Assembly (NCBI RefSeq): GCF_019798055.1
Contig: NZ_JAHOPH010000015.1
Span: forward strand, 1 to 64,000
Direction of reading: 5' to 3'
Origin: Salsipaludibacter albus
GTDB lineage: Bacteria; Actinomycetota; Nitriliruptoria; Nitriliruptorales; Nitriliruptoraceae
Length of the DNA: 64,000 bases
Positions 1 through 64,000 of this stretch are shown one piece after another; the first letter of the stretch is position 1, and each line of letters starts with the position of its first letter. The notes below the pieces were generated by a model that saw only the letters and a program-made list of their open reading frames with translations, made no database searches and was not told where the DNA came from. The translations under genes and the position numbers were made by a program.

Positions 1-26
1 TCCGTCCGGACCGAAAGCCGCCCGCC

Positions 27-1505
27 ATGGCCAACGTCGAACTGCCCCAACTCGGAGAATCGGTCACCGAAGGCGTCGTGACCGCCTGGCTCGTCGAGGT
101 CGGTGACACCGTCGAGGTCGACGAACCGATCGTGGAGGTGTCGACCGACAAGGTCGACACCGAGATCCCCTCCCCCGTCGCCGGGGTCGTCCAGGAGCTC
201 AAGGCCGAGGTCGACGACACCATCGAGGTCGGCCAGGTCATCGCCGTGATCGGCGAGGACGAGGGCGCTGACACCGACGGGGGCGGCGATGGCGACGGCG
301 GCGCGGACGGTGCCGAGGGCGAGCCCTCCGGCGCCCCCGAGGACGAGGCCACCTCCGAGCAGGTCGCGGAGGAGATGGAGGCGGAGAGCGCAACGGACGA
401 GGACGAGGACGACGACGAGTCGGCCGACGACGACGCACCGGCCGAGTCCACCTCGACGACGTCCGCGCCGTCCAGCCCCGCCCCGTCGGGCGGCGACACC
501 TCCAGCAGCGAGGCCGTACTGACCTCGCCGCTGGTACGCAAGCTGCTCCGCGAGGCCGGGATCGACGCGGCCAGGGTCGAGGGCACGGGACCCGGTGGGC
601 GGATCACCCGCGCGGACGCCGAGGCCGCCATCGCCGACCCGCCGGCCGACGCCACGTCCGGGGCGGCGCCCGCCACGGACCAGCCGGCCGCCGGGGCAGG
701 CGTCACGCCAGCACCCGTCCAGGTCGCCGCCGTCGGCACGCCCGACCGTCCCCGTCCGTCCCCGACCCAGGTCGACTTCCAGGGCCAGCGCGAGGTCGTC
801 CAGGACCTCACCCGGGTCCGCAAGGCCATCGCCAAGGGCATGATGGACTCGTTGCAGTCCACGGCCCAGCTGACCGCCGCGGTCGAGGTCGACATGACCG
901 CGATCATGAACCTGCGGGCCGCCGTCAAGGACGACTTCAAGGCACGCGAGGGCGCCTCGCTCTCGCCGCTGCCGTTCGCGGCCAAGGCCGTGCTGATGAC
1001 CATCCCGCGTCACCCCACGGTCAACGCGCGCATGGACCTCGACGCCGGCACGGCGACCTACTACCGCCACGTCAACCTCGGCATGGCCGTCGACACCGAG
1101 CGTGGCCTCCTGGTGCCCAACATCAAGGACGCCCAGGACATGACGGTGGCCGCACTGGCGCGCAACATCGCCGACATCGCGAAGCGGACGCGGGACAAGA
1201 AGATCTCGCCCGACGAGATCCAGGGCGGCACCTTCACGATCACCAACACCGGCTCGCTGGGCACGCTGTTCGACACGCCGATCCTCAACGCGCCCGAGGC
1301 AGCGATCCTGGCGACCGCAGCGATCGAGAAGCGCCCGGTCGTCGTCTCGGACGCCTGGGGCGACTCCATCGCGATCCGTTGGATGACCTATCTCTGCATG
1401 ACCTACGACCACCGGATCCTGGACGGCGCCGACGCCGCCCGGTTCCTGCAGGACCTCAAGTGGGTCATCGAGAACCACGACTGGCGCGCCGAGGTCGGCG
1501 TCTGA
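27..1505 (+). CDS. sucB: Dihydrolipoamide succinyltransferase, E2 of 2-oxoglutarate dehydrogenase
   Basis: This 492-residue E2 acyltransferase transfers succinyl groups to CoA in the 2-oxoglutarate dehydrogenase complex of the TCA cycle. Residues 1-76 form a lipoyl domain with the lipoylation lysine at K42 (STDKVD). A long Asp/Glu/Gly/Ala-rich linker (about 78-165) is followed by a peripheral-subunit-binding domain (about 167-203, VRKLLREAGID...GPGGRIT) and a catalytic domain (about 255-492) ending with the DHRILDG motif that carries the active-site histidine. The linker is unusually long and acidic, which raises total length above the roughly 400 residues of proteobacterial SucB; one lipoyl domain is present. 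ATG at 27 gives the lipoyl domain its normal N-terminus. The upstream neighbour lies outside the window. Assignment to SucB rather than a branched-chain or acetyl E2 rests on the overall sequence feel; I am less sure of the substrate than of the family. Confidence 0.9.
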   Translation: MANVELPQLGESVTEGVVTAWLVEVGDTVEVDEPIVEVSTDKVDTEIPSPVAGVVQELKAEVDDTIEVGQVIAVIGEDEGADTDGGGDGDGGADGAEGEPSGAPEDEATSEQVAEEMEAESATDEDEDDDESADDDAPAESTSTTSAPSSPAPSGGDTSSSEAVLTSPLVRKLLREAGIDAARVEGTGPGGRITRADAEAAIADPPADATSGAAPATDQPAAGAGVTPAPVQVAAVGTPDRPRPSPTQVDFQGQREVVQDLTRVRKAIAKGMMDSLQSTAQLTAAVEVDMTAIMNLRAAVKDDFKAREGASLSPLPFAAKAVLMTIPRHPTVNARMDLDAGTATYYRHVNLGMAVDTERGLLVPNIKDAQDMTVAALARNIADIAKRTRDKKISPDEIQGGTFTITNTGSLGTLFDTPILNAPEAAILATAAIEKRPVVVSDAWGDSIAIRWMTYLCMTYDHRILDGADAARFLQDLKWVIENHDWRAEVGV

Positions 1506-1524
1506 GCCGACCCCACCACGCACC

Positions 1525-1554
1525 GGACCGGGCGCCCCATCGGGCGCCCGGTCC
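1525..1554 (+). terminator. Strong hairpin after sucB
   Basis: A perfect 13-bp stem (arms 1525-1537 and 1542-1554, starting GGACCGGGCG) with a 4-nt loop lies 20 bases after the sucB stop. There is no T-tract, as is common for high-GC actinobacterial terminators. It sits between convergent reading frames, so it could act in both directions. Confidence 0.7.
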
Positions 1555-1574
1555 GCGTCCAGGGTCGTGCGGGG

Positions 1575-1721
1575 TCAGACACGACGCCCGCCGGAACCGC
1601 GGAAGAAGCCGCGGATCGCGCCCAGCAGTCCACCGGAGACACCGCCGCCACCCCGGTGGGTGGTGTGCGTCCTCCGGCTGCCGCCGGTCACTGAGCTGAT
1701 GAGCCTGCGCAGGATTCCCAT
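1575..1721 (-). CDS. Small basic glycine-rich protein (48 aa), unknown
   Basis: A 48-residue frame starts at ATG 1721 (MGILRRLISSVTGG) and ends SGGRRV. The core is Gly-rich and strongly basic with two short hydrophobic runs (LLGAIRGFF), so a membrane-associating or nucleic-acid-binding peptide is possible; I recognise no family. Support for it being real: a GAGAGG ribosome-binding site 6 nt before the ATG, and a TACCGT -10-like box at 1750-1755 about 29 nt upstream. It is the only reading frame that explains the bases between the sucB terminator and the MFS gene. Against it: it is short and compositionally simple. Confidence 0.4.
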   Translation of the reverse strand: MGILRRLISSVTGGSRRTHTTHRGGGGVSGGLLGAIRGFFRGSGGRRV

Positions 1722-1749
1722 GGTGGGCCTCTCGTCGCGTTCCCGTCCG

Positions 1750-1755
1750 ACGGTA
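1750..1755 (-). promoter_or_regulatory. Putative -10 box for the 48-aa ORF
   Basis: On the minus strand this reads TACCGT, matching TAnnnT, 29 nt before the ATG at 1721. The rest of the interval 1722-1919 has a G/C-only hairpin (7-bp arms 1771-1777 and 1790-1796) and nothing else I can name. Confidence 0.3.
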
Positions 1756-1919
1756 GGAGCCGCCTCCACTGCCCCCCCTGCACGAACGCGGGGGGCGGCC
1801 AGTGCCGTCGCGGACGGGGAGCCGGTCGGCGGCAGGGGCGACCGACGGGCATCCTCCACGTCAACCCGACCCGTGCCACACCCGGCCCGCGGCCCGGGCC
1901 CCACGGACGGGAGCGGACG

Positions 1920-3227
1920 GTGATCGAGCCAGCAGCGGCACGGCCGGCGTCGCCGTGGGCCCACCGCAACTTCCGACTGCTCTTCACCGCCAACGCGGCC
2001 GACATGGCAGGCACGGCAGTGGCGCCCATCGCGCTGTCGTTCGCGATGCTCGACCTCACCGGGTCGTTGACCGACCTCGGCCTGGTGGTCGGTGCCCGCT
2101 CCCTGGGGCTGGTCGTCCTGCTGCTGGTCGGGGGGGTGCTGGCCGACCGGTTCCGACGGTCTCGCGTGCTGGCGTGGTCCAACGTCGTCAACGGGCTCGT
2201 GCAGACCGCCGTGGCCGTGCTGGTCGGGACCGGGACCGGGTCCGTGCCGACGCTGGTGGTCCTGTCCCTGGTCGCCGGTGGCGCCGACGCGATGTCGTTC
2301 CCGGCGATCCAGGGCGTCCTGCCCCAGACGGTCCCCCGACCGTTGCTCCAGCGGGCCAACGCGCTCAACTCGTCGGGGCGCAACACCGTGCAGCTGGTCG
2401 GGCTGGTCGGCGGTGCCGCGCTGGTCGCCTTCGTCGGGCCGGCGTGGGGCCTGGCGCTCGACGCGGCGTCCTGCCTGGTAGCGGCGGTCCTGTTCTCCCG
2501 GCTGCGCCTGCCACGGCGCGAGCGCGGTGCCGGCTCGACCATGCTGGCCGACCTGCGCGAGGGCTGGTCGGCGTTCACGGCGCACCAGTGGCTGTGGGTG
2601 ACCGTGCTGTCCTTCATGGTGCTGATGATCGCCTTCAGCGCGACCGTCACGGTCCTCGGGCCGGCCGTGGCGGACCAGACGATCGGGCGGGCCCAGTGGG
2701 GCTGGGTCCTGGGTGCCGAGGCGTCCGGCGTGCTGGCGGCGACCCTGCTGCTGTCCCGGGGCCATGCCCGCACCCGACGCCTGTGGCAGGGCATGGTCGG
2801 CATCCTGCTGCCGGTCGGGCTGATCGTGGCGCTCGGGATCGCCCCACGGCTGTGGATCCTGCTCGTGACGGCCCTGGCCTCGGGGGCGGGGATCGGCGTC
2901 TTCGTCGTGACCTGGGACACGACCCTGCAGGCCAACGTGGCCGAGGAGCACCTGTCGCGGGTCGCGTCGTTCGACGCGTTCGGGTCGATCCTGATGACGC
3001 CGATCGGCCAGGCGATCGCCGGCCCGCTGGCGGCGGCGTTCGGGTTGGCGGCCACGCTGGTCGGCGCCGGCGTGCTGGTCGTGGTGGCCGTGCTGGGGGC
3101 ACTGGCCGTGCCGGCCGTGCGGCACCTGCCGCCGCCACGCCTGGACGAGGGACCCACGGACCCGGGGGGACCCGGCGGTCCGGGCGGTCCGAGCCCGTCC
3201 GCGCCGGAGCCGGTCGCTACTCCTTGA
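1920..3227 (+). CDS. MFS transporter (EntS/MFS_3-like)
   Basis: A 435-residue integral membrane protein of the major facilitator superfamily with about 12 predicted membrane helices. The opening WAHRNFRLLFTANAADMAG and the cytoplasmic loop ADRFRRSRVL (after helix 2) resemble the MFS_3 branch that includes the enterobactin exporter EntS and macrolide efflux pumps. Substrate is unknown; export by proton antiport is the family norm. The C-terminus is a Pro/Gly-rich tail with GGPGGPGG. Start is GTG 1920 with GGGAG about 8 nt upstream. Its last codons overlap the convergent thioesterase gene by 11 bases. Confidence 0.85.
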   Translation: MIEPAAARPASPWAHRNFRLLFTANAADMAGTAVAPIALSFAMLDLTGSLTDLGLVVGARSLGLVVLLLVGGVLADRFRRSRVLAWSNVVNGLVQTAVAVLVGTGTGSVPTLVVLSLVAGGADAMSFPAIQGVLPQTVPRPLLQRANALNSSGRNTVQLVGLVGGAALVAFVGPAWGLALDAASCLVAAVLFSRLRLPRRERGAGSTMLADLREGWSAFTAHQWLWVTVLSFMVLMIAFSATVTVLGPAVADQTIGRAQWGWVLGAEASGVLAATLLLSRGHARTRRLWQGMVGILLPVGLIVALGIAPRLWILLVTALASGAGIGVFVVTWDTTLQANVAEEHLSRVASFDAFGSILMTPIGQAIAGPLAAAFGLAATLVGAGVLVVVAVLGALAVPAVRHLPPPRLDEGPTDPGGPGGPGGPSPSAPEPVATP

Positions 3228-4158
3228 TCCGGAGCATGCCCTCCTGGGCCACGGTGGCCACGAGCGTCCCGTCACGGGTGAACATCCGGCCCAGGCCCAG
3301 CCCGCGTCCGCCCTGGGCCGACGGCGACGACTGCGTGTACAGCGTCCACTGGTCGATGCGGGGTGGGCGGTGGAACCACATCGCGTGGTCCAGGCTGGCC
3401 GGACGCAGCCGCGGATCCGACCACGCCACGCCGTGGCGACGCAGGACGGGCTCGAGCAGGGTGTAGTCGGAGCTGTAGGCCAGCACGGCGGCGTGCAGGA
3501 GCGGATCGTCGGGCAGTTCGCCCCGCGCCTTGATCCACACCCGCTGGCGTGGCTCGCGGACCGGCGACGGGGACGCCCAGACCTGGCCGTCGACGTGACG
3601 CAGGTCCAGGGCGCGTCGCCGCGCGAACATCGCCACGCGGGGGTCACTCGTGCCGGCCAGGGCCTCCTCGGCCGACGGCAGGGTCTCGGGGTCGGGCACG
3701 TCGGGCATCGTGTCCTGGTGGTCCAGTCCCCCGGCCGGCGCCTGGAACGAGGTGATCATCGACAGCAGGATGTTGCCGTCCTGGACGGCGTGGACCCGCC
3801 GGGCCGAGAACGACCGACCGTCGCGCATCCGCTCGACCACGAACTCGATCCCGCGCTCGGAGTCCCCCGGACGCAGGAAGTAGCCGTGCAACGAGTGGAT
3901 GTGGCGGTCGTCACCGTCGACCGCCTCGACGGTCCGCCCCGCCGCGATCACGCACTGGGCGAGCACCTGCCCCCCGAACACGCGGCCGTGGGGCTGTGGC
4001 TGGCTGCGTCCACGGAACATCAGCGCGTCGGTGGTCCCGGTCCGTCCGGCCTCCCCGTCGCCGGACACCTCGATGTGGCGACGTCCCACCTCCTCGAGGT
4101 CGAGCACCTCGAGCAGGTCGGTGACGGGATCGAGGTCGGGTTCCGAGATGTCGTCCAT
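3217..4158 (-). CDS. tesB: Acyl-CoA thioesterase II
   Basis: A 313-residue double-hotdog thioesterase that hydrolyses medium/long-chain acyl-CoA to free acid and CoA in the cytosol. The C-terminal block is diagnostic: SLDHAMWFHRP, the W.LY..SPSA segment, GRGLGLGRMFTRDG and VATVAQEGMLR, which holds the Asp/Thr/Gln catalytic triad region of TesB. The N-terminal hotdog shows HGRVFGGQVLAQ. Length fits the family (about 285-310). Start ATG 4158 follows a TAGCGT -10 box by only 7 nt, so the mRNA is probably leaderless. The reading frame stays open far upstream, but that extension lies over the divergent gene and is not credible. Confidence 0.92.
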   Translation of the reverse strand: MDDISEPDLDPVTDLLEVLDLEEVGRRHIEVSGDGEAGRTGTTDALMFRGRSQPQPHGRVFGGQVLAQCVIAAGRTVEAVDGDDRHIHSLHGYFLRPGDSERGIEFVVERMRDGRSFSARRVHAVQDGNILLSMITSFQAPAGGLDHQDTMPDVPDPETLPSAEEALAGTSDPRVAMFARRRALDLRHVDGQVWASPSPVREPRQRVWIKARGELPDDPLLHAAVLAYSSDYTLLEPVLRRHGVAWSDPRLRPASLDHAMWFHRPPRIDQWTLYTQSSPSAQGGRGLGLGRMFTRDGTLVATVAQEGMLRIKE

Positions 4159-4165
4159 GGCCCGC

Positions 4166-4171
4166 ACGCTA
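4166..4171 (-). promoter_or_regulatory. -10 box of tesB, leaderless type
   Basis: TAGCGT on the minus strand ends 7 nt before the tesB ATG, which places the expected transcription start at or within a base or two of the start codon. Confidence 0.45.
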
Positions 4172-4326
4172 GCCGGAGCACCTGCCGGCGATCGGACCCG
4201 GGGTGACGGCAGGATCCTTGCGGTGCTCGTCGGGATCGACCCACCCGCGGCCTCCGCAGGCGTGCCATGCTGTCCCCGAACGACCGATCCGCCGACGCGC
4301 GCCGTTTGCCACCGAGGGAGCCACCC

Positions 4327-4932
4327 ATGCTCGACATCGCCCTGGTCCTGTTCGACGACGTCGTCCTGCTCGACGTCGGCGGACCGTGGGAGGTCTTCCT
4401 GACCGCCAACCGACTGGTGGCCCGCGCGGGCGGGGACGAACCATTCACCGTCACGGCCGTGGCCGTCGAGCCAGACGTGCGCGCCCACGGGGGCCTGGGC
4501 CTGGTCGGCACCGCCGACCCGGCCGACGTCGGGTCCGTGGACGTGCTCGTCGTCCCGGGCGCGGTCGACCTCGACGCGGTCCTGGCCCGCCCCGTCGTGC
4601 GCCGGGCCGTCGCCGAGCTGGCCGGTCGCGCGGCACTGCTCGCGTCGGTCTGCACGGGCGCCCTCCTGCTGGCCGACGCCGGCCTGCTCGACGACGTGAC
4701 GGTGACGACCCACCACGAGGACGTCGGTGCCCTGGCCGCGATGGTCGGGGAGGGTGCCGTGACCGCCCGATGGGTCGACGCAGGGGACGTGGTGACGTCG
4801 GGGGGGCTGTCGTCGGGCATCGCGATGGCGCTGCACCTGGTCGAGCGGCTGGTGTCACGCGACCTGGCCGTGGCCACCGCCACGCAGATCGAGTACGACT
4901 GGGACCCCGACGACGGGATCGTGGTCACCTGA
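4327..4932 (+). CDS. DJ-1/PfpI family protein
   Basis: A 201-residue protein with the class I glutamine-amidotransferase-like fold of the DJ-1/PfpI superfamily, in the branch related to the N-terminal halves of AraC-type regulators and to isonitrile hydratase. The nucleophile elbow SVCTGALLLA puts the reactive cysteine at C109, and VVPGA at 75-79 and TTHHEDVGAL are typical of the group. No helix-turn-helix is attached, so it is a stand-alone enzyme or chaperone. Start ATG 4327 is preceded by GAGGGAG; an in-frame ATG at 4267 lacks such a site. The stop is 3 bases from the convergent peptidase stop. Substrate cannot be inferred. Confidence 0.8.
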   Translation: MLDIALVLFDDVVLLDVGGPWEVFLTANRLVARAGGDEPFTVTAVAVEPDVRAHGGLGLVGTADPADVGSVDVLVVPGAVDLDAVLARPVVRRAVAELAGRAALLASVCTGALLLADAGLLDDVTVTTHHEDVGALAAMVGEGAVTARWVDAGDVVTSGGLSSGIAMALHLVERLVSRDLAVATATQIEYDWDPDDGIVVT

Positions 4933-4935
4933 CCC

Positions 4936-6903
4936 TCAGTCCGCGAGCCCGAGCTTGCGCAGGAACGCCCGGTCGTCGGGGTCCCGGCCCAGGAAGTCGC
5001 GCAGCAGTTCGATGGCGTCGTGCGTGCCGCCGGGCTCGAGCACGGCTCGGCGGTAGTCGCGTCCCACCGACGGGCTGGTGACGCCCTCGGCCTCGAACCG
5101 GCTGAACATGTCGTCGCCGTAGACCTCCGACCACAGGTAGCCGTAGTAGCCGGCGTCGTAGCCACCCATCAGGTGGCCGAAGCTCGCCGGGAAGAAGGTG
5201 TCGGGGTCGGGCGGGAACGGGGTCACGTCGGCCGCTTCGCGGTCGATCGCGTCGAGGTCCTTCGGGCTGGTCGCGTCGTGCAGGCGCAAGTCGAGCAGGG
5301 CGAACTGCAGCTGGCGCAGGGTGGCCAGACCGACGTTGAGCCGGCGTGCCTCCACCAGTCGGGACACCAGGTCGCCCGGGATGGGCTCGCCGGTGTCGAA
5401 GTGGAAGGCGAACCGGGCCAGGACGTCGGACTGCCACGTCCAGTGCTCCATGATCTGCGACGGGGCCTCCACGAAGTCCCGCTCGTTGGCCACCCCGGAG
5501 AACCGGACCAGCTCGGCCCGGGTCAGGACGCCGTGGAGCACGTGGCCGAACTCGTGGAAGTAGGTCTCGACGTCGCGATGGGTCAGCAGGGACGGCCGGT
5601 CGTCGGTCGGTCGGGGGAAGTTGGCGACGATCGCCACCTCGGGCCGCTGCCACGAGCCGTCCGCCAGCCGACGTGCCGGGACCAGGGGGAAGGCCGCGGC
5701 ATGGCTGAAGGTGCCCTCGCGGGGGAACAGGTCCATGTGGACCAGCCCGAGCCGCTCGCCCGAGTCCGCGTCGCGCACCACGAGCGAGACCACGTCGTCG
5801 TCCCAGGTGTGCACGTCGACCGGCTCCCACACCAGCCCGAACACCTCGGCGGTCAGGTCGAGCAGACCCTCCGTGACCTGCTCGAGGGGGAAGTACTCGG
5901 CCACCTCGGCCTGGTCCACGCCGTGGTCCGTGCGACGCTGCTGGGTGTCGTAGAACCGCCAGTCGAAGGCCTGCACGGGCGGGTGGTCGCCGTCGGCCTC
6001 GAGCAACTCCTGCATCCGTGCCAGCTCGTCGACCGCCCCCTCGGTCAGCGGGCCGCGCAGCCGGTCCAGGAACGCCTCGACCCGCTCCGGGGTCTCGGCC
6101 ATGCGGTGCTCGAGCTGCAGGTGGGCCCACGACGGACGGTCGAACAGGCGGGCGATCTCGGCGCGGATCGCGACCGCCTCGTCCAGGATCGGCCGGTTGG
6201 GCACCTCGGCCCGGGAGTTGAAGGCCCGGTGGACCCGGGCGCGGAGCCCGCGGTCGCGAGCCAGGTCCATCACCGGCACGACGTCCGGGTAGGCCATGGT
6301 CAGGATTCGGCGGTCGTCGGCGGGCGACGGGGCGAGCGACGCGATCCAGTCGTCGGGCATGCCGTCGAGCTCGTCGGGGTGCACCAGCAGCCGGGTCGGG
6401 TCGTCGGCGATGTTGGTCTCGAACGTGACCCCCAGCTCCACCAGCCGGGTCGTGAGCTCACGGACCCTGGCGCGGGCAGCGGGTGCGAGCTCGTGGCCGG
6501 CCCGGCGGAAGTCGCGACGCAGGAAGGTCAGCAGCCGGGCCTCCTCGCCCTGCAGCGTCGCCGCCTCGTCGGTCTCGCCGAAGGCGGAGACGGTCGCGAA
6601 CAGGTCGTCACGGAAGGCGAGGTCGGCCTCCCACGTCGCGAGTCGCTGCTCGGCGACCCGTCCGGCCGCGCGCACCTGCGCGTCGTTGTGGACGTGGCCC
6701 AGGAAGCCGGTCGTGCCGTACACGCGGCCGAGCCGGTCGGCGACGTCCTCCAGCGGGCCGAGCACCTCCGCGAAGGTGCCGTGGCCCCCGGTCGCCACGA
6801 TGCGGGCGACGTCCGCATCGGCGGCGGCCAGGGCGTCGTCCACCGCGGCGGCGAGCTCGTCGGGCGTGCGGGTGTACGGGTCGTCGGGCGTGTCGTCGGT
6901 CAT
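4936..6903 (-). CDS. M3 family oligopeptidase (thimet-oligopeptidase type)
   Basis: A 655-residue zinc metallopeptidase of family M3, which cleaves short peptides in the cytosol (oligopeptidase A / Dcp type). The zinc motif HEFGH is at residues 450-454, followed by the expected downstream ligand region [16 protein letters not shown]. Length matches the family (650-700). Start ATG 6903 was chosen because the N-terminus [17 protein letters not shown] follows a TAGCGT -10 box by 8 nt and a GGGGG stretch; an upstream in-frame start would run over the divergent gpt promoter. Convergent with the DJ-1 gene and divergent from gpt with a 71-bp gap. Confidence 0.92.
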
Positions 6904-6911
6904 GCCCCCGG

Positions 6912-6917
6912 ACGCTA
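6912..6917 (-). promoter_or_regulatory. -10 box of M3 peptidase, leaderless type
   Basis: TAGCGT followed by CCGGGGGC and then the ATG. The same 8-nt leader sequence follows the -10 of the SDR gene at 13999. Confidence 0.45.
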
Positions 6918-6974
6918 GCCGTCGTGTCCGGACCCAGGCTGGCATGCTGGCGTCGTCGACGACCAGGAGACGCG

Positions 6975-7472
6975 ATGCCACCCACCGAGAAGTCCTATCC
7001 CGTTTCCTGGGACCAGTTCCACCGGGACGCCCGGGCCCTGGCCTGGCGCCTGTCGGACCGGGCGACGTCGTGGCGCGCGATGGTCACGATCACCCGGGGC
7101 GGCCTGGTGCCGGCCGCGATCATCTCGCGCGAGCTCGAGATCCGGGTCGTGGAGACCGTGGGGGTCGCCTCGTACCACGACTACGACGAGCAGGGTGACA
7201 TCCGGGTCCTCAAGACCATCACGCCGGACTTGCTCACCGACGACGGCGCGGACGTGCTGATCGTCGACGACCTGGTCGACACCGGCGCGACCGCCCGAGT
7301 GGTGCGCGAGATGCTGCCCGCCGCCCACCTCGCCACGGTCTACGCCAAGCCGTTGGGGCGCCCGGAGGTCGACACGTTCGTGACCGAGGTGAGCCAGGAC
7401 ACCTGGATCTACTTCCCGTGGGACCTGGGCATGGCCTTCCAGGAACCGATCATCGGGCCGCCCGGCCGGTGA
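6975..7472 (+). CDS. gpt: Xanthine-guanine phosphoribosyltransferase
   Basis: A 165-residue purine-salvage enzyme that joins xanthine or guanine to PRPP to give XMP/GMP. The PRPP-binding loop is at residues 94-106 ([13 protein letters not shown]), and the substrate-end motif [12 protein letters not shown] near the C-terminus is characteristic of Gpt rather than of HGPRT. Length is close to the 152 residues of E. coli Gpt. Start ATG 6975 is preceded by CAGGAGA at 6964-6970. It stands alone between the divergent peptidase and the downstream reductase gene (87-bp gap). Confidence 0.88.
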
Positions 7473-7559
7473 TGCCAGGACCCGCGATCGTCGCCGTGCG
7501 GCACCATCGGGACGACGCACGGCCCGCCTCGCCTCCCCCACGACGAACGGTCCTCATCG

Positions 7560-8840
7560 ATGTCCTCCCCCACGCCCGACGGCTCCCCGATCGCCCCGGA
7601 GGACCGACCCCACGACATCGTGGTCCACGGCGCGACCGGCTTCGTCGGCCGGCTGACGGCACAGCACCTGCGCGACGTCGCACCGCCCGACCTGGTGATC
7701 GCCCTGTCCGGCCGCTCGCGGGAACGGCTGTCCGCGCTGCGCGACGACCTCGGTCCCCGCGCCGCGGACTGGCCGCTGGTCGTCGCCGACAGCCTCGACC
7801 CCGACGACGTGACCGCCCTGGCACGGTCGACCCGGGTGGTGGCGACCACCGTCGGCCCCTACGACTGCTTCGGGCTCCCGCTGGTCGAGGCCTGCGCGGC
7901 CGCGGGCACCCACTACGCCGACCTGACCGGCGAGGTGTCGTTCATGCGCGACTCGATCGACGCCGCACACGACGTCGCCCGGACCTCCGGCGCACGGATC
8001 GTGCACGCGTGCGGGTTCGACTCGGTCCCGTCGGACCTGGGCGTGCACCTGCTCGCGACGTACGCGGCGGCCCACGAACTGGGTGAGCTGGGTCCGACCA
8101 CGCTGGTCGTGCGGGCAGGACGTGGCGGGATCAGCGGCGGGACGATCGACTCCCTGCGACACCAGGTCGACGCGATGCGCCACGACGCGGACCTGCGCCG
8201 CCTCGTCCTCGACCCCTACGCCCTCAGCCCCGACCGGGACGCCGAGCCCGATCGCGACCCCGGCCCCGCGGGTCGTGACCGCGACCGCGTCGGCATCGTC
8301 CACGACCCACGGCTGGGCGGATGGCTCGCGCCCTTCCCGATGGCCCCCGTCAACACCCGGGTCGTGCGCCGCTCCAACGCCCTGCTGGGCCACGCCTGGG
8401 GCCGCTCGCTGCGGTACCGCGAACTGGTGCGGACCGGCACGTCCCCGCTGGGCGCGCTGGTGGCGGGCGGCATGGTCGCCGGCCTCGGAGCACTCGTCGC
8501 CGCCATGGCGTTCACCCCCACCCGGGCGCTGCTGGACCGGGTGATGCCGGACCCCGGTGACGGGCCGGCGGAGCAGCTGCGCGAGGACGGGTTCTTCCGC
8601 ATCGACGTGCACACCACGACCACGACCGGGGCACGGCTCCACGCCGAGATCGCGGCCCCGGGGGATCCCGGCTACGGCGCGACGAAGGTGATGCTCGGGG
8701 AGGCCGCGCTGGCGCTGGCCGGTGATCCCGCCACACTGCCCGACCGGGCCGGGGTGCTCACGCCGTCGACGGGGATCGGCGACGTCCTGGTCGACCGTCT
8801 CCGTGCCGCCGGCCACCGCTACGAGGTGGTGGCCGACTGA
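7560..8840 (+). CDS. Saccharopine dehydrogenase-like / trans-acting enoyl reductase family
   Basis: A 426-residue NAD(P)-binding oxidoreductase of the saccharopine-dehydrogenase-like superfamily. The Rossmann motif GATGFVGRL is at about residues 23-31, followed by ALSGRSRERL, TVGPYDCFG and ACGFDSVPSDLG, a set shared with the mycobacterial trans-acting enoyl reductases (Rv2953/Rv2449c type). A hydrophobic stretch near residue 300-320 (LVAGGMVAGLGALVAAMAF) may touch the membrane. In mycobacteria this family acts on polyketide or lipid intermediates, but no polyketide synthase is nearby. It runs convergently with the lipid-modification operon, with 15 bp between stops, so a role in lipid metabolism is plausible. 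The ribosome-binding site is weak. Confidence 0.75.
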   Translation: MSSPTPDGSPIAPEDRPHDIVVHGATGFVGRLTAQHLRDVAPPDLVIALSGRSRERLSALRDDLGPRAADWPLVVADSLDPDDVTALARSTRVVATTVGPYDCFGLPLVEACAAAGTHYADLTGEVSFMRDSIDAAHDVARTSGARIVHACGFDSVPSDLGVHLLATYAAAHELGELGPTTLVVRAGRGGISGGTIDSLRHQVDAMRHDADLRRLVLDPYALSPDRDAEPDRDPGPAGRDRDRVGIVHDPRLGGWLAPFPMAPVNTRVVRRSNALLGHAWGRSLRYRELVRTGTSPLGALVAGGMVAGLGALVAAMAFTPTRALLDRVMPDPGDGPAEQLREDGFFRIDVHTTTTTGARLHAEIAAPGDPGYGATKVMLGEAALALAGDPATLPDRAGVLTPSTGIGDVLVDRLRAAGHRYEVVAD

Positions 8841-8855
8841 GTCCCGGCCGGAGCC

Positions 8856-10094
8856 TCAGCCGGGCTGCTCCCAGGTCCACTGGGCCACGCCGATCCGGCC
8901 GATCTCGAAGCCTGCTTGGCAGTAGCCGAGGTAGTAGTGCCACATCCGGCGGAACCGGTCGTCGAACCCGAGCGGACGAAGGTCGTCGAACGCACCGTCG
9001 AAGTCCCGCCACCACGTCGCCAGCGTGCGCGCGTAGGACGGCCCGAAGTCGTGGACGTCGCGCTCCCGGAGCCCGGCCCCGGACGCGAGGTCGCGCACGA
9101 CCGCCGGCGACGGGAGGCGACCGCCCGGGAAGATCCAGGTCGTGATGAAGTCCTCGCGGTCGGCATAGGTCGCGAACAGGTCGTCGGCGATCTCGATCAC
9201 CTGGTAGACCGCCCGGCCGCCCGGCCGCAGCGCGCCGGCGGTGACGGCGAACAACTCGGCCCAGCGTTCCTGCGGGATCGACTCGATCATCTCGATCGAC
9301 ACCACGGCGTCGAACGAGCCGCGCGCGAACGTGGTCGGGATGTCGGCGAAGTCGAGCAGGTGGAGGTCGACGCGCTCGGACAGGCCGGCGTCGGCCAGCC
9401 GCTTGCCGGCGAAGGTCAGCTGCTCGCGGGCGATCGTCACGCCGGTGACCAGCACGCCACGTGCCGCCGCCACCTCGGCGAACCCACCCCACCCGAAGCC
9501 GATCTCGAGCACCCGGTCGCCGTCGCCGAGCCCGGCCCGGTCGAGGATGCGCTCGTACTTGGCGACCTGCGCCGCGGCCAGGGCGTCTCGTCCCACCGGC
9601 GGGGTCGACACCGGCAACGGCCCCGACGACGGGACCGTCGGGAGGTCCTGGGGGTCGAACAGCGCGGACGAGTAGGTGACGGTCCGGTCGAGCCAGGCCG
9701 TGTAGAAGTCGTTGCCGAGGTTGTAGTGGTCGGCCATGGTGTCGACCGCGCCGTCGGCACCCAGGCGCGCGGTCACGGCGCCGAACAGTCGTCCGGTCAG
9801 GGCCTGGACGCGCTGGCCCAGGTCCGAGCGCACCCGTTGGTCGACGCTCGCGCTGAGCACGCGCAGCGCGCCCGGCAGGTCGTCGGTCTCCCAGCCTCCC
9901 TCCACGAAGCTCGATCCCAGCGCGGACGCTCCCCCGGTCGCCAGGCGCCGACCCAGACCGGGATCGTGCACCACGATGGCCACGTCGGGTCCTGCCCGGC
10001 CACCTCGGTGGATCCGGCGTCGGCCGTCGGGCGTGGTCAGGTCGATCGACCCGGCCACGATCTGTCCGGCGAGGGCGTGCAGCAGTCGGCTCAT
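8856..10094 (-). CDS. Cyclopropane-fatty-acid synthase-like methyltransferase
   Basis: A 412-residue SAM-dependent methyltransferase of the CFAS/mycolic acid family, acting on unsaturated acyl chains of phospholipids. The family signature HYNLGNDFYTAWLD with TYSSALF is followed by the SAM motif VLEIGFGWGGFA and by MIESIPQE; the C-terminus WRDFDGAFDDLR...YYLGYCQAGF is typical. ATG 10094 overlaps the stop of DUF1365 (ATGA), so it is translated with it. Third gene of a three-gene operon with an FAD oxidoreductase and DUF1365, a trio known from lipid photo-oxidation or furan and branched fatty-acid pathways; which product is made here is not visible. Confidence 0.9.
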   Translation of the reverse strand: MSRLLHALAGQIVAGSIDLTTPDGRRRIHRGGRAGPDVAIVVHDPGLGRRLATGGASALGSSFVEGGWETDDLPGALRVLSASVDQRVRSDLGQRVQALTGRLFGAVTARLGADGAVDTMADHYNLGNDFYTAWLDRTVTYSSALFDPQDLPTVPSSGPLPVSTPPVGRDALAAAQVAKYERILDRAGLGDGDRVLEIGFGWGGFAEVAAARGVLVTGVTIAREQLTFAGKRLADAGLSERVDLHLLDFADIPTTFARGSFDAVVSIEMIESIPQERWAELFAVTAGALRPGGRAVYQVIEIADDLFATYADREDFITTWIFPGGRLPSPAVVRDLASGAGLRERDVHDFGPSYARTLATWWRDFDGAFDDLRPLGFDDRFRRMWHYYLGYCQAGFEIGRIGVAQWTWEQPG

Positions 10095-10984
10095 GCCGCC
10101 ACCTCCGTGGCCGGTTCGCGGTCATGGGTCACCGGGCAGCCGGTGGTCACCCCGCGGTCGTGGTCGGGCACCGGGCGGTAGGTCGCACCCTTGGCCCACA
10201 GTCGCGCGGCGTGGAGGTGGATGCCACCGGTCACCGCCTGGGGCAGCAGGGGGTGGCGGGCCATCGAGCGCCACAGCCCCGCGGTCGTGAAGGCACGGCG
10301 GCGACCGGTGAAGGACGCGGTCAGGGTGTGGCCGTCGCCGGCGTGGTGGAGGATGCCCAGCGCCGCCCGGTCGTCGGGCATGCGCAGGGTGAAGTCGTAG
10401 GTCCCGTCGACGTCGAAGAAGGGCGAGACGTGGAACGCCTTGTCGGCCCGGTGGCGCACCACCGTCGCCCCCTCGGGGTCGGGGCCGACGCGACCGGCGA
10501 GGGGATCGGGGACGACGTAGGCATGGCGCTGGCCGAAGGTGTTGCGGACCTCGTGGACCACCGCGGACGGCCGGCCGCCGGCGTCGTGGCCGAACCAGAC
10601 GCTGATCGGGTCGAAGGCGTAGCCCAGGACGCGGGGCATGCTCAGGACCTGCAGGGGGCCGGACACGTCGCGCACCCCCGCGCCGGCGGTGACCTCGGTG
10701 AACCAGTCGCGCAGGTCCGAGCCGTCGGCACGGCCGTGGTCGTCGGTGCGGAAGGCGACCGGGGCGGGACGGTCTACCCCGAAGCCGGTCACCTCGCGGT
10801 CGAGCAGGTCGAGCTCGTCGAGGTCGAACAGCCCCATCACGACCCGCTGGCGCAGGTCGTGGTCGATCTCGCCACGACGCCGATGGACGACGACCCCCGG
10901 GTACAGGCCCGAGCGGAGCCCGTCCGCGCCGGAGGACGTCGGACGAGCAGGCGAGGAGGTCGTGCGGGCAGGCATGGCACTCAT
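10091..10984 (-). CDS. DUF1365 family protein
   Basis: A 297-residue protein of the DUF1365 family, biochemically uncharacterised. Recognisable blocks are LYPGVVVHRR, LFDLDELDLLDREV, SMPRVLGYAFDPISVWF, AVVHEVRNTFGQRHAY and KAFHVSPFFDVDGTYDF. Start ATG 10984 overlaps the preceding oxidoreductase stop (ATGA), and its own stop overlaps the next start in the same way, so all three proteins are translationally coupled and probably act together. Members of this family almost always sit between an FAD-dependent amine-oxidase-like protein and a CFAS-like methyltransferase. Confidence 0.88.
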   Translation of the reverse strand: MSAMPARTTSSPARPTSSGADGLRSGLYPGVVVHRRRGEIDHDLRQRVVMGLFDLDELDLLDREVTGFGVDRPAPVAFRTDDHGRADGSDLRDWFTEVTAGAGVRDVSGPLQVLSMPRVLGYAFDPISVWFGHDAGGRPSAVVHEVRNTFGQRHAYVVPDPLAGRVGPDPEGATVVRHRADKAFHVSPFFDVDGTYDFTLRMPDDRAALGILHHAGDGHTLTASFTGRRRAFTTAGLWRSMARHPLLPQAVTGGIHLHAARLWAKGATYRPVPDHDRGVTTGCPVTHDREPATEVAA

Positions 10985-12267
10985 GGTGCCACCACCGCGG
11001 CCGCAGGACGACCGTCCCGACGCGGCGGGCCCTCGACGTCGGCGATCGCGGCACCGACGGCCAGGCCGGACTCCAAGCCGTCCTCGTGGAAGCCGTAGCC
11101 GGTCCAGGCGCCGCAGACCCACACCCCGTTGACGCCCTGGATCGAGGGGATGGCCCGCTGGGCGGCGACCTCGCGCTCACCCAGCACGGGATGGCGGAAC
11201 TCGCGCTCGGCCCGCACCCCCTGCAACTCGCGAGTCGGGTTGAGGGTCACGAACAGGTCGGTGTCGGTGTCCAGCGGCTGGAGCCGGTTCATCCAGTAGG
11301 TCACCGCGACCTCGCCGCCGGTGACGACGTTCCACGACGACCACAGGCGCCGGTCGTCGGGCATGACCGATGCGTCGGTGTGGAGCACGGCGGTGTTGTC
11401 GCTGAAGGCGAAGTCGCCCAGCACTCGGTCCTGGCCGGGCGTGGCGGCGTCACCCAGCAGCCAGCGCGCCGTGTCGGCCGGTGTCGCGAGCACGACGTGG
11501 TCGGCGCGCAGGAGGTCACCACGACCGTCGTCGCCGCGACCACCGTTGACCTCGACGACCCATTCGTCGCCGTCACGATGCAGGTCGGTCACGACGGCGT
11601 CGTGGGTGACCGTGCCGGCGAGGCGATCCACCAGCGCGTCGACGTAGCGGGCGGAGCCGCCACGGACCGTGCGCCAGCGGGGGCGATCCACCAGGTCGAA
11701 CAGGCCGTGCTGGTCGAAGAAGGTCACCATGCTGGCCAGCGGCATCCGCTCGACGTCGGCACCGGGTGCGGACCAGATGGCCGAGACCATGGGGATCACG
11801 TAGTCGTCCACCACGGTCGACCCCAGCACGGCGCGGCTGTCGCCGATGGTCGCCCCCGTCCGGGCCAGCGCACGGGCCCGGCGGCCGAGCAGGACGATCC
11901 CGGCGAGGCGTTGCCAGCCTCGTCGCGTCCGCCACCGCCCGTCCCCCAGCAGGCCGGACGCCGTCCCGGCGTAGGCGTCGTCACCCAGCTGGACCGACAG
12001 CGACATGTCGCTGGGAGCCGTCTCCACGTCGAGCTCGTCGAACAGCTGGAGCAGCTCGGGATAGGTCTGGTCGTTGCAGACGATGAAGCCCATGTCGACG
12101 TCCACGTCGAGGTCGTCCACATGGACGGTCACGGCGTTGCCGCCGACGTGGTCATCGGCGTCCAGCACCTGCAGTCGGGGGTCGTGTCGCAGGGCCCAGG
12201 CTGCTCCCAGCCCGGCCACGCCTGCGCCCACGACGACAGTACGAGTTCCACGCGCATCGACCCTCAC
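10981..12267 (-). CDS. FAD-dependent amine-oxidase-like NAD(P)-binding protein
   Basis: A 428-residue flavoprotein of the amine oxidase/phytoene-desaturase superfamily. The dinucleotide motif VVVGAGVAGLGAAWAL sits at the N-terminus, followed by DADDHVGGNAVTV, and the C-terminal FAD-contact region is GVWVCGAWTGYGFHEDGLESG. Start is set at GTG 12267, 8 nt after GGAGG; a GTG 18 nt further upstream is in frame but would put that ribosome-binding site inside the coding region. First gene of the operon with DUF1365 and the CFAS-like enzyme. In characterised relatives such flavoproteins introduce double bonds into methylated acyl chains; that is an inference here. Two palindromes flank its promoter. 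Confidence 0.85.
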   Translation of the reverse strand: MRVDARGTRTVVVGAGVAGLGAAWALRHDPRLQVLDADDHVGGNAVTVHVDDLDVDVDMGFIVCNDQTYPELLQLFDELDVETAPSDMSLSVQLGDDAYAGTASGLLGDGRWRTRRGWQRLAGIVLLGRRARALARTGATIGDSRAVLGSTVVDDYVIPMVSAIWSAPGADVERMPLASMVTFFDQHGLFDLVDRPRWRTVRGGSARYVDALVDRLAGTVTHDAVVTDLHRDGDEWVVEVNGGRGDDGRGDLLRADHVVLATPADTARWLLGDAATPGQDRVLGDFAFSDNTAVLHTDASVMPDDRRLWSSWNVVTGGEVAVTYWMNRLQPLDTDTDLFVTLNPTRELQGVRAEREFRHPVLGEREVAAQRAIPSIQGVNGVWVCGAWTGYGFHEDGLESGLAVGAAIADVEGPPRRDGRPAAAVVAP

Positions 12268-12302
12268 GTCGCATGCCTCCTGCACGTTCGTCGGCCCCGC
12301 GC

Positions 12303-12320
12303 GGCGTTCGGTCGAACGCC
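12303..12320. promoter_or_regulatory. Perfect palindrome at the FAD-oxidoreductase transcription start
   Basis: Arms GGCGTTCG (12303-12310) and CGAACGCC (12313-12320) with a 2-nt spacer, immediately downstream of the minus-strand -10 box TAGCGT at 12322-12327. A dimeric repressor bound here would cover the transcription start. No regulator gene is adjacent. Confidence 0.5.
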
Positions 12321-12321
12321 G

Positions 12322-12327
12322 ACGCTA
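12322..12327 (-). promoter_or_regulatory. -10 box of the FAD/DUF1365/CFAS operon
   Basis: TAGCGT on the minus strand, about 55 nt before the GTG at 12267, lying between the two palindromes at 12303-12320 and 12352-12375. Confidence 0.45.
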
Positions 12328-12351
12328 GTCGTTCGCAGCCGACGCTCGTTC

Positions 12352-12375
12352 GGTTCGTTGCAACGGCAACGAACC
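12352..12375. promoter_or_regulatory. 10-bp inverted repeat upstream of the lipid operon and lipB
   Basis: Perfect arms GGTTCGTTGC and GCAACGAACC with a 4-nt spacer. It starts 25 bp upstream of the minus-strand -10 (the activator position) and lies 121 bp before lipB on the other strand. The half-sites differ from those of the palindrome at 12303-12320, so two different regulators are likely. Confidence 0.5.
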
Positions 12376-12495
12376 CGGGGGCATTCCCCCACGCCGGCCG
12401 GACGGTGGTGTTCCCGGTCTCCGTCGGGGCCCGGTCGGGCGGCACCACGCACGCCGTACGCTGCCGGTGATCGAGTCCCGGACCAAGGCCGTGTG

Positions 12496-13281
12496 ATGGC
12501 GACGCGCTCCGCCCGCCGTGGTGGGCCGGCCTCGACGCTGCGCGCGACGCCGGACCGGCCGCTGCAGGTCGTCACACCCGGGACCGTGGACTACCGACGG
12601 GCATGGGACTGGCAACGGCGACTGGCCCGGGCACGCGCCGCCGACGAGGTCGGCGACGTGCTGCTCCTGCTCCAGCACCCCCCGACCTACACGCTGGGCA
12701 CCCGTGCGGACCGCGCCAACGTGTTGCTGGACGAGGCCGGACTGGCCGACGCCGGCATCGACCTCGTCCAGATCGACCGTGGCGGCGACGTCACCTACCA
12801 CGGTCCCGGGCAACTGGTCGGCTACCCCATCCTGCGGCTGGACGGCCCCCGGGTCGTCGACTACGTCCGCGCCCTGGAGGAGTTGAACCTGCGCCTGCTG
12901 GCGGCGCACGGCGTCGACGCGTACCGGATCGACGACCTGACCGGGGTCTGGACCGACGCCGGGAAGGTGACGGCGATCGGCGTCCGCGTGACCGCTGGTC
13001 GCGTCACCCAGCACGGCTGGGCGACCAATGTCACGACCGACCTCGACGAGTTCCGCGGGATCGTCCCGTGCGGCATCGACGATCGCCCGGTCACCTCGAT
13101 GGCGGCGCTGGGTGCCGACCTCGACATGGCCACCGCCGTGGACGACACCGTCGCGGCGTTCGGCGAGGTCTTCGGGGCGGCCCTCGAGCCGGTCGCGGCC
13201 GACGGGCTCGGGCCCGGGCTGGGCCCGGACGGGTCGTCGGGGACCGACGCCGTGGTGCCGGCCGCTACAGGAAGCGCCTGA
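12496..13281 (+). CDS. lipB: Lipoyl(octanoyl) transferase
   Basis: A 261-residue cysteine/lysine acyltransferase that moves octanoyl from acyl-carrier protein onto the lipoyl domains of E2 and GcvH proteins. The core motif RGGDVTYHGPGQLVGYP is at residues 95-111, the catalytic lysine is K157 (DAGKVTAIGVRV) and the catalytic cysteine C192 (RGIVPCGIDD). ATG 12496 has only a weak AAGG site; the first 20 residues and the Gly-rich tail (GLGPGLGPDG) are not conserved in the family. Located 1.1 kb before lipA and 11 kb from sucB, whose product is its likely substrate. Its end overlaps the convergent SDR gene by 17 bases. Confidence 0.93.
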   Translation: MATRSARRGGPASTLRATPDRPLQVVTPGTVDYRRAWDWQRRLARARAADEVGDVLLLLQHPPTYTLGTRADRANVLLDEAGLADAGIDLVQIDRGGDVTYHGPGQLVGYPILRLDGPRVVDYVRALEELNLRLLAAHGVDAYRIDDLTGVWTDAGKVTAIGVRVTAGRVTQHGWATNVTTDLDEFRGIVPCGIDDRPVTSMAALGADLDMATAVDDTVAAFGEVFGAALEPVAADGLGPGLGPDGSSGTDAVVPAATGSA

Positions 13282-13999
13282 GGACGCGGCCGGGGACCAG
13301 CGGCAGCACCCCACGGGCCAGCAGCCGCCACCACCGTGGCACGTACGCCTCGCCCCGGCGGGCATCGATGCTGTCCAGCATCGACGCGACCGCGGTCTCG
13401 ACGTCGGTCTTCACGCGCTCGGGCACGCGCTCGGTCATCTCCGACGACACCCAGCCCGGGATCACGACGGTGACGTCGATCCCGCTGCCGGCCAGGTCGG
13501 TCCGCAGGGCCCGCCCCAATTGCAGGACACCGGCCTTGCTGACCGAGTAGGACGCCGACGACCCCGGCAGGCCCCGCGTCCCGGCGACCGACGACACCAG
13601 GACCAGGTGGCCCACACCCCGGGGGCGGAACAGCGACAGCGCGACCTCGGCCTGGGCGAACACGCCGACGAGGTTGGTCTCGAGCACGCCGACGTTGCGA
13701 TCGTGGTGGCCGTCCCCGACCACCGCTCCCCCGCCTCGGCCGGCGTTGGCGACCACGACGTCGAGCCCGCCGAGGACGGCGTCGGCGGCCCGGACCTCCC
13801 GGTCCACGGCGGCGGCATCGGTCACGTCGAGCTCGTGGACGCTGACGATGGCGCCGTTGGCGGACAGCTCGTCGGCGAGCGCGGTGAGCCGGTCCGTTCG
13901 CCGGGCGGCCAACGCAACGGCGTCGCCGCGAGCAGCGAGTTGGCGGGCCAGCTCGGCGCCGATGCCGGAGCTCGCCCCGGAGATGAAGTAGGCAGCCAT
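13265..13999 (-). CDS. Short-chain dehydrogenase/reductase
   Basis: A 244-residue NAD(P)-dependent SDR. The cofactor motif SGASSGIGAELARQL is at the N-terminus, VANAGRG follows, and the catalytic Ser, Tyr and Lys appear in VLVSSVAG and SYSVSKAG. It is a classical-length SDR of unknown substrate; the C-terminal LLARGVLPLVPGRVLRRFL is hydrophobic and basic, which would suit a membrane-peripheral lipid reductase. Start ATG 13999 follows a TATCGT -10 box by 8 nt. It sits between lipB and lipA but on the opposite strand, so it is not part of a lipoate operon. Confidence 0.85.
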   Translation of the reverse strand: MAAYFISGASSGIGAELARQLAARGDAVALAARRTDRLTALADELSANGAIVSVHELDVTDAAAVDREVRAADAVLGGLDVVVANAGRGGGAVVGDGHHDRNVGVLETNLVGVFAQAEVALSLFRPRGVGHLVLVSSVAGTRGLPGSSASYSVSKAGVLQLGRALRTDLAGSGIDVTVVIPGWVSSEMTERVPERVKTDVETAVASMLDSIDARRGEAYVPRWWRLLARGVLPLVPGRVLRRFL

Positions 14000-14007
14000 G
14001 CCCCCGG

Positions 14008-14013
14008 ACGATA
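14008..14013 (-). promoter_or_regulatory. -10 box of the SDR gene, leaderless type
   Basis: TATCGT followed by CCGGGGGC and the ATG. It differs by one base from the equivalent stretch in front of the M3 peptidase (TAGCGTCCGGGGGCATG). Confidence 0.45.
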
Positions 14014-14035
14014 GCTCCCACCCTCCCCCACCCCC

Positions 14036-14222
14036 GAGCGGGTGCACGACCGAGCGCGAACCGCACCCAACCGCACCCACTCACCACCTCCCGGGCCGCC
14101 ACGTCCCGAGCGGGTGCACGACCGAGCGCAAACCGCACCGAAGTGCACCCACTCACCACCTCCCGGGCCGCCACGTCCCGAGCGGGTGCACGACCGAGCG
14201 CGAACCGCACCGAAGTGCACCC
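14036..14222. repeat. 72-bp tandem repeat, 2.6 copies
   Basis: Units begin at 14036, 14108 and 14180 with GAGCGGGTGCACGACCGAGC; the third is cut short after 43 bp. Copies differ at only a few positions. In the second and third units GGGTGCAC is mirrored about 24 nt later by GTGCACCC, so each can fold. The stretch 14000-14352 between the SDR start and lipA holds this array, the lipA promoter and no credible gene. Confidence 0.85.
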
Positions 14223-14311
14223 GCTGGAGGGGTCGGGCGACTGGCGGTGTCGGCGCGGCGGGCGGGCGGGGCGGTGAGCGTCGGACGGGCGGGGAGGTGG
14301 GGGGTGGTGGA

Positions 14312-14317
14312 TACGAT
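14312..14317 (+). promoter_or_regulatory. -10 box of lipA
   Basis: TACGAT, 36 nt before the GTG start, with GAGGAG as ribosome-binding site 5 nt before the start. Confidence 0.45.
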
Positions 14318-14352
14318 CGAGGGACCGCAACTCCGAGTTCCGAGGAGTCACC

Positions 14353-15378
14353 GTGACCGCCGAGCCCGTCATCCCCCCGGGCACCCGCACGCTGGACGTC
14401 CTGGGGCGTGAGCGCACCCAGCGCGCCGGCGTCGTCCGCAAGACCATCGACACGTCGCTGCACGACGGTCGCAAGCCCGAGTGGCTGAAGGTCAAGGCCT
14501 CGTTCGGCGACAACTTCACCGACCTCAAGCGCCTGATGGGCGACCTCGACCTCAACACGGTCTGCGAGCAGGCCGCGTGCCCCAACATCTACGAGTGCTG
14601 GGAGATGCGCGAGGCGACCTTCCTCATCGGTGGGTCGGACTGCACGCGGCGCTGTGGGTTCTGCCAGATCAAGACCGGCAAGCCGGCCGGCTACGACCAG
14701 GACGAGCCCCGCCGCGTCGCCGAGGCGGTCGAGCACCTCGGGCTGCGCTTCGTCGTGGTCACGATGGTGGCTCGTGACGACCTGGCCGACAACGGCTCGT
14801 GGCTGGTGGCCGAGACCATCCGCCAGGTCCGGGCCCGCACCCCCGACGTGGGCATCGAGGTCCTGCCCAGCGACTTCGGCTACGGCCTGGACCCGACCGT
14901 CGGCGCGGCGGCGCTCGAGCAGGTCGTGGCCGACCCGCCGGACGTGTTCGCGTTCAACCTCGAGACGACCCGGCGCCTGTTCAAGGAGATCCGCCCGTCG
15001 TTCGACTACGACCGCGGGCTGGAGTTCCTCGCCCTCGCGCGCGAGAAGTTCCCGGCCGACACGGCCGTCAAGTCCAACATCATCGTGGGCATGGGCGAGA
15101 CCGACGAGGAAGTGCTCGAGATGATGCGCGACCTTCGTGCGGCGAACGTCCAGTTGCTGACCATCGGCCAGTACCTGCAGCCGTCGGCCCAGCACCTGCA
15201 CCTCGACCGCTACGTCACCCCCGAGTCGTTCGAGAAGTTCCGCCAGTACGGCGAGGAGGAACTGGGCTTCGACCATGTCGAGTCCGGCCCGATGGTGCGC
15301 TCGTCCTACCACGCCGGCGACCAGGCGACCGATGCCGGGGCGTGGGCCCACGACAAGGAACGCCTCCCCGTCCTGTAG
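14353..15378 (+). CDS. lipA: Lipoyl synthase
   Basis: A 341-residue radical-SAM enzyme that inserts two sulfurs into protein-bound octanoyl groups. The auxiliary cluster motif C71-x4-C76-x5-C82 (CEQAACPNIYEC) and the radical-SAM motif C97-x3-C101-x2-C104 (CTRRCGFC) are both present, and the C-terminal RSSYHAG supplies the serine ligand of the auxiliary cluster. All key residues are intact and length is normal. GTG 14353 has GAGGAG 5 nt upstream. With lipB it completes de novo lipoylation of the sucB product; the two genes are separated by an opposite-strand SDR gene and a repeat array and have separate promoters. Confidence 0.96.
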   Translation: MTAEPVIPPGTRTLDVLGRERTQRAGVVRKTIDTSLHDGRKPEWLKVKASFGDNFTDLKRLMGDLDLNTVCEQAACPNIYECWEMREATFLIGGSDCTRRCGFCQIKTGKPAGYDQDEPRRVAEAVEHLGLRFVVVTMVARDDLADNGSWLVAETIRQVRARTPDVGIEVLPSDFGYGLDPTVGAAALEQVVADPPDVFAFNLETTRRLFKEIRPSFDYDRGLEFLALAREKFPADTAVKSNIIVGMGETDEEVLEMMRDLRAANVQLLTIGQYLQPSAQHLHLDRYVTPESFEKFRQYGEEELGFDHVESGPMVRSSYHAGDQATDAGAWAHDKERLPVL

Positions 15379-15394
15379 GGCCAGGGGGTTCGGC

Positions 15395-16195
15395 TCAGGG
15401 GTCGGCAGGCTCGGGCGTCGGCGTGGCGATGCGCGCCCCGAACGCCAGCACCATGTTCACCGCGGCGTGCACGCCCACCGGGGCCCAGATCCCGCCGGTC
15501 CGCAGTCGCAGCCAGCCCAGGAACAGCCCGGCCAGGCCCGTCGCCACCACCGTGACGGCGATCCAGCGCAACTCGTCGTGGCCCTCGCGCCGGGCCTGGT
15601 CGCGGGCGACGACCACGTGCCCGAAGCCGAACGCCACCGAGCTGCCCACCAGCGCGACGACGTCACCACCCATCCGCGCCAGCAGCGCCCACACGACGCC
15701 CCGGAACAGGACCTCCTCGGTCAGGGCGGTGAACATCGGGATCCGCACGAGCGTGTGGACCAGGAACTCGCTCGACCCCATCGCGGCCATGCGCTGGTCG
15801 GTCAGCCACCCCGCCACGGTCGGCACGACCCGCGACACCGCCACGACACCCAGGCACAGCCCGGCGGTCGCCAGCGTCCAGGGCACGGCCGCGGCCAGCC
15901 CCCTGGTCGGGTCGACCGACGAGAACAGCCACACGCCGCCGGCCACCGCGGCCGCCGTCACGCCGATCGACACGACCGGCTCGCGCAGTCGGGGCGGCGC
16001 CAGGTGGAGAGCGTTGTGCCACACCACGATCCCGATGACCAGGACGATCGACAGGACGGGTTGCACGGTCGGGGGATCCTCGTCGTCGGGGGTCTGACCC
16101 CCTGCGGGGAGCGCGTGGTCGACCGAGGAGGCTACCGACGCCACGATCTCGACCAGCGACCGAGGACGTGGCCGACCCCGCCGACGTGGACGCAT
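15395..16195 (-). CDS. CPBP family intramembrane metalloprotease
   Basis: A 266-residue membrane protein of the CPBP/CAAX-protease (ABI) family. The three motifs are visible: TEEVLFRGVVW (paired Glu plus Arg), FGFGHVVV, and HAAVNMVLAF near the C-terminus. Around seven to eight hydrophobic helices are predicted. Family members cleave prenylated or other membrane substrates or confer bacteriocin self-immunity; nothing near it says which. Start ATG 16195 follows a GGGGG stretch. The gene is divergent from the Abhydrolase_9 gene (79-bp gap). Confidence 0.87.
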   Translation of the reverse strand: MRPRRRGRPRPRSLVEIVASVASSVDHALPAGGQTPDDEDPPTVQPVLSIVLVIGIVVWHNALHLAPPRLREPVVSIGVTAAAVAGGVWLFSSVDPTRGLAAAVPWTLATAGLCLGVVAVSRVVPTVAGWLTDQRMAAMGSSEFLVHTLVRIPMFTALTEEVLFRGVVWALLARMGGDVVALVGSSVAFGFGHVVVARDQARREGHDELRWIAVTVVATGLAGLFLGWLRLRTGGIWAPVGVHAAVNMVLAFGARIATPTPEPADP

Positions 16196-16274
16196 CGGAC
16201 CCCCTAGGTTCGACGGCGCGAACGGGCCCGACCCGTGCGTCGGTGCCGTGTTCGGACCCGGACCAGGAGCAACG

Positions 16275-18311
16275 ATGGCCACCCCCGACGACGACCTGCA
16301 CGACCGGATGGCACGACGAGCCACCGAGACGGGGCTGCTGGTCGCGGCCGCCGCCCTGCCGGCCACCTTCCAGCGCACGCTGACCAGTCGCAGCAACCTC
16401 GACCAGGCCCTGGTCACCGGACTCACCGTCACGATCGGCCAGGGGCTGGTCTCGACCGTCCAGGAGGCGCTGCAGGCACTGTCACGACCGACCACCGGGA
16501 CCACCGGCGACGACACCCGTGACTGGCACCGGCGGGTGCTGGGGGCGGACGCGCTGGCCGTGCTGGCCGGGCTCGGGCTCGAGCACTGGCTGGACGAGCG
16601 TGACGGCGAGACCCTGTGGCGTGCGACCGCGCGAACGACCGGCTGGCTGCTCAAGATCACCGGGACCGCCGGGCTCGCGGCGGGCGCCGTGCACAGTGCC
16701 GCCGGCACGGCCGAGGGCGACGACGACACGGCGGCGCGCGCCGGCCTGGTCGTGCTCGCCGGCGCCCTGGCCGCCGCACGGGAGCTGGATCGCCGGCGCC
16801 ACGAACGGCTCGACGAGGGACGCGACCTCGACGTCGAGGAGGCATCGGTGTCGGTCGGGCGGTCCCTGGCCATGGGCGTCGGCGTGACGGTCGGCGCCAC
16901 CGGCCTGGCACGGGCCGAGGGCTGGATCAGCGAGCAGGTGGCCGGCCTCCTGGGGTCGGTGCTTCCCGGTGGACGCGAGACGTGGCGTCCGGTCGGCCAC
17001 CTCGCGTCGGTGGGCCTGTTGCTGGCCGGGGCACGGGCGGCAGCCCAGCCGGTCTTCCGGTCGCTGGAGGGGACCAACACCCGGTTCGAGGCCGCCCTGG
17101 ACGTGGCACCGTGGCGTCCGGAGGTCTCCGGTTCGCCGGACAGCACCATCCCGTACGACACCATGGGCCGCATGGGTCGCCGCATGGCCTGGACGGTCCG
17201 GCCTCCGGACGAGATCGAGCGGGTGGTCGGCGAACCGGCCGCGGCCCACCCGGTGCGAATCTACGGTGGGCTGGAGCTTGCACCGACCGTGCAGGAGCGC
17301 GTCGACCGGGTGCTGGACGACCTCGAGCGGGCGGGTGGCCTGGAGCGTCGCTGGCTGATGCTGGTCTCGCCGACCGGGACCGGCTACGCCAACTACGCCG
17401 CACTGGGCGCGCTGGAGTTCCTGACCCGCGGCGACTGTGCCAGCGTCGCCATGCAGTACTCGGCCCGTCCCTCGCCGCTGTCGCTGGACCGGGTCGACGA
17501 GGGTCGCGCGCAGTTCCGTGCGCTCGTCGACACCCTCGGGGAGCGGCTGGAGGGACGCGCGCAGCGACCGACCGTGGTGGTCTTCGGCGAGAGCCTCGGG
17601 GCGTGGACCAGCCAGGACGCCTTCCTGCACCAGGGCACCGACGGCCTGCGGGACGCCCACGTCGACCATGCCCTGTGGATCGGGACGCCGTTCGAGAGCA
17701 AGTGGAAGGACCAGGTGCTGTCCGGCGACCGGCCCGACGTCGACCCGTCACTGCTCGGGGTGTTCAACGACATCGGCGAGTGGGACGCCCAGGACCCCGA
17801 CCGCGCCGCGGACCTGCGCTTCGTGATGCTGACCCACCACGACGACGGGGTGGCCCGCTTCGGGCAGTCCCTGCTCGTCCAGCGGCCCGACTGGCTGGGG
17901 GACCCGGACACCCGTCCCAGCGGGGTGCGTCGCTCCCAGCGCTGGATCCCGGTCACGACCTTCGTGCAGACGCTGGTGGACATGAAGAACGCCGCCCGGG
18001 TCGTCCCGGGGGTGTTCGCCGCACGGGGGCACGACTACCGCGCCGACCTGGCGCCGTTCCTCGCCGCGGTGCTCGACCTGCCGGCGACCTCGGCCCAGCA
18101 GGACGCGATCCGCCGTGCCCTGGAGGCCGAGGAGGCCGTCCGGACCCGCTGGATCGCCGACCACGGGACCATCGGCAACTCCATGGCCGTCCAGTTGGTC
18201 GACCGCATCCGGACCCAGTCCCCCGAGGCCTTCGCCGCCGCCATGGACGACCTGCGGGCCGAGCTGCGCGGCTGGGGCGCGGCATGGGAGGCGGGGACCG
18301 ACCCGGCGTGA
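16275..18311 (+). CDS. Abhydrolase_9-type membrane alpha/beta hydrolase
   Basis: A 678-residue protein with a hydrophobic, several-helix N-terminal half (about 1-290, Abhydrolase_9_N-like) and a C-terminal alpha/beta-hydrolase half (about 300-678). The nucleophile elbow is VVFGESLGAW, and the region AMQYSARPSPLS...GRAQFRALVDTL is conserved in this family. The C-terminal KNAARVVPGVFAARGHDYRADL holds the likely His of the triad. Members are predicted membrane-bound lipases/esterases of actinobacteria with no firm substrate. ATG 16275 has GGAG 5 nt upstream; an in-frame ATG at 16248 lacks one. Confidence 0.82.
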   Translation: MATPDDDLHDRMARRATETGLLVAAAALPATFQRTLTSRSNLDQALVTGLTVTIGQGLVSTVQEALQALSRPTTGTTGDDTRDWHRRVLGADALAVLAGLGLEHWLDERDGETLWRATARTTGWLLKITGTAGLAAGAVHSAAGTAEGDDDTAARAGLVVLAGALAAARELDRRRHERLDEGRDLDVEEASVSVGRSLAMGVGVTVGATGLARAEGWISEQVAGLLGSVLPGGRETWRPVGHLASVGLLLAGARAAAQPVFRSLEGTNTRFEAALDVAPWRPEVSGSPDSTIPYDTMGRMGRRMAWTVRPPDEIERVVGEPAAAHPVRIYGGLELAPTVQERVDRVLDDLERAGGLERRWLMLVSPTGTGYANYAALGALEFLTRGDCASVAMQYSARPSPLSLDRVDEGRAQFRALVDTLGERLEGRAQRPTVVVFGESLGAWTSQDAFLHQGTDGLRDAHVDHALWIGTPFESKWKDQVLSGDRPDVDPSLLGVFNDIGEWDAQDPDRAADLRFVMLTHHDDGVARFGQSLLVQRPDWLGDPDTRPSGVRRSQRWIPVTTFVQTLVDMKNAARVVPGVFAARGHDYRADLAPFLAAVLDLPATSAQQDAIRRALEAEEAVRTRWIADHGTIGNSMAVQLVDRIRTQSPEAFAAAMDDLRAELRGWGAAWEAGTDPA

Positions 18312-18402
18312 CGCCGTCGGCGATGTCCCACCGCCCGACGGGCCGGGACTAGGGTTCGCGGTACACGGCCCCACGACGGGGCCACGACGGACGAGGCGGA
18401 CC

Positions 18403-19059
18403 GTGGACGACGTGGTGGTGGGGATCCTGGCGGTGCTGGTCGGCGCCGCCTTCTGCTTCCGGGGGTACCTGGCGATGCGGGTCATCATCCCGATGTGGGG
18501 TGCGCTGGTCGGGTTCTTCCTGGGCGCCGGCCTGGTGGCCAGTTTCACCGACGGCGGCTTCCTGGCCACGACCACGGCCTGGCTGGTGGGGGTCGGCGTG
18601 GCGTTGCTGTTCGGTGTCCTGGCATACCTGTACTACGAGTTCTCGGTCGTGTTGAGCATGGCCGCGATCGGCTGGGTCCTGGGCACGACCGTGCTGGTCG
18701 CGCTGGGCGTGACCTGGACGTGGGTGATCATCCTGGGTGGCGTCGCCGCCGGCGCCCTGCTGGGGTTCGTGGCGATCGCGGCCGACCTGCCGATGGCGCT
18801 GCTGACGATCCTGACCGCCTTCGGGGGTGCCACCGTCGTGACGACCGGCGTGATGCTCCTGGTCGGGACCCTCGACGTCGAGCAACTGGGCCAGGGCGCC
18901 ACGACGGTGGCCATGGAGACGTCCGCCTGGTGGGTGGTGCTGTACTTCGGCCTCGCGATCGCCGGGATCGTCATCCAGCTGCGCGACGTCGACCGGCGCC
19001 GCGCCGGACTGCGCTCCGCCTGGGAAGGCGACGGCGGTCGCAGCATGCGGGCCGTCTAG
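18403..19059 (+). CDS. Polytopic membrane protein (DUF4203-like), unknown function
   Basis: A 218-residue protein with about six to seven membrane helices in quick succession and short Gly-rich turns, ending in a charged tail DVDRRRAGLRSAWEGDGG. It resembles the DUF4203/TMEM198-type fold, for which no biochemical role is established. Start is GTG 18403 with GAGG 6 nt upstream; the frame is open further back but overlaps the preceding gene. Its TAG stop shares the CTAG tetranucleotide with the stop of the convergent mscS gene. Confidence 0.7.
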   Translation: MDDVVVGILAVLVGAAFCFRGYLAMRVIIPMWGALVGFFLGAGLVASFTDGGFLATTTAWLVGVGVALLFGVLAYLYYEFSVVLSMAAIGWVLGTTVLVALGVTWTWVIILGGVAAGALLGFVAIAADLPMALLTILTAFGGATVVTTGVMLLVGTLDVEQLGQGATTVAMETSAWWVVLYFGLAIAGIVIQLRDVDRRRAGLRSAWEGDGGRSMRAV

Positions 19060-20114
19060 GCGTCCCCGTCGGCACCCGGCGCGCCGGTGGCGAGCTGGCC
19101 GTCACCGCCGTCGCGGAAGACCTGCCCGTCACCCCGGATCCACAGTTCGCGCTGGGGGAACGGGATCGAGATGTCGTTGGCGTCCAGGGCGAGCTTGATC
19201 CGCTGGCGCATCTCCCGGGCCACCGTCCACTGCTCGCCCGGCAGGGTCTTGATCGAGGTGCGGATCACGACCGCGTCCGCCCCGAGGGTCTCCACGCCCA
19301 GGATCTCCGGATCCTCGAGCACGACCTGGTCGAAGTCGGGGTCGACCGACATTTCGTGGGCGACCTGGCCGATCACCTCGCGCGCGTGGGCGACGTCGGT
19401 GTCGTAGGCCACGCCGATGTCGAGCACCGCGCGGGCCCAGTCCTGGGACATGTTCCCGACCCGCTGGATTTGGCCGTTCGGGACGTGCCACAGCGTCCCG
19501 TCCACGGCCCGCAGCGAGGTCGTCCGCAGGGAGATCGACTCCACGACGCCGGTGGCCTCGCCGACGTCGATGACGTCGCCGATGCCGAACTGGTCCTCGG
19601 CCAGCATGAACAGGCCGGTCAGGAAGTCCTGCACCAACGACTGGGCCCCGAAGCCCAGCGCGACGCCGATGATCCCGGCACTGGCCACCAACGGCCCGAG
19701 GTTGATGTTGAACGCACCAAGGGCGATCATCACCCCGATGGTCCACACGAGCACCGTGACGATGCTCGACACCACCGCGACCAGGGACTCGACCCGGCGG
19801 GCCCGGCGCGGATCGGGCGGGCCGGTGCGCAGTCCCGGGGTGAGGTCGGTGATCCGACTGGGTCGGTCCCCGCCAGCGACCAGCCGGCGGCCGATCCGGC
19901 GGACGGCGAAGCGGGCGATCAGGCTGACGACGAAGGTCACGACCAGGACGGCGAACGCCTGGGTCAACGGGGCCACGATCCCCCCGGCCAGCCCTGCGAG
20001 TGCATCGGAGCCGGTGGTCTCCAGCACCCAGTCGCACACGGCGTTGGGCTGGTCCTCACACAGGCCGGTCGGCTGCTCGGTCGCCGACTGGGCGAGGACG
20101 ACGAGGGCGTTCAC
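19056..20114 (-). CDS. Small-conductance mechanosensitive channel (MscS family)
   Basis: A 352-residue channel protein of the MscS family that opens on membrane stretch to release solutes after hypo-osmotic shock. Three hydrophobic helices precede the pore-lining segment GIIGVALGFGAQSLVQDFLTG, followed by the beta domain (DQFGIGDVIDVGEATGVVESI, LRTTSLRAVDGTLWHVPNG) and the alpha/beta C-terminal domain. Length is between MscS (286) and YbdG. GTG 20114 is the best available start. It lies downstream of the sigma-factor/small-protein pair on the same strand (124-bp gap) and could be co-transcribed, linking it to that regulator. Confidence 0.92.
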   Translation of the reverse strand: MNALVVLAQSATEQPTGLCEDQPNAVCDWVLETTGSDALAGLAGGIVAPLTQAFAVLVVTFVVSLIARFAVRRIGRRLVAGGDRPSRITDLTPGLRTGPPDPRRARRVESLVAVVSSIVTVLVWTIGVMIALGAFNINLGPLVASAGIIGVALGFGAQSLVQDFLTGLFMLAEDQFGIGDVIDVGEATGVVESISLRTTSLRAVDGTLWHVPNGQIQRVGNMSQDWARAVLDIGVAYDTDVAHAREVIGQVAHEMSVDPDFDQVVLEDPEILGVETLGADAVVIRTSIKTLPGEQWTVAREMRQRIKLALDANDISIPFPQRELWIRGDGQVFRDGGDGQLATGAPGADGDA

Positions 20115-20238
20115 GAGGGGAGGTCTCCTGGGTCGCGGTGGCGCGGGCCGGGCGGCGGGGCGGGTTCCCAGCGTAGGAGTGGCGCGCGCGACGACGCCCG
20201 GTGGGACCCGAACCGTCGACCGCCGTCCGACCGGATCG

Positions 20239-20754
20239 CTACAGCTGGAACACCGGGGTGACCACGGCCGGGCCGTCGCCGTCCACGGTGGCGACCACGA
20301 GCTGGACCATGCTGGCCGGCACGTCGTCGAAGACGAACCGCCCGTCGTCCCCGACGCGCTGGCGCCGCGGCGTGTCCGGCAGGCGCAGCGTCACGTCGAC
20401 CTCGCCCCCGCCGGTCAACCAGCCGTCGACCCGGAAGCGGTCGCGACCCACCTCGGTCACCGCGACCGTGACGGTCACCGACGCCGCCGCGAAGGTCATC
20501 GTCAGGGAGCGGTCGGTCGTGGCACTGCGGACCCCGGCCAGGTCTCCGTCCCGGTCGGTCGAGGTCTGGAGGAGGTGCGCCACCTCGACCTCGACCTCCT
20601 CCAGTGCCACGGCGAAGCGGGCACGGTCGACCAGCCCCGCCGGGACCGGGTCCAGCCGGTCCGCGAGCCGGGCCAGGCCGGCCAGGAGTCGCTCGTCGTG
20701 GTCGTCGATCGGTCCGTCGGGGCCGCCGTCGTCGGGTGGGATCGGGGCGTCCAT
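20239..20754 (-). CDS. Small sigma-coupled protein, alpha N-terminus and beta C-terminus (copy A)
   Basis: A 171-residue cytosolic protein. The N-terminal part (about 20-75) is helical and contains LDPVPAGLVDRARFAVALEE; the C-terminal part (about 85-171) is beta-rich (TMTFAAASVTVTV, FRVDGWLTGGGEVDVTLRLP, FVFDDVPASMVQLVV), like carboxypeptidase-regulatory or Ig-like sandwiches. Its ATG overlaps the ECF sigma stop by one base (TGATG), so the two are translationally coupled. That position is typical for an anti-sigma factor, but no zinc-binding HxxxCxxC motif or membrane helix is present. It is clearly paralogous to the 171-residue protein at 26413-26928, which heads a protease unit. Role unknown; regulator, adaptor or substrate are all open. 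Confidence 0.75.
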   Translation of the reverse strand: MDAPIPPDDGGPDGPIDDHDERLLAGLARLADRLDPVPAGLVDRARFAVALEEVEVEVAHLLQTSTDRDGDLAGVRSATTDRSLTMTFAAASVTVTVAVTEVGRDRFRVDGWLTGGGEVDVTLRLPDTPRRQRVGDDGRFVFDDVPASMVQLVVATVDGDGPAVVTPVFQL

Positions 20755-21362
20755 CAGCTCGTCTCCCACGTCGGGTCGTCGGCCAGGAGCGTGCGCAGCT
20801 TGGCCAGGCAGCGACCACGGGTCGGCCCGATGCTGCCGATCGGCATGCCGAGTGCCTCGGAGATGCTGGCGTAGTCCGGGCGGTCCGCGAAGGCGATGAC
20901 CCGCAGCAGGGTCCGGCACCGCTCGGGCAGGGACTGGACGTGGGCCCACAGCCGCTCGGCCTCGTCCTCCAGCTCGACGGCCTCGTCCGGTCCCCGGGTC
21001 GGGGTGGCCGTGGCGACCCAGTCGACCTCGTCCGGGTCGCGGTGCCCGACGGTCTGGCCGAGGTCGTCACTGCGGACCGGCCGGTCACGCCGGGTCGCAC
21101 GCCACGCGTCGCGCTTGGCCGTCGTGACCAACCACGACACGACCGCGCGTGGCTCCTCGATCGCGTCGGCGCGACGCACCAGGGCCAGCCAGGCCCGCTG
21201 GATCACGTCCTCGGCGGCGGTGGAGGACAGCCCCTGGGACCGCACCACGTGCCACAGCAGCGGTGTCACCTCCCCGACGAGGTCGTCGAACCCCGAACGG
21301 TCCCCCTCCAGGTACCGACGGAAGCACCGCTCGGCGCGATCCGTGAGTGTCGCGGTCGTCAT
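20754..21362 (-). CDS. ECF-type RNA polymerase sigma factor
   Basis: A 202-residue sigma-70 family factor with region 2 (about 25-65: FDDLVGEVTPLLWHVVRSQGL, EDVIQRAWLALVRR) and region 4 (about 140-192: LPERCRTLLRVIAFADRPDYASISEALGM...TRGRCLAKLR). The segment MPIGSIGPTRGRCLAKLR is typical of actinobacterial ECF factors found with CHAT proteases. ATG 21362 has GGGG 5 nt upstream. A TAGGCT -10 box 115-120 nt upstream suggests a housekeeping promoter. The gene follows the CHAT-1 terminator and is the most 3' regulatory element of the protease island; whether it transcribes the island is inference. Confidence 0.92.
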   Translation of the reverse strand: MTTATLTDRAERCFRRYLEGDRSGFDDLVGEVTPLLWHVVRSQGLSSTAAEDVIQRAWLALVRRADAIEEPRAVVSWLVTTAKRDAWRATRRDRPVRSDDLGQTVGHRDPDEVDWVATATPTRGPDEAVELEDEAERLWAHVQSLPERCRTLLRVIAFADRPDYASISEALGMPIGSIGPTRGRCLAKLRTLLADDPTWETS

Positions 21363-21476
21363 CCCTGCCCCAACGTGGTCGGATGGTGCGCCCGGTCGTG
21401 GTCCGTCGGCATCCGTTCGCGGCTCCTGGGTTTCGCGTTCCGCGTCCGGGCCTCGATGGCCACGCGCACGTCGTCC

Positions 21477-21482
21477 AGCCTA
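21477..21482 (-). promoter_or_regulatory. -10 box upstream of the sigma factor
   Basis: TAGGCT on the minus strand, giving a leader of about 108 nt. The rest of the 454-bp interval 21363-21816 holds the terminator at 21674-21722 and no credible gene. Confidence 0.35.
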
Positions 21483-21673
21483 GACACGTCGCGCCCGTGG
21501 CCGGACGACGTGGGGCGCCGTCACGAGTGGGAGCACGAACTGCAGGACCGTGATACCACCACCCCGCGTCGTGCGTCCAGCGCACGTACCGGGGGCCTCG
21601 CGTATCAGGGGACGACCCCTCCGCCTCCCGTGTGTCGACCGGCGGCCCGGGTGCGAGCCCGACGCCACCGGAT

Positions 21674-21722
21674 CCGGTGCCCGGTCGCTGCTGTCGGGGG
21701 ACGAGCAGCGGCCGGGCACCGG
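21674..21722 (-). terminator. Terminator of the S8/CHAT operon
   Basis: A 19-bp stem (arms 21674-21692 and 21704-21722, one G-U wobble) with an 11-nt loop begins 95 bases after the CHAT-1 stop, separating it from the sigma-factor gene. No T-tract follows. Confidence 0.75.
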
Positions 21723-21816
21723 CACCATCGCGGCGGGGGCTCCCACGGGGCAGGGCAGGCCCCCGCCGACACCTCCCACGCCCGCCACCGCGTCCCGGCC
21801 GATGCCCGGACCGTCC

Positions 21817-24420
21817 TCAGCCGACCAGGGGACGAAGTCCGGCCCCCAGGCACCCGAACGGCGCGAGCTCGCCAGCGCCCGCCGCATCGGCGACGGCCAT
21901 CGCCAGCGCCTCCGCCGGACCGAGCCCGGCCACCAGGCCCTCGTGCACGGCGATCATGACGTCGTGTGCGGTCTCGTCGCGCACCCGGGCGAGCCCCGCG
22001 AGCACGGTCGGCACCCCCGCCTGCAACAGGGCGGCCGTGAGTCCCAGTGGCTCGTCACCCCGCCGGACCGTGTGCGAGCCGACCTCGCAGCTGGACAGCA
22101 CCACCAGGCGGGCCCGGGGGTCCGGCTCCAGCTCGTGGGCGAAGATCGGGCCGTCGTGGAGTCGCAACGAGGAGAACAGCGGTGACGCGGCCTGGTGGTG
22201 GCCATGGGTGGCCAGGTGCACCACGTCGGCCTCGCGCAGCCCCCGGCGCACGACCGCGCCGGTGGCATCCGCACCCTGCGCGACCCAGCCCGACCCCCAG
22301 GCCTCCGCCACGGCGACGGCCTCGGCCACGGAACGGTCCAGTCCGGGCCCCGCGACGGCCATCACCCCGGCCCCCGAGGCCGACGCGGCCCGCCCACGAA
22401 GCCGGTCCCACATGGTCAGGCTCGGGACCATGGTCGAGGCGAGTCCGAGCCGACTGGGCACGAGCGACCACGGCACCAGCGCCAGCGCCCCGTGGGGAAC
22501 CAGCACCAGGGGGGACGGGCCCACCTCCAGCGGGCGCAGCAGCCGGGCGTCCAGTCGTTGCAGCGTCGCGTCGACCGAGCGACGCATCACGCTGCGGACG
22601 GCCTCGGGGACCCCGGACAGGACGACCGCCTGGAGGTCGGAGCGCACCTGCTCGACGTCGCGCACGGCCGTGGCGAGGTCGCCGAGCTCGACGACGGTGA
22701 CGTCTCGCTGGTCGATGCGGACCGCGAGGAGGCGCGACCCGACACTGGTGTAGGACACCGCCACGGCCCCGCTGGGGGCGAGGTGTGCCCGGACGGTGGC
22801 GAGGTCGGCCAGCCCGACGTCGGACCGCACCCCGCTGCGCTGCCACTCCCGGTGGCGCAGGTCGTGCTGGAGCCGCGTGATCTCCCGCCGCAGCCGCCGG
22901 TCGTGCTCGGGGTCGCCACCCTCGTCGCGTCGCCACAGGGCGTCGTTGGCACGGCGCAGTCGGGCGAGCTGCTCACGCTCCCGTGCGGTCGCGCTGGGAC
23001 GGACCGGGGCGATCCGCGTCGACGAGGCGTGCGATCGCTCGACGGCCCCGTGCACGACCTCCGGATCGTCACGTCCGACGGCGTCGGCGACCCCGATCTC
23101 GGCCAGCTCACGACCGTGGATCGCCATCGCCGTGCGCAGGTCGACCGAGCCGAGTCGTGCCTGAGCCCGTCCGAGCTCGACCAGCCCGTCCTCGACGATC
23201 TGCTGGAGGTCGGCGTCGCCCCGCGCGGCGGCCAACCCTGCGCGGGCGCGATACCAGCGCAGGCGCACGCTGACCGCGGCGTCCTCGGCGGCTCGCCCGT
23301 CCAGGGCACGGGCCGCCCGGTCCGGGTCACCGGCGACGAGCGCCGCCTCGGCCAGCATGAACCAGGCCGGCAGGCTGATCTCGACGTCGTCGGCGTCGTC
23401 GGCCGCCCGCGCCAGGTCCTCGACCTGGTCGGCCAGGGACGGGTCCGGTGGGATCCCCGTGGGGTCCGACGGTGCCAGGCCGGCCACCTCCGACTGGGCC
23501 TGCTCGAGCCGGACCGCCAGCCGGACGAACGCCGCCCGCCGCGCCCAGCGCGCGTTGCGGCGACCCACGAACAGGCCTGCTGCCCGCTCGGTCTGCTCCG
23601 CCGCGAGGTCGAGGTCCCCGCTGGCGAGGGCGCCCCGGGCACGCAGCAGGTGGGCCTCGCCGACGTCCTGGTGGCGCCCCGACCCGGCCATGTCGCCGAT
23701 GGCCTGCTCGAGGAACGCGTCGCCCTCGTCGACCAGGCCCGCCTCCTGCAGGACCCGGGCACGATCCATGCGTGCGATCGGGTCGTCCATCAGCCGCCCG
23801 ACGGCCGGCTCGAGCTCGACGTCGGCCACCCCCCGCGCGAACACGTCCAGCGCACGGGGCAGGTCGCCCTGGATGAAGGCGAGGAATCCCCGGTTGTGCC
23901 GGGCCTTCTGGGCGAGTTCCAGCAGGTCGGCCGCAGCCCCCTCCTCCTCCACCCGGCCCAGGTCGCGACCCGCGGCGTCGAGGTCGCCCACCTCCAACCG
24001 GACGAATCCCCGGTTGAGGAGGAACCGCACCCGATCCTCGGTCGACGCGTCGTCCAGCCAGGGGTCGGCCGTGTCGAAGACCGCCATCGCGGCGTGCACG
24101 TCGCCACCCCGCAGGTGGCAGTACGCCCTCGCCCCCGCGACCGCCACGCGCAGGTCGGCGAGGCCCGCCGCATCGACGATCTGGGCGGCACGGTCCAGCA
24201 GGGGCGACCAGGACTGGTCGACGTCGACCTCGTGTCGCGAGCAGGCGAGGATCGTCAGCGCGCGCACCAGCAGCCGCTGCTCACCGGGATCGTGCGTCGT
24301 GCCGAGCGCGTCGACCACGGGGCGGGCCAGCGTGGCCGCAGCGCCGTAGTCGTGGGCCTCCATCGCCCGCCGCGCCAGTTCGACCCGGCGATCCGGGGTG
24401 AGCCCGGGCGGGGCCGTCAA
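21817..24420 (-). CDS. TPR-CHAT caspase-like protease (CHAT-1)
   Basis: An 867-residue cytosolic protein with TPR-like helical repeats over residues 1 to about 560 and a C-terminal CHAT peptidase domain (about 600-867). The catalytic dyad is present: His739 in HLATHGHH and Cys778 in LSSCEVG. CHAT is the caspase/separase-like fold also used by Csx29. The start is taken as TTG 24420, which overlaps the stop of the S8 gene (TTGA); the first in-frame ATG is 19 codons later but would truncate the first helix relative to paralogue CHAT-2. Last gene of the unit small protein / S8-1 / CHAT-1. No signal peptide or membrane helix. A substrate is not visible; the partner S8 protease or its repeat hinge is an obvious candidate. 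Confidence 0.88.
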   Translation of the reverse strand: MTAPPGLTPDRRVELARRAMEAHDYGAAATLARPVVDALGTTHDPGEQRLLVRALTILACSRHEVDVDQSWSPLLDRAAQIVDAAGLADLRVAVAGARAYCHLRGGDVHAAMAVFDTADPWLDDASTEDRVRFLLNRGFVRLEVGDLDAAGRDLGRVEEEGAAADLLELAQKARHNRGFLAFIQGDLPRALDVFARGVADVELEPAVGRLMDDPIARMDRARVLQEAGLVDEGDAFLEQAIGDMAGSGRHQDVGEAHLLRARGALASGDLDLAAEQTERAAGLFVGRRNARWARRAAFVRLAVRLEQAQSEVAGLAPSDPTGIPPDPSLADQVEDLARAADDADDVEISLPAWFMLAEAALVAGDPDRAARALDGRAAEDAAVSVRLRWYRARAGLAAARGDADLQQIVEDGLVELGRAQARLGSVDLRTAMAIHGRELAEIGVADAVGRDDPEVVHGAVERSHASSTRIAPVRPSATAREREQLARLRRANDALWRRDEGGDPEHDRRLRREITRLQHDLRHREWQRSGVRSDVGLADLATVRAHLAPSGAVAVSYTSVGSRLLAVRIDQRDVTVVELGDLATAVRDVEQVRSDLQAVVLSGVPEAVRSVMRRSVDATLQRLDARLLRPLEVGPSPLVLVPHGALALVPWSLVPSRLGLASTMVPSLTMWDRLRGRAASASGAGVMAVAGPGLDRSVAEAVAVAEAWGSGWVAQGADATGAVVRRGLREADVVHLATHGHHQAASPLFSSLRLHDGPIFAHELEPDPRARLVVLSSCEVGSHTVRRGDEPLGLTAALLQAGVPTVLAGLARVRDETAHDVMIAVHEGLVAGLGPAEALAMAVADAAGAGELAPFGCLGAGLRPLVG

Positions 24421-26360
24421 CCCGCGTCCGCGTCGTCTCGCGTCGCGTCGGGGCGCTCGACGTGCCCGAAGCCCTCCAGGGACACCAGGGCCTTCCACGC
24501 CCGTGCCACGGATCCCGGGACGGACGGGTCGTGCTCGGCGAGCGGGACGTCGTCCGACGCCAGCGCGGCCGCCAGCTCGGCCGCCAGCACCGGTGCGGAG
24601 AACGACGTCCCACTCCACACGGCGAAGCCCCGGTAGTCGTCGGGGTCCAGTGCGGTGCGTCGGGTGCCGAACGCGGTCTCGACCTCGACGTCCGGACTCG
24701 CGCCGGCATCGACCAGCGGGAAGGTCGAGACCAGCGAGACGCCGGCGCGCCAGGCCGTGACCCACGGGCCGTCGTTGCTGAACAGCGCGGACGATCCGTC
24801 GGGGTTCGTCGCGCCCACGGCCACGAGCGGGACCAGGTCACCGTGCAGGGGCAGGGTCGGCTGGCCGTCGTCCACCGGCCCGGTGTCCCCCTGGTCGGTG
24901 TCCGCGGGCGGTTCGCCGTCGGACGGCGCCGGGACCGGTGGGCGTGGCAGCCGCTGTGCCAGGGCACCCGGCCAGCACGGCCGGACGGTGGCGTCGTTGC
25001 CGGCCGAGGCGACGACCGCCACGCCCAGCATGCCGAGCGCGCGCAGTCGCGGCTCCAGCAACTCCGTGAAGGCGGGGTCCTCGGGCCGTTCGTGGTAGTA
25101 GCCCAGCGACAGGCACACGACGTCGACCAGCCCGTCGCGGTGGCCGGTCACGTTGCCACCGTGGCGCGCGACGAGTTGCCGCACGACCAGGGCCGACAGG
25201 ATCCGCAACAGCTCGCCCTCCGGGACGACGCCGTCCGCGCCGTACAACGGCACGCTCACGATCCGGGCGTCGGGGCACTCCTGGCGCACCAGGCCGGCGA
25301 TGAAGGTGCCGTGTCCGGCCTGGGACTCCAGCTGGCGCAGCAGGGGGTCGGACACGAGCGGGTCGTCGACCAGCGCGTGGTCACCCAGCGGCAGCGAGGA
25401 CGACGTCGCGGTGCCGACCCGGGGCAGGCGCTCGACGACGGGCGGGCGGTCGTGCGCGTCGTCGGGGAAATCCCCGAGCCACGGATGCGGCTGGACCGGC
25501 GTGTCGACGATCGCGACGACCGGACCCGGGCGTGACTCGTCGGGCCCGACGGGTGCGGGTCCACGCCAGGTCACCGGCATGCGACCCCCGGCACCCGGCA
25601 CGGCGTACCGGGCGATCGAGGCCCCGAGCGGGTTGCCGGCGCCGAACGCACCGCCAGAGGTGAACGGACCGCCCGAGGTGAATGGACCACCCGAGGTGAA
25701 CGGGCCGCCCGACGTGAACGGACCGCCCGACGTGAACGGACCCCCCGACGTGAACGGACCACCGGACGTGAACGGCTGGCCGGACATGGTCGGCATCCCG
25801 ACCAGGTGGTCCAGCGCCAGGACGAGGTCCTCGTCGGCGTGACGCAGCAGGACCAGTGCCCGCCACGCGTCGGGCGGATCGTCCAGCGGGTGCTCGGTCA
25901 CCAGCCGCAGGTGGACCGTGGTGTCGCAGGCGAGCTCGAGGGCATCCTGCTCGACCGGGGTCAGGGCCATGTCGGCGACGAGCCCGCGCAGGTCCGGCTC
26001 CCGATCGTCCTGCTGGACGCGGAACGACTCGCCGGCGTCGTCCAGGAGCTCGTTGACGTGGGCGACGAGTCGCTGCGGGTCGTGCGGGGCCTCGCAGGTG
26101 CGGTCGCACTCGTGACCCTCGGGGAGGGGCGTGGTCCGGGCCAGGAGCCGATCGGCGCAGTACCGCGTCGGCCGGCAGGCGGCGGCGCCGTGGTCGTCGT
26201 GGCGATGCCGCACGTGCCGGGTCGCCTCCACGGGGTCGAGGTGTCGCGCCGCCCAGCGACGCGCCGCACCGGGTGGAACGCCGACGTCCGGGTCGTGGTC
26301 ACCGGCGGGAAGTCGTTGGTCGGCGGCGTAGTCGGCCGCGCGGTCGTACCTGGGAATCAT
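24417..26360 (-). CDS. Intracellular subtilisin-like serine protease (S8-1) with repeat hinge
   Basis: A 647-residue S8 protease without signal peptide. Catalytic residues: Asp286 (VVAIVDTPV), His350 (GHGTFIAGLV), oxyanion Asn in SAGNDATVRP and Ser586 (SGTSFSAP). The N-terminal 195 residues are unique and include a Cys cluster (C62, C68, C85, C89) with nearby His residues that could bind zinc. Residues 196-237 are seven perfect PFTSGG repeats just before the catalytic domain. ATG 26360 has GAGGGG 6 nt upstream. It overlaps CHAT-1 by 4 bases and follows the small protein by 52 bp. The domain order is shared with S8-2 at 29719-31530, but the N-terminal domain and repeats differ completely. Confidence 0.88.
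   Translation of the reverse strand: MIPRYDRAADYAADQRLPAGDHDPDVGVPPGAARRWAARHLDPVEATRHVRHRHDDHGAAACRPTRYCADRLLARTTPLPEGHECDRTCEAPHDPQRLVAHVNELLDDAGESFRVQQDDREPDLRGLVADMALTPVEQDALELACDTTVHLRLVTEHPLDDPPDAWRALVLLRHADEDLVLALDHLVGMPTMSGQPFTSGGPFTSGGPFTSGGPFTSGGPFTSGGPFTSGGPFTSGGAFGAGNPLGASIARYAVPGAGGRMPVTWRGPAPVGPDESRPGPVVAIVDTPVQPHPWLGDFPDDAHDRPPVVERLPRVGTATSSSLPLGDHALVDDPLVSDPLLRQLESQAGHGTFIAGLVRQECPDARIVSVPLYGADGVVPEGELLRILSALVVRQLVARHGGNVTGHRDGLVDVVCLSLGYYHERPEDPAFTELLEPRLRALGMLGVAVVASAGNDATVRPCWPGALAQRLPRPPVPAPSDGEPPADTDQGDTGPVDDGQPTLPLHGDLVPLVAVGATNPDGSSALFSNDGPWVTAWRAGVSLVSTFPLVDAGASPDVEVETAFGTRRTALDPDDYRGFAVWSGTSFSAPVLAAELAAALASDDVPLAEHDPSVPGSVARAWKALVSLEGFGHVERPDATRDDADAG
25651..25776. 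repeat. Seven 18-bp in-frame repeats inside S8-1
   Basis: Seven units of 18 bp with consensus CCGCCCGACGTGAACGGA on the plus strand encode PFTSGG on the minus strand. Units differ by one to three bases, mostly synonymous, so the protein repeat is perfect while the DNA has drifted, implying selection on the peptide. Confidence 0.95.
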
Positions 26361-26412
26361 GGTCGCCCCTCGTGGTGCGGTCGCCGAGCCCGGGTGCCCG
26401 AGGACGGGCTCG

Positions 26413-26928
26413 TCACAGTTCGACGGCCGGCGTGATCATCGTCGCCCGACCGTCGGGCTCCTCCACCAGCAACTGGACCTGGCCCCGGGGGACCTCATCG
26501 AACCAGAAGCGGCCGCGCTCGGCGGCCGCTCGACGGGTCTCTCCCGGGATGCGCAGGGCGATGACGGCATCGTCCGCGCCGGTCAGCCACCCGTCGATGC
26601 GGACGAGCCGATGGCCGGACGGGGACACCGTGATCGTCATGGACGTGCGCTCGGAGGAGAACGTCATCGTCGCCGTGTCCGTGTCGGCGGCGTCACCCCC
26701 GCGCACGCCGGACCCCGCGAGGAGGTCCTCGCGCTGGATCTCGGCCACCTCGGCGTACACCTCGTCGAGCGCCACCGCGAAGGTGATGCGGCCGACGAGG
26801 CCCGGCGGCACCGGGTCGAGCGTCTCGGCGGCATGTCGGAGGGTGGTCAGGACGTGGGCGTCGACGGTGTCGAGCGGTCCACGTGCGAGCACGGCGGGGT
26901 CGTGTTCCGAGGAGGGCTCGTGGGGCAT
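26413..26928 (-). CDS. Small protein heading the S8-1/CHAT-1 unit (copy B)
   Basis: A 171-residue paralogue of the sigma-coupled protein at 20239-20754. Shared features are the helical N-terminal LDPVPPGLVGRITFAVALDE, then TMTFSSERTSMTITV, RIDGWLTGADDAVIALRIPGETRR and WFDEVPRGQVQLLVEE in a beta-rich C-terminal domain. ATG 26928 has AGGAG upstream. It precedes S8-1 by 52 bp and lies 185 bp after the CHAT-2 stop. Its presence next to both the sigma factor and the proteases makes it the link between regulation and proteolysis in this island. No catalytic motif is visible, and no membrane helix. Confidence 0.75.
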   Translation of the reverse strand: MPHEPSSEHDPAVLARGPLDTVDAHVLTTLRHAAETLDPVPPGLVGRITFAVALDEVYAEVAEIQREDLLAGSGVRGGDAADTDTATMTFSSERTSMTITVSPSGHRLVRIDGWLTGADDAVIALRIPGETRRAAAERGRFWFDEVPRGQVQLLVEEPDGRATMITPAVEL

Positions 26929-27113
26929 CGGTCGCTCCTGGGCGGTCAGGCGGTCGGGCGGTCGTGGCGTCTCAGGTCGTGACGGGGGTCACGGGGCGGG
27001 TCGCGTCGGGTCGGGGCAGGACCGTGACGGACGTCGGGCAGCGGTTGGGAGGCACGATGTCGGCGACTCGATACCTGCGGGGGCCGACTCGTGCGACGAG
27101 CGCACATGACGTG

Positions 27114-29708
27114 TCATGCCGACCGCCTCCGTGTCGTGACGTCCGCCACCGGACCGAGGCCGTTGCCCAGCACCACCATGGGCGCGACACCACCGTCGTC
27201 GCCGGCATCGGCCACCACGCGGCTGACGGCACGGGCCGGGGAGGATCCGCCCGCGAGGTACCGGTGCAGTTCGCTGCCCACGCGCGCCGCCACGTCGTCG
27301 CGGATGGGTGCGACCGCCCCCACCACCACGTCCACCCCCGTGTCGAGCAGTGCTGCGGCGAAGCCAAGCGGCTCGTCGCCCGGACGCATGGCGTGCTCGG
27401 CGACGTCGCACGCCGACAGCACGACCAGGCGCGTGGCGGTCGCCCGTGACAGGTCGTGGGCGTAGAAGGGACCGTCCTCGAGCCGGACCGACGAGAACAG
27501 CGGCGCGGCGGCGTGGTGGACGCCGTGCGCCGCGAGGTGGACCACCTCCGCCTCGGCCAGCGCGGCCCGCAGGTGATCCCCCCGGGCCGCGGTCGCCCGA
27601 CCCGTCGTGCCCCAGGTCGCCGCGACGTCGGCGACCTCGTCGTGCGCCCGGTCGAGGTCCGGGCCGGCGAGGGCCCGGACCACGGGGGCTGACGTCGGGG
27701 GACGCCCGCGGCGACGGACCCAGCGGGTCGCACTGGGCGAGGTCACGGTGCCGGCACCCGCACGACTGGGGAGCAGCGACCACGGGACCAGGGCCAGGTC
27801 GGCGTGGGGCACGACGACGAGGTCGCGGCCGGGTGCGTCGAGCGGCGTCGCCAGCAGGGCGTCCAGGCGGGCCAACCCGTCCCGCAGTGAGTCTCCCACC
27901 ACGCCACGCATCGCAGGGGGCAGGCTGGAGAGGTTGACCACCCGCAGGTCGGCCCGCACCCGCCCGACCGCCCCGAGGATCGGGCCGATCGGACCCAGGC
28001 GGATCGGCGCGGCCTCGCGGGCCGTCACCCGGAGGGCGACCAGGTCGTCACCCGAGCGGACGAACGAGACCGACACGGCGTCCCCACGACCCAGTTCGGC
28101 ACCGAGCTCGTCCAGGGAGACGATCGGGTCGGGACCGTCCTGCGACGCACCACCGGACTGGCGCCAGGCTCGTCGACGCAGGTCCTCGCGCAACCGGCCG
28201 GCCCGGTCACCCCACGCCTCGCGCTGCGACTCGGGGGCCTCGACCTCGCGCCACCGGCGGTCCTCGAGCGCGCGCAGCTCGGCGAGCAGGCGGCGGTCGG
28301 CGTCGGGGAGGTCGGCCCGCACGGGGGTCAGGCGTGACGACGCGGCATGGGCCAGGTCCACCGCACGATGCAGCTCCTCGACGGATCCACGGGCAAGGGC
28401 GGCCTGCACCCCGATGTCGACCAACGGACGTCCGTGCAGCGCCATCGCGGTGCGCAGGTCACGCGAGCCCACCTGCGACTGTGCGTCGGCCAGTGCCGCG
28501 ACCCCCTCCTCGACGACGACCAGCACGTCCGGATCCTCGCGTGCCAGTGCCACGGCCGCCCGGCACAGGTGCCACCGCAGCCGGATGCGTGGCGTGGCCC
28601 AGTCCGGCACCTCGATCGCACGCAGCTCGAGCTCGGCGCTCGCGAGTTCGCCCATGGCACACGCGATGTCGATCGCCAGCAGGCGCGCAACGAGCTCCAC
28701 CTCCGCATCGACCTCGCCGGCCTGGTCGACGAGGTCCAGCGCGCGCCGTCGCAGGGGACGCAGGTCCCGTGACGGCAGCGCGCCGGTGGAGACCCGCTGG
28801 CGCGCGACCTCCACCACGACGAGCTCGGCCCGCCGCCACCACCACGGGTTGTCGGTGGTCGCGAACAGGTCCTCGGCCATGGCGGCGAGCTCGGCCGAAC
28901 GCTCGAGATCACCTGCCACGAGCGCGGCCTCGGCCCGGACCAACGTGACCTCGCCGACGTCTCGTCCGCGCTGTTCACGCTCGAACAGGGCCTGTGCACG
29001 GGCGAGGAGGGCGTCGGCCTCGTCCACCAGCCCGGCCTCGATCAGGACCCGTCCACGATCGAGCAGGCCGATGGGCTCCGGCGTCTCGGTCGTCCCGTCG
29101 TCGTGCTCACCGGCCGTCGCCATGCCGGCGATCGCGCGGGGGAGGTCGCCGTCGAGGGAGGAGAGGTAGGCCAGGTTGTGCCGTGCCTTGTAGGCCGTCC
29201 TGGGCTGCCGGGCACCGGAGGCCTCCGCCACCGCGCGGACGAAGTCGCGCCGCGCCTCGGCCCGGTGGCCCAGCTCCATCCGGAGCACGCCACGGTTCAG
29301 CACCATGGATGCCCGGTGGCTGGGGCTCGTCAGGTGCAGGATCGGCTCGGCCGCGAGGAACGCCTCGAGCGCCTGTTCCATCCGCCCTGCCCGCAGGAGG
29401 AGGATCGCCCGCTGCCCGAGCAGCGCGACCCGCAGGTCGTCTGCATCCGGGGGGAGGAGCGACTCGGCCCGCGTGAGGTGGTCCAGCCCCGGCACCGGAT
29501 CACCCGTGATGTCGGTCTCGGCGAGCGCGAGCCCCAGGAGCGCGCGAACCCGCAGTCGGTCCGTGTCGTCGTGCGACGGAAGGTCGTCGAGCCCGGCCAG
29601 CGCCTGTCGGTAGCAGGTGATGGACGCCGCCGGGGCGCCGTGGTTGACATGCGTGCGCCCGGCTTCGACCAGTTCGGCCATGGCGGCGACCGCGTCGCGC
29701 TCGGTCAC
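27114..29708 (-). CDS. TPR-CHAT caspase-like protease (CHAT-2)
   Basis: An 864-residue paralogue of CHAT-1: TPR-like repeats over about 1-560, then a CHAT domain with His728 in HLAAHGVHH and Cys767 in LSACDVA, both intact. Conserved flanking blocks (PLFSSVRLEDGP, GDEPLGFAAALL) match CHAT-1 closely, while the TPR half is much more divergent, as expected if target recognition has changed. Start is GTG 29708, 10 bp after the S8-2 stop; it gives the same N-terminal length as CHAT-1. The frame remains open upstream but over the S8-2 gene. The 185 bp that follow contain a 6-bp inverted repeat around 27105-27118 next to the stop and a small GTCACG hairpin, without a clear terminator. Confidence 0.87.
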   Translation of the reverse strand: MTERDAVAAMAELVEAGRTHVNHGAPAASITCYRQALAGLDDLPSHDDTDRLRVRALLGLALAETDITGDPVPGLDHLTRAESLLPPDADDLRVALLGQRAILLLRAGRMEQALEAFLAAEPILHLTSPSHRASMVLNRGVLRMELGHRAEARRDFVRAVAEASGARQPRTAYKARHNLAYLSSLDGDLPRAIAGMATAGEHDDGTTETPEPIGLLDRGRVLIEAGLVDEADALLARAQALFEREQRGRDVGEVTLVRAEAALVAGDLERSAELAAMAEDLFATTDNPWWWRRAELVVVEVARQRVSTGALPSRDLRPLRRRALDLVDQAGEVDAEVELVARLLAIDIACAMGELASAELELRAIEVPDWATPRIRLRWHLCRAAVALAREDPDVLVVVEEGVAALADAQSQVGSRDLRTAMALHGRPLVDIGVQAALARGSVEELHRAVDLAHAASSRLTPVRADLPDADRRLLAELRALEDRRWREVEAPESQREAWGDRAGRLREDLRRRAWRQSGGASQDGPDPIVSLDELGAELGRGDAVSVSFVRSGDDLVALRVTAREAAPIRLGPIGPILGAVGRVRADLRVVNLSSLPPAMRGVVGDSLRDGLARLDALLATPLDAPGRDLVVVPHADLALVPWSLLPSRAGAGTVTSPSATRWVRRRGRPPTSAPVVRALAGPDLDRAHDEVADVAATWGTTGRATAARGDHLRAALAEAEVVHLAAHGVHHAAAPLFSSVRLEDGPFYAHDLSRATATRLVVLSACDVAEHAMRPGDEPLGFAAALLDTGVDVVVGAVAPIRDDVAARVGSELHRYLAGGSSPARAVSRVVADAGDDGGVAPMVVLGNGLGPVADVTTRRRSA

Positions 29709-29718
29709 GCCCGGGACA

Positions 29719-31530
29719 TCACGCGGGAGTCGGGTCGCCGTCGACCGCGTCGACGTCGGACGACCGCGGTTCGGTGGGGAGTTCGCCCAGGGCAGCGAGC
29801 GCCACCTTCGCGCGGCTCTCGATGGAGTCACCCGCGCTGGCATGGCCGGCGTCCACGAGCGCCCGGGCCAACTGGCCGGCGAACAGCGGCGTGGCGAAGG
29901 AGGTGCCACTCCAGGTCGCGAACCCGTCCCGGTAGTCGTCCTGGTCGAGGCCACTGCGGTGACCGGGCGACCACAGTCGCTCCAGCTGGGCCCCGGGGTT
30001 GCCGGAGGCGTCGACCCGCGGGAAGGTGCTGACGAGCGACGCGCCGCGCCGCCAGTGGCTGACCCAGCGTGCCTCGTTGCTGAACAGCGCCACGGTCCCG
30101 TCGGGATTGGTGGCGCCGACACACACCATCGGGGCCGACGGTGGCGGGGCCGGCTCGGCGAGCCCGTTGGGTGCCAGGGCTGCAGGCACGCAGGGCCGGA
30201 CCGTCGCGTCGTTGCCCGCCGAGACGACGACCGTGACCCCGGTCGCCTGCAGGGCCCGGATCGCACCCAGCACCTGGGCGGTGTGTTCGACGTCCTCCAG
30301 GGTCTCGTGGTAGTAGCCCAGCGACAGCGAGACGATGTCGATGGGCGGCCGGGCCGGGTCCCCGGACCGCAGGGCATCGTCCTGGCGGATCGCCAGCAGC
30401 AACAGGGCGTCCAGCAGGGCGTGCTCGGCGATGACGCCGTCGACCTCGAACAACGGCACCGACCTGATCCGTGCCGCCGGGCACGCCTGGCGGACCAGGC
30501 CGGCGATGAACGTCCCGTGACCGGCAAGCGTCTCGAGCCCGCGCAGCAGTGGCTCCGACGACGTGGGCGCACTCGCCTGCGCCGAGGCCGACGCGATGCT
30601 GCTGCCGTCCTGCATCGTCACCGCCTCGCCGATCCCGGATCCCTGCAACCATCCGTGCTCGGCGTCCACGGCGGTGTCCATGACCAACACGACCGGACCT
30701 CCCGGGTCCGCGTCGTCCGGCGTCGCCCAGCCCGGACGTGCCACCGGGGCGCGGCCGCCCCGCCCCGGCACGGCGTAGGCGGCCACGCTGGCCCCCGGGG
30801 AGTGGCCGTCGTACATCGGATGGCCGTCGTACATCGGATGCCCGTCGTACATCGGGTGCCCGTCGTACATCGGGTGGAGCGTGACGGCATGGTCGAGGCC
30901 GACGAGCGCCTTGCCGAGTGCCCGTCGACCCACCGGTGGTGACTGGATCCGGGACCGGAGGACCTGGAGGATCGGCCACGCATCGACCGGTGGCAGGACC
31001 ACATCGCCGGACCGGACGGTGATGGCCAGCGGGACCGCCCTGGCGCGCTCGACCAGCGCCCGGACCCTGCGGTCACGGACCCCTTCCACCAGCCCCGCCC
31101 AGTCCCGGGCCTCGCCGTCGGGCCCGGACATCTCGACGGGCTCCACCTCGACCTTGATCCCGGCGTCCGTCGCGAGCTGTTGCTCGACGATCACCCGGAC
31201 CTCGGAGATCACCTCGTCCAGGACCTCGTCGACGCCGTCGCGCCCACGAACCAGGAGGTGGTTGCCGACGTAGCACGTCTCGAAGGGGTCGTCGTCCTGG
31301 GCACCGAACGGCGGGGCGGCGGTCGCCGGGTCGAGCAGCCGGAGCCGCAGGCGTGCGCGTGCCTCCGACGGGATCCGGATGACAGGGGCCCGATCGAGCA
31401 ACGGGACCCTCGATCGGCGCGCACGATCCTGTTTTCCCGGTGGCTGTGGGAGCCGCGCCCCCTCGCGACCGAGGAGCCACCGCAGCTCGTCACGCACGTC
31501 CTTCGGGGAGAGGGGCTCGGAGGCAGTCAT
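29719..31530 (-). CDS. Intracellular subtilisin-like serine protease (S8-2) with repeat hinge
   Basis: A 603-residue S8 protease, paralogous to S8-1 in the catalytic half: Asp285 (VLVMDTAVD), His338 (GHGTFIAGLV), Asn in SAGNDATVRP and Ser544 (SGTSFATP). The N-terminal 210 residues are unrelated to those of S8-1 and lack its Cys cluster. Residues 219-242 are four HPMYDG repeats immediately before the conserved SPGASVAAYAVPG that opens the protease domain. No signal peptide. ATG 31530 is the first gene of the island and lies 150 bp after the amidase stop on the same strand; no clear promoter was recognised there beyond a CCGACG/CGTCGG hairpin. Confidence 0.87.
   Translation of the reverse strand: MTASEPLSPKDVRDELRWLLGREGARLPQPPGKQDRARRSRVPLLDRAPVIRIPSEARARLRLRLLDPATAAPPFGAQDDDPFETCYVGNHLLVRGRDGVDEVLDEVISEVRVIVEQQLATDAGIKVEVEPVEMSGPDGEARDWAGLVEGVRDRRVRALVERARAVPLAITVRSGDVVLPPVDAWPILQVLRSRIQSPPVGRRALGKALVGLDHAVTLHPMYDGHPMYDGHPMYDGHPMYDGHSPGASVAAYAVPGRGGRAPVARPGWATPDDADPGGPVVLVMDTAVDAEHGWLQGSGIGEAVTMQDGSSIASASAQASAPTSSEPLLRGLETLAGHGTFIAGLVRQACPAARIRSVPLFEVDGVIAEHALLDALLLLAIRQDDALRSGDPARPPIDIVSLSLGYYHETLEDVEHTAQVLGAIRALQATGVTVVVSAGNDATVRPCVPAALAPNGLAEPAPPPSAPMVCVGATNPDGTVALFSNEARWVSHWRRGASLVSTFPRVDASGNPGAQLERLWSPGHRSGLDQDDYRDGFATWSGTSFATPLFAGQLARALVDAGHASAGDSIESRAKVALAALGELPTEPRSSDVDAVDGDPTPA
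30803..30874. repeat. Four 18-bp in-frame repeats inside S8-2
   Basis: Four units of TGGCCGTCGTACATCGGA type (two with TGCCCG...GGG) encode the HPMYDG repeat on the minus strand. They occupy the same place in the protein as the 18-bp array of S8-1 but share no sequence with it. Confidence 0.95.
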
Positions 31531-31680
31531 GGAGCGTCCGTGGTGTCGGGGGTTGGGGCCGCGGCCGGCCGCGCGGGCCGAGGCATCGGAGTCGATGGTG
31601 CGACGTCGTGATACGCCGACGGGCGTCGGAGGCCCATCTCGGTCGAGGAGCGCACGTCCCCGTGGACAGGGCGCACGCGG

Positions 31681-33111
31681 TCACGGCATCGGACCGCGGG
31701 GGTCGATGGGCCTCGGATCCAGCCCCAGGTCGGCCTCGAGGACGGCACCGGCAGCCAGGACCACGTCCTCGCGGCGTGGCGGCCCGACCAGTTGCAGCCC
31801 CACCGGCAGCCCGGACGCGGTGACGCCCACCGGCACGACCAGGGCCGGTGAGGCGACCGTCGTGGCCAGGAAGGTGATCTTGACCCAGTCGATGTAGGTC
31901 GCGAAGTCCATCCCGCGGTACGACGACAGCGAGCGGGTCTCCAGGCTCGGTGGTGGGACGATCGCGGCCGGCAGGGCCAGCAGGTCGACGTCGTCCAGGA
32001 ACGCGACCCAGCGGGCGTACACCTCGGCGCGCAGGCGGCGGCCACGGGCCTGGTCGGCGCCCGTCAGGTCGCGGCCGTGGCCGACGTTCCACTGGACGTC
32101 GGCGTTGGTCTCGTCCAGCCGGTCGCCGATCACCTCGCCGAAGTCGGCCTGCAGCCGGGCCCGCAGCAGGTGGTAGGCCTCGTGCAGCCCGGTCGTGTCC
32201 GGACTGGCCTCGACCACGTCGGTGCCCAGGGCCGCGAGGCGCGCGACCGCCGATCGACAGATCACGACTACCTCCGGGTCCACGGTGGTGTAGCCATCGA
32301 GGTCGGGCGTGAACGCGAGCCGCCGCGGCGGCTCGGCGTGGTCCACGACGTCGACGTACGCCCGGTCGGGGACGGGCAGCGACATCGGGTCACGCCGGTC
32401 CACCCCGGCCATCGCGTCCAGTCCCAGCGCCACGTCCCCGACGGTCCGACCCATCGGCCCGGACACGTTGACGTCGTCGAACGGGTTGCCACCCGGACCG
32501 CGCACCACCCGGCCGGGGGTGGGACGCAACCCGACCACGCCGCAGAACGAGGCCGGCGTGCGCAGCGAACCCCCCACGTCGGTCCCCTGCGCGAGCCACA
32601 CCTGGCCGGTCGTGAGCGCCGCGGTGGCCCCACCCGACGAGCCGCCCGGACTGCGCGTGGTGTCCCACGGGTTGCGGGTCGCGCCGAACACCTCGTTGGT
32701 GGTGTGGGCGCCGTTGCCGAACTCGGGGGTGTTGGACTTGGCGACCACGATCCCGCCCTTGGACTCGAGTCGCTCGACCAGCAGGTCCGAGGTCTCCGGC
32801 ACCCGGTCGGCGAACAGCGTCGACCCCCGGGTGGTCCGCACGCCGGCCACGTCCGTGAGGTCCTTGATCGCCAGCGGCAGTCCGCCGAGCCAGCCACGGT
32901 CCACCTCGGTGCCGGTGACACGGGCCGTCTCCTCGAGTCCACGGGCACGGTCCAGGGCCCGCTCCCCCACCACGGTCGGCAGGGCGTTGACCGCGCCGTC
33001 CACGTCCGCGATCCGGGCCAGCGAGGCCTCGACCAGCTCGCTCGGCCGGACCTCGCCGGCCCGCAGCTCCGCCACGGCCCGGCGCGCCGTCCACCCGATC
33101 ACCTCGTCCAC
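31681..33111 (-). CDS. Amidase signature family amidohydrolase
   Basis: A 476-residue amidase with the Ser-cisSer-Lys triad: Lys in PLAIKDLTDVAG, cis-Ser in SPGGSSGGATAAL and the nucleophile Ser in TDVGGSLRTPASFCG. The family hydrolyses carboxylic amides, and includes fatty-acid amide and aryl-amide hydrolases; the lack of a gatB neighbour argues against a GatA role. GTG 33111 was chosen because GAGG lies 7 nt upstream and a TAGCGT -10 box 49 nt upstream. Divergent from an acetyltransferase gene. It precedes the protease island on the same strand, but the 150-bp gap suggests a separate unit. Confidence 0.87.
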   Translation of the reverse strand: MDEVIGWTARRAVAELRAGEVRPSELVEASLARIADVDGAVNALPTVVGERALDRARGLEETARVTGTEVDRGWLGGLPLAIKDLTDVAGVRTTRGSTLFADRVPETSDLLVERLESKGGIVVAKSNTPEFGNGAHTTNEVFGATRNPWDTTRSPGGSSGGATAALTTGQVWLAQGTDVGGSLRTPASFCGVVGLRPTPGRVVRGPGGNPFDDVNVSGPMGRTVGDVALGLDAMAGVDRRDPMSLPVPDRAYVDVVDHAEPPRRLAFTPDLDGYTTVDPEVVVICRSAVARLAALGTDVVEASPDTTGLHEAYHLLRARLQADFGEVIGDRLDETNADVQWNVGHGRDLTGADQARGRRLRAEVYARWVAFLDDVDLLALPAAIVPPPSLETRSLSSYRGMDFATYIDWVKITFLATTVASPALVVPVGVTASGLPVGLQLVGPPRREDVVLAAGAVLEADLGLDPRPIDPRGPMP

Positions 33112-33160
33112 GTCTCCACCTCGCTGCGCGCCGCCGGTCCGACCGGGGGGCACGTCGGAC

Positions 33161-33180
33161 ACGCTAGGTGGGCGTAGCCT
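33161..33180. promoter_or_regulatory. Back-to-back -10 boxes between amidase and acetyltransferase
   Basis: Minus-strand TAGCGT (33161-33166) and plus-strand TAGCCT (33175-33180) are separated by 8 bp, so the two divergent promoters overlap and should compete for polymerase. Confidence 0.45.
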
Positions 33181-33211
33181 CCGGGGCATCGTGCGACGGG
33201 AGGACGCCCGG

Positions 33212-33679
33212 ATGGTCGAGGTGCGACGGGTGGCGGCGGACGACCCGGCCGTGGTCGACCTGCTGGCGGCCCACGTGGCGCTGATGGACGCCGGCCCCGA
33301 ACCCGCCGAGGCGAAGCACCGGCTGGAGCCCGACGCGCTGGCCGACCCGGCGCTCACGCTGCTGGCGGCGTTCGACGACGGCGAGGTGGTCGCGATCGGC
33401 GCGTACGCGGCTCGCGGGGACGACTGGGGCGAGGTCAAGTCCATGCACGTCGCCGCCGACCACCGGGGGCGCGGGCTCGGTCGCACGATGCTGGCCGCGC
33501 TCGAGGACGAGGCCCGCCGCCACGGCGCCACCCACGTCCGGCTCGAGACCGGCGCCACGATGGCCGCCGCCCTCGCCCTCTACCTGGGCGCCGGCTACAC
33601 CCCCCGCGCCCCCTTCGGCCACTATCCGGAGCATCCTGCCAGCATCTTCCTCGAGAAGGCATTGCCGCCACACCCGTGA
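33212..33679 (+). CDS. GNAT family N-acetyltransferase
   Basis: A 155-residue GNAT acetyltransferase using acetyl-CoA. The acetyl-CoA binding motif is VKSMHVAADHRGRGLGRTML (Q/RxxGxG/A form) with the following LEDEARRHGATHVRLETG and the C-terminal ALYLGAGYTPRAPFGHYPEHPASIFLEKAL, which resembles the YsnE/PhnO-like group acting on small amines. ATG 33212 has a perfect GGGAGGA 7 nt upstream. The natural substrate is unknown. Confidence 0.87.
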   Translation: MVEVRRVAADDPAVVDLLAAHVALMDAGPEPAEAKHRLEPDALADPALTLLAAFDDGEVVAIGAYAARGDDWGEVKSMHVAADHRGRGLGRTMLAALEDEARRHGATHVRLETGATMAAALALYLGAGYTPRAPFGHYPEHPASIFLEKALPPHP

Positions 33680-33703
33680 CTCGTGCCCGACGCGAGCCCG
33701 ACT

Positions 33704-33783
33704 CGCGATGTGAGTTCGACGCACCGATGTGAGTTCCGCGCACATGGGCGGACAACTCACATCGCGGAGGGGAACTGACATCG
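33704..33783. repeat. Nested inverted repeat between convergent genes
   Basis: The element CGATGTGAGTT occurs twice in direct orientation (33704-33716 with flanking CG, and 33725-33735) and twice inverted as AACTCACATCG (33754-33766) and AACTGACATCG (33773-33783). The outer and inner pairs can form a two-tier hairpin. It lies in the 147-bp gap between the acetyltransferase and aminotransferase stops, where a two-way terminator would be expected. Confidence 0.75.
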
Positions 33784-33826
33784 GGTGGAGGTGTCGGCGC
33801 TGCAGGGGCGGGGAGGACGCGGGGGG

Positions 33827-35083
33827 TCAGGCCGTGGCGGACAGGGCGTGGTCGAGGGCGGTGACGGCGTGGTCGACCTGGTCGGCGGTGGCGACCAGCG
33901 GGGGGATCCAGCGGATCGTCGAGCCGAACGGTCCACACGACATCAGCACGACGTTGGACTGCTCGACCATGTGCGCCAGCACCGCCTTCGTGCGTGCGGG
34001 GTCCGGCCGACCGTCGTCGTCGACCAGCTCGGTGCCGACCATCATCCCGAGGCCGTGGTGCTCGGCGATCGCCTCGTGGGCCCCGAGCAGCTCGTCCAGG
34101 CCGGCGCGCAGCTGGACAGCGCGCTCGCGGACGGTGTCCATGAAGCCGTCGGCGGTCAGCACGTCGATCGTGGCCAGCGCGGCGGCACAGCCCATCGGGT
34201 TGCCCCCGAAGGTGCCACCGTGGCTGCCGGGCGGCCAGTGCGCCATGAGCTGGTGCGACGCGCCGATCGCCGACACCGGGAAGCCCGACGCGATGCCCTT
34301 GGCCATCACCATCACGTCGGGATCGAGGTCGTGGTGGTCGACGGCGAACAGCTCGCCCGTCCGACCGAACCCGGACTGGACCTCGTCGGCGACGAACAGC
34401 ATGCCGTGCTCACGGCAGCGCTCCAGCAGCCCCTCGAGGAACGCCCGGGGCGCCTCGACGTAGCCACCCTCGCCCAGCACCGGCTCGATGATGACCGCCG
34501 CCACCTCCGACGGTGCGGTCTGGGTGCCCAGCAGCAGGTCGAACTCGCGCAGGCAGCGGGCAACGGCCGTGTCGACGTCCTCGCCGCTCAGGAAGGTGTA
34601 CGGGAACGGGGCGACGTGGATGCCGGACGGCAGCGGCCCCTGGTTGACGCGGTAGACCGACTTGGAGGTCGTCATCGCCATCGCCTGGTGGGTGCGTCCG
34701 TGGAACGACCCGCGGAACACGATCGTGTCGGTCCGCCCGGTGGCCCACTTCGCCAGCTTGACCGCGGCCTCGGTCGCCTCGGCCCCGGAGTTGGCGAGGA
34801 AGAACGTGTCGATCGAGTCCGGGGTGATCTCGTCCAGCCGGGTGGTCAGCGGGTCGAGCAGGTCGTGGGTGTAGCAGTTGAGCTGGGCGTGCAGGAACCG
34901 CCCTGCCTGCTCGCGCACCGCGGCCACGACCTGCGGGTGGGCGTGGCCGGTGTTGACGACGCCGATGCCCGACGTGAAGTCGAGGTAGTCCTGTCCGTCG
35001 ACGGTGGTGACCACGGCCCCGGAGCCGTGCGTCACCTGCAGGTCGGTGACCTTGAACCAGACGTCGCTGAGGTGTTCGTTCAC
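33827..35083 (-). CDS. Class III aminotransferase (4-aminobutyrate aminotransferase-like)
   Basis: A 418-residue PLP-dependent class III aminotransferase. The PLP lysine lies in VMVMAKGIASGFPVSA, with the supporting motifs NSGAEATEAAVKLAK, HGRTHQAMAMT, EPVLGEGGY and ADEVQSGFGRTG. It most resembles GABA/ornithine-type omega-aminotransferases (PuuE/GabT class), passing an amino group to 2-oxoglutarate. GTG 35083 overlaps the dioxygenase stop (GTGA), so it is the third gene of the decarboxylase-dioxygenase-aminotransferase operon. If the operon belongs to the same regulon as the gamma-glutamyl cluster at 58-64 kb, this would supply that pathway's missing GABA transaminase. Confidence 0.87.
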   Translation of the reverse strand: MNEHLSDVWFKVTDLQVTHGSGAVVTTVDGQDYLDFTSGIGVVNTGHAHPQVVAAVREQAGRFLHAQLNCYTHDLLDPLTTRLDEITPDSIDTFFLANSGAEATEAAVKLAKWATGRTDTIVFRGSFHGRTHQAMAMTTSKSVYRVNQGPLPSGIHVAPFPYTFLSGEDVDTAVARCLREFDLLLGTQTAPSEVAAVIIEPVLGEGGYVEAPRAFLEGLLERCREHGMLFVADEVQSGFGRTGELFAVDHHDLDPDVMVMAKGIASGFPVSAIGASHQLMAHWPPGSHGGTFGGNPMGCAAALATIDVLTADGFMDTVRERAVQLRAGLDELLGAHEAIAEHHGLGMMVGTELVDDDGRPDPARTKAVLAHMVEQSNVVLMSCGPFGSTIRWIPPLVATADQVDHAVTALDHALSATA

Positions 35084-36027
35084 GCCCCGGCACTCGTCCC
35101 GGCACCCGCGGTGGCGGGCTCGTCGGTGGTGATCCCTGCGACCTCGACGCCGTGGCCGGTCCAGCCGGTGGCCGGGCGGTCGAACCACACGTGGACCTGG
35201 CCCGTCCCGGTGGCGTTCTCGTAGTCGCTGAGCTTCTCCCCCGTGGCGATGCACGCCCGGCCACCGACCGCGGCCTGCATCATCAGGACGTGCCCGAACC
35301 CACCCTCGGGGGCGTGGGCCATGTAGTCGTCCATGTGGTCCACGATCGCCGCGTGGTCCCCGGCCTCCATCCAGGCGATGCGCTGCTCGTCGGCGGCGCG
35401 GGCCTCGGGCGTGATGATGTGGGAGGGGTCCGACGCCTCGTGCTCCTCGAGCTTCTTGAGCGACCAGAACCGGTGGCTCATCCCCCCGGAGGCGAGCAGC
35501 ACGACCTTGCGATCGGTGGCCGCGACGGCCCGGCCGATCGCGCGGCCGACCCGCTGGAAGTCGTCGTCCTCGCCCGTCTGGGCGATCGACACCGAGATCA
35601 CCTTCTGGTCGGTGCGCAGGTACTTCACGAGGTTGATCGTGGCGTAGAAGATCGGCAGGTGCGGGTCGTGGTTGGCGTGGATCGGCGTCCCCACCACCTC
35701 GCCCTGGGCGGCGATCGCGTCCGCCAACTCGGGGTCACCGTCGTACTCGAAGGGGATCTGTGACATCCCGCGGGGCAGCTCGGCAGAGGTGAACACGCCC
35801 TCGAAGTGGTCCTGGGCGGTCACGACGTGCTCGACCGTGGTGAACCAGTGCGTGTCGAGGATCACGATCGTGTCGACGTCGAGCGCCGCCAGCTTCTCGT
35901 CGCGCATCCGGTGCAGACCGGGCACGAGCGAGATCTCCCTGCCCTCGTTGAGCTCGAGTCGCTGCTCGCGGGGCATCATGATCGTCGGGGCGTGCGAGGT
36001 CAGCGAGACGGCCAGGATCTCACCCAT
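35080..36027 (-). CDS. Class III extradiol ring-cleavage dioxygenase (LigB type)
   Basis: A 315-residue non-heme iron(II) dioxygenase of the LigB superfamily, which opens catechol-type rings next to the hydroxyl groups. His12 (LTSHAPTIM) and His60 (ILDTHW) match the iron ligands, and HANHDPHLP and SGGMSHRFW contain active-site histidines of the homoprotocatechuate/3,4-DHPA 2,3-dioxygenase group. ATG 36027 has GGAAAGG 6 nt upstream. It is flanked by a decarboxylase-like gene and an aminotransferase in one operon. The exact ring substrate cannot be read from the sequence. Confidence 0.83.
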   Translation of the reverse strand: MGEILAVSLTSHAPTIMMPREQRLELNEGREISLVPGLHRMRDEKLAALDVDTIVILDTHWFTTVEHVVTAQDHFEGVFTSAELPRGMSQIPFEYDGDPELADAIAAQGEVVGTPIHANHDPHLPIFYATINLVKYLRTDQKVISVSIAQTGEDDDFQRVGRAIGRAVAATDRKVVLLASGGMSHRFWSLKKLEEHEASDPSHIITPEARAADEQRIAWMEAGDHAAIVDHMDDYMAHAPEGGFGHVLMMQAAVGGRACIATGEKLSDYENATGTGQVHVWFDRPATGWTGHGVEVAGITTDEPATAGAGTSAGA

Positions 36028-36068
36028 GGTGGGGCCTTTCCGGGGTCGGTGGGTCGAGTGTGCCGGGT

Positions 36069-36863
36069 TCAGGTCATGCGGGCGAGCGTCTCGCCGCCGG
36101 GGAAGGTCACGCCGAGCTGCTGGTAGAACCCGCCGATCATCTCGCGCGGCTCCAGCAACCCGAACTCCTCGCCCGGCACGTCGAACAGGGCCAGGTCGGC
36201 GTCGCCGGTGAAGATCGGCCCGGCGTCGACGTCGGTGGACTTCATGGTGACGAGCTCGTGCAGCGCGGCGGTCCCGTCGGCCTCGATCGACGGCATGAAA
36301 CGGGTGTGGACCATCGCGTGGCTGTTGACGAACCCACCCGTGTCGCTGGTGCCGGTGATGGTGAAGGTGGCCTCGGCCAGCCGCCGGTCGTTGGCCGCGA
36401 GGGTGGCGCCGAACCGCCCACCGACCTCGAGCCGGGGTCCGGCCCGGCCGTACGCCACCGGCCGGGTCATCCAGATGCTGCCGAGTTTCTTGGGGTAGCC
36501 CTGGAAGTGGCCACGGACCATCGCGAAGTCCTTGTCCACCCAGATGTAGGCACACCGGGACCGGTGTTCGCCCTCGTAGCGCCCCCGGATGACGAAGAAC
36601 ACCTCGCGGTACTGGGCCCGGACCGGGTCGTCCAGCTCCGCGAAGTCGTCACCACAGGACTGCCAGTCGGCCCAGACGATCGCGACCGCCCCGGGGTCGT
36701 CGGCGGGCTCCATCGGGTCGGGCAGCAACTCGACCACGCGGTCGGGGTCGGTGCGGTACTCGATGGTGAGGAGGTCGCCGGAGTAGTGCCAGGGAGGTGG
36801 GGGCAGGATCGACGACGCGCCGGTCGCCGTGCGCGGGAAGATGAATCCGTGCTGTTCCGGCAT
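36069..36863 (-). CDS. Acetoacetate decarboxylase-like protein
   Basis: A 264-residue member of the acetoacetate decarboxylase superfamily. The Schiff-base lysine region HFQGYPKKLGSIWM is present, as is the hydrophobic core segment YREVFFVIRGRYEGEHR. Many superfamily members are hydratase/aldolase-like enzymes on 2-keto acids rather than true decarboxylases, which would suit a ring-cleavage operon. ATG 36863 has GGGAG 7 nt upstream; the in-frame extension to 36986 runs through the promoter. First gene of the operon; its promoter overlaps a 16-bp palindrome (36888-36903). Confidence 0.82.
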   Translation of the reverse strand: MPEQHGFIFPRTATGASSILPPPPWHYSGDLLTIEYRTDPDRVVELLPDPMEPADDPGAVAIVWADWQSCGDDFAELDDPVRAQYREVFFVIRGRYEGEHRSRCAYIWVDKDFAMVRGHFQGYPKKLGSIWMTRPVAYGRAGPRLEVGGRFGATLAANDRRLAEATFTITGTSDTGGFVNSHAMVHTRFMPSIEADGTAALHELVTMKSTDVDAGPIFTGDADLALFDVPGEEFGLLEPREMIGGFYQQLGVTFPGGETLARMT

Positions 36864-36887
36864 GGCCGGGCTCCCGTGGGTGCGATT

Positions 36888-36906
36888 CGTTTGGATCCCA
36901 ACGATA
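36888..36906 (-). promoter_or_regulatory. MarR-type operator (site 1) over the decarboxylase operon -10
   Basis: CGTTTGGATCCCAACG (36888-36903) is a 16-bp palindrome with one mismatch. It overlaps the minus-strand -10 box TATCGT (36901-36906) and the expected transcription start. Nearly the same site occurs at 59784 and 62808. Confidence 0.7.
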
Positions 36907-36990
36907 ACACGGGTCCGCGGACCTGTCACGGGCTCGCGTCGCCCGTCGGCGCACCCGCGACCGGCCACTGCCCGGCTGGTCGCCACACCC

Positions 36991-36996
36991 TACGTT
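36991..36996 (+). promoter_or_regulatory. -10 box of the Asp-repeat/JmjC/ferredoxin operon
   Basis: TACGTT, 46 nt before the ATG at 37042. Confidence 0.4.
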
Positions 36997-37041
36997 CGTG
37001 GGTGCGACCCAGCACTGCCAACCGACCCGACAGGATCCACC

Positions 37042-37335
37042 ATGACCTCCTCCGACGGCCCGCTGCGCGACGACGACATGTCCACCTCCGGTCCCCTGGA
37101 TGCCGACCGCCCGGCCGCCGACGCAGACGGCACCGACGGTGACGCGACCGACGGCGACGCCACCGACGTCAGCGACGGCGACGCTGCCGACGCAGACGGC
37201 ACGGACGGTGACGCCACCGACGTGACCGACGGCGACGCCACCGATGCCGACGGCACGGACGGCGACGCCACCGACGTGACGGACGGCGACGCCTCGGACG
37301 CCGACGGCGCCGACGCGGACGGGACCGACGCCTGA
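37042..37335 (+). CDS. Aspartate-rich repeat protein (97 aa), possible modified peptide
   Basis: A 97-residue protein with 34 aspartates and virtually no hydrophobic residues. After a short leader-like N-terminus (MTSSDGPLRDDDMSTSG) it consists of 18-residue repeats DADGTDGDATDVTDGDAT (54 bp each, about three copies plus partials). It contains DxDG.D loops that resemble calcium-binding motifs, but there is no signal peptide. ATG 37042 has AGGA 7 nt upstream and a -10 box further up. The next genes encode a JmjC/cupin oxygenase and a sucrase-ferredoxin, so it may be their protein substrate; a simple acidic calcium-binding protein is the alternative. Recognised from context, not from a known family. 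Confidence 0.55.
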   Translation: MTSSDGPLRDDDMSTSGPLDADRPAADADGTDGDATDGDATDVSDGDAADADGTDGDATDVTDGDATDADGTDGDATDVTDGDASDADGADADGTDA

Positions 37336-37355
37336 GCCACGTCTCGCTCGACAGC

Positions 37356-38492
37356 ATGCAGGCCACCGACCTGCTGACCGGTGACGCCCAGGACTTCCTC
37401 GCGGAGTCCTGGGCCACCCGCATGCACCTGCACCGGGGCGACCCGGAGTTGCTGACCTCGTTGCTGTCGCTGGACGACGTCGACCGGCTCACGACGGCGT
37501 CGGCCATCCGCACCCCGTCCATCCGGCTCGCCCGGGACGGCTCGGTGCTCGCGACCTCCTGCTTCACCCGTCGGGCCAGCCTGGCCGGCGCTCCGCTGAC
37601 CGGCCTGGTCGACCCGCGCCGGATGCTCGAGGAGTTCGACGACGGTGCCACGATCGTGCTGCAGGGCCTCCAGCGGTCGTGGGAGCCGATCACGGACCTG
37701 GTCGCCCAGCTCGAGGCCGAGCTCGGGCATCCCGGGCAGGCCAACGCCTACCTCACCCCGCCGTCGGCGCGTGGCTTCGCCCTGCATGCCGACTCCCACG
37801 ACGTGTTCGTCGTGCAGACCCACGGGCGCAAGCACTGGGAGGTCCACGACGAGCAGGGCATCCACGAGCTGGTGCTGCGGCCGGGACACGTCCTGTACCT
37901 CCCCACCGGCACGCGCCACGCCGCGCGGACGACCGGCAAGGCCTCCCTGCACGTCACGATCGGCATCCGCCCGATCACGTGGCGCGCGGTGGTGGACCGG
38001 GCGCTGGCCGAGGTCCTGGCCGACGTCGACGAGCTCGCCGCCCCACTGCCGGCCGGCTGGCACGACGACCCGTCGTCGCTGGCCACCCCGCTCAAGAACC
38101 ACCTCGGTGCCATCGCCGATGCACTGGCGCGCCACGACCACGACGCCACCGGCGCGGCGGAGGTCGAGCGCTTCCTGACCACCCGACCGACCCGGGTCGG
38201 CGGTGCGCTCCGGGACCGACTGGCTGCCGACGACCTCGACGACGACACGGTCGTGCGACGCCGCCCGGGCCACGCGGTCGCGCTGCGCCCCGACGGCGAC
38301 GACGTCCGGGTCCTGCTCGGCGATCGCGAGCTGCGCGTGCCGGGCTGGGTCCGCCCCGCACTGGACGAGGTCGTCGCCCGTGGCGACGAGCCGCTGCGGC
38401 CGGCCGACCTCGCCGACCACCTCGACCACGACAGTCGTCGCGTGCTCGTGCGTCGCCTGGTGGTCGAGGGCCTGCTCACGATCGAACCGTGA
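37356..38492 (+). CDS. JmjC/Cupin_4-type Fe(II)/2-oxoglutarate oxygenase
   Basis: A 378-residue protein of the Cupin_4 (ribosomal-oxygenase, YcfD/RoxA-like) family, which hydroxylates protein side chains using Fe(II), O2 and 2-oxoglutarate. The iron motif HxD is in GFALHADSHDVFVVQ and the distal His in TGTRHAART; KHWEVHD follows as in YcfD. The C-terminal part (about 270-378) looks like the winged-helix dimerisation domain of the family. The ATG lacks a ribosome-binding site; a CTG at 37332 that overlaps the stop of the preceding gene is an alternative, giving translational coupling. The usual ribosomal-protein target may be replaced here by the Asp-rich neighbour. Confidence 0.82.
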   Translation: MQATDLLTGDAQDFLAESWATRMHLHRGDPELLTSLLSLDDVDRLTTASAIRTPSIRLARDGSVLATSCFTRRASLAGAPLTGLVDPRRMLEEFDDGATIVLQGLQRSWEPITDLVAQLEAELGHPGQANAYLTPPSARGFALHADSHDVFVVQTHGRKHWEVHDEQGIHELVLRPGHVLYLPTGTRHAARTTGKASLHVTIGIRPITWRAVVDRALAEVLADVDELAAPLPAGWHDDPSSLATPLKNHLGAIADALARHDHDATGAAEVERFLTTRPTRVGGALRDRLAADDLDDDTVVRRRPGHAVALRPDGDDVRVLLGDRELRVPGWVRPALDEVVARGDEPLRPADLADHLDHDSRRVLVRRLVVEGLLTIEP

Positions 38493-39376
38493 GCGATCCC
38501 CGCTGCGCCCTGGCCAGCCGCCAGCGTGACGAGGCCGCGTTCGGCACCGCCTCGACCGTGCGGGCCTTCCTGTTGGTCCAGCAGGAAGGTGCGTGGGGCC
38601 AGGACGCCCTGGAGGACTCGGCCCTCCCCGACGACGTGGCCGCCTGGCTGCGCACGACCTCCCGGGCGACTGGGGTCCGCCCTTTGCTGATCCGACGCCA
38701 CGGTCGCGCCGCCGAGCACGGGGTCCGGGTCTTCGCGGCGTACGCGCACCATCGCGAGCCCTGGCTCGAGACCGGGCTCCTCGACGACGTGGGCGAGGTC
38801 ACCGGCCTCGACCTCGCGGCCCTGGCCGACGGACGATCCACCGGCCTGGCTCGCACCGAGGCCCCCGTGGTCCTGACCTGCACCCACGGCAGCCACGACC
38901 TGTGCTGTGCCGTGGAGGGCCGCCCCGTGGCCACCGCCCTGGCCGCGAGCCATCCGGACCTGTCGTGGGAGTGCTCCCACCTGGGCGGGGACCGGTTCGC
39001 CGGCAACGTCCTGCTGCTGCCCCGGGGCCTGTCCTACGGACGGGTCGGCCCCGACCTGGCACCCGCGATCGTCGACGGACACCTCGCCGGGCGCGTGGAC
39101 CGCGACCACCTCCGGGGCAGGTCCGGCTGGCCGTTCGCCGTGCAGGCGGCCGCCCACCACCTGCGTGCGCACCTGGACGTCGACGGGATCGACGACCTAC
39201 TGCTGACGGGCGCCCGTCGCGACGACCACGTCGTGACGGCGACCTTCACGGTGGCCGAGCGTGCCTGGACGGTGGCGGTGCGGGCCGAGCACGGCCCGGA
39301 GGCGGTCCTCACCTGCCGGTCCCCCCGGCCCAACCGCCCGCTGCACCACGCCCTGGTGGAGGTCCGGCCGGGGTGA
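38489..39376 (+). CDS. Sucrase/ferredoxin-like (thioredoxin-fold [2Fe-2S]) protein
   Basis: A 295-residue member of the Suc_Fer-like family. The cluster-binding pattern CTHGSHDLCCAVEGRPVA, followed by WECSHLGGDRFAGN, fits a thioredoxin-like [2Fe-2S] ferredoxin. The family name comes from misannotation; an electron-transfer role is likely. GTG 38489 overlaps the oxygenase stop (GTGA), so the two proteins are made together and may act as a redox pair. Confidence 0.82.
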   Translation: MSDPRCALASRQRDEAAFGTASTVRAFLLVQQEGAWGQDALEDSALPDDVAAWLRTTSRATGVRPLLIRRHGRAAEHGVRVFAAYAHHREPWLETGLLDDVGEVTGLDLAALADGRSTGLARTEAPVVLTCTHGSHDLCCAVEGRPVATALAASHPDLSWECSHLGGDRFAGNVLLLPRGLSYGRVGPDLAPAIVDGHLAGRVDRDHLRGRSGWPFAVQAAAHHLRAHLDVDGIDDLLLTGARRDDHVVTATFTVAERAWTVAVRAEHGPEAVLTCRSPRPNRPLHHALVEVRPG

Positions 39377-39446
39377 CGTCCGGTCGGCGTCCACGCGACC
39401 TCGGCTATCGTTCGGGGACGAACGGACCGCCACGCAGGGACCGCCG

Positions 39447-40340
39447 ATGACCGAGACCCGCCGCATCTTCCTGGACGGGGCCGTCGTGCCCGTCACCCGC
39501 CACGACGACGAACTGGTCGCCGGCGACGGGCGGCGGGTGTCGGTCGACGAGGCCGCCCACCTGGCCCCGGTCGAGCCGACCAAGGTGCTGGCCGTCCACC
39601 TCAACTACACCTCGCGGGTCGAGGAGTTCGGGGTCAGCCTCCCCCCGGCGCCGACCTACTTCCAGAAGCCCCTGTCGGCGCTCAACGGCCACCGGGGCGA
39701 CGTGGTGCGGCCACGCAACTGCCGGTTCCTCAACTACGAGGGCGAGATCGCCATCGTGATCGGGCGCACGGCCCGTGGCGTGTCGTGGGACGACGCCTGG
39801 GACCACATCGCCGGCTACACGATCACCAACGACTACGGGTTGCACGACTTCCGCGACACCGACGCGGGGTCGATGCTGCGGGTCAAGGGCTCCGACACGC
39901 TGTGCCCGCTCGGGCCCGGACTGGTCACTGACTGGGACCCGCGCGAGGGCCAGGTCCTGCGCACGCTGGTCAACGGCGAGGTGGTGCAGGAGGCCTCGAC
40001 CGACGAGATGACGTGGGACATGGCCTACCTGGTCGCCGACCTCGCCCGGTCGATCACCCTCCACCCGGGTGACGTGATCCTGTCGGGCACACCGGCCAAC
40101 TCGCGCTCAGTGGAGCCCGGTGACGTCGTGGAGGTTTCTGTCGACGGCCTGGGAACGCTGTCCAACACCATCGTGGACGGCCCGCTGCCGGTGTCGGACG
40201 AGGTCGGGGCGCAGCCGACCGCGACCGAGCAGGTGCTGTCGACCGCCCGGGGTGGCGACTGGGAGTTCCGGGGCCAGCGCGCGCCCCACCCGACCGACTT
40301 CTCCACCGTGCCGGCGCCACGCCAGGACCCCCGCCGCTGA
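39447..40340 (+). CDS. Fumarylacetoacetate hydrolase family protein (HpcE/HpaG-like)
   Basis: A 297-residue FAH-superfamily enzyme. Metal ligands lie in LNYEGEIAIVIGR (Glu, Glu) and the later Asp in TNDYGLHDFRD; KPLSALNGHRGDV and SGTPANSRSVEPGDVVEV are typical of the 5-carboxymethyl-2-hydroxymuconate isomerase / oxaloacetate decarboxylase group. ATG 39447 has AGGGA 6 nt upstream. Together with the LigB-type dioxygenase (35080-36027) and the aldehyde dehydrogenase at 51984-53456 it would provide steps of a homoprotocatechuate-like meta-cleavage route, though the genes are in separate units. Confidence 0.85.
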   Translation: MTETRRIFLDGAVVPVTRHDDELVAGDGRRVSVDEAAHLAPVEPTKVLAVHLNYTSRVEEFGVSLPPAPTYFQKPLSALNGHRGDVVRPRNCRFLNYEGEIAIVIGRTARGVSWDDAWDHIAGYTITNDYGLHDFRDTDAGSMLRVKGSDTLCPLGPGLVTDWDPREGQVLRTLVNGEVVQEASTDEMTWDMAYLVADLARSITLHPGDVILSGTPANSRSVEPGDVVEVSVDGLGTLSNTIVDGPLPVSDEVGAQPTATEQVLSTARGGDWEFRGQRAPHPTDFSTVPAPRQDPRR

Positions 40341-40362
40341 GGCGAGGTCCCGGTCGGTTCGT

Positions 40363-40377
40363 GGTCCCGGCGGGACC
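40363..40377. terminator. Hairpin between convergent FAH and patatin genes
   Basis: GGTCCCGGCGGGACC is a near-perfect palindrome in the 37-bp gap between two convergent stops; a 5-bp stem with 5-nt loop is the practical fold. Confidence 0.45.
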
Positions 40378-42615
40378 CTAGCCCGCGTCGTCGGCGTCCG
40401 AAGACGCGGTCGACGGCCCGGCGACCGTGGGCGCCCGACCCGTCCACCCGCCGGACGCCAGCCAGTCGTCGACGAGCGGCCCCGCCAGCTCGGCACCGCG
40501 CGCGATGACGGGGTCGATCACGTCGAACTCCAGCAGCCCGACGCCGCGCAGGTCGAGCTCGAGCACCAGGTCGACGGCCGCCTCGTCCAACACCCGGGTC
40601 CGGTCCCGCTGGGACCCGACCAGCATCGAGCGCATCAGCACCGAGGCGATGCCCGGGTAGCCACTGCGACCCCGCCCGACCGTTGCGCGCAGCGCCTGCC
40701 ACCCCGACACCGACAGGCCGTAGTCGGACCGTGCGCGTGGACCCACCGGCGGTGCCACGTCCACCGCGATGATCGTGCCGCAGATGCCCTCGTCGGCGAG
40801 GACGTCCACCGGCAGGTTGTTGAGCACGCCCCCGTCGACCAGCAGGTCGGCGCCGTCGGGCACGGGCGGCAGGACACCCGGGATCGCGACGCTGGCGCGC
40901 ACGGCCGGGGCCGTCGGCCCGGAACGATGCACACGGGTCCGCGACCGGGTGAGGTTGGTCGAGACGCAGAGGAAGGGCTTCCAGGTGTCCTCGAAGTCCC
41001 AACCGTCGAACTGCTCCTGGATCGAGCGGGTGATGCGCTCGCCCTTGACCAGCGACACGACCGGCACCGTGTAGTCCAGCAGGCCGGCGAACAGGCGGTG
41101 CAGGGCCGGTCCGAAGTCCTCGGGCGGCACCCCACAGGCCATCCCACCGGCGATCGGCGCGCCGATCGACGAGCCCGCGAGCACGTCGATGGGCACACCG
41201 CGCTCGGCCAGCACGCGCTGGACGCCGACGTGCGCGAACCCCCGCGCGCCGCCACCCCCCAGCGCCAGGCCGACCGCCCGACCCGCGGTGATCCGGGCAG
41301 CCCGGTCGAGGTCCTCCCGTCGGCCCGCCCGCGCATGCAACACGCGGTCGACGCCCAGCACGTCGCGCAGGGCCGCCGTGCCACGCGGCTGGGCGGTGTC
41401 GACGGGATGGACGACGACGGCGTTGGTCCGGGTCGCCGTGGCGATCCGGTCGGTCGCGGCGGCGACGGCGTCCCGCTCATCCCGATCGGGCGTGGGCGAC
41501 ACGACGAGCAGCACCCGGTCGGCCGTCCCGAGGGCCGCCCGGGCCCACGCATCGGCCCCGCGATCGACCTCCAGGACCGTGAAGTCGTGGGTCAGCTCGA
41601 CCTCGTGGAGGTGGGCGGCGACCCGGCGGCTGCCCGGCTCGGACGGCTCGCTGGCGGCGATCCCGCGGACGCCGAGGTCGGCGTCGACCCGGGCCGCTGT
41701 CACGTGGGCGACCGTGCCGAACCGGCCCAGCGCCTCGGTGACCTGGGTCGTGACCACGCGGGCGTTCACGGCGGGGTTGGTCGTCACCACGGCGACGGTG
41801 GACACGACCCGGCGCTGGCCACGAGGGGGCCGGGCCATCCGCTCGACGAGCTGGCGGGTGATCCGCGCCATGGTGACGGGGTTGCGCGCCAACATCGCGT
41901 GGAAGGTTTCGGCGCGCAGCTCGGCCACGACCGAGTCGCGCACGGCGACCACGGTCGCCGAACGTGCCTCGCGCTCGAACAGGGCACCCTCGCCCACGAC
42001 CTGTCCACGGCCGAGCCGGGCGACCTCGGTCTGCTCGCCGTGCTCGTCCCGGACGGTCACCGCCAGGCGGCCGGAGACCACCAGGAAGGCCGACTCGGCG
42101 ACGTCGCCCTGGCACAACAGCACCTCGCCGGACGGCAGGCGGCGCAAGCCCAGTTCGGCGACGGCGGGCGCGAGCTGGGTCATCTCGGACAGGTCGGTGA
42201 ACTCGGTCAGGACGCTGACGAGGGCGTTGCGGTCGACCCGCTCCGCGGCGCCCTCGGCCAGGCGCGCCGCCAGCTCGGGATGGGCGTCCAGCGCCGCGTG
42301 GGCCACGGCGGCCGGCACGAACGCCACCCGGACCGGCTCGGTCGCGGTGACGGTCGCCGTCGAGACACCCCCGGCCAGCAGGCTGATCTCGCCGACAAGG
42401 TCGCCCGGGCCGAGCCCACCCACGCGCAGGCCACCCCCGCGACCCTCGACGGTGGCCTCGAGGTGGCCGGACACCACCCGGTACAGCCCGTCGACGGCCT
42501 CGCCGTGACACGTCAACGTGTCGCCGACGGCCACGTCCCGCACGGCGACGTCGTCACCGAGCCGCGCGAACAGCTCGGCCACCCAGGCCCGGGCGTCGTC
42601 GTCGCCGGCGGTCAC
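40378..42615 (-). CDS. Patatin-like phospholipase with two cNMP-binding domains
   Basis: A 745-residue protein of the neuropathy-target-esterase-like type. cNMP-binding domain 1 (about 15-130) has DLVGEISLLAGGVSTATV, lacking the usual phosphate-binding Arg; domain 2 (about 140-250) has VVGEGALFEREARSATV with the Arg in place. A P-loop-free spacer (about 265-430) leads to the patatin domain with GGGGARGFAHVGV, the nucleophile in AGSSIGAPI, and the catalytic Asp in DGGVLNNLP. It probably hydrolyses phospholipid or lysophospholipid acyl chains, gated by cyclic nucleotide. GTG 42615 overlaps the ABC-ATPase stop (GTGA), so it is third in that operon. Confidence 0.9.
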   Translation of the reverse strand: MTAGDDDARAWVAELFARLGDDVAVRDVAVGDTLTCHGEAVDGLYRVVSGHLEATVEGRGGGLRVGGLGPGDLVGEISLLAGGVSTATVTATEPVRVAFVPAAVAHAALDAHPELAARLAEGAAERVDRNALVSVLTEFTDLSEMTQLAPAVAELGLRRLPSGEVLLCQGDVAESAFLVVSGRLAVTVRDEHGEQTEVARLGRGQVVGEGALFEREARSATVVAVRDSVVAELRAETFHAMLARNPVTMARITRQLVERMARPPRGQRRVVSTVAVVTTNPAVNARVVTTQVTEALGRFGTVAHVTAARVDADLGVRGIAASEPSEPGSRRVAAHLHEVELTHDFTVLEVDRGADAWARAALGTADRVLLVVSPTPDRDERDAVAAATDRIATATRTNAVVVHPVDTAQPRGTAALRDVLGVDRVLHARAGRREDLDRAARITAGRAVGLALGGGGARGFAHVGVQRVLAERGVPIDVLAGSSIGAPIAGGMACGVPPEDFGPALHRLFAGLLDYTVPVVSLVKGERITRSIQEQFDGWDFEDTWKPFLCVSTNLTRSRTRVHRSGPTAPAVRASVAIPGVLPPVPDGADLLVDGGVLNNLPVDVLADEGICGTIIAVDVAPPVGPRARSDYGLSVSGWQALRATVGRGRSGYPGIASVLMRSMLVGSQRDRTRVLDEAAVDLVLELDLRGVGLLEFDVIDPVIARGAELAGPLVDDWLASGGWTGRAPTVAGPSTASSDADDAG

Positions 42616-43700
42616 CGCGGGCCCGTGGGGCCGGCATCGGACGGGTGCCCGGGGAGGCGCCGGTCGGCAGTCGGTGGCCCGTCGCCACCCGCGACCCCGC
42701 CACCTCGCTCCAGCAGCATCCGGAACCCGTGCGGGGAGTGCGACGTGAGGCGGAGCTCACCGACGGCCCGCACCGACGCCGACCGCGGGAAGCCCAGCAT
42801 GGCGCCGAGCTCGCCGAAGTACTGGCCCGGTCCGAGCACGGCGAGCGACTCCTCGCCACCGTCGGCCAGCTCGCGGTAGACCTCGGCCTCGCCCTCCTCG
42901 ATCACGAACACCAGGCTCGCGTGGTCGTTCTGGTGGAACACCACCTCGCCGTCCGCGTAGGACACCACCGTGGCGCCGGCCTCGACCGGGTCGGCCTCGC
43001 CGGACATCTGGACGACCCGGTCGGCGGCCGGCATGAGCCTGGCGTCGTGCGACGACACCACGATGATGCGTCCCTCGTCCCGCAACTCGGTCAGCAGCCG
43101 GATGACGGACTGGGCCTGGATGTGGTCGAGGTTGGCGGTGGGCTCGTCGGCCAACAGCAGCACCGGATCGGTCACCAGGCCGCGGGCCACGGCGACGCGT
43201 TGCTGCTGGCCACCGGACAGGTGCGAGGGACGATGGTCCATGCGGTCGGCCAGGCCAACCAGCTCGAGCAGCTCGGTGGCCCGGGCCATCGCCTCGCGTC
43301 GGGACGCAGCCCGCGTGACCAGCAGCGGCATGGCGACGTTCTCGCGTGCGGTCAGCGATCCCAGCAGGTTGAAGCCCTGGAAGACGAACCCGACGTCGCG
43401 CCGTCGATAGGCGTCCAGCTCGGCGCCGCCCAGGCTGGTCACCTCGCGACCACCCACCGTCACCGACCCCGACGTCGGGGTGAGCATCCCGCCGATGCAC
43501 GACAGGAGGGTCGTCTTGCCCGAGCCCGACGGCCCCAGGAGCACGACCAGCTCGCCGGGCCGGGCCACGAACGACAGCTCGTCGAGCACGCGCAGCCGGT
43601 AGCCGCCGGACTCGTACTCCTTCACCAGGTCACGCACGACCAGGTCGTGGTCGCCGGTGGCCCCGGGGCGCTCGACGGGGGTGGAGGTCGACGTCGTCAT
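42612..43700 (-). CDS. ABC transporter ATPase fused to a cNMP-binding domain
   Basis: A 362-residue protein. Residues about 20-240 are a MacB/LolD-type ABC ATPase: Walker A GPSGSGKTTLL, Q-loop FQGFNLL, signature LSGGQQQR, Walker B LLLADEPTAN and the switch His in SSHDARL. Residues about 245-340 are a cyclic-nucleotide-binding fold with GQYFGELGAMLGFPRSASV, whose Arg is the phosphate-binding residue. The fusion suggests transporter activity or assembly is tuned by cyclic nucleotide. ATG 43700 overlaps the permease stop (ATGA). The usual LolD-type ATPase is about 230 residues, so the extra domain is a clear addition. Confidence 0.9.
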   Translation of the reverse strand: MTTSTSTPVERPGATGDHDLVVRDLVKEYESGGYRLRVLDELSFVARPGELVVLLGPSGSGKTTLLSCIGGMLTPTSGSVTVGGREVTSLGGAELDAYRRRDVGFVFQGFNLLGSLTARENVAMPLLVTRAASRREAMARATELLELVGLADRMDHRPSHLSGGQQQRVAVARGLVTDPVLLLADEPTANLDHIQAQSVIRLLTELRDEGRIIVVSSHDARLMPAADRVVQMSGEADPVEAGATVVSYADGEVVFHQNDHASLVFVIEEGEAEVYRELADGGEESLAVLGPGQYFGELGAMLGFPRSASVRAVGELRLTSHSPHGFRMLLERGGGVAGGDGPPTADRRLPGHPSDAGPTGPR

Positions 43701-44737
43701 GCCCCGGCCCCCGCGAAGGCGGCGGCGGGGTCGATCCCGTTCACCCGCCGGATCCCGACCAGCGCGGCCAGCAGGCCCACCACGGCCGCGACCAGGGGGA
43801 CCTGGACGTAGGCGTAGTCGGGCACCCGCACCGCCAGCGGGAAGACCGGTTCGACCAGCGTGGCGACGACGGCCGCCAGCGCGGCGGCGAGCACGGCGAC
43901 CAGGATCGACTGCAGGGCGAGGCCCCCCATCAGCGGACGGGCGCCGGCGCCCACGGCCTTCATGATCGCGAAGTCGCGCTCCCGTTCGAGCGCGGACAGG
44001 TACACCACGGCGCCGACCACGATCGCGGCGACCGTCCACAGCAGTGCTCGGATGAGGTCGATCGACGCGACCGCGGACTCCAGCGGGCCGAGTGCGTCGT
44101 CGCCGACCTCCTGCGCCGTCAGCACCGTGGCGCCGTCGACGGGCCCGGGGTCGGCGGTCGTGAGGAAGGCCGACACCACCTGGTCGGTGTCGAACGACAG
44201 CTGCTGGGCGTCTGCGAGGTCCAGGAACACGAAGGGCAGGCCGGCCAGCACGGTGGTGTCCCGTGACAGCCCGACCACCTGGTGGTCCGCACGTCCGACC
44301 TCCACGACGTCGCCGACGGCCACGCCGAGGCTCTCGTCGACCACCACCTCGCCAGGTCCGCTGGCAGCGACGCCGTCCACCACCTCGGGACTGCCCAGCT
44401 CGCCGGCCAGGTGGCCGAACACGATGATCTCGCTGTCACTCCCGTCGGGCAGGAAGGCGGTTCCCCGGGACACCACGACCGGGGACGAGCCCTCGCCGAC
44501 GTCGTCCCGGAGGTCGGCGGGAAGCACCGACACGGAGGTGAACGGCCCGGAGACCCCGTCGGCCACCACCCACCGGGCGGCCCCGATGCCCTCCACGGCC
44601 CGGTGCGGCTCGGTGTTGAGCTGGTGGACCAGGCCGGTCATGAGGAACAGCAGGGTGAGCACGAGCCCCACCAGCACCGTGACGACGACCACGCGACGGG
44701 CACGGTGCTGCAGGTCCCGGAAGGTCACGAGCAACAA
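43697..44737 (-). CDS. FtsX/MacB-like ABC permease
   Basis: A permease of about 346 residues: one N-terminal helix (RRVVVVTVLVGLVLTLLFLM), a periplasmic domain, then three helices (ALLWTVAAIVVGAVVYLS, and two more near the C-terminus) in the FtsX arrangement, with ERERDFAIMKAVGAGARPL before helix 3 as in all FtsX proteins. It pairs with the ABC-cNMP ATPase. The longest frame begins at 44869, but a TAGCGT -10 box at 44787-44792 means transcription starts near 44780; TTG 44737, with GGGGGG 6 nt upstream, is the best start, followed by GTG 44728. Likely moves lipids or hydrophobic molecules. Confidence 0.82.
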   Translation of the reverse strand: MLLVTFRDLQHRARRVVVVTVLVGLVLTLLFLMTGLVHQLNTEPHRAVEGIGAARWVVADGVSGPFTSVSVLPADLRDDVGEGSSPVVVSRGTAFLPDGSDSEIIVFGHLAGELGSPEVVDGVAASGPGEVVVDESLGVAVGDVVEVGRADHQVVGLSRDTTVLAGLPFVFLDLADAQQLSFDTDQVVSAFLTTADPGPVDGATVLTAQEVGDDALGPLESAVASIDLIRALLWTVAAIVVGAVVYLSALERERDFAIMKAVGAGARPLMGGLALQSILVAVLAAALAAVVATLVEPVFPLAVRVPDYAYVQVPLVAAVVGLLAALVGIRRVNGIDPAAAFAGAGA

Positions 44738-44786
44738 CGGCGGCCCCCCACGTCCCGTACGACGACGTACCCCTCGACGACCTGTC

Positions 44787-44792
44787 ACGCTA
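44787..44792 (-). promoter_or_regulatory. -10 box of the FtsX/ABC/patatin operon
   Basis: TAGCGT on the minus strand. A GTG in frame with the permease overlaps this box and therefore cannot be its start codon. A 6-bp inverted repeat GGACGA...TCGTCC lies just upstream, in the -35 region. Confidence 0.45.
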
Positions 44793-44917
44793 GCGGTCGG
44801 ACGAGCCCTTCGTCCGGGGGTCGCCCGACTTCTGCGCACCCCGCGGCGCCACGTCCGGCCAGCGACCACCGCGCCCCGGGTCCCACCCGAGGCGATCCCG
44901 AGGCCATCCCACTTGGG

Positions 44918-44923
44918 TAGCCT
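44918..44923 (+). promoter_or_regulatory. -10 box of the MBL/cyclase operon
   Basis: TAGCCT, 30 nt before the GTG at 44953, with AGGGGAGG as ribosome-binding site. Confidence 0.45.
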
Positions 44924-44952
44924 CCGCTCGAGCCCAGGGGAGGCGACAGCGG

Positions 44953-45753
44953 GTGTACATCGAGATCCACGGCGCGCGCGGCTCCATGCCGGTCGGCACC
45001 GCCGAGTTCAGCACCTACGGCGGTGACACGACCTGCTACTCGCTGCACCACGACGATGGCACGCTGATCGCCATCATCGACGCCGGCACCGGCCTGCGCC
45101 GGATCCTGCCGGCAACGATGTCCGCCGCGGAGACGTCCGGGCGTCCCGTCACGATCATCATCACCCACTACCACTGGGACCACATCCAGGGCCTGTCGAT
45201 GTGCGCACCGATGTGGCGCGGTGACGTCGCCCTTCGCATCATCGGCCCGGGCGACCCGCGCCGGTGCATCGGCGAGGCGATCAGCCCGCCGTGGTTCCCG
45301 GCCTCGATCACCGACATGGACGTCGACTTCGTCCCGGCCGTCGACAGCTTCGTGCTCGACGACGTCGACGTGCGGTCGTTCCCCCTGCACCACCCGCAGG
45401 GTGGACGTGGCTACCGCTTCGACCACCAGGACACCTCGATCGTCGTGGCGACCGACCACGAGGCGGGCACCGACGCCGACCAGGTCCTGGTCGACGCGTC
45501 CCGGGGCGCAGGCGTGCTGGTCCACGACACCCAGTACCGGCCCGACGAACTGGCCGACAAGCGGGGCTGGGGCCACAGCACCTGGGAACAGGCCGTGGAG
45601 GTCGCCATCGCCGCCGAGGTCGACCAGTTGCTGTTCGCCAGTCACGACCCCTCGCGGACCGACGCACAGGTCGAGGAGATGGTGGCCGACGCTGCCGAGC
45701 GCTTCGGGGCGACGACCGCGGCCCGGCCCGGCTCGCGCTTCTGGGCCAAGTGA
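44953..45753 (+). CDS. Metallo-beta-lactamase-fold hydrolase (phosphodiesterase-like)
   Basis: A 266-residue MBL-fold protein. Opening MYIEIHGARGSMPVGTAEFSTYGGDTTC and the zinc motif THYHWDHIQG (HxHxDH) place it with the COG1235-type enzymes that include cyclic phosphodiesterases. Later metal residues are in DTQYRPDEL and FASHDP. It starts 7 bp before the cyclase-ATPase gene, on the same strand, and is probably co-transcribed. Cyclic-nucleotide breakdown is an attractive but unproven role. Confidence 0.83.
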   Translation: MYIEIHGARGSMPVGTAEFSTYGGDTTCYSLHHDDGTLIAIIDAGTGLRRILPATMSAAETSGRPVTIIITHYHWDHIQGLSMCAPMWRGDVALRIIGPGDPRRCIGEAISPPWFPASITDMDVDFVPAVDSFVLDDVDVRSFPLHHPQGGRGYRFDHQDTSIVVATDHEAGTDADQVLVDASRGAGVLVHDTQYRPDELADKRGWGHSTWEQAVEVAIAAEVDQLLFASHDPSRTDAQVEEMVADAAERFGATTAARPGSRFWAK

Positions 45754-45760
45754 GCCCCAC

Positions 45761-48700
45761 ATGACCGGCGAGACCGGCACGCGCGCGTCGACGGACCCCG
45801 ATCCGCTCGTGCGCCACCTCCCCCGGCTGGTGCGCTTCTGGGACGTCGAGGCCCCCGGGGAGCACCACCGCCAGATCCCGGGCTCCATGGCGTTCGTCGA
45901 CGTGTCGGGATTCACCGAGCTGTCCGAACGGCTCGCCCGTCATGGCAACGTCGGTGCCGAGGAGATCACCCGGGTCATCGACACCACGTTCGACGAGCTG
46001 CTCCTCGAGGCCTACGCCCACGGTGCGAACCTGCTCAGCTTCGGCGGGGACGCACTCCTGCTGTTGTTCGAGGGACCCGGCCACGCCCCCCGGGCCGCTG
46101 CGGGCGCCCACGCGATGCGTGCCCGCCTGCGCCAGATCGGCCCGTTCCACACGCGCGACGGCGACGTCTCCCTGCGGATGTCGGTCGGGGTCCACACCGG
46201 ACGATTCGACGTGTTCATGGTCGGACGCTCCCACCGCGAGTTCCTGGTGGCCGGCCCCGACACGACCCGCACGGTGCAGATGGAGGGTGCGGCAGGGCCG
46301 GGGCAGGTCCTGTTGAGCCCCGAGACCGCGGCGGAGCTCCCGGCCGCCAACCGTGGCCGGCCCGAAGGTCCCGGCATCCTGCTCCAGGGCGATCCAGTCG
46401 CGGAGACGCTGACCTTCCAGCCCGCCACGAGTCCCCCGATCGACCTCGCCCAGTTCGTGCCCGCCGCGCTGCGCACCGTCCTCGCCGCCGACCGGGTCGA
46501 GCCCGAGCACCGGCCGGCGACCATCGCCTTCGTCCACCTCGACGGCCTCGACGAGCTCCTCTCACAGCACGGCGCGGCGTCGGCCGCCACGGCGCTGGAC
46601 GAGCTGGTCACGGCGATCCAGCGAGCGGCCGACGACCACGGTGTCACCTTCCTGGCCTCGGACGTGGCACCCGACGGCGCGAAGGTGATCCTGGCCACCG
46701 GGGTGCCCCAGGCCACGGGCAACGACCAGGAGCGGATGCTGCTGGCGCTGCGCGAGCTGTTGGGACGCGACCACCAGCTGCCGATCGAGATCGGCGTCAC
46801 CAGCGGCCACGTGTTCAGCGGCGTGGTCGGTTCGGAGCAACGCCGGACCTACACGGTCATGGGTGACACGGTGAACCTGGCGGCCCGCCTGATGGCCGCG
46901 GCGGCGCCCGGCGAGCTGTACGCCACCCAGGGGGTCCTGGACGCCTCCCGCACCACGTTCGCGACCACGTCCCTCCCCCCGCTGCAGGTCAAGGGCAAGG
47001 CCGCCCCGATCACGGCCGTGGCGGTGGGCGACGCCGTGGGCACTCGGGACAGCTCCGACGAGGGACTGCCCCTGGTGGGACGCGAGGACGAGCTCGCGGC
47101 GCTGCTGGGCGCGTGGGACCGGGCAGCGGCCGGTGCACCCGGGACCACCGGCCTGACGGCCCCGGTCGGCATGGGCAAGTCCCGGGTCCTGCTGGCGTTC
47201 CTCGACGAGGCCGAGCCGGCCCGACTCGTGCGCGCCGAGTGCCGCCTGTACCAGGCCGCCACCCCGTACTTCCCCTTCCGCGCCCTGCTCCGACAGGCGC
47301 TCGGACTCCCCGAGTCGGACGGGGTGGCCGAAGCCCTGGCGGAGTCGGTGACCCGTCGTGCCCACGCGCAGCTGCCCTGGCTCGCCCTGCTGGGCGAAGT
47401 CCTGGGCGTGGAGGTCCCCCCGTCGCCCGAGGTCCGGGAGCTGGAGGACCGACATCGCCCGGCCCGCACCCGGGACGCCGTCCACGCCACCCTGTCGTCC
47501 GCCCTGTCCGAACCCACGGTCCTGCTCATCGAGGACACGCACTGGATGGACGACAGCTCGCGCGAGCTGCTGGCCGGACTGGGACGTGTCGTCACCGACG
47601 AGCCGTGGCTGTTCCTGCTGACCTCGCGGCCGCTCGAGACCGACGAGGACCCACCCTGGGACCACCACGTCGAGCTCGGTCCCCTGTCGGACGACGCGGC
47701 CTCCCGCCTGCTGGTCGCCGCCAGTGCCGACGACCCCCTCCTGCCCAGCCAGGTCACCGCCCTGGTGGAGCGTGGCGAGGGGCGCCCCCTGTTCCTCTTC
47801 GAACTCCTTGCCGCCCTCCAGCAGGGTCGTGACACCGAGGAGCTGCCCGACTCGGTCGAGCAGCTGATCGCCGCGCGGATCGACCGACTGGCCGCCGGGG
47901 ACCGCAGCATGCTGCGACGGCTGGCGGTCCTGGGCACGGGGTTCCGGGTCGAGTACACCGCCTCGGTGCTGGACGAGGACACGGCCGGGCCCATGCAGCG
48001 CGACCTCGCCCTGGGCCGGCTGCGCCAGTTCGTGACCGCGGACGACCGGGGCTGGGTCCAGTTCCAGAACACGCTCGTCCGTGACGTCGCCTACGAGGGG
48101 CTGCCGTACCGGACCCGCACGACCCTGCACGCGCGGGTCGGCGACTCCATCCTGGCCAGCACCGGGGACCACCCGGAGGCGGAGGCCGAGCTGCTCTCGG
48201 TGCACTACCACCGCGCGCGGCGGTGGGACGACTCGTGGCGCTACTCCCGGATCGCGGGCGACACCGCCCGCTCCCTGTTCGCCAACCAGGACGCGGCGAC
48301 CTTCTACCGCCGGGCCCAGGACGCCGCGCGCCACCTCGACCTGCCGCGTCGCGCGCGGGGCGAGGTGGCACTCGGGCTGGCCGAGGTCCTCGAGCGCGCC
48401 GGATTCCTGGACGACGCCCTCGGGGCCCTTGGCCGGGCGATGCGCCAGGTCGGCGACGACGACCTCCAGCGTGCCGAGATCCTCCTGCGTCGGGCCCAGG
48501 TCCGGATGCGCAAGGCGGCCTACCCCCAGGCACTGCGTGACACCGCGGTCGGGCTCCGCCTGCTCGAGGCCGCCGAGGGCCGGGAGGCCACCGGCCTGCG
48601 TGCACAGCTGCGGGCGCTGCGATCCTCGGTCCGCATGGCCCAGCAGCGACCGGCAGAGGCCCTGGCCATCGCCGAGGCGGCGATCGCCGACGCCAACGAC

Positions 48701-49561
48701 GCGCAGCGCCGGGACGCGCTGGCCCGGGCATCGGCGATCATGGACTGGGCGTACTTCGTCCTGGGCGAGCCGGACCTGGCGACCCACTCCCCCGAGGCAG
48801 TGACCATCTACGAGTCACTGGGCATGCTGGACCGCGCGTCCGACGTGGTCAACAACATGGGTGGGTTCGCCTACTACCTCGGCGACTGGGACGGCGCGGT
48901 CGCGCACGTCGCGCGGAGCCGTGACCTGTCCGCCCGGGCCGGCAACGACGTCCAGGCGGCCTCGACCGGGGTCAACCTCGGCGAGCTGTTGGTCAGCCAG
49001 GGCCGGACCGAGGAGGCCGAGCCGGTCCTCGCGGAGTCGCAGCGGGTGCTGCAGGCGGCCGGCGACCGCGACGGGGCGATCAATGCCGAGCTCCAGATGG
49101 CTCGCCTGCTGCTCCGCCGGGGCGACACGGACCGCGCGCGGGAGATGCTGGCGGAGGTCCGGGCCCAGGCCAACGAGCTCGGGCAACTGCAGTTCGCCTA
49201 CGAGGCGGTGCTCTACCTCGCCGAGTGCCTCGTGCGGGAGGGCGACGCCGACGACGCCCTGGACCTGGTCCACCGCGCGACCGAGCGGGCCGGGGAGCGC
49301 GCCGCGATGTTCCGTCCCCAGCGGGCACGGGTCGTCGCGCGGGCGCTGGTGGTGCTGGGACGCCTCGACGAGGCCGGCGACGAGCTCGCCGACGGACTGG
49401 CGGCTGCCCGCGAGGTCGGCCTGGCCTACGAGGAGGCGCTCCTGCGGGTGGCGCGGCTCGACCTCGCCAGCACGGGCGACGAGGCCGACCCCGAGGAGCA
49501 GGCCGCGGTCACCGCCCTGCTGGACGGCCTGGGCGTGCAGGAGGCGCGGGCCGCGGTGTGA
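45761..49561 (+). CDS. Tandem cyclase-AAA ATPase-TPR signalling protein (soluble adenylyl cyclase-like)
   Basis: A 1266-residue protein. Class III cyclase domain 1 (about 40-195) keeps both metal aspartates, D47 in FVDVSGFTEL and D97 in LLSFGGDALLLLF. Cyclase domain 2 (about 245-405) has His in place of the first Asp (FVHLDGLDEL) but keeps RTYTVMGDTVNLAARLM. An ATPase domain follows: the Walker-A region reads TAPVGMGKSRV and Walker B LLIEDTHWMDD. The C-terminal half (about 740-1266) is TPR-rich. The order is that of mammalian soluble adenylyl cyclase and of mycobacterial relatives. Start ATG 45761 is 7 bp after the MBL gene. The degenerate second domain suggests a pseudo-heterodimeric cyclase with one active site. 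Confidence 0.9.
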   Translation: MTGETGTRASTDPDPLVRHLPRLVRFWDVEAPGEHHRQIPGSMAFVDVSGFTELSERLARHGNVGAEEITRVIDTTFDELLLEAYAHGANLLSFGGDALLLLFEGPGHAPRAAAGAHAMRARLRQIGPFHTRDGDVSLRMSVGVHTGRFDVFMVGRSHREFLVAGPDTTRTVQMEGAAGPGQVLLSPETAAELPAANRGRPEGPGILLQGDPVAETLTFQPATSPPIDLAQFVPAALRTVLAADRVEPEHRPATIAFVHLDGLDELLSQHGAASAATALDELVTAIQRAADDHGVTFLASDVAPDGAKVILATGVPQATGNDQERMLLALRELLGRDHQLPIEIGVTSGHVFSGVVGSEQRRTYTVMGDTVNLAARLMAAAAPGELYATQGVLDASRTTFATTSLPPLQVKGKAAPITAVAVGDAVGTRDSSDEGLPLVGREDELAALLGAWDRAAAGAPGTTGLTAPVGMGKSRVLLAFLDEAEPARLVRAECRLYQAATPYFPFRALLRQALGLPESDGVAEALAESVTRRAHAQLPWLALLGEVLGVEVPPSPEVRELEDRHRPARTRDAVHATLSSALSEPTVLLIEDTHWMDDSSRELLAGLGRVVTDEPWLFLLTSRPLETDEDPPWDHHVELGPLSDDAASRLLVAASADDPLLPSQVTALVERGEGRPLFLFELLAALQQGRDTEELPDSVEQLIAARIDRLAAGDRSMLRRLAVLGTGFRVEYTASVLDEDTAGPMQRDLALGRLRQFVTADDRGWVQFQNTLVRDVAYEGLPYRTRTTLHARVGDSILASTGDHPEAEAELLSVHYHRARRWDDSWRYSRIAGDTARSLFANQDAATFYRRAQDAARHLDLPRRARGEVALGLAEVLERAGFLDDALGALGRAMRQVGDDDLQRAEILLRRAQVRMRKAAYPQALRDTAVGLRLLEAAEGREATGLRAQLRALRSSVRMAQQRPAEALAIAEAAIADANDAQRRDALARASAIMDWAYFVLGEPDLATHSPEAVTIYESLGMLDRASDVVNNMGGFAYYLGDWDGAVAHVARSRDLSARAGNDVQAASTGVNLGELLVSQGRTEEAEPVLAESQRVLQAAGDRDGAINAELQMARLLLRRGDTDRAREMLAEVRAQANELGQLQFAYEAVLYLAECLVREGDADDALDLVHRATERAGERAAMFRPQRARVVARALVVLGRLDEAGDELADGLAAAREVGLAYEEALLRVARLDLASTGDEADPEEQAAVTALLDGLGVQEARAAV

Positions 49562-49578
49562 CCGCGACCCGCCGTCCG

Positions 49579-50835
49579 TCAGCCCCGGAACTTCCAGTCC
49601 CCGGCGAACACGACGTGCCAGGTGGTCAGGCCCTCCCAGGACTGGGTGACGTCGATCACGCAGCCCTCGTGTCCGGCCGGGATCGCCTCGTCGTTGAGCG
49701 AGCCGGTCGGCTCGTCGTCGAGGGTGAACGGGTCCTGCACGCAGCGAGGCATCTGCTTGAAGTTCGTGTACCCGTCGGTGCGGTCCGAGTCGTACTCGAG
49801 CACGGCGTCCAGCGGCGTGTTCAGCGGCTGGTCGAGGGTCAGGAACGCCTCGTAGATCGCTGCCTGGGCCGGCACCACCGGGTCGTCGACCTCGAACACC
49901 ACCGAGTCCAGGCCACCCTCGACCGGATCGTTGGAGGTGACGAGCATCGTGTAGGGCTTCAGGACGCAGTCGCTGGCGACCGTGTTCTGGTACCGGATGA
50001 TCGTGCCCACGATCGCCCCGTCCGACTCGCTGGCCGTGTCAGTGCCGTCGTCACAGCCGAGCAGGCCGTCGTAGGTGACCAGGTGGAACACCGTGTCGTA
50101 CGCGGGGTCGGTCCCGAAGTCGTTGCCACCCTCGAGCGAGACCTCGCCTGCGACGGGGGTCAGCGTCAGCTCGTCGAACGGGCTGGCCGGCACGATGGTC
50201 ACCCGGCAGTTGTCGCGGGGGCCCGAGTCCGGACCCGCATCGGAGTCGTTGCGGCAGTTGCCGACCGGCTGGGTGCTGGTCAACTCGAGCGAGAAGGGCT
50301 GGGTCGTCGTTCCGTCGACACCCTGGCCCGCCACGACGCTGCCGCCGGCTCGCACGTCGAAGGCCTGGACGAGGACGCCGTTGGAACGGGCCTCGACCAG
50401 CACGCGGGCGCTGCCCTTGAGCTCGAGGTCCAACGCGGCGGAGGACGCGGCGGGCACGCCGACCAGGCCGAGCGTGAGCACCTCGGTGGCGTCGATCCGG
50501 CCACACGGCGTTCCCTGCGAGCCACCCGACTTGATGCCCAGGCCGTTGTCGCTCAGGCCGGGACCACGACGGTTGCCGGACAGCGCGACCAGCGGCCCGT
50601 CGACCGACAGCTCGCACCGCGTCGGCGTGCCGACCTGGGTGGTCGGCGTCCCCGACGCGGGCGTGTGGACGAACGTGACCTGGCTGGTCGTGACGTCCAT
50701 GCGCAACGTGGGACCGGCCGTGGTCTGCGAGGACCCGGCCGTGGGCACCATGAGCAGGACCATCGTGGCGACGAGCGCCAGCAGGACCCACCTCCCGGTG
50801 CTGGAGAAGCGAATCGAGCGTGTTCCCGTGGCCAT
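49579..50835 (-). CDS. Secreted protein of unknown function
   Basis: A 418-residue protein with a Sec signal peptide: basic MATGTRSIRFSSTGR, hydrophobic WVLLALVATMVLLMV, then PTAGSSQTTA as likely cleavage region. The mature part is beta-rich with eight or more Cys residues that could form disulfides (for example NCRNDSDAG, NCRVTIV, GCDDGTD, DCVLKPY). It ends with WHVVFAGDWKFRG and has no LPxTG or membrane anchor. No family recognised. ATG 50835 has AGGGGG upstream. The 176 bp between it and the LLM gene contain no other gene. Confidence 0.75.
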   Translation of the reverse strand: MATGTRSIRFSSTGRWVLLALVATMVLLMVPTAGSSQTTAGPTLRMDVTTSQVTFVHTPASGTPTTQVGTPTRCELSVDGPLVALSGNRRGPGLSDNGLGIKSGGSQGTPCGRIDATEVLTLGLVGVPAASSAALDLELKGSARVLVEARSNGVLVQAFDVRAGGSVVAGQGVDGTTTQPFSLELTSTQPVGNCRNDSDAGPDSGPRDNCRVTIVPASPFDELTLTPVAGEVSLEGGNDFGTDPAYDTVFHLVTYDGLLGCDDGTDTASESDGAIVGTIIRYQNTVASDCVLKPYTMLVTSNDPVEGGLDSVVFEVDDPVVPAQAAIYEAFLTLDQPLNTPLDAVLEYDSDRTDGYTNFKQMPRCVQDPFTLDDEPTGSLNDEAIPAGHEGCVIDVTQSWEGLTTWHVVFAGDWKFRG

Positions 50836-51011
50836 CGTGGACCCCCTGGTCTCCGGTGCGCCTGCCATCCTCCGCCCGGGTTGGGCGACCCCCACGCACG
50901 CACCGTTCGGAGCGGATCGTACTCGCACGGGCCGACGTGTCCATCCGTCAGATGACGGACCCCGTCGAGGACGTCGTCACGCGCGCCCTCCACGGTCGTG
51001 GTCGAGGGCCC

Positions 51012-51956
51012 TCAGGCCGTCTCGCCCAGCCCCGCCACCACCCGTTCCCGGACCTCGCGGGCCCATGCCGGGAACGCCTCGACGTCGTCGAGGTACTGGC
51101 TGGGCTTGACGCACACCGTGCGCCACCCGGCGCGCACGCGCTCGACGACGTCGTCGACGAGCGGTCCGGTCGGGGCCGGTGTGTCGGCGTCCGGGAACCG
51201 ACCCCGGGTCCCACCGACGCGCTCGATGTCCGCGGGATCACGACCGGCCGCCTCCAGCGCCGTCTCGAGCTGGTCGATCTCGTCCTGCGAGGGTGTCCCG
51301 AGGGGGTTCCAGCCATGCCCGTGGTCGACCAGCCGGCGCAGGATGGCGGGGTGCAGGCGCTGGCCCCCGAACCACAGCCGGGGCCCGGAGGCCCGCCACG
51401 GCTGGGGCTGCACGTGGATGTCGTCGAAGGCGAAGAACTCGCCGTGGTGGCTGGCGGGCTGGTCGCGCCACACCGTGGCCAGCACCGCCAGCTGTTCGTC
51501 GAGGATGGCACCGCGACGGTGGAACGGCACCCCCAGGGCGTCGTACTCGGCCTCGTGCCAGCTGACGGTGGGCTGGACCACCAGGCGGCCCTCGCTGAGC
51601 CGATCCAGGGTGGCGACCTGGGTGGCGAGGTGGAGCGGATGGCGCAGGGGTGCGATCACGGCGGACGCCGCCAGGCGCAGCGAGGTCGTGGCCGAGGCGA
51701 TCGCGCCGAGCAGCACGAACGGGTCCGGCCAGGTCATGTCGGGGTCCTGGTTGCCCGGGTAGGCGTAGTCGCGGGGATTGGCGGGCAGGCCCCGCGCGTC
51801 CGCTCCCCGACCCAGCACCACGTGTTCGGAGACCATCACGGTCGCCCACCCGGCGGCCTCCGCCGCGACCGCGAGGTCCACCAGCCCCCGCAGGTCCTCC
51901 GCAGGTGTCATGGTCCAGTTCTCGGTCAGGACGAGGACCAGGTCGACGTCGTCCAT
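51012..51956 (-). CDS. LLM-class F420-dependent oxidoreductase
   Basis: A 314-residue luciferase-like monooxygenase fold protein, of the coenzyme-F420 (or FMN) using type common in actinobacteria. Blocks seen: VMVSEHVVLGRG, IASATTSLRLAASAVIAPLRHP, ATLDRLSEGRLVVQPTVSWHEAEYDALGVPF and LWFGGQRLHPAILRRLVDHGHGWNP. Start ATG 51956. It is the third gene after the P450 and aldehyde dehydrogenase on the same strand with a 27-bp gap, so it probably oxidises or reduces an intermediate of the same pathway. Confidence 0.85.
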   Translation of the reverse strand: MDDVDLVLVLTENWTMTPAEDLRGLVDLAVAAEAAGWATVMVSEHVVLGRGADARGLPANPRDYAYPGNQDPDMTWPDPFVLLGAIASATTSLRLAASAVIAPLRHPLHLATQVATLDRLSEGRLVVQPTVSWHEAEYDALGVPFHRRGAILDEQLAVLATVWRDQPASHHGEFFAFDDIHVQPQPWRASGPRLWFGGQRLHPAILRRLVDHGHGWNPLGTPSQDEIDQLETALEAAGRDPADIERVGGTRGRFPDADTPAPTGPLVDDVVERVRAGWRTVCVKPSQYLDDVEAFPAWAREVRERVVAGLGETA

Positions 51957-51983
51957 GCACCCCTCCGTCGCGTGGTGGCGGGC

Positions 51984-53456
51984 TCAGCCGGTGGACCCGT
52001 CGAGGATCTGCAGGGTCTTGAGGTCGGCGTGGAACTCCAGGGCGAAGTCGCCACCCTCGCGCCCGATGCCCGAGATCCGGCACCCGCCGAACGGGGCGGT
52101 GAGGTCGCGCACCAGGAAGGTGTTGACCCAGACCGTGCCGGCACGCACGCCCTCGCCGACCCGTACGGCGCGCTCCTGCGACCCGGTGTAGACGATCGCG
52201 GACAGGCCGTACTCGGTGGAGTTGGCCAGGGCGATGGCCTCGGCCTCGTCGGCGAACGTCTGGATGGTCAGGACCGGTCCGAAGACCTCGCGCTGGACGA
52301 CCTCGGACTGGTTGTCCCGTGGGCGCACCAGCGTCGGCTCGACGTACAGGGGGCCGAGGTCGGCCCGGCCACCGCCACGCAGGATCTCGTCGCCGTTGTC
52401 GCGCGCACGCTCGACGAACCCCAGGACCCGCGCGACGTGGTCGGGGTGCACCATGGGGCAGATGTCGGTGTCGGGATCGGTCGACGGGCCCAGCACGAGG
52501 TCGTCGACGTGGGCGTGGAAACGCTCGAGGAACTCGTCCACGACCGACTCGTCGACCAGCAGGCGCGTGCCGGCGAGGCAGACCTGGCCGCTGTCGTCGT
52601 ACTGCCATGCCGCCTTCTTCGCGGCGGCGTCGAGGTCGGCGTCGGCGAACACCAGCAACGGACCCTTGCCCCCCATCTCGGCGGTGAACGGGACCAGGTT
52701 CTCGGCCGCGGCCCTCCCGATCAGGCGGCCGGCCTCGGGCGAGCCGGTGAACGAGATTCGCCGAGCCCGGCGGTCGGCGACCAGGGCGGCCCCGACCTCC
52801 TCGCCGATGCCCTGGACGATGTTGAGCACGCCCGGCGGCACGCCGGCCTCGTCGGCCAGGTCACCCAGCAGGGACGCGGTCAGCGGGGACCACTCCGCCG
52901 GCTTGAGCACGACCGGGTTGCCGGCGGCCAGCGCCGGCGCGACCTTCCAGGTCGACAGCATCCAGGGGGCGTTCCAGGGGGTGATGACGACCGCCGGCCC
53001 GGCCGGCATCCGGATCACCCGGTTGTGGGTGCCCTTGGAGTCCCACTCGCGCTCGACGTGGTCGCGGGCGAGGTCGGCGTAGTTGCGGAAGTTCTCGGCA
53101 CCACGGTGGACCAGTCGTGCCCGCATCGACTGGAGGTTGAAGGCCATGTCGGTGGCCTCGACCTGCGCGATCGGCTCGACGTGGTCGTCGATCACGTCGG
53201 CGAGGCGGTGCAGGACCTCGGCCCGGCCAGCGGGCCCGCGGTCGGCCCAGTCGTCGGCCGCCGCGGTCGCCGCGGCCATGGCCAGGCTGGCGATCTCGTC
53301 GTCGCCCCGGGCGACCTCGCCCAGGACGGTGTCCCAGTCGTTGGGCGAGCGGGTCTCGAAGGTCGTGGGCGAGTCGACCCGCTCCCCGTCGACGTAGTGG
53401 CACATCGACACCTCGACACCCGCCACCTCGACCCGTCGGTCCTGGTCGTGACTCAT
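51984..53456 (-). CDS. Aldehyde dehydrogenase (HpaE/XylG-like)
   Basis: A 490-residue NAD(P)-dependent aldehyde dehydrogenase. Motifs: ITPWNAPWMLSTWK, the cofactor segment SFTGSPEAGRLIG, the catalytic Glu in AEMGGKGPL and the catalytic Cys in DSGQVCLAGTRLL. The sequence leans to the 2-hydroxymuconic and 5-carboxymethyl-2-hydroxymuconic semialdehyde dehydrogenase group. Start ATG 53456 has GAGAGGAAG upstream. It is second in an operon with a P450 (42 bp upstream) and the LLM protein. Confidence 0.88.
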   Translation of the reverse strand: MSHDQDRRVEVAGVEVSMCHYVDGERVDSPTTFETRSPNDWDTVLGEVARGDDEIASLAMAAATAAADDWADRGPAGRAEVLHRLADVIDDHVEPIAQVEATDMAFNLQSMRARLVHRGAENFRNYADLARDHVEREWDSKGTHNRVIRMPAGPAVVITPWNAPWMLSTWKVAPALAAGNPVVLKPAEWSPLTASLLGDLADEAGVPPGVLNIVQGIGEEVGAALVADRRARRISFTGSPEAGRLIGRAAAENLVPFTAEMGGKGPLLVFADADLDAAAKKAAWQYDDSGQVCLAGTRLLVDESVVDEFLERFHAHVDDLVLGPSTDPDTDICPMVHPDHVARVLGFVERARDNGDEILRGGGRADLGPLYVEPTLVRPRDNQSEVVQREVFGPVLTIQTFADEAEAIALANSTEYGLSAIVYTGSQERAVRVGEGVRAGTVWVNTFLVRDLTAPFGGCRISGIGREGGDFALEFHADLKTLQILDGSTG

Positions 53457-53498
53457 CGTCGCTTCCTCTCGCGCAGTAGGTCCTGGCGCAGTCCGTGG

Positions 53499-54770
53499 TC
53501 AGGTCGGGTCGTCGACGGCCACGGGCAGGTGCTTGATGCCGGAGATGAAGTTGGACCGCAGCCGCTCGACGCTGCCGTCGATGGTGAGGCGGTCGAGCAC
53601 CGGGAGCAACTCCTCGAACGTCACCTTCAGCTCCGCCCGGGCCAGCCACTCCCCCAGGCAGCGGTGTGGTCCGCCCCGTCCGAACGCGAGGTGGCGGTTG
53701 TCCTCGCGGGTGATGTCGAAGCGGAACGGGTCGGGGAACTGGCGCTCGTCGTGGTTGCCGCTGATCCACCAGAGCACGACCTTGTCGCCCTCCCGGATGG
53801 TCCGGCCGTGCAGCTCGACGTCCTTTGTGGCGGTGCGACGGAAGTGCATCGTCACCGACGACATCCGCAGCATCTCCTCGACCGCCTGGTCCAGCAACTC
53901 GTCGGGCCGCTCCTGCAGCAGGCCGAGCTGGTCCGGGTGGTCCAGCAGCAGTTGCAGCCCGGCGGCCATGGTGTAGCGGGTGGTGTCGTTGCCGGCCGCG
54001 ACCAGCAGGGTGAAGAAGTTCTTGAACTCCAGGTCCGACAGTGGCTCACCGTCCATCGTCGGCGCGAGCAGCTGGGTGATGACGTCGTCGGTCGGGTGCT
54101 CCCGACGCTCGCGTGCGATCTCGGCGGCGTACTCGAACAGCTCGACGCCCGCGGGTGACCGGAACGGCATGAGTCGGTGGTCGTCGTGGGTGACTTGGTC
54201 GACGACGTGGTCGGTGAACTCGGGGTCGGTGTTGCCGATCATCGCGTCACCACGGTCGACCAGGAAGCGGTAGTCGGCCTCGGGGGCGCCCAGCAGCTTG
54301 CCCAGCATCCGCATCGGCAGCTGTCGGGCGACCCGGGTGACGAAGTCGAACCGGCCCGCGGGCAGCGCGTCGTCCAGCACCTGGCGGGCGAGCAGCCGGA
54401 TCGCGTTCTCGTAGGAGGCCACCGTGCGTCGGGTGAAGCCGCCCATGACCAGGCGACGCAGCCGGGTGTGCTCGGGTGGGTCGAGCTCCATCATCGTGCG
54501 TCGTGCCGCCAGTTCCTCGTCGTCCATCTCCTCGAGCCGGATCCCGTGGGACGACGACATCGTGCGGAAGTCCTTGTTGAGCGCGATCACGTCGTCGTAG
54601 CGCGTGATGGACCAGAACCCGGCGCCGTCGTGCTCGGGTGTCCAGCTGACCGGGTCGGTGTCGCGCAGTCGCTGGAAGGTCGCATGCGGCACCCCGGCGC
54701 GGTACACGTCCGGGTCGGTGAGGTCGAGGTGGCGGTCCCCCCAGACGATCGTGTCGACCGGCGTGGGCAT
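53499..54770 (-). CDS. Cytochrome P450
   Basis: A 423-residue soluble bacterial P450. The heme-binding loop is FGRGGPHRCLGEWLA, the I-helix LLVAAGNDTTRY, the ExxR motif EEMLR, and the LDPPEHTRLRRLV segment (C-helix) is typical of the actinobacterial CYP125/124/142-like clan that oxidises sterol or alkyl side chains. ATG 54770 has GGAGG 6 nt upstream. It heads the P450/ALDH/LLM operon; a dedicated ferredoxin is not seen nearby. Oxidation of a hydrophobic alcohol or side chain to acid by P450 plus ALDH is the natural reading. Confidence 0.93.
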   Translation of the reverse strand: MPTPVDTIVWGDRHLDLTDPDVYRAGVPHATFQRLRDTDPVSWTPEHDGAGFWSITRYDDVIALNKDFRTMSSSHGIRLEEMDDEELAARRTMMELDPPEHTRLRRLVMGGFTRRTVASYENAIRLLARQVLDDALPAGRFDFVTRVARQLPMRMLGKLLGAPEADYRFLVDRGDAMIGNTDPEFTDHVVDQVTHDDHRLMPFRSPAGVELFEYAAEIARERREHPTDDVITQLLAPTMDGEPLSDLEFKNFFTLLVAAGNDTTRYTMAAGLQLLLDHPDQLGLLQERPDELLDQAVEEMLRMSSVTMHFRRTATKDVELHGRTIREGDKVVLWWISGNHDERQFPDPFRFDITREDNRHLAFGRGGPHRCLGEWLARAELKVTFEELLPVLDRLTIDGSVERLRSNFISGIKHLPVAVDDPT

Positions 54771-54800
54771 CGATGTCCTCCGTCTGGGCGGATCGCGTCC

Positions 54801-54838
54801 ACCCTAGCAGTGGTCGTTCGTGCCCGAACGACTATCGT
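54801..54838. promoter_or_regulatory. Divergent promoters sharing one operator (P450 operon and amidotransferase)
   Basis: An inverted repeat GTCGTTCG (54813-54820) and CGAACGAC (54825-54832) with a 4-nt spacer lies between a minus-strand -10 TAGGGT (54801-54806) and a plus-strand -10 TATCGT (54833-54838). A dimer bound there would block both promoters at once. Confidence 0.6.
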
Positions 54839-54896
54839 GGCCGTCGTCCTGCCGGGAGGCGATCCCGGCCGGCGAGTCCCCCGGGAGGCATGGCCA

Positions 54897-55604
54897 ATGC
54901 GCGTGGTGTTCCTGCAGCACGACCCCGGGTCACGCCCGGGCCTGCTGGGCGACGCCCTGGTCGATCGCGGCGCCACCGTCGAGCGCCTGGCGATGGCCCC
55001 GTCCATCCACGACGCCACCTTCACCGGCCCCCTGCCGGTCGTCGGCGACCACGACCTGGTCGTCCCGCTGGGCGCGATCTGGTCGGTCTACGACACGGCG
55101 CGCCTGTCGTCGTGGATCGACCGCGAGCTCGCGTGGCTGGGGGACCTGGACCGTGCCGGCGTGCCCGTCCTGGGCGTGTGCTTCGGAGGCCAGGCCCTGG
55201 CCGCAGCACACGGCGGCACCGTCGAGCCGATGGGCACGATGGACATCGGCTGGTCGACCGTCACCAGCACGGATCCACACCGGATCCCGGCGGGCCCGTG
55301 GATGCAGTGGCACGGTGATCGCTTCCTGCCTCCCCCCGACGCCACCGTGCTGGCCACGTCCTCCGTCGGGGTCCAGGCCTTCACGCTGCGTCGCAACCTG
55401 GGCCTGCAGTTCCACCCCGAGGTCACCACCGACATCGTCGGCCACTGGATGGACCTGGGCGGCCCCCATGCCGACGCCGCGGCCGAGGCCGCCGGCACGT
55501 CACGCACCGAGGTCCTGGCCGACACCTCCGCCCAGCGGGACCGCGCCCGGGCCGACATCGACACGATCCTGGACTGGTGGCTCCCGACCGTCGACCTGGG
55601 TTGA
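54897..55604 (+). CDS. Class I glutamine amidotransferase-like protein
   Basis: A 235-residue stand-alone GATase1 protein. The nucleophile Cys is in VLGVCFGGQALA and the catalytic His in LQFHPEV; WMQWHGD precedes it. This arrangement matches GMP-synthase-like stand-alone amidotransferases of actinobacteria whose acceptor is unknown. ATG 54897 has GGGAGG 8 nt upstream. It is divergent from the P450 operon and appears to share its operator, so the two may act on the same substrate. Confidence 0.82.
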   Translation: MRVVFLQHDPGSRPGLLGDALVDRGATVERLAMAPSIHDATFTGPLPVVGDHDLVVPLGAIWSVYDTARLSSWIDRELAWLGDLDRAGVPVLGVCFGGQALAAAHGGTVEPMGTMDIGWSTVTSTDPHRIPAGPWMQWHGDRFLPPPDATVLATSSVGVQAFTLRRNLGLQFHPEVTTDIVGHWMDLGGPHADAAAEAAGTSRTEVLADTSAQRDRARADIDTILDWWLPTVDLG

Positions 55605-55744
55605 GCATCGGGCCCGCCGGGGGGCCGCAAGGGGCGACCGGCGCGTCGTGACACGGCTGGTGGACTCTGTCCGGTGCCGCCCTGGGACGGCATGCTCGGC
55701 GTGACGGCCGGACCACGTTCGGCCGCGGGGTCGGGGGGTCGATC

Positions 55745-57727
55745 ATGGATCTGCACCAGCGCAACCTGTCACGTCGCGACCTGCTGCGGTGGGGGGCCAC
55801 TGCGACGGCCGGCCTGTTCGTGGCCACCCACACCGGCTGGCGCCCGGTCGGGGCGGTGGCGGCCCCCCTGCGACCGCCCCTGTCGGACCCGGCGGCGCAA
55901 CCGAAGTTCCTCGACGAGGTGCCCAACGCGCTCGACCCGGGGTTCCGGTTCGCTCCGGACGCCGCCGGGGAGTACCACGTGGGCGTGGCCCCGGCATGGC
56001 ACCACACCGGCCTGGTCAACAGCAGCGGCACCCCCGTCCCGACGCGGGTGTTCGGCTACGGCGCGGACGGGCTCCACACCTGGCCCGGCCGCACCTTCGA
56101 GGTGGTGTCGGGCTCGGGTGGCGGCGAGGCCGTGGTGCACTGGTACAACCAGCTGTTCGGCATCTCCGAACACCTCGTCCCGGTCGACACCAGCCTGCAC
56201 TGGGCCTACTCGTTGCACGGCTACGAGTCCCGCACGATCGACGAGGACGGCATCCCGATCGTCGTCCACCTGCACGGCGGCCACAGCGACTTCCAGTACG
56301 ACGGCAACCCGGAGTTCTTCTGGTCGCCGGGGGAGGTCGTCACGGGGCCGCAGTGGGAGCTGGTCCCAGGCGGCTTCACCAACCGGTTCGTCTACGACAC
56401 CGAGGTGCCGGCCGGCACGCTGTGGTACCACGACCACGCCCTGGGGATCACGCGGCTGAACGTCTACGCCGGCATGGCCGGGTTCTTCATCGTCCGCGAC
56501 GACCAGGACACCGGCACGGCCGACAACCCACTCGGGCTGCCGGCGTTCCCCTACGAATACGCGCTGGCGATCCAGGACCGCATGTTCCGGAAGGGCGGCC
56601 AGCTGTTCTACCCGGCCCTTCCGCCGGACCCGGCCTGGGCCGACTTCATCACCGGCGAGGGGCTGGCCAACGGTGACGTCCCCAAGCCATCGGCCCTGGC
56701 CGAGTTCTTCGGCGACCACATGGTGGTCAACGGCAAGATCTGGCCGAAGGCGAGCGTCGAGCCGCGCCACTACCGGCTGCGCCTGCTCAACGGCTGCGAC
56801 AGCCGCTTCCTCGTCGTCCAGTTCCGGCCCGTCGCGCCCGACGCGACCGACCTGTCCGGCGCTGGCGAACCGCTGGCCTTCCACGTGATCGGGAGCGACC
56901 AGGGGCTGGCAACGGCGGCGACCGAGGTCGACACGCTGGTCGTCGAGCCCGGTGGGCGCTACGACGTGGTCGTCGACTTCTCGGACCTGGCCGGCGGGCG
57001 CGTGGTCATGGCAAACGTCGGCGGGGACGCCCCCTTCGGCGGGGACTTCGGCGACGACCTCGACGCCGACGACCTGTTCCCGGACCGCCAGACCGACCGG
57101 ATCATGGCCTTCGACGTGGTCGTGCCCCTGGCCCTCCACGTCCCCGACGTGTTCGACCATGACGCGATCGCGGCGCCTCCGCCGGTCCCGGCCGCAGCCA
57201 CGACCACCCGCAGGGTCGCGCTGTTCGAGGGCCGCGACCAGTACGGACGACTGCAGCCGCTGCTGGGCACGGCCGAGGGGGTCGTCGACGCCAGCGGCGA
57301 GAGCGTCGCGGGCGCGATCCCCTGGCACGCCCCGACGACCGAGCGGCCCGCCCTGGACGACACCGAGGTCTGGGAGGTCTACAACGCCACCGGCGACGCC
57401 CACCCCGTCCACCTCCACCTGGTCAACTTCGCGATCCTCGACCGCCACGAGTTCACCGCGGACGTGGTCGAGCAGCCGATCCTGCAGCACGACGGCACCA
57501 CGGGCGTGGGGTTCCGGCTCGAGGACATCGCGGTCGGCGCCGCGGTCGACCCAGGTCCTGCCTACGTCGAGAAGGCCCCCAAGGACGTGGTGACGGCGCT
57601 GCCGGGCCAGGTCACCCGGATCCGGGCGACCTTCGACAAGCCCGGGCGCTACGTCTGGCACTGCCACATCCTGTCGCACGAGGACCACGAGATGATGCGG
57701 GTGCTGGAGGTGGTCGGCCCCGCGTGA
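55745..57727 (+). CDS. Tat-exported multicopper oxidase (CotA/bilirubin-oxidase type)
   Basis: A 660-residue laccase-like oxidase, exported folded by the Tat pathway: NLSRRDLLRWGATATAGLFVA carries the twin-arginine motif. Copper motifs are complete: HLHGGH, WYHDHALGI, HPVHLHLVNF and HCHILSHEDHEMM, which supply the type 1, 2 and 3 ligands including the axial Met. Length is larger than CotA (513). Start ATG 55745 has a G-rich stretch upstream. Phenolic or metal substrates are likely. No Cu chaperone is adjacent. Confidence 0.92.
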   Translation: MDLHQRNLSRRDLLRWGATATAGLFVATHTGWRPVGAVAAPLRPPLSDPAAQPKFLDEVPNALDPGFRFAPDAAGEYHVGVAPAWHHTGLVNSSGTPVPTRVFGYGADGLHTWPGRTFEVVSGSGGGEAVVHWYNQLFGISEHLVPVDTSLHWAYSLHGYESRTIDEDGIPIVVHLHGGHSDFQYDGNPEFFWSPGEVVTGPQWELVPGGFTNRFVYDTEVPAGTLWYHDHALGITRLNVYAGMAGFFIVRDDQDTGTADNPLGLPAFPYEYALAIQDRMFRKGGQLFYPALPPDPAWADFITGEGLANGDVPKPSALAEFFGDHMVVNGKIWPKASVEPRHYRLRLLNGCDSRFLVVQFRPVAPDATDLSGAGEPLAFHVIGSDQGLATAATEVDTLVVEPGGRYDVVVDFSDLAGGRVVMANVGGDAPFGGDFGDDLDADDLFPDRQTDRIMAFDVVVPLALHVPDVFDHDAIAAPPPVPAAATTTRRVALFEGRDQYGRLQPLLGTAEGVVDASGESVAGAIPWHAPTTERPALDDTEVWEVYNATGDAHPVHLHLVNFAILDRHEFTADVVEQPILQHDGTTGVGFRLEDIAVGAAVDPGPAYVEKAPKDVVTALPGQVTRIRATFDKPGRYVWHCHILSHEDHEMMRVLEVVGPA

Positions 57728-57746
57728 GGTCGACGGCCCCGACGGG

Positions 57747-58283
57747 TCAGGCGACCCCGAAGCAGGCGTCCAGGGCGTCCACGGTCGCCAACAGGGCATC
57801 GCGCTGGTCGTCGTGGAGCCGGACGTAGGTCGTGGTCGGCGGGACCCGCATCCGGGTCATGGAGGCACCCATCAACACGATCCGTGCCAGCAACCGGCCG
57901 TCCTCCTCCACGACCGTGAAGTCGGTGAAGTCCAGCGGCAGCATCGCGGCGACGAGATCACCCGACCCGCGCAGCCGAGCCGCCAGCCGCCGTGCGGGCT
58001 CGCCGCCGTTCTCGACCGCCACGCGGATGCCGGTCCGTCGCGCCATGCCCGTGTGGCCGACGCGCAGCTGGACCGGCCGCCCGCCGGCCGCAGCGCGGTC
58101 GGGACCGGTGACGACGAAGGCCGTCTCGGTGATGCGCAACAGCAGCCGACCCCGGGTGGTCACGTGCAACTCGAGCGGTCGGCCGTCGACCTCGACGACC
58201 GCACGCGACACCGCGACCCGGTCGACGGCGGTGGGCGCCAGGTCGGCCAGGACCCGCGCCAGCACCGCGTCGACGTCGCTCAC
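57747..58283 (-). CDS. Conserved protein of unknown function (178 aa) coupled to the permease
   Basis: A 178-residue cytosolic protein with alternating beta-rich segments (LELHVTTRGRLLLRITE, TGIRVAVENGG, GRLLARIVLMGASMTRMRVPP) and no membrane helices or catalytic motif I can name. Its GTG 58283 overlaps the permease stop (GTGA), which implies a function tied to the transporter, for example an accessory or regulatory protein. A DUF3156-like identity is possible but I am not sure. Confidence 0.65.
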   Translation of the reverse strand: MSDVDAVLARVLADLAPTAVDRVAVSRAVVEVDGRPLELHVTTRGRLLLRITETAFVVTGPDRAAAGGRPVQLRVGHTGMARRTGIRVAVENGGEPARRLAARLRGSGDLVAAMLPLDFTDFTVVEEDGRLLARIVLMGASMTRMRVPPTTTYVRLHDDQRDALLATVDALDACFGVA

Positions 58284-59725
58284 GGGAGCCGGGCTGCCTC
58301 GCCCAGCTCCTCGGCCGCCAACTCCTCGGGCGAGGCCCGACCGAACAGCGGCAGCTTCGACACCAGCGCGATCTGCACGTAGGCGATGACGGCGGCCACG
58401 CCCGCCATGACGAAGAACCGCGTGTAGATCTCGCCGCGGGTCAGCCCGGGCGGCGCGATGAACCACAGCGTCACCGCCATGCCGATCGTCGCCAGGATCG
58501 GCGGCAGCGGGTACAGCGGCATGCGGTAGGGCCGGGCCAGGTCGGGCCGGGTCGAGCGCAGCACCATCATCGAGATGTTGACCAGGATGTAGGCCACCAG
58601 CCAGGCACACACCCCGGCGAGGATGAGCACGAAGATCGAGTCGATGTCGCCCTGGATCACGATCGCGTAGACACCGGGGAGCAGCATCGCCAGCACGATC
58701 CCCACGACCGGGGTGCGCCAGCGGGGGTGCAGCCAGGCGAAGACGTGGGGGAAGGTCCCGTCCTTGGCCATGCCGTAGAGGATCCGGGGGATCCCCGCCA
58801 GCAGGGTGTTGAGGGTGGCTGCGCCGGCGAACAGCACGGCGATGGCGAGCCACCACCGGCCGAAGTCGCCCAGCACGGCCTCGCCGAACGCCGGGATCGG
58901 CAGCGGCGTGTCGAACAGGGTCAGCCCGGACGCCTCGTCGAGGACCTCGTTGGGGACCTGGCGGGTGATGCCGGCGCCGTAGACGAACATCGCGAAGGCC
59001 ACGGCGACCAGTCCGACGAACATCGCCCGGGGCAGGTTGCGGGTCGCGTCGCGCAGCTCGGTGGCCAGCGGCGTCACGAACTCGACCCCGACGAACAGGA
59101 ACATCGCCAGCCCGACCATCGACAGGACCGCGGTCAGGTCGGTGCCGATCAGCGAGGCCCCGAAGAACCCGTCGAGGTCCGCCACCGGGGCCTTGAGGAT
59201 CCCGATGATCCCGAACAGGGCGACGGTCATCCACATGACCGCGGTCAGCACCACCTCGAAGGCCCCGTAGACCTCGATCCCGAGGATGTTGACGATCCCG
59301 AAGATCACCAGGACGCCCACGCCGATCATCCAGGTCTGCTCCGGCGCCATCGACTCCAGGAACGGGAAGTTCACCTGGGCGAACAACCCGATCGAGGCGG
59401 TCTCGGCCGTGCCGGCGAACAGGTGGACCAGCAGGTAGCCGACGATCGTGCCGGTGGCGGCGACGAAGCGGCCCAGCCCGGCGTTGATGTAGTCGTAGGT
59501 CGATCCCGCCAGTGGCATCACGGTGCCGGCCTCCGAGAAGACCATCACCTGGAACAGCATCACGACGAACGCGATCAGGATGGCGATGGCGAACACGCCA
59601 CCACCGACGCCGAAGCCCTGGGTCGCCGTCAACAGGACCGACGAGGCGATGATCAGCCCGATGGCCGTGGCCAGCGCGGTCGGGAACCCGATCGCTCCCT
59701 GCTGCAGGATGTCGCGCTCGCCCAT
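58280..59725 (-). CDS. APC family amino acid/amine permease
   Basis: A 481-residue APC-superfamily permease with 12 predicted helices. The conserved opening (MGERDILQQGAIGFPTALAT), the second-helix VFSEAGTVMPLAGSTYDYIN and the later GVEFVTPLATELRDATRNLPRAM are typical of amino acid/amine transporters such as PuuP. ATG 59725 lacks a strong ribosome-binding site. It follows the gamma-glutamyl hydrolase by 100 bp with its own promoter and a MarR-type operator (59784-59799), so it can be transcribed separately within the cluster. Confidence 0.88.
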   Translation of the reverse strand: MGERDILQQGAIGFPTALATAIGLIIASSVLLTATQGFGVGGGVFAIAILIAFVVMLFQVMVFSEAGTVMPLAGSTYDYINAGLGRFVAATGTIVGYLLVHLFAGTAETASIGLFAQVNFPFLESMAPEQTWMIGVGVLVIFGIVNILGIEVYGAFEVVLTAVMWMTVALFGIIGILKAPVADLDGFFGASLIGTDLTAVLSMVGLAMFLFVGVEFVTPLATELRDATRNLPRAMFVGLVAVAFAMFVYGAGITRQVPNEVLDEASGLTLFDTPLPIPAFGEAVLGDFGRWWLAIAVLFAGAATLNTLLAGIPRILYGMAKDGTFPHVFAWLHPRWRTPVVGIVLAMLLPGVYAIVIQGDIDSIFVLILAGVCAWLVAYILVNISMMVLRSTRPDLARPYRMPLYPLPPILATIGMAVTLWFIAPPGLTRGEIYTRFFVMAGVAAVIAYVQIALVSKLPLFGRASPEELAAEELGEAARLP

Positions 59726-59768
59726 GGTCGTTGCCCTCCCTCGACGACGCCCGACGACGCCTCGCCGA

Positions 59769-59799
59769 ACCCTAGAGCGGGAACGTTTGGATGGCAACG
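59769..59799 (-). promoter_or_regulatory. Permease promoter with MarR-type operator (site 2)
   Basis: CGTTTGGATGGCAACG (59784-59799) keeps the left half of the consensus and has three changes in the right half. It starts 10 bp upstream of the minus-strand -10 TAGGGT (59769-59774), covering the spacer and -35 region. Confidence 0.55.
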
Positions 59800-59825
59800 A
59801 CCTTGCCAGACATGGCCCGGACGGA

Positions 59826-60617
59826 CTACTCGGACGTGCCCTTGGCCGTGCCGACCAGCCAGTCGAACAGGGGCCGGTCGGTGGCGTAGATCTTCTCCGG
59901 GTGCCACTGGACGGCCAGGCACCGGGGCCAGTCGACCGGTTCGAGCGCCTCGACCACCTCGTCGTCGGCACGCGCGGTGACGACCAGCCCCTCCCCCACC
60001 CGGCCCACACCCTGGTGGTGGATCGCGTTGGCGACGCGACGCCCGGGACCGAACACGCCTGCCAGCCGCGATCCCTCGGCGACGGTCACGTCGTGACGCA
60101 TGGCGAGCACCTCCGCGGGTGCGGGGATCGGAGGATGGGGCGATCCGGGTGCGGTGACGTCCTGGCGGAGGTCACCGCCGTACGCGACGTTGAGGAGTTG
60201 CATCCCCCGGCAGATCGCCAGGGTCGGCAGGTCACGGGCCCGCGCCTCGGCCAGCACGGCCAGTTCGACGCGATCGGCGTCGGGATCGTTGTCGTGGACG
60301 TCGATGGGCTCGGCGCCGTAGCTGGACGGGTCCACGTCGCCGCCGCCGCACACCACCAGGGCGTCGACGGCGTCGAGCACGGCCGGGACGTCGTCGACTT
60401 CGACGTGCGGGAGCAGCACCGGGACACCGCCCGACTCGCGCACCGACGCGACGTACTCGGCGGCCAGGGTGTACAGGTCGGTGGCGTCGGAGACGTAGGT
60501 GTCCAGCGGCCGCCGCCACATCGTCATCAGCACGACCGGGCGACGCCGGCTCGCGGTCGCCACGTCGTCCTCCACGCCTGCCTCGGGCGCGTCCCGACGG
60601 CTCACAGCGCGATCCAT
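59826..60617 (-). CDS. Gamma-glutamyl-amine hydrolase (PuuD-like, peptidase C26)
   Basis: A 263-residue class I amidotransferase-like hydrolase of peptidase family C26. The nucleophile Cys is in TLAICRGMQLLNVAYGG, with HHQGV and the His of VQWHPEK downstream, matching PuuD, which splits gamma-glutamyl-GABA into glutamate and GABA. Start ATG 60617 lies in a 22-bp duplicate of the end of the upstream ALDH gene, so the first residues (MDRAVSRRD) are created by that duplication; a later start is possible. Sits between ALDH and permease in the same direction. Confidence 0.85.
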   Translation of the reverse strand: MDRAVSRRDAPEAGVEDDVATASRRRPVVLMTMWRRPLDTYVSDATDLYTLAAEYVASVRESGGVPVLLPHVEVDDVPAVLDAVDALVVCGGGDVDPSSYGAEPIDVHDNDPDADRVELAVLAEARARDLPTLAICRGMQLLNVAYGGDLRQDVTAPGSPHPPIPAPAEVLAMRHDVTVAEGSRLAGVFGPGRRVANAIHHQGVGRVGEGLVVTARADDEVVEALEPVDWPRCLAVQWHPEKIYATDRPLFDWLVGTAKGTSE

Positions 60618-60718
60618 GTCGTCGCCCGCCCTCGCTGCGCTCCGGCGGGTTGGAGAACTCGCTGCGCTCGTTCTCCCGGCGAGGCGCGGTCCGGGATCAC
60701 AACGCGATCCATGTCGTC
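60602..60718. repeat. REP-like double hairpin flanked by a 22-bp duplication
   Basis: A 22-bp direct repeat (60602-60623 and 60697-60718, one mismatch, containing GATCCATGTCGTC) flanks a 73-bp insert. The insert has two hairpins: arms CCCGCC/GGCGGG (60625-60630, 60644-60649) and GGAGAAC/GTTCTCC (60652-60658, 60670-60676), both with CTCGCTGCGCTC in or overlapping the loop. The right-hand repeat is the true 3' end of the ALDH gene; the left copy repeats its last codons. Confidence 0.8.
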
Positions 60719-62184
60719 TTGAGGGCGGTGAACTTGTCGATGGCGTGGACGGACTTGTCGCGGCCGTTGCCGGACTGCTTGCGACCGCCGAACGGCACGG
60801 ACAGCCCACCCTCCTCGTAGCAGTTGACCCACACGGTGCCGGCGGTGATCGCCCGCGACACCCGGTGGGCCCGGGACAGGTCCGACGTCCACACCCCCGC
60901 CGCCAGTCCGTAGGGCGTGTCGTTGGCCAGCCGGACCGCCTCCTCCTCGTCGTCGAAGGCGATGATCGACAGCACCGGCCCGAAGATCTCCTCGCGCGCG
61001 ATCCGGTGGTCGTTGTCGACCCCGCCGAACACCGTGGGCGCGAGCCAGAAGCCCTCGGGACCGGCGGTGTCGGGTGCCTCGCCGCCCACCAGCAGGTCGG
61101 CCTCGTCACGCCCGATCGCCACGTACTCACGGATCGTGTCGAGCTGACGGGCCGACACGATCGGGCCGGTCTCGGTCGCCTCGTCCAACGGATCGCCCAC
61201 GACCCGCGACCGGGCCCGGGCCACGACCTTGGCGGTCACCTCGTCGAGCACCTCGCGCTGCACCAGCAGCCGCGACGGCGCCGTGCACATCTCGCCGCTG
61301 TTGAAGAACACGCCCCACGCTGCCATGTCGGCCGCCACGTCCAGGTTGGGCGCGTCGGCGAACACGACGTTGGGGGACTTGCCGCCCAGCTCGAGCCAGA
61401 CCGGCTTGAGGTTGGAGTCGGCGGCGGCGTGCAGCAGCGATCGACCCGTGGCCCCCGACCCGGTGAAGGTCAGCGTGTCGACGTCGTCGTGGCGGGCCAG
61501 CGCGTCGCCCGCGACGGGGCCACGTCCGGGCAGCACGTTGAGCACGCCGTCGGGCAAGCCGGCCTCGGTCGCGAGCCGGGCGACCTCCAGCATCGACGTG
61601 GAGGTGTACTCGGCGGGCTTGAGGACCACGGAGTTGCCGGTGGCCAGGGCCGGCCCGAGCTTCCAGCCGGCCATCGTCAGCGGGAAGTTCCACGGCACGA
61701 TCGCCCCGACCACCCCGACCGGCTCGCGCGTGACCAGGGCGAGCTCGTCCGGCCCGGTGACCGGCAGCTCGTCGACCAGCTTGTCGGCCAGCTCGGCGTA
61801 CCACCGGATGGTCTTCAGCAACGCCGGGACCTCGATGCCACGGGTGTCGCCGATGGGCTTGCCCATCTCGGTGGTCACCAGCAGGGCGAGGTCGTCGGCA
61901 TGGGCCTCGACCAGGTCCGCCCACGCGAGCATCACGTCACGCCGGTGGGACGGGGACGTGCGCGACCAGCGTCCGTCGTCGAACGCCCGGCGGGCGGCGG
62001 CCACGGCCCGGTCGACGTCGGCCGGCCCGGCCGCCGCGACCGTGGCCCACGTCACGCCGGTCGCCGGGTTGACCTGCTCGAGTGGGTCCTCGGTGCCGTC
62101 CGGGTCCCGCCAGTCGCCGTCCACGAACAGGCGCGTGGGAGCCGACAGGTCGGCGGCGGCGCGGTGCCAGGTGCCGGTGGTCAT
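60697..62184 (-). CDS. Aldehyde dehydrogenase (PuuC-like)
   Basis: A 495-residue NAD(P)-dependent aldehyde dehydrogenase of the betaine/gamma-aminobutyraldehyde type. Motifs: VPWNFPLTMAGWK, FTGSGATGRSLL, catalytic Glu in LELGGKSPNVVF and catalytic Cys in FNSGEMCTAPSRLL. In the Puu pathway it oxidises gamma-glutamyl-gamma-aminobutyraldehyde. ATG 62184 overlaps the marR stop (ATGA), so regulator and enzyme are co-translated. Its 3' end is bordered by the duplicated REP-like insertion. Confidence 0.9.
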   Translation of the reverse strand: MTTGTWHRAAADLSAPTRLFVDGDWRDPDGTEDPLEQVNPATGVTWATVAAAGPADVDRAVAAARRAFDDGRWSRTSPSHRRDVMLAWADLVEAHADDLALLVTTEMGKPIGDTRGIEVPALLKTIRWYAELADKLVDELPVTGPDELALVTREPVGVVGAIVPWNFPLTMAGWKLGPALATGNSVVLKPAEYTSTSMLEVARLATEAGLPDGVLNVLPGRGPVAGDALARHDDVDTLTFTGSGATGRSLLHAAADSNLKPVWLELGGKSPNVVFADAPNLDVAADMAAWGVFFNSGEMCTAPSRLLVQREVLDEVTAKVVARARSRVVGDPLDEATETGPIVSARQLDTIREYVAIGRDEADLLVGGEAPDTAGPEGFWLAPTVFGGVDNDHRIAREEIFGPVLSIIAFDDEEEAVRLANDTPYGLAAGVWTSDLSRAHRVSRAITAGTVWVNCYEEGGLSVPFGGRKQSGNGRDKSVHAIDKFTALKTTWIAL

Positions 62185-62723
62185 GGTGCGTCCTCCTCCA
62201 GGGCGGCGACGAGGTGGCGCAGGCCCCGCACCAGCGCAGCCTGTTCGTCGGGTGCGACGAGGTCCGCGATCGCCCGCTCCTCGGCGTTGAAGACGGGGAA
62301 GGTGTCGGTGATCAGGTCGTGGCCCGCGTCGGTCAGGGCGATCGACACCAGCCGCCGGTCGTCGTCGTGGCGACGACGCACCACCAGCCCACGTCCCGCG
62401 AGGGTGTCGACCACCCCGGTCAGCGTGCCCTTGGTGACGTCGGCCTCGACGGCCACGAACCGGGTCTCGCGTTCGCCCCAGATCCACAGCACCCACAGCA
62501 CCTTGAAGGCCGTCCACGACAGGCCCGCCCGCCGCAGGGCGGCCTGCTCGAGCCGTCGTCGCATGGCCGTGGCGACCCGGAACACGTTGGAGGCCAACGC
62601 CGTGGCCTCCAGGTCGTGGTCGGCGTCGGCCAGCCTCGACAGGACCGCCTGCTCCTGTGCGCCCAGCTCGTCGGACTGCACGGCCAGGTCGTCGAAGTCG
62701 GCCAGGTCGGGCAGGTCCGTCAC
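62181..62723 (-). CDS. MarR family transcriptional regulator
   Basis: A 180-residue winged-helix regulator with LSWTAFKVLWVLWIWGERETRFVAVEADVTKGTLTGVVDTLAGRGLVVRRRHDDDRRLVSIALTDAG-type MarR fold (recognition helix KGTLTGVVDTL, wing with DDDRR). The N-terminal 35 residues are an acidic extension. GTG 62723 has GAGAGGAG upstream. It is the first gene of the marR-ALDH-hydrolase operon and faces the ligase gene across the palindrome at 62808-62823, which is most likely its own operator. The ligand is probably the amine or an intermediate of the pathway. Confidence 0.9.
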   Translation of the reverse strand: MTDLPDLADFDDLAVQSDELGAQEQAVLSRLADADHDLEATALASNVFRVATAMRRRLEQAALRRAGLSWTAFKVLWVLWIWGERETRFVAVEADVTKGTLTGVVDTLAGRGLVVRRRHDDDRRLVSIALTDAGHDLITDTFPVFNAEERAIADLVAPDEQAALVRGLRHLVAALEEDAP

Positions 62724-62765
62724 GTCCGGGACTCCTCTCGCCCAACGGTCGTCGGGCCGATGACC

Positions 62766-62830
62766 AGCCTAGGGTGGGGTGCGCGATTCCCGGCGATCCC
62801 GGGAAATCGGTTGGATCCAAACGATAGGCT
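62766..62830. promoter_or_regulatory. Divergent promoters and MarR operator (site 3)
   Basis: The palindrome CGGTTGGATCCAAACG (62808-62823, one mismatch) sits directly upstream of the plus-strand -10 TAGGCT (62825-62830) of the ligase gene. The minus-strand marR -10, also TAGGCT, is at 62766-62771. The operator occupies the spacer of the ligase promoter and lies upstream of the marR -35. Confidence 0.65.
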
Positions 62831-62893
62831 CCGGCCACCCACGGCGCCAGCGCCGCGTCGCCGTGCCACGCCGACCGACCGGGGAGACCACGC

Positions 62894-64000
62894 ATGGACT
62901 TCGACCGCGTCCGACTGCTGTGGCCGGACCACCTCGGGCTGGCCCGCGGCAAGTACCTGCCAGCCGCCACCGCCGAGGCCGGCACGGCCCACTGCCTGGC
63001 GCTGTTCGCGCTGGACTACGACCGCGAGATGGACGTCGAGGCACCGGGCCCCCGGGTCCTCCAGGGACTGCCGGACCTCGACGCGACCTTCGACCCCGAC
63101 ACGCTGCGTGCCGGCTGGGAGCCCGACACGGCCGTGGCCGTCGCCGACATCAGCTTCGAGGGCGAGGACCTGCCGTTCGGTCCGCGGCCCGCGGCCAAGC
63201 GCGCCATCCAGGCCTGGCGTGACCTGGGCTGGGAGCCCAAGCTCGGCATCGAGCTCGAGGCCTACGTGATGGAGCCCGACCCCGACGGCGGCGGGTGGCG
63301 TCGGGTCGAGACACCCGGCCACTACGTCTACGCGACCGGCCCGGCCGGGGACCCGACCGGGCTCATCGACGAGGTGATGGCCACGGCCGACCGGGTCGGC
63401 CTGCCACTGGAGTCGGTCAACACCGAGTACGACGCCGGCCAGTTCGAGCTGACCCTGCGCTACGACGACGCCCTGCGCGCGCTCGACGACGCCTTCCTGT
63501 TCAAGGTCATGGCCCGCGAACTGGCGATGCGACGTGGCCTGATGCTCACCTTCCTCGGCAAGCCGATCAACGGCGCCGGCGGGTCCGGCCTCCACCTCAA
63601 CCTGTCACTGTCGGACGACGACGGCACGAACGCCATGGCCGACCCCGACGGTCAGCACGGGCTGTCGGACCTGGCACGGCAGTGCCTGGCCGGGATGCTC
63701 GCCCACCACGAGGGCATGACCGCGCTGTGCTGCCCGACCGTCAACGCCTACAAGCGGATCCGACCGGCCGAGTTCATCCCGTACTGGGCGAACTGGGGTC
63801 TGGACCATCGTGGCACGACGATCCGCGTGCCCCCGCACCGCGGGGCGGCGACCCGTCTGGAGCACCGCCTGTCCGACGGCGCCGCGAACCCCTACACCGC
63901 CGCAGCGGCCGTCCTGCACGCGGCCCGGTTGGGGGTCGTCGACGACCTGGAGTGCCCGGACGCCGAGACCGGCAACTGCCTCGACGAGGTCAACACCGAC
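62894..64000 (+). CDS. Glutamine synthetase family ligase (gamma-glutamylamine synthetase, PuuA-like), partial
   Basis: The first 369 residues of a GS-fold ATP-dependent ligase; the gene runs off the window. Metal and glutamate-binding motifs are seen: LGIELEAYVM, NTEYDAGQFELTL, GSGLHLNLS, the ATP-side NAYKRIRPAEF and the C-terminal GAANPYTAAAAVLHA. True GlnA has the adenylylation motif and different N-terminal sequence; this one is of the type that ligates glutamate to putrescine or other amines. ATG 62894 has GGGGAGA 6 nt upstream and its own promoter and operator. It would start the gamma-glutamyl pathway completed by the ALDH, hydrolase and permease on the other strand; no gamma-glutamylamine oxidase (PuuB) is seen. 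Confidence 0.85.
   Translation, partial: MDFDRVRLLWPDHLGLARGKYLPAATAEAGTAHCLALFALDYDREMDVEAPGPRVLQGLPDLDATFDPDTLRAGWEPDTAVAVADISFEGEDLPFGPRPAAKRAIQAWRDLGWEPKLGIELEAYVMEPDPDGGGWRRVETPGHYVYATGPAGDPTGLIDEVMATADRVGLPLESVNTEYDAGQFELTLRYDDALRALDDAFLFKVMARELAMRRGLMLTFLGKPINGAGGSGLHLNLSLSDDDGTNAMADPDGQHGLSDLARQCLAGMLAHHEGMTALCCPTVNAYKRIRPAEFIPYWANWGLDHRGTTIRVPPHRGAATRLEHRLSDGAANPYTAAAAVLHAARLGVVDDLECPDAETGNCLDEVNTD

Follow-up and report, generated by a model that had tools for sequence, protein, structure and literature searches.

The window analysed here, a stretch of 64,000 nucleotides from the actinobacterium Salsipaludibacter albus (contig NZ_JAHOPH010000015.1), carries an island of seven minus-strand genes. 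All seven had been reported in a first-pass annotation and all are confirmed here, with high third-position GC; Pfam confirms the families of all except the small proteins.

29719..31530, minus strand: S8-1, subtilase (Pfam S8 7.6e-16)
27114..29708, minus strand: CHAT-1, TPR repeats plus CHAT caspase-like protease, GTG start (Pfam CHAT 1.9e-25)
26413..26928, minus strand: smallB, small protein, 41% identity to smallA
24417..26360, minus strand: S8-2, subtilase, 36% identity to S8-1 (Pfam S8 4.3e-12)
21817..24420, minus strand: CHAT-2, TPR repeats plus CHAT caspase-like protease, TTG start with an alternative ATG at 24363 (Pfam CHAT 4.1e-31)
20754..21362, minus strand: sigma, ECF-type sigma factor (sigma70-ECF 7.5e-18; Pfam Sigma70_r2 7e-8)
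20239..20754, minus strand: smallA, small protein, its start codon sharing bases with the stop codon of sigma

Because smallA and smallB are paralogous, all parts of the island save the sigma factor are duplicated. CHAT-1 and CHAT-2 (41% identity) are sisters in the CHAT tree with support of 100/100, marking a lineage duplication, and the island as a whole is one tandem duplication local to the Nitriliruptorales lineage. Its neighbours in the window encode an MscS channel and an amidase.

A promoter motif, TGTATCA-N16/17-CTCC, precedes all three units of the island, which by promoter position run, on the minus strand, S8-1 then CHAT-1; smallB, S8-2 then CHAT-2; and sigma then smallA. The first-pass annotation had likewise joined the sigma factor to smallA but had grouped smallB with S8-1 and CHAT-1, whereas the promoters place it before S8-2 and CHAT-2. 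Neither the shared promoters nor the tandem hexapeptides of the S8 proteins (described below) figured in that annotation.

31588..31614, minus strand: promoter motif GTATCA-N17-CTCC, upstream of S8-1/CHAT-1
27048..27074, minus strand: promoter motif GTATCG-N17-CTCC, upstream of smallB/S8-2/CHAT-2
21530..21556, minus strand: promoter motif GTATCA-N17-CTCC, upstream of sigma/smallA
21602..21628, plus strand: fourth copy of the motif, divergent from the sigma promoter and heading the candidate RNA
21640..21775, plus strand: tentative candidate non-coding RNA, a long hairpin with a GGGGG loop (hairpin z-score -8.1)

The motif lies upstream of 63/78 operons, where ~1.5 would be expected from motif density. 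A common, putative sigma-type promoter ties the island copies into one predicted regulon, and occurrences upstream of other proteases extend this to a candidate regulon that includes further S8, CHAT and trypsin-like proteins. The G-loop RNA candidate is located after CHAT in related loci and has no match in Rfam. It stays a candidate because compensatory changes are seen in the Microbacterium set alone, and there just in the terminal hairpin, the three Nocardioides copies being too alike.

Gene linkage, the sigma factor and its small neighbour

Consistent linkage of these genes across Actinomycetota, which the first-pass annotation had suggested looking for, is borne out by 79 actinobacterial loci collected through S8 alone, most of which hold the sigma–small–S8–CHAT module, usually in single copy. 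The gap between the sigma and small protein genes is 60 nt or less in 75/75 loci holding both, and CHAT is the last gene in 73/73. In a sample of 396 genomes, 12/12 S8 matches (E <= 1e-50) fell within ~4 kb of a small-protein match. This gene arrangement is far beyond chance. Clustering of the neighbouring genes revealed no fifth conserved gene, just local housekeeping genes, and in the Micrococcales several copies sit, as identified by eye, among ribosomal-protein genes. Two loci (L032, L069) have S8–CHAT without a nearby sigma–small pair, and some genomes (L019, L020) have sigma–small with neither S8 nor CHAT nearby. Given these last pairs and the 75/75 adjacency, we take the small protein to go with the sigma factor and not with the proteases.

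The sigma factor has sigma2 and sigma4 regions, with a region-4 signature, P[IV]GSIGPTR.RCL, apparent in the alignment. In Pfam, smallA and smallB themselves match neither a family nor any recognised anti-sigma domain, although PF13620 is matched by 27/88 of their relatives. AlphaFold (pLDDT 88 for smallA) predicts for the family a two-helix hairpin plus a CarboxypepD_reg-like beta-sandwich; a PDB structure search with the small protein gave no match at E <= 0.001.

The first-pass annotation could match the island to no characterised system, yet its context is on record: the ECF54 passage of a review (PMC8999054, citing Casas-Pastor 2021 and Huang 2015) gives "carboxypeptidase, subtilase, CHAT" as the ECF54 context in actinobacteria. 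Both features of that group, an ECF sigma factor in Actinomycetota and carboxypeptidase(-regulatory), subtilase and CHAT neighbours, are found in the island, the likeness being one of gene context. The "carboxypeptidase" of this context is the small protein, with its predicted non-catalytic CarboxypepD_reg-like fold. The same passage proposes proteolytic control of ECF54, without experiments, and places it among the sigma factors that are controlled by proteolysis and have no anti-sigma. It does not deal with a promoter, a regulon, peptide repeats, the zymogen architecture or what the small protein is.

On this published reading the proteases would degrade the sigma factor itself, so keeping it off, with no anti-sigma and with the small protein as adaptor or scaffold. 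The review's grouping, the near-constant co-encoding of S8 and CHAT and the lack of a known anti-sigma domain in the small protein all favour it. The adjacency of sigma and small genes, and the pairs that stand apart from the proteases, weigh on the other side, as do partial mirror-tree correlations of 0.32 for sigma–small and -0.06 for sigma–S8 catalytic domain, though sigma–CHAT domain reaches 0.37. Degradation of the sigma factor seems unlikely to us, and we propose from the adjacency that smallA is a partner of the sigma factor or its anti-sigma.

S8 zymogens and their tandem peptides

The catalytic residues of S8-1 (D285/H338/S544, with oxyanion N440) are invariant in an alignment of 87 relatives, S8-2 carries the same motifs and the S8 proteins score 46–59 bits against a PF00082 cut-off of 21.8. 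The CHAT-1 His/Cys dyad (H728/C767) is invariant in nine relatives. The earlier statement that the proteases keep their catalytic residues is upheld here, and the lack of secretion signals that it reported agrees with inspection by eye, in which no hydrophobic N-terminal leader was seen. A type VII-secretion mycosin was ruled out (TIGR03921, 34–38 bits against a cut-off of 278.75).

S8-1 comprises an I9-like prodomain (~aa 54–217), a linker of four MYDGHP units (aa 219–243) and then the catalytic domain. The top Foldseek matches to its AlphaFold model (pTM 0.87) are unprocessed pro-subtilisins with prodomains, over ~500 columns. The I9-like assignment comes from this fold comparison, since the Pfam prodomain model matched none of the S8 relatives. 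In nearly every S8 relative across actinobacteria such a prodomain is joined to the protease through a tandem peptide array. S8-1 and S8-2 are predicted to be cytosolic subtilase zymogens, with the prodomain–protease layout of the pro-subtilisins ProN-Tk-SP and pro-Tk-subtilisin (PDB 3afg, 2e1p); unlike these, they have no hydrophobic leader by eye and have their tandem peptides at the junction used for processing.

30803..30877, minus strand: S8-1 array, MYDGHP x4, 18-bp period (pS 0.44, pN 0)
25644..25775, minus strand: S8-2 array, PFTSGG x7 (pS 0.44, pN 0)

Across the S8 relatives, linker arrays contain 2–13 identical units, mostly of 5–7 residues (six in 68/82 arrays, five in 9 and seven in 3). 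The units of an array have the same protein sequence and have diverged at synonymous sites: pooled over the arrays of 82 S8 genes, pS is 0.477 and pN 0.007, or ~1.5% of pS, as obtained with an array detector biased towards low pN. Tandem DNA repeats of 18 bp can form by slippage, and the range in copy number would suit neutral products of this kind in a flexible linker, uninformative on mechanism. We give this very little credence in view of the low pN, the synonymous differences between units and the retention of paralogue-specific units by the window and L025 orthologues (HPMYDG/HPLYDG and PFTSGG/PFTSGG).

The S8-1 array is predicted by AlphaFold to be disordered and lies at the prodomain/protease junction. 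Proline followed by a bulky residue or histidine occurs in 68/82 units, resembling the P2–P1 positions of classical subtilisin substrates, and is missing from about a sixth. In partial Mantel tests, unit distance correlates with the S8 catalytic domain (r 0.24) and with CHAT's TPR half (r 0.25), with p 0.0005–0.002 for the two, and does not track the prodomain, sigma or the CHAT domain. The best co-varying S8 columns (437/444/446) adjoin the oxyanion Asn, in the S1-pocket region, but column-level co-variation is anti-conservative, permutations being outdone on the top-ten mean by the controls (sigma, small, prodomain and CHAT domain) as well, and for that reason only the domain-level result is relied upon. 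The unit as a motif common to sigma, small protein or CHAT was ruled out (no 5-mer and one 4-mer match, null ~0–2). Taken as a whole, the arrays suggest that the tandem peptides are S8's own cutting site.

Short linear peptides are common ligands of TPR domains, and the array might instead serve for docking alone, as a ladder by which CHAT's TPR half holds S8 and which is never cut, its units kept identical for avidity. Predicted disorder and co-variation with the TPR half would both be expected of such a tether. The units co-vary with the S8 catalytic domain too, most strongly beside the S1 pocket, and the array occupies the canonical autoprocessing junction; set against these observations, an uncut ladder is a doubtful alternative to a cutting site.

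A proposed protease relay

The window CHAT proteins score 90–109 bits against PF12770 (cut-off 24). The first-pass annotation had connected them with Csx29 and with defence or cell death, a connection that is not supported. Identity with Csx29 was ruled out (NCBIfam NF041237, 17–19 bits against a cut-off of 300), as was a known anti-phage system on PADLOC 2.0, where the only matches, BovA (17.9 bits) and IetS (20.1 bits), were marginal and partial. No CRISPR-like repeat array was found in positions 1–19000 or 33000–64000 of the window, and neither the island's seven genes nor the two beside them include a Cas gene. In a phage-defence or programmed-death module the active proteases would kill or arrest the infected cell and the sigma factor would induce more effectors, of which the further proteases of the candidate regulon might be examples; CHAT and subtilase domains are indeed found in conflict systems. 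The marginal PADLOC matches, the ribosomal-protein surroundings of several Micrococcales loci and the MscS channel and amidase beside the island all point away from it. A defence role is not supported, and we rate it as improbable.

Sigma, small protein, S8 zymogen and TPR-CHAT protease are seen to form one conserved operon, its units coupled by the promoter motif. Our preferred reading, to which we give a little under even weight, is that the island is a duplicated, self-amplifying cytosolic protease relay controlling an ECF54-like sigma factor via the small protein, the biochemistry being inferred. An intracellular proteolytic cascade under an ECF sigma factor, as first envisaged, remains the best reading, with the shared promoter now coupling the copies. 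The small protein would hold the sigma factor, as anti-sigma or co-regulator, probably via its helical hairpin, and the I9-like prodomain would keep S8 off. A signal would arrive at the TPR half of CHAT; the tandem peptides would be recognition sites for the S8 active site and also ligands for that TPR half, their cutting or binding coupling both proteases. Cleavage of the small protein by one of the proteases would free the sigma factor, which would re-transcribe the operon in positive feedback, together with further proteases and the G-loop RNA. After duplication, the two S8/CHAT pairs would have retained separate peptide codes while sharing one sigma factor.

RRNPP receptors read linear peptides of 5–7 residues through TPR domains, some of these peptides being cut by subtilases; the analogy is functional only. 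S8 might be a self-processing precursor that cuts its own linker to free several identical 5–7-residue intracellular peptides, with the partner CHAT's TPR half as receptor and sigma release as the outcome. Unit length, the identity of all copies and the correlations of the unit with S8 catalytic domain and TPR half agree with such diffusible peptides, which we nonetheless think a long way from probable; unlike in RRNPP systems, peptide, protease and TPR protease lie in one operon and are apparently cytosolic. If true, the duplicated island would run two peptide codes, each insulated from the other, with a sigma factor in common.

Two CRISPR-linked protease/anti-sigma/sigma systems (PMC10028731, PMC11417357) argue by analogy for the relay. 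The type III-E Craspase system includes the TPR-CHAT protein Csx29, Csx30 and CASP-sigma (PMC10028731), whereas the island lacks Cas7-11, its small protein is far shorter than Csx30 and a second protease, S8, is integral. The type III CRISPR system CalpL/CalpT/CalpS is a cascade of protease, anti-sigma and ECF sigma factor (PMC11417357), but its protease is a Lon-SAVED protein activated by cyclic oligoadenylate and it has no S8, CHAT or TPR component.

The ECF54 context with carboxypeptidase, subtilase and CHAT is already on record in the ECF54 passage of PMC8999054. What appears to be new is the prodomain–array–protease layout of S8, with units co-varying with its catalytic domain and with CHAT's TPR half; the shared promoter, TGTATCA-N16/17-CTCC; and the presence of the motif before a candidate RNA with a GGGGG loop and before other proteases. 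An ECF54-type group known by gene context alone gains testable wiring: its promoter, a set of candidate targets, a partner protein whose fold is predicted, and a zymogen with what may be an in-built tandem cleavage code. Genes and arrays together suggest an alarm circuit inside the cell, so far uncharacterised, that runs on proteolysis. Confirmation of the peptide code would show how protease signals in the cytosol can be amplified and insulated with no need for an anti-sigma factor in the membrane, and would bring TPR-CHAT proteases, familiar chiefly from CRISPR, into the everyday regulation of actinobacteria.

A duplicated island of protease and sigma factor genes

The island comprises seven minus-strand genes encoding S8 subtilases, TPR-CHAT proteases, two small proteins (smallA and smallB) and an ECF sigma factor. 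The seven genes described in the first-pass annotation are borne out by coding-like third-position GC and by Pfam and NCBIfam matches, which confirm the S8, TPR-CHAT and ECF sigma identities; the S8 and CHAT catalytic motifs are, as claimed, intact. An amidase is the other neighbour of the island.

Island genes in transcription order, and one neighbour
31530-29719, minus: S8-1, first
29708-27114, minus: CHAT-1, second
26928-26413, minus: smallB, third
26360-24417, minus: S8-2, fourth
24420-21817, minus: CHAT-2, fifth
21362-20754, minus: sigma, sixth
20754-20239, minus: smallA, seventh
19056-20114: MscS-type channel, neighbour

The duplication also holds, the CHAT, S8 and small pairs being paralogous (41%, 36% and 41% identity, respectively). 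In a CHAT tree, CHAT-1 pairs with one copy from Nitriliruptorales bacterium LH_M21 and CHAT-2 with the other, and all four group together, each with 100/100 support. The LH_M21 locus (L025) has the order S8-small-CHAT-small-S8-CHAT-sigma-small, and the small gene between S8 and CHAT is missing from the window. A further genome of the same genus (G344), with identical layout and equal scores, is probably the same assembly. The window's own genome carries a third, diverged CHAT-sigma-small locus (L024; G000:C15:52906-54929), with no S8 recognised in the stretch examined.

Conservation and gene context

A smallB relative is present in 10 of 296 actinobacterial genomes; in the surrounding 20-kb regions, three genomes have S8-sigma-small-CHAT with all genes in the same direction, and others carry partial or rearranged versions of this gene set (the module). 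Evidence for conserved sigma/S8/CHAT co-occurrence in Actinomycetota, which the first-pass annotation had put forward for checking, comes from 79 named loci found in a single scan of GTDB contigs with an S8 alignment. Sigma, small, S8 and CHAT co-occur in most of them (HMMs built for this analysis); as S8 alone was used to pick the loci, finding the other three there counts as independent evidence. The order is sigma-small-S8-CHAT or S8-sigma-small-CHAT, with sigma and small at most 60 nt apart in 75/75 loci having both and CHAT the last gene in 73/73. Among a further 396 genomes, sampled without regard to the module, the small protein occurs in 38 and the S8 in 18. For S8 genes at E <= 1e-50, a small-protein match was no more than ~4 kb away in all 12 cases.

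This gene context is known. A review (PMC8999054) places genes for carboxypeptidase, subtilase and CHAT domains in the conserved neighbourhood of group ECF54 and suggests that control is proteolytic, with no anti-sigma factor; the claim that the island cannot be matched to a characterised system is therefore not supported. The 'carboxypeptidase' of that context is explained by the small protein: PF13620, a regulatory-like beta-sandwich, is matched by 27 of 88 relatives, the smallA model (pLDDT 88) combines seven strands with a two-helix hairpin, and neither these matches nor the model include a catalytic domain.

By eye, ribosomal-protein genes (L1, L10, L7/L12, L11) flank the module in several Micrococcales and relatives (L044, L053, L065, L067, L076, L086, L088, L091, L095). 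Such settings of the Micrococcales copies argue against a mobile defence island, and hence against the conflict or defence link suggested earlier.

The tandem peptide of the S8 proteins

A tandem array of a short peptide unit was scored in 82 of 89 S8 proteins examined (one, L028, being a misplaced detection), with units of six residues in 68, five in 9 and seven in 3. The array lies between a conserved LDH segment and the catalytic domain. Units vary by genus (NPFTKS, VPYYAG, HPYTEP, YGDGVG), and copies in one array are nearly always identical in protein. Pooled differences per site are 0.477 (synonymous) and 0.007 (non-synonymous), the latter a lower bound as the detector is biased to identical peptides; the high synonymous value indicates that the copies are not fresh duplicates. 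Across all loci, copies are the same in protein with synonymous sites diverged, yet the unit changes from genus to genus. Paralogue-specific units are retained in orthologues (HPMYDG and HPLYDG; PFTSGG and PFTSGG).

In the S8-1 model (mean pLDDT 83, pTM 0.87), a folded I9-like prodomain spans ~54-217, the array at 223-243 is disordered and the protease comes next. The best Foldseek matches of this model are pro-subtilisins, unprocessed forms included, which together with the layout places the array at the site of subtilisin self-cleavage. In 68 of the 82 units a proline precedes His or a bulky residue; the classical subtilisin substrate AAPF likewise has proline then a bulky residue.

Unit distances were compared with those of each protein part across 49 loci. 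Significant partial Mantel correlations link the unit to the S8 catalytic domain (0.244) and to the CHAT TPR half (0.245), both at p 0.0005, and the result stands when L028 is left out; no significant partial correlation was seen across these loci with the small protein, prodomain or CHAT domain. The top three S8 columns are 437, 444 and 446, adjoining oxyanion N440, although the column-level permutation tests are inflated, control regions also beating chance on the top-ten mean. Subtilisin alignment, with numbering from sequence rather than superposition, assigns these columns to the putative S1-pocket segment. The unit sequence was not found in the partner proteins.

A common promoter, a candidate RNA and a proposed mechanism

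An unsupervised search of upstream regions recovered GTATCA-N16-CTC in 52 of 77 loci (shuffles reach at most 7), and a fixed pattern is present upstream in 63 of 78 cases, against ~1.5 expected from overall density.

Promoter motif copies and candidate RNA in the window
31614, minus: motif preceding the S8-1/CHAT-1 unit
27074, minus: motif preceding the smallB/S8-2/CHAT-2 unit
21556, minus: motif preceding the sigma/smallA unit
21602, plus: fourth motif copy
21602-21775, plus: candidate sigma-driven RNA with GGGGG loops, the fourth motif heading a hairpin (z-score -8.1)

In exact searches of seven genomes, the window's own genome had 14 matches to the motif and 0 to its reversed pattern, and the others likewise showed an excess; across 66 named genomes the motif matched 51 times and the control 11 times. 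Genes behind extra copies encode S8 (L050, L057, L062, L075), CHAT (L153), a trypsin-like protein (L151) and M23 (L143). Many other matches are intragenic or lead to no gene, so the regulon stands as a list of candidates. Directly after the operon, another subtilase with its own promoter copy is found at L057:15011-17110, L062:14736-16610 and L050:13852-15057, whilst L060:14985-17174 encodes, after CHAT and behind two motif copies, a 730-residue protein with no Pfam match.

The motif also occurs within 150 nt past the CHAT stop in 21 of 70 loci (0.3 expected). Post-CHAT regions lacking a clear following gene contain 83 G4 runs against 14 C4 (94% of regions versus 1.9% of controls) and fold into hairpins, many with GGGG loops. 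The window's candidate RNA lies on the strand opposite to CHAT-2. Rfam gave no match for the candidate RNA, and covariation among the related copies is weak. Candidate GGGGG-loop RNAs also follow CHAT in L054, L063, L064, L074, L077, L103 and others. The loop could pair with CCUCC of the anti-Shine-Dalgarno, one of the pairs being G-U, which makes a link to the ribosome conceivable. Elsewhere in the window, 37049-37345 is densely packed with repeats of short period (spaced at 15 and 9 nt; rich in Asp and Gly if coding), and 14033-14248 holds three tandem 72-nt direct repeats.

The literature that could be searched yielded no description of the peptide-coded zymogen, promoter and candidate RNA. 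Membership in the type III-E Craspase system (Csx29/Csx30/CASP-sigma; PMC10028731) was tested and failed, and the link to Csx29 drawn in the first-pass annotation is not supported. The observations of that annotation are confirmed and its interpretation finds partial support.

Our analysis establishes linkage, a common promoter, zymogen layout, peptide constraint and domain-level co-variation. In the mechanism we propose, the small protein would act as anti-sigma, S8 would cut its own repeats, the TPR half of CHAT would read the peptide and sigma would be released. The logic would be similar to that of Csx29/Csx30/CASP-sigma and of CalpL/T/S (PMC11417357), although the latter employs different proteins.
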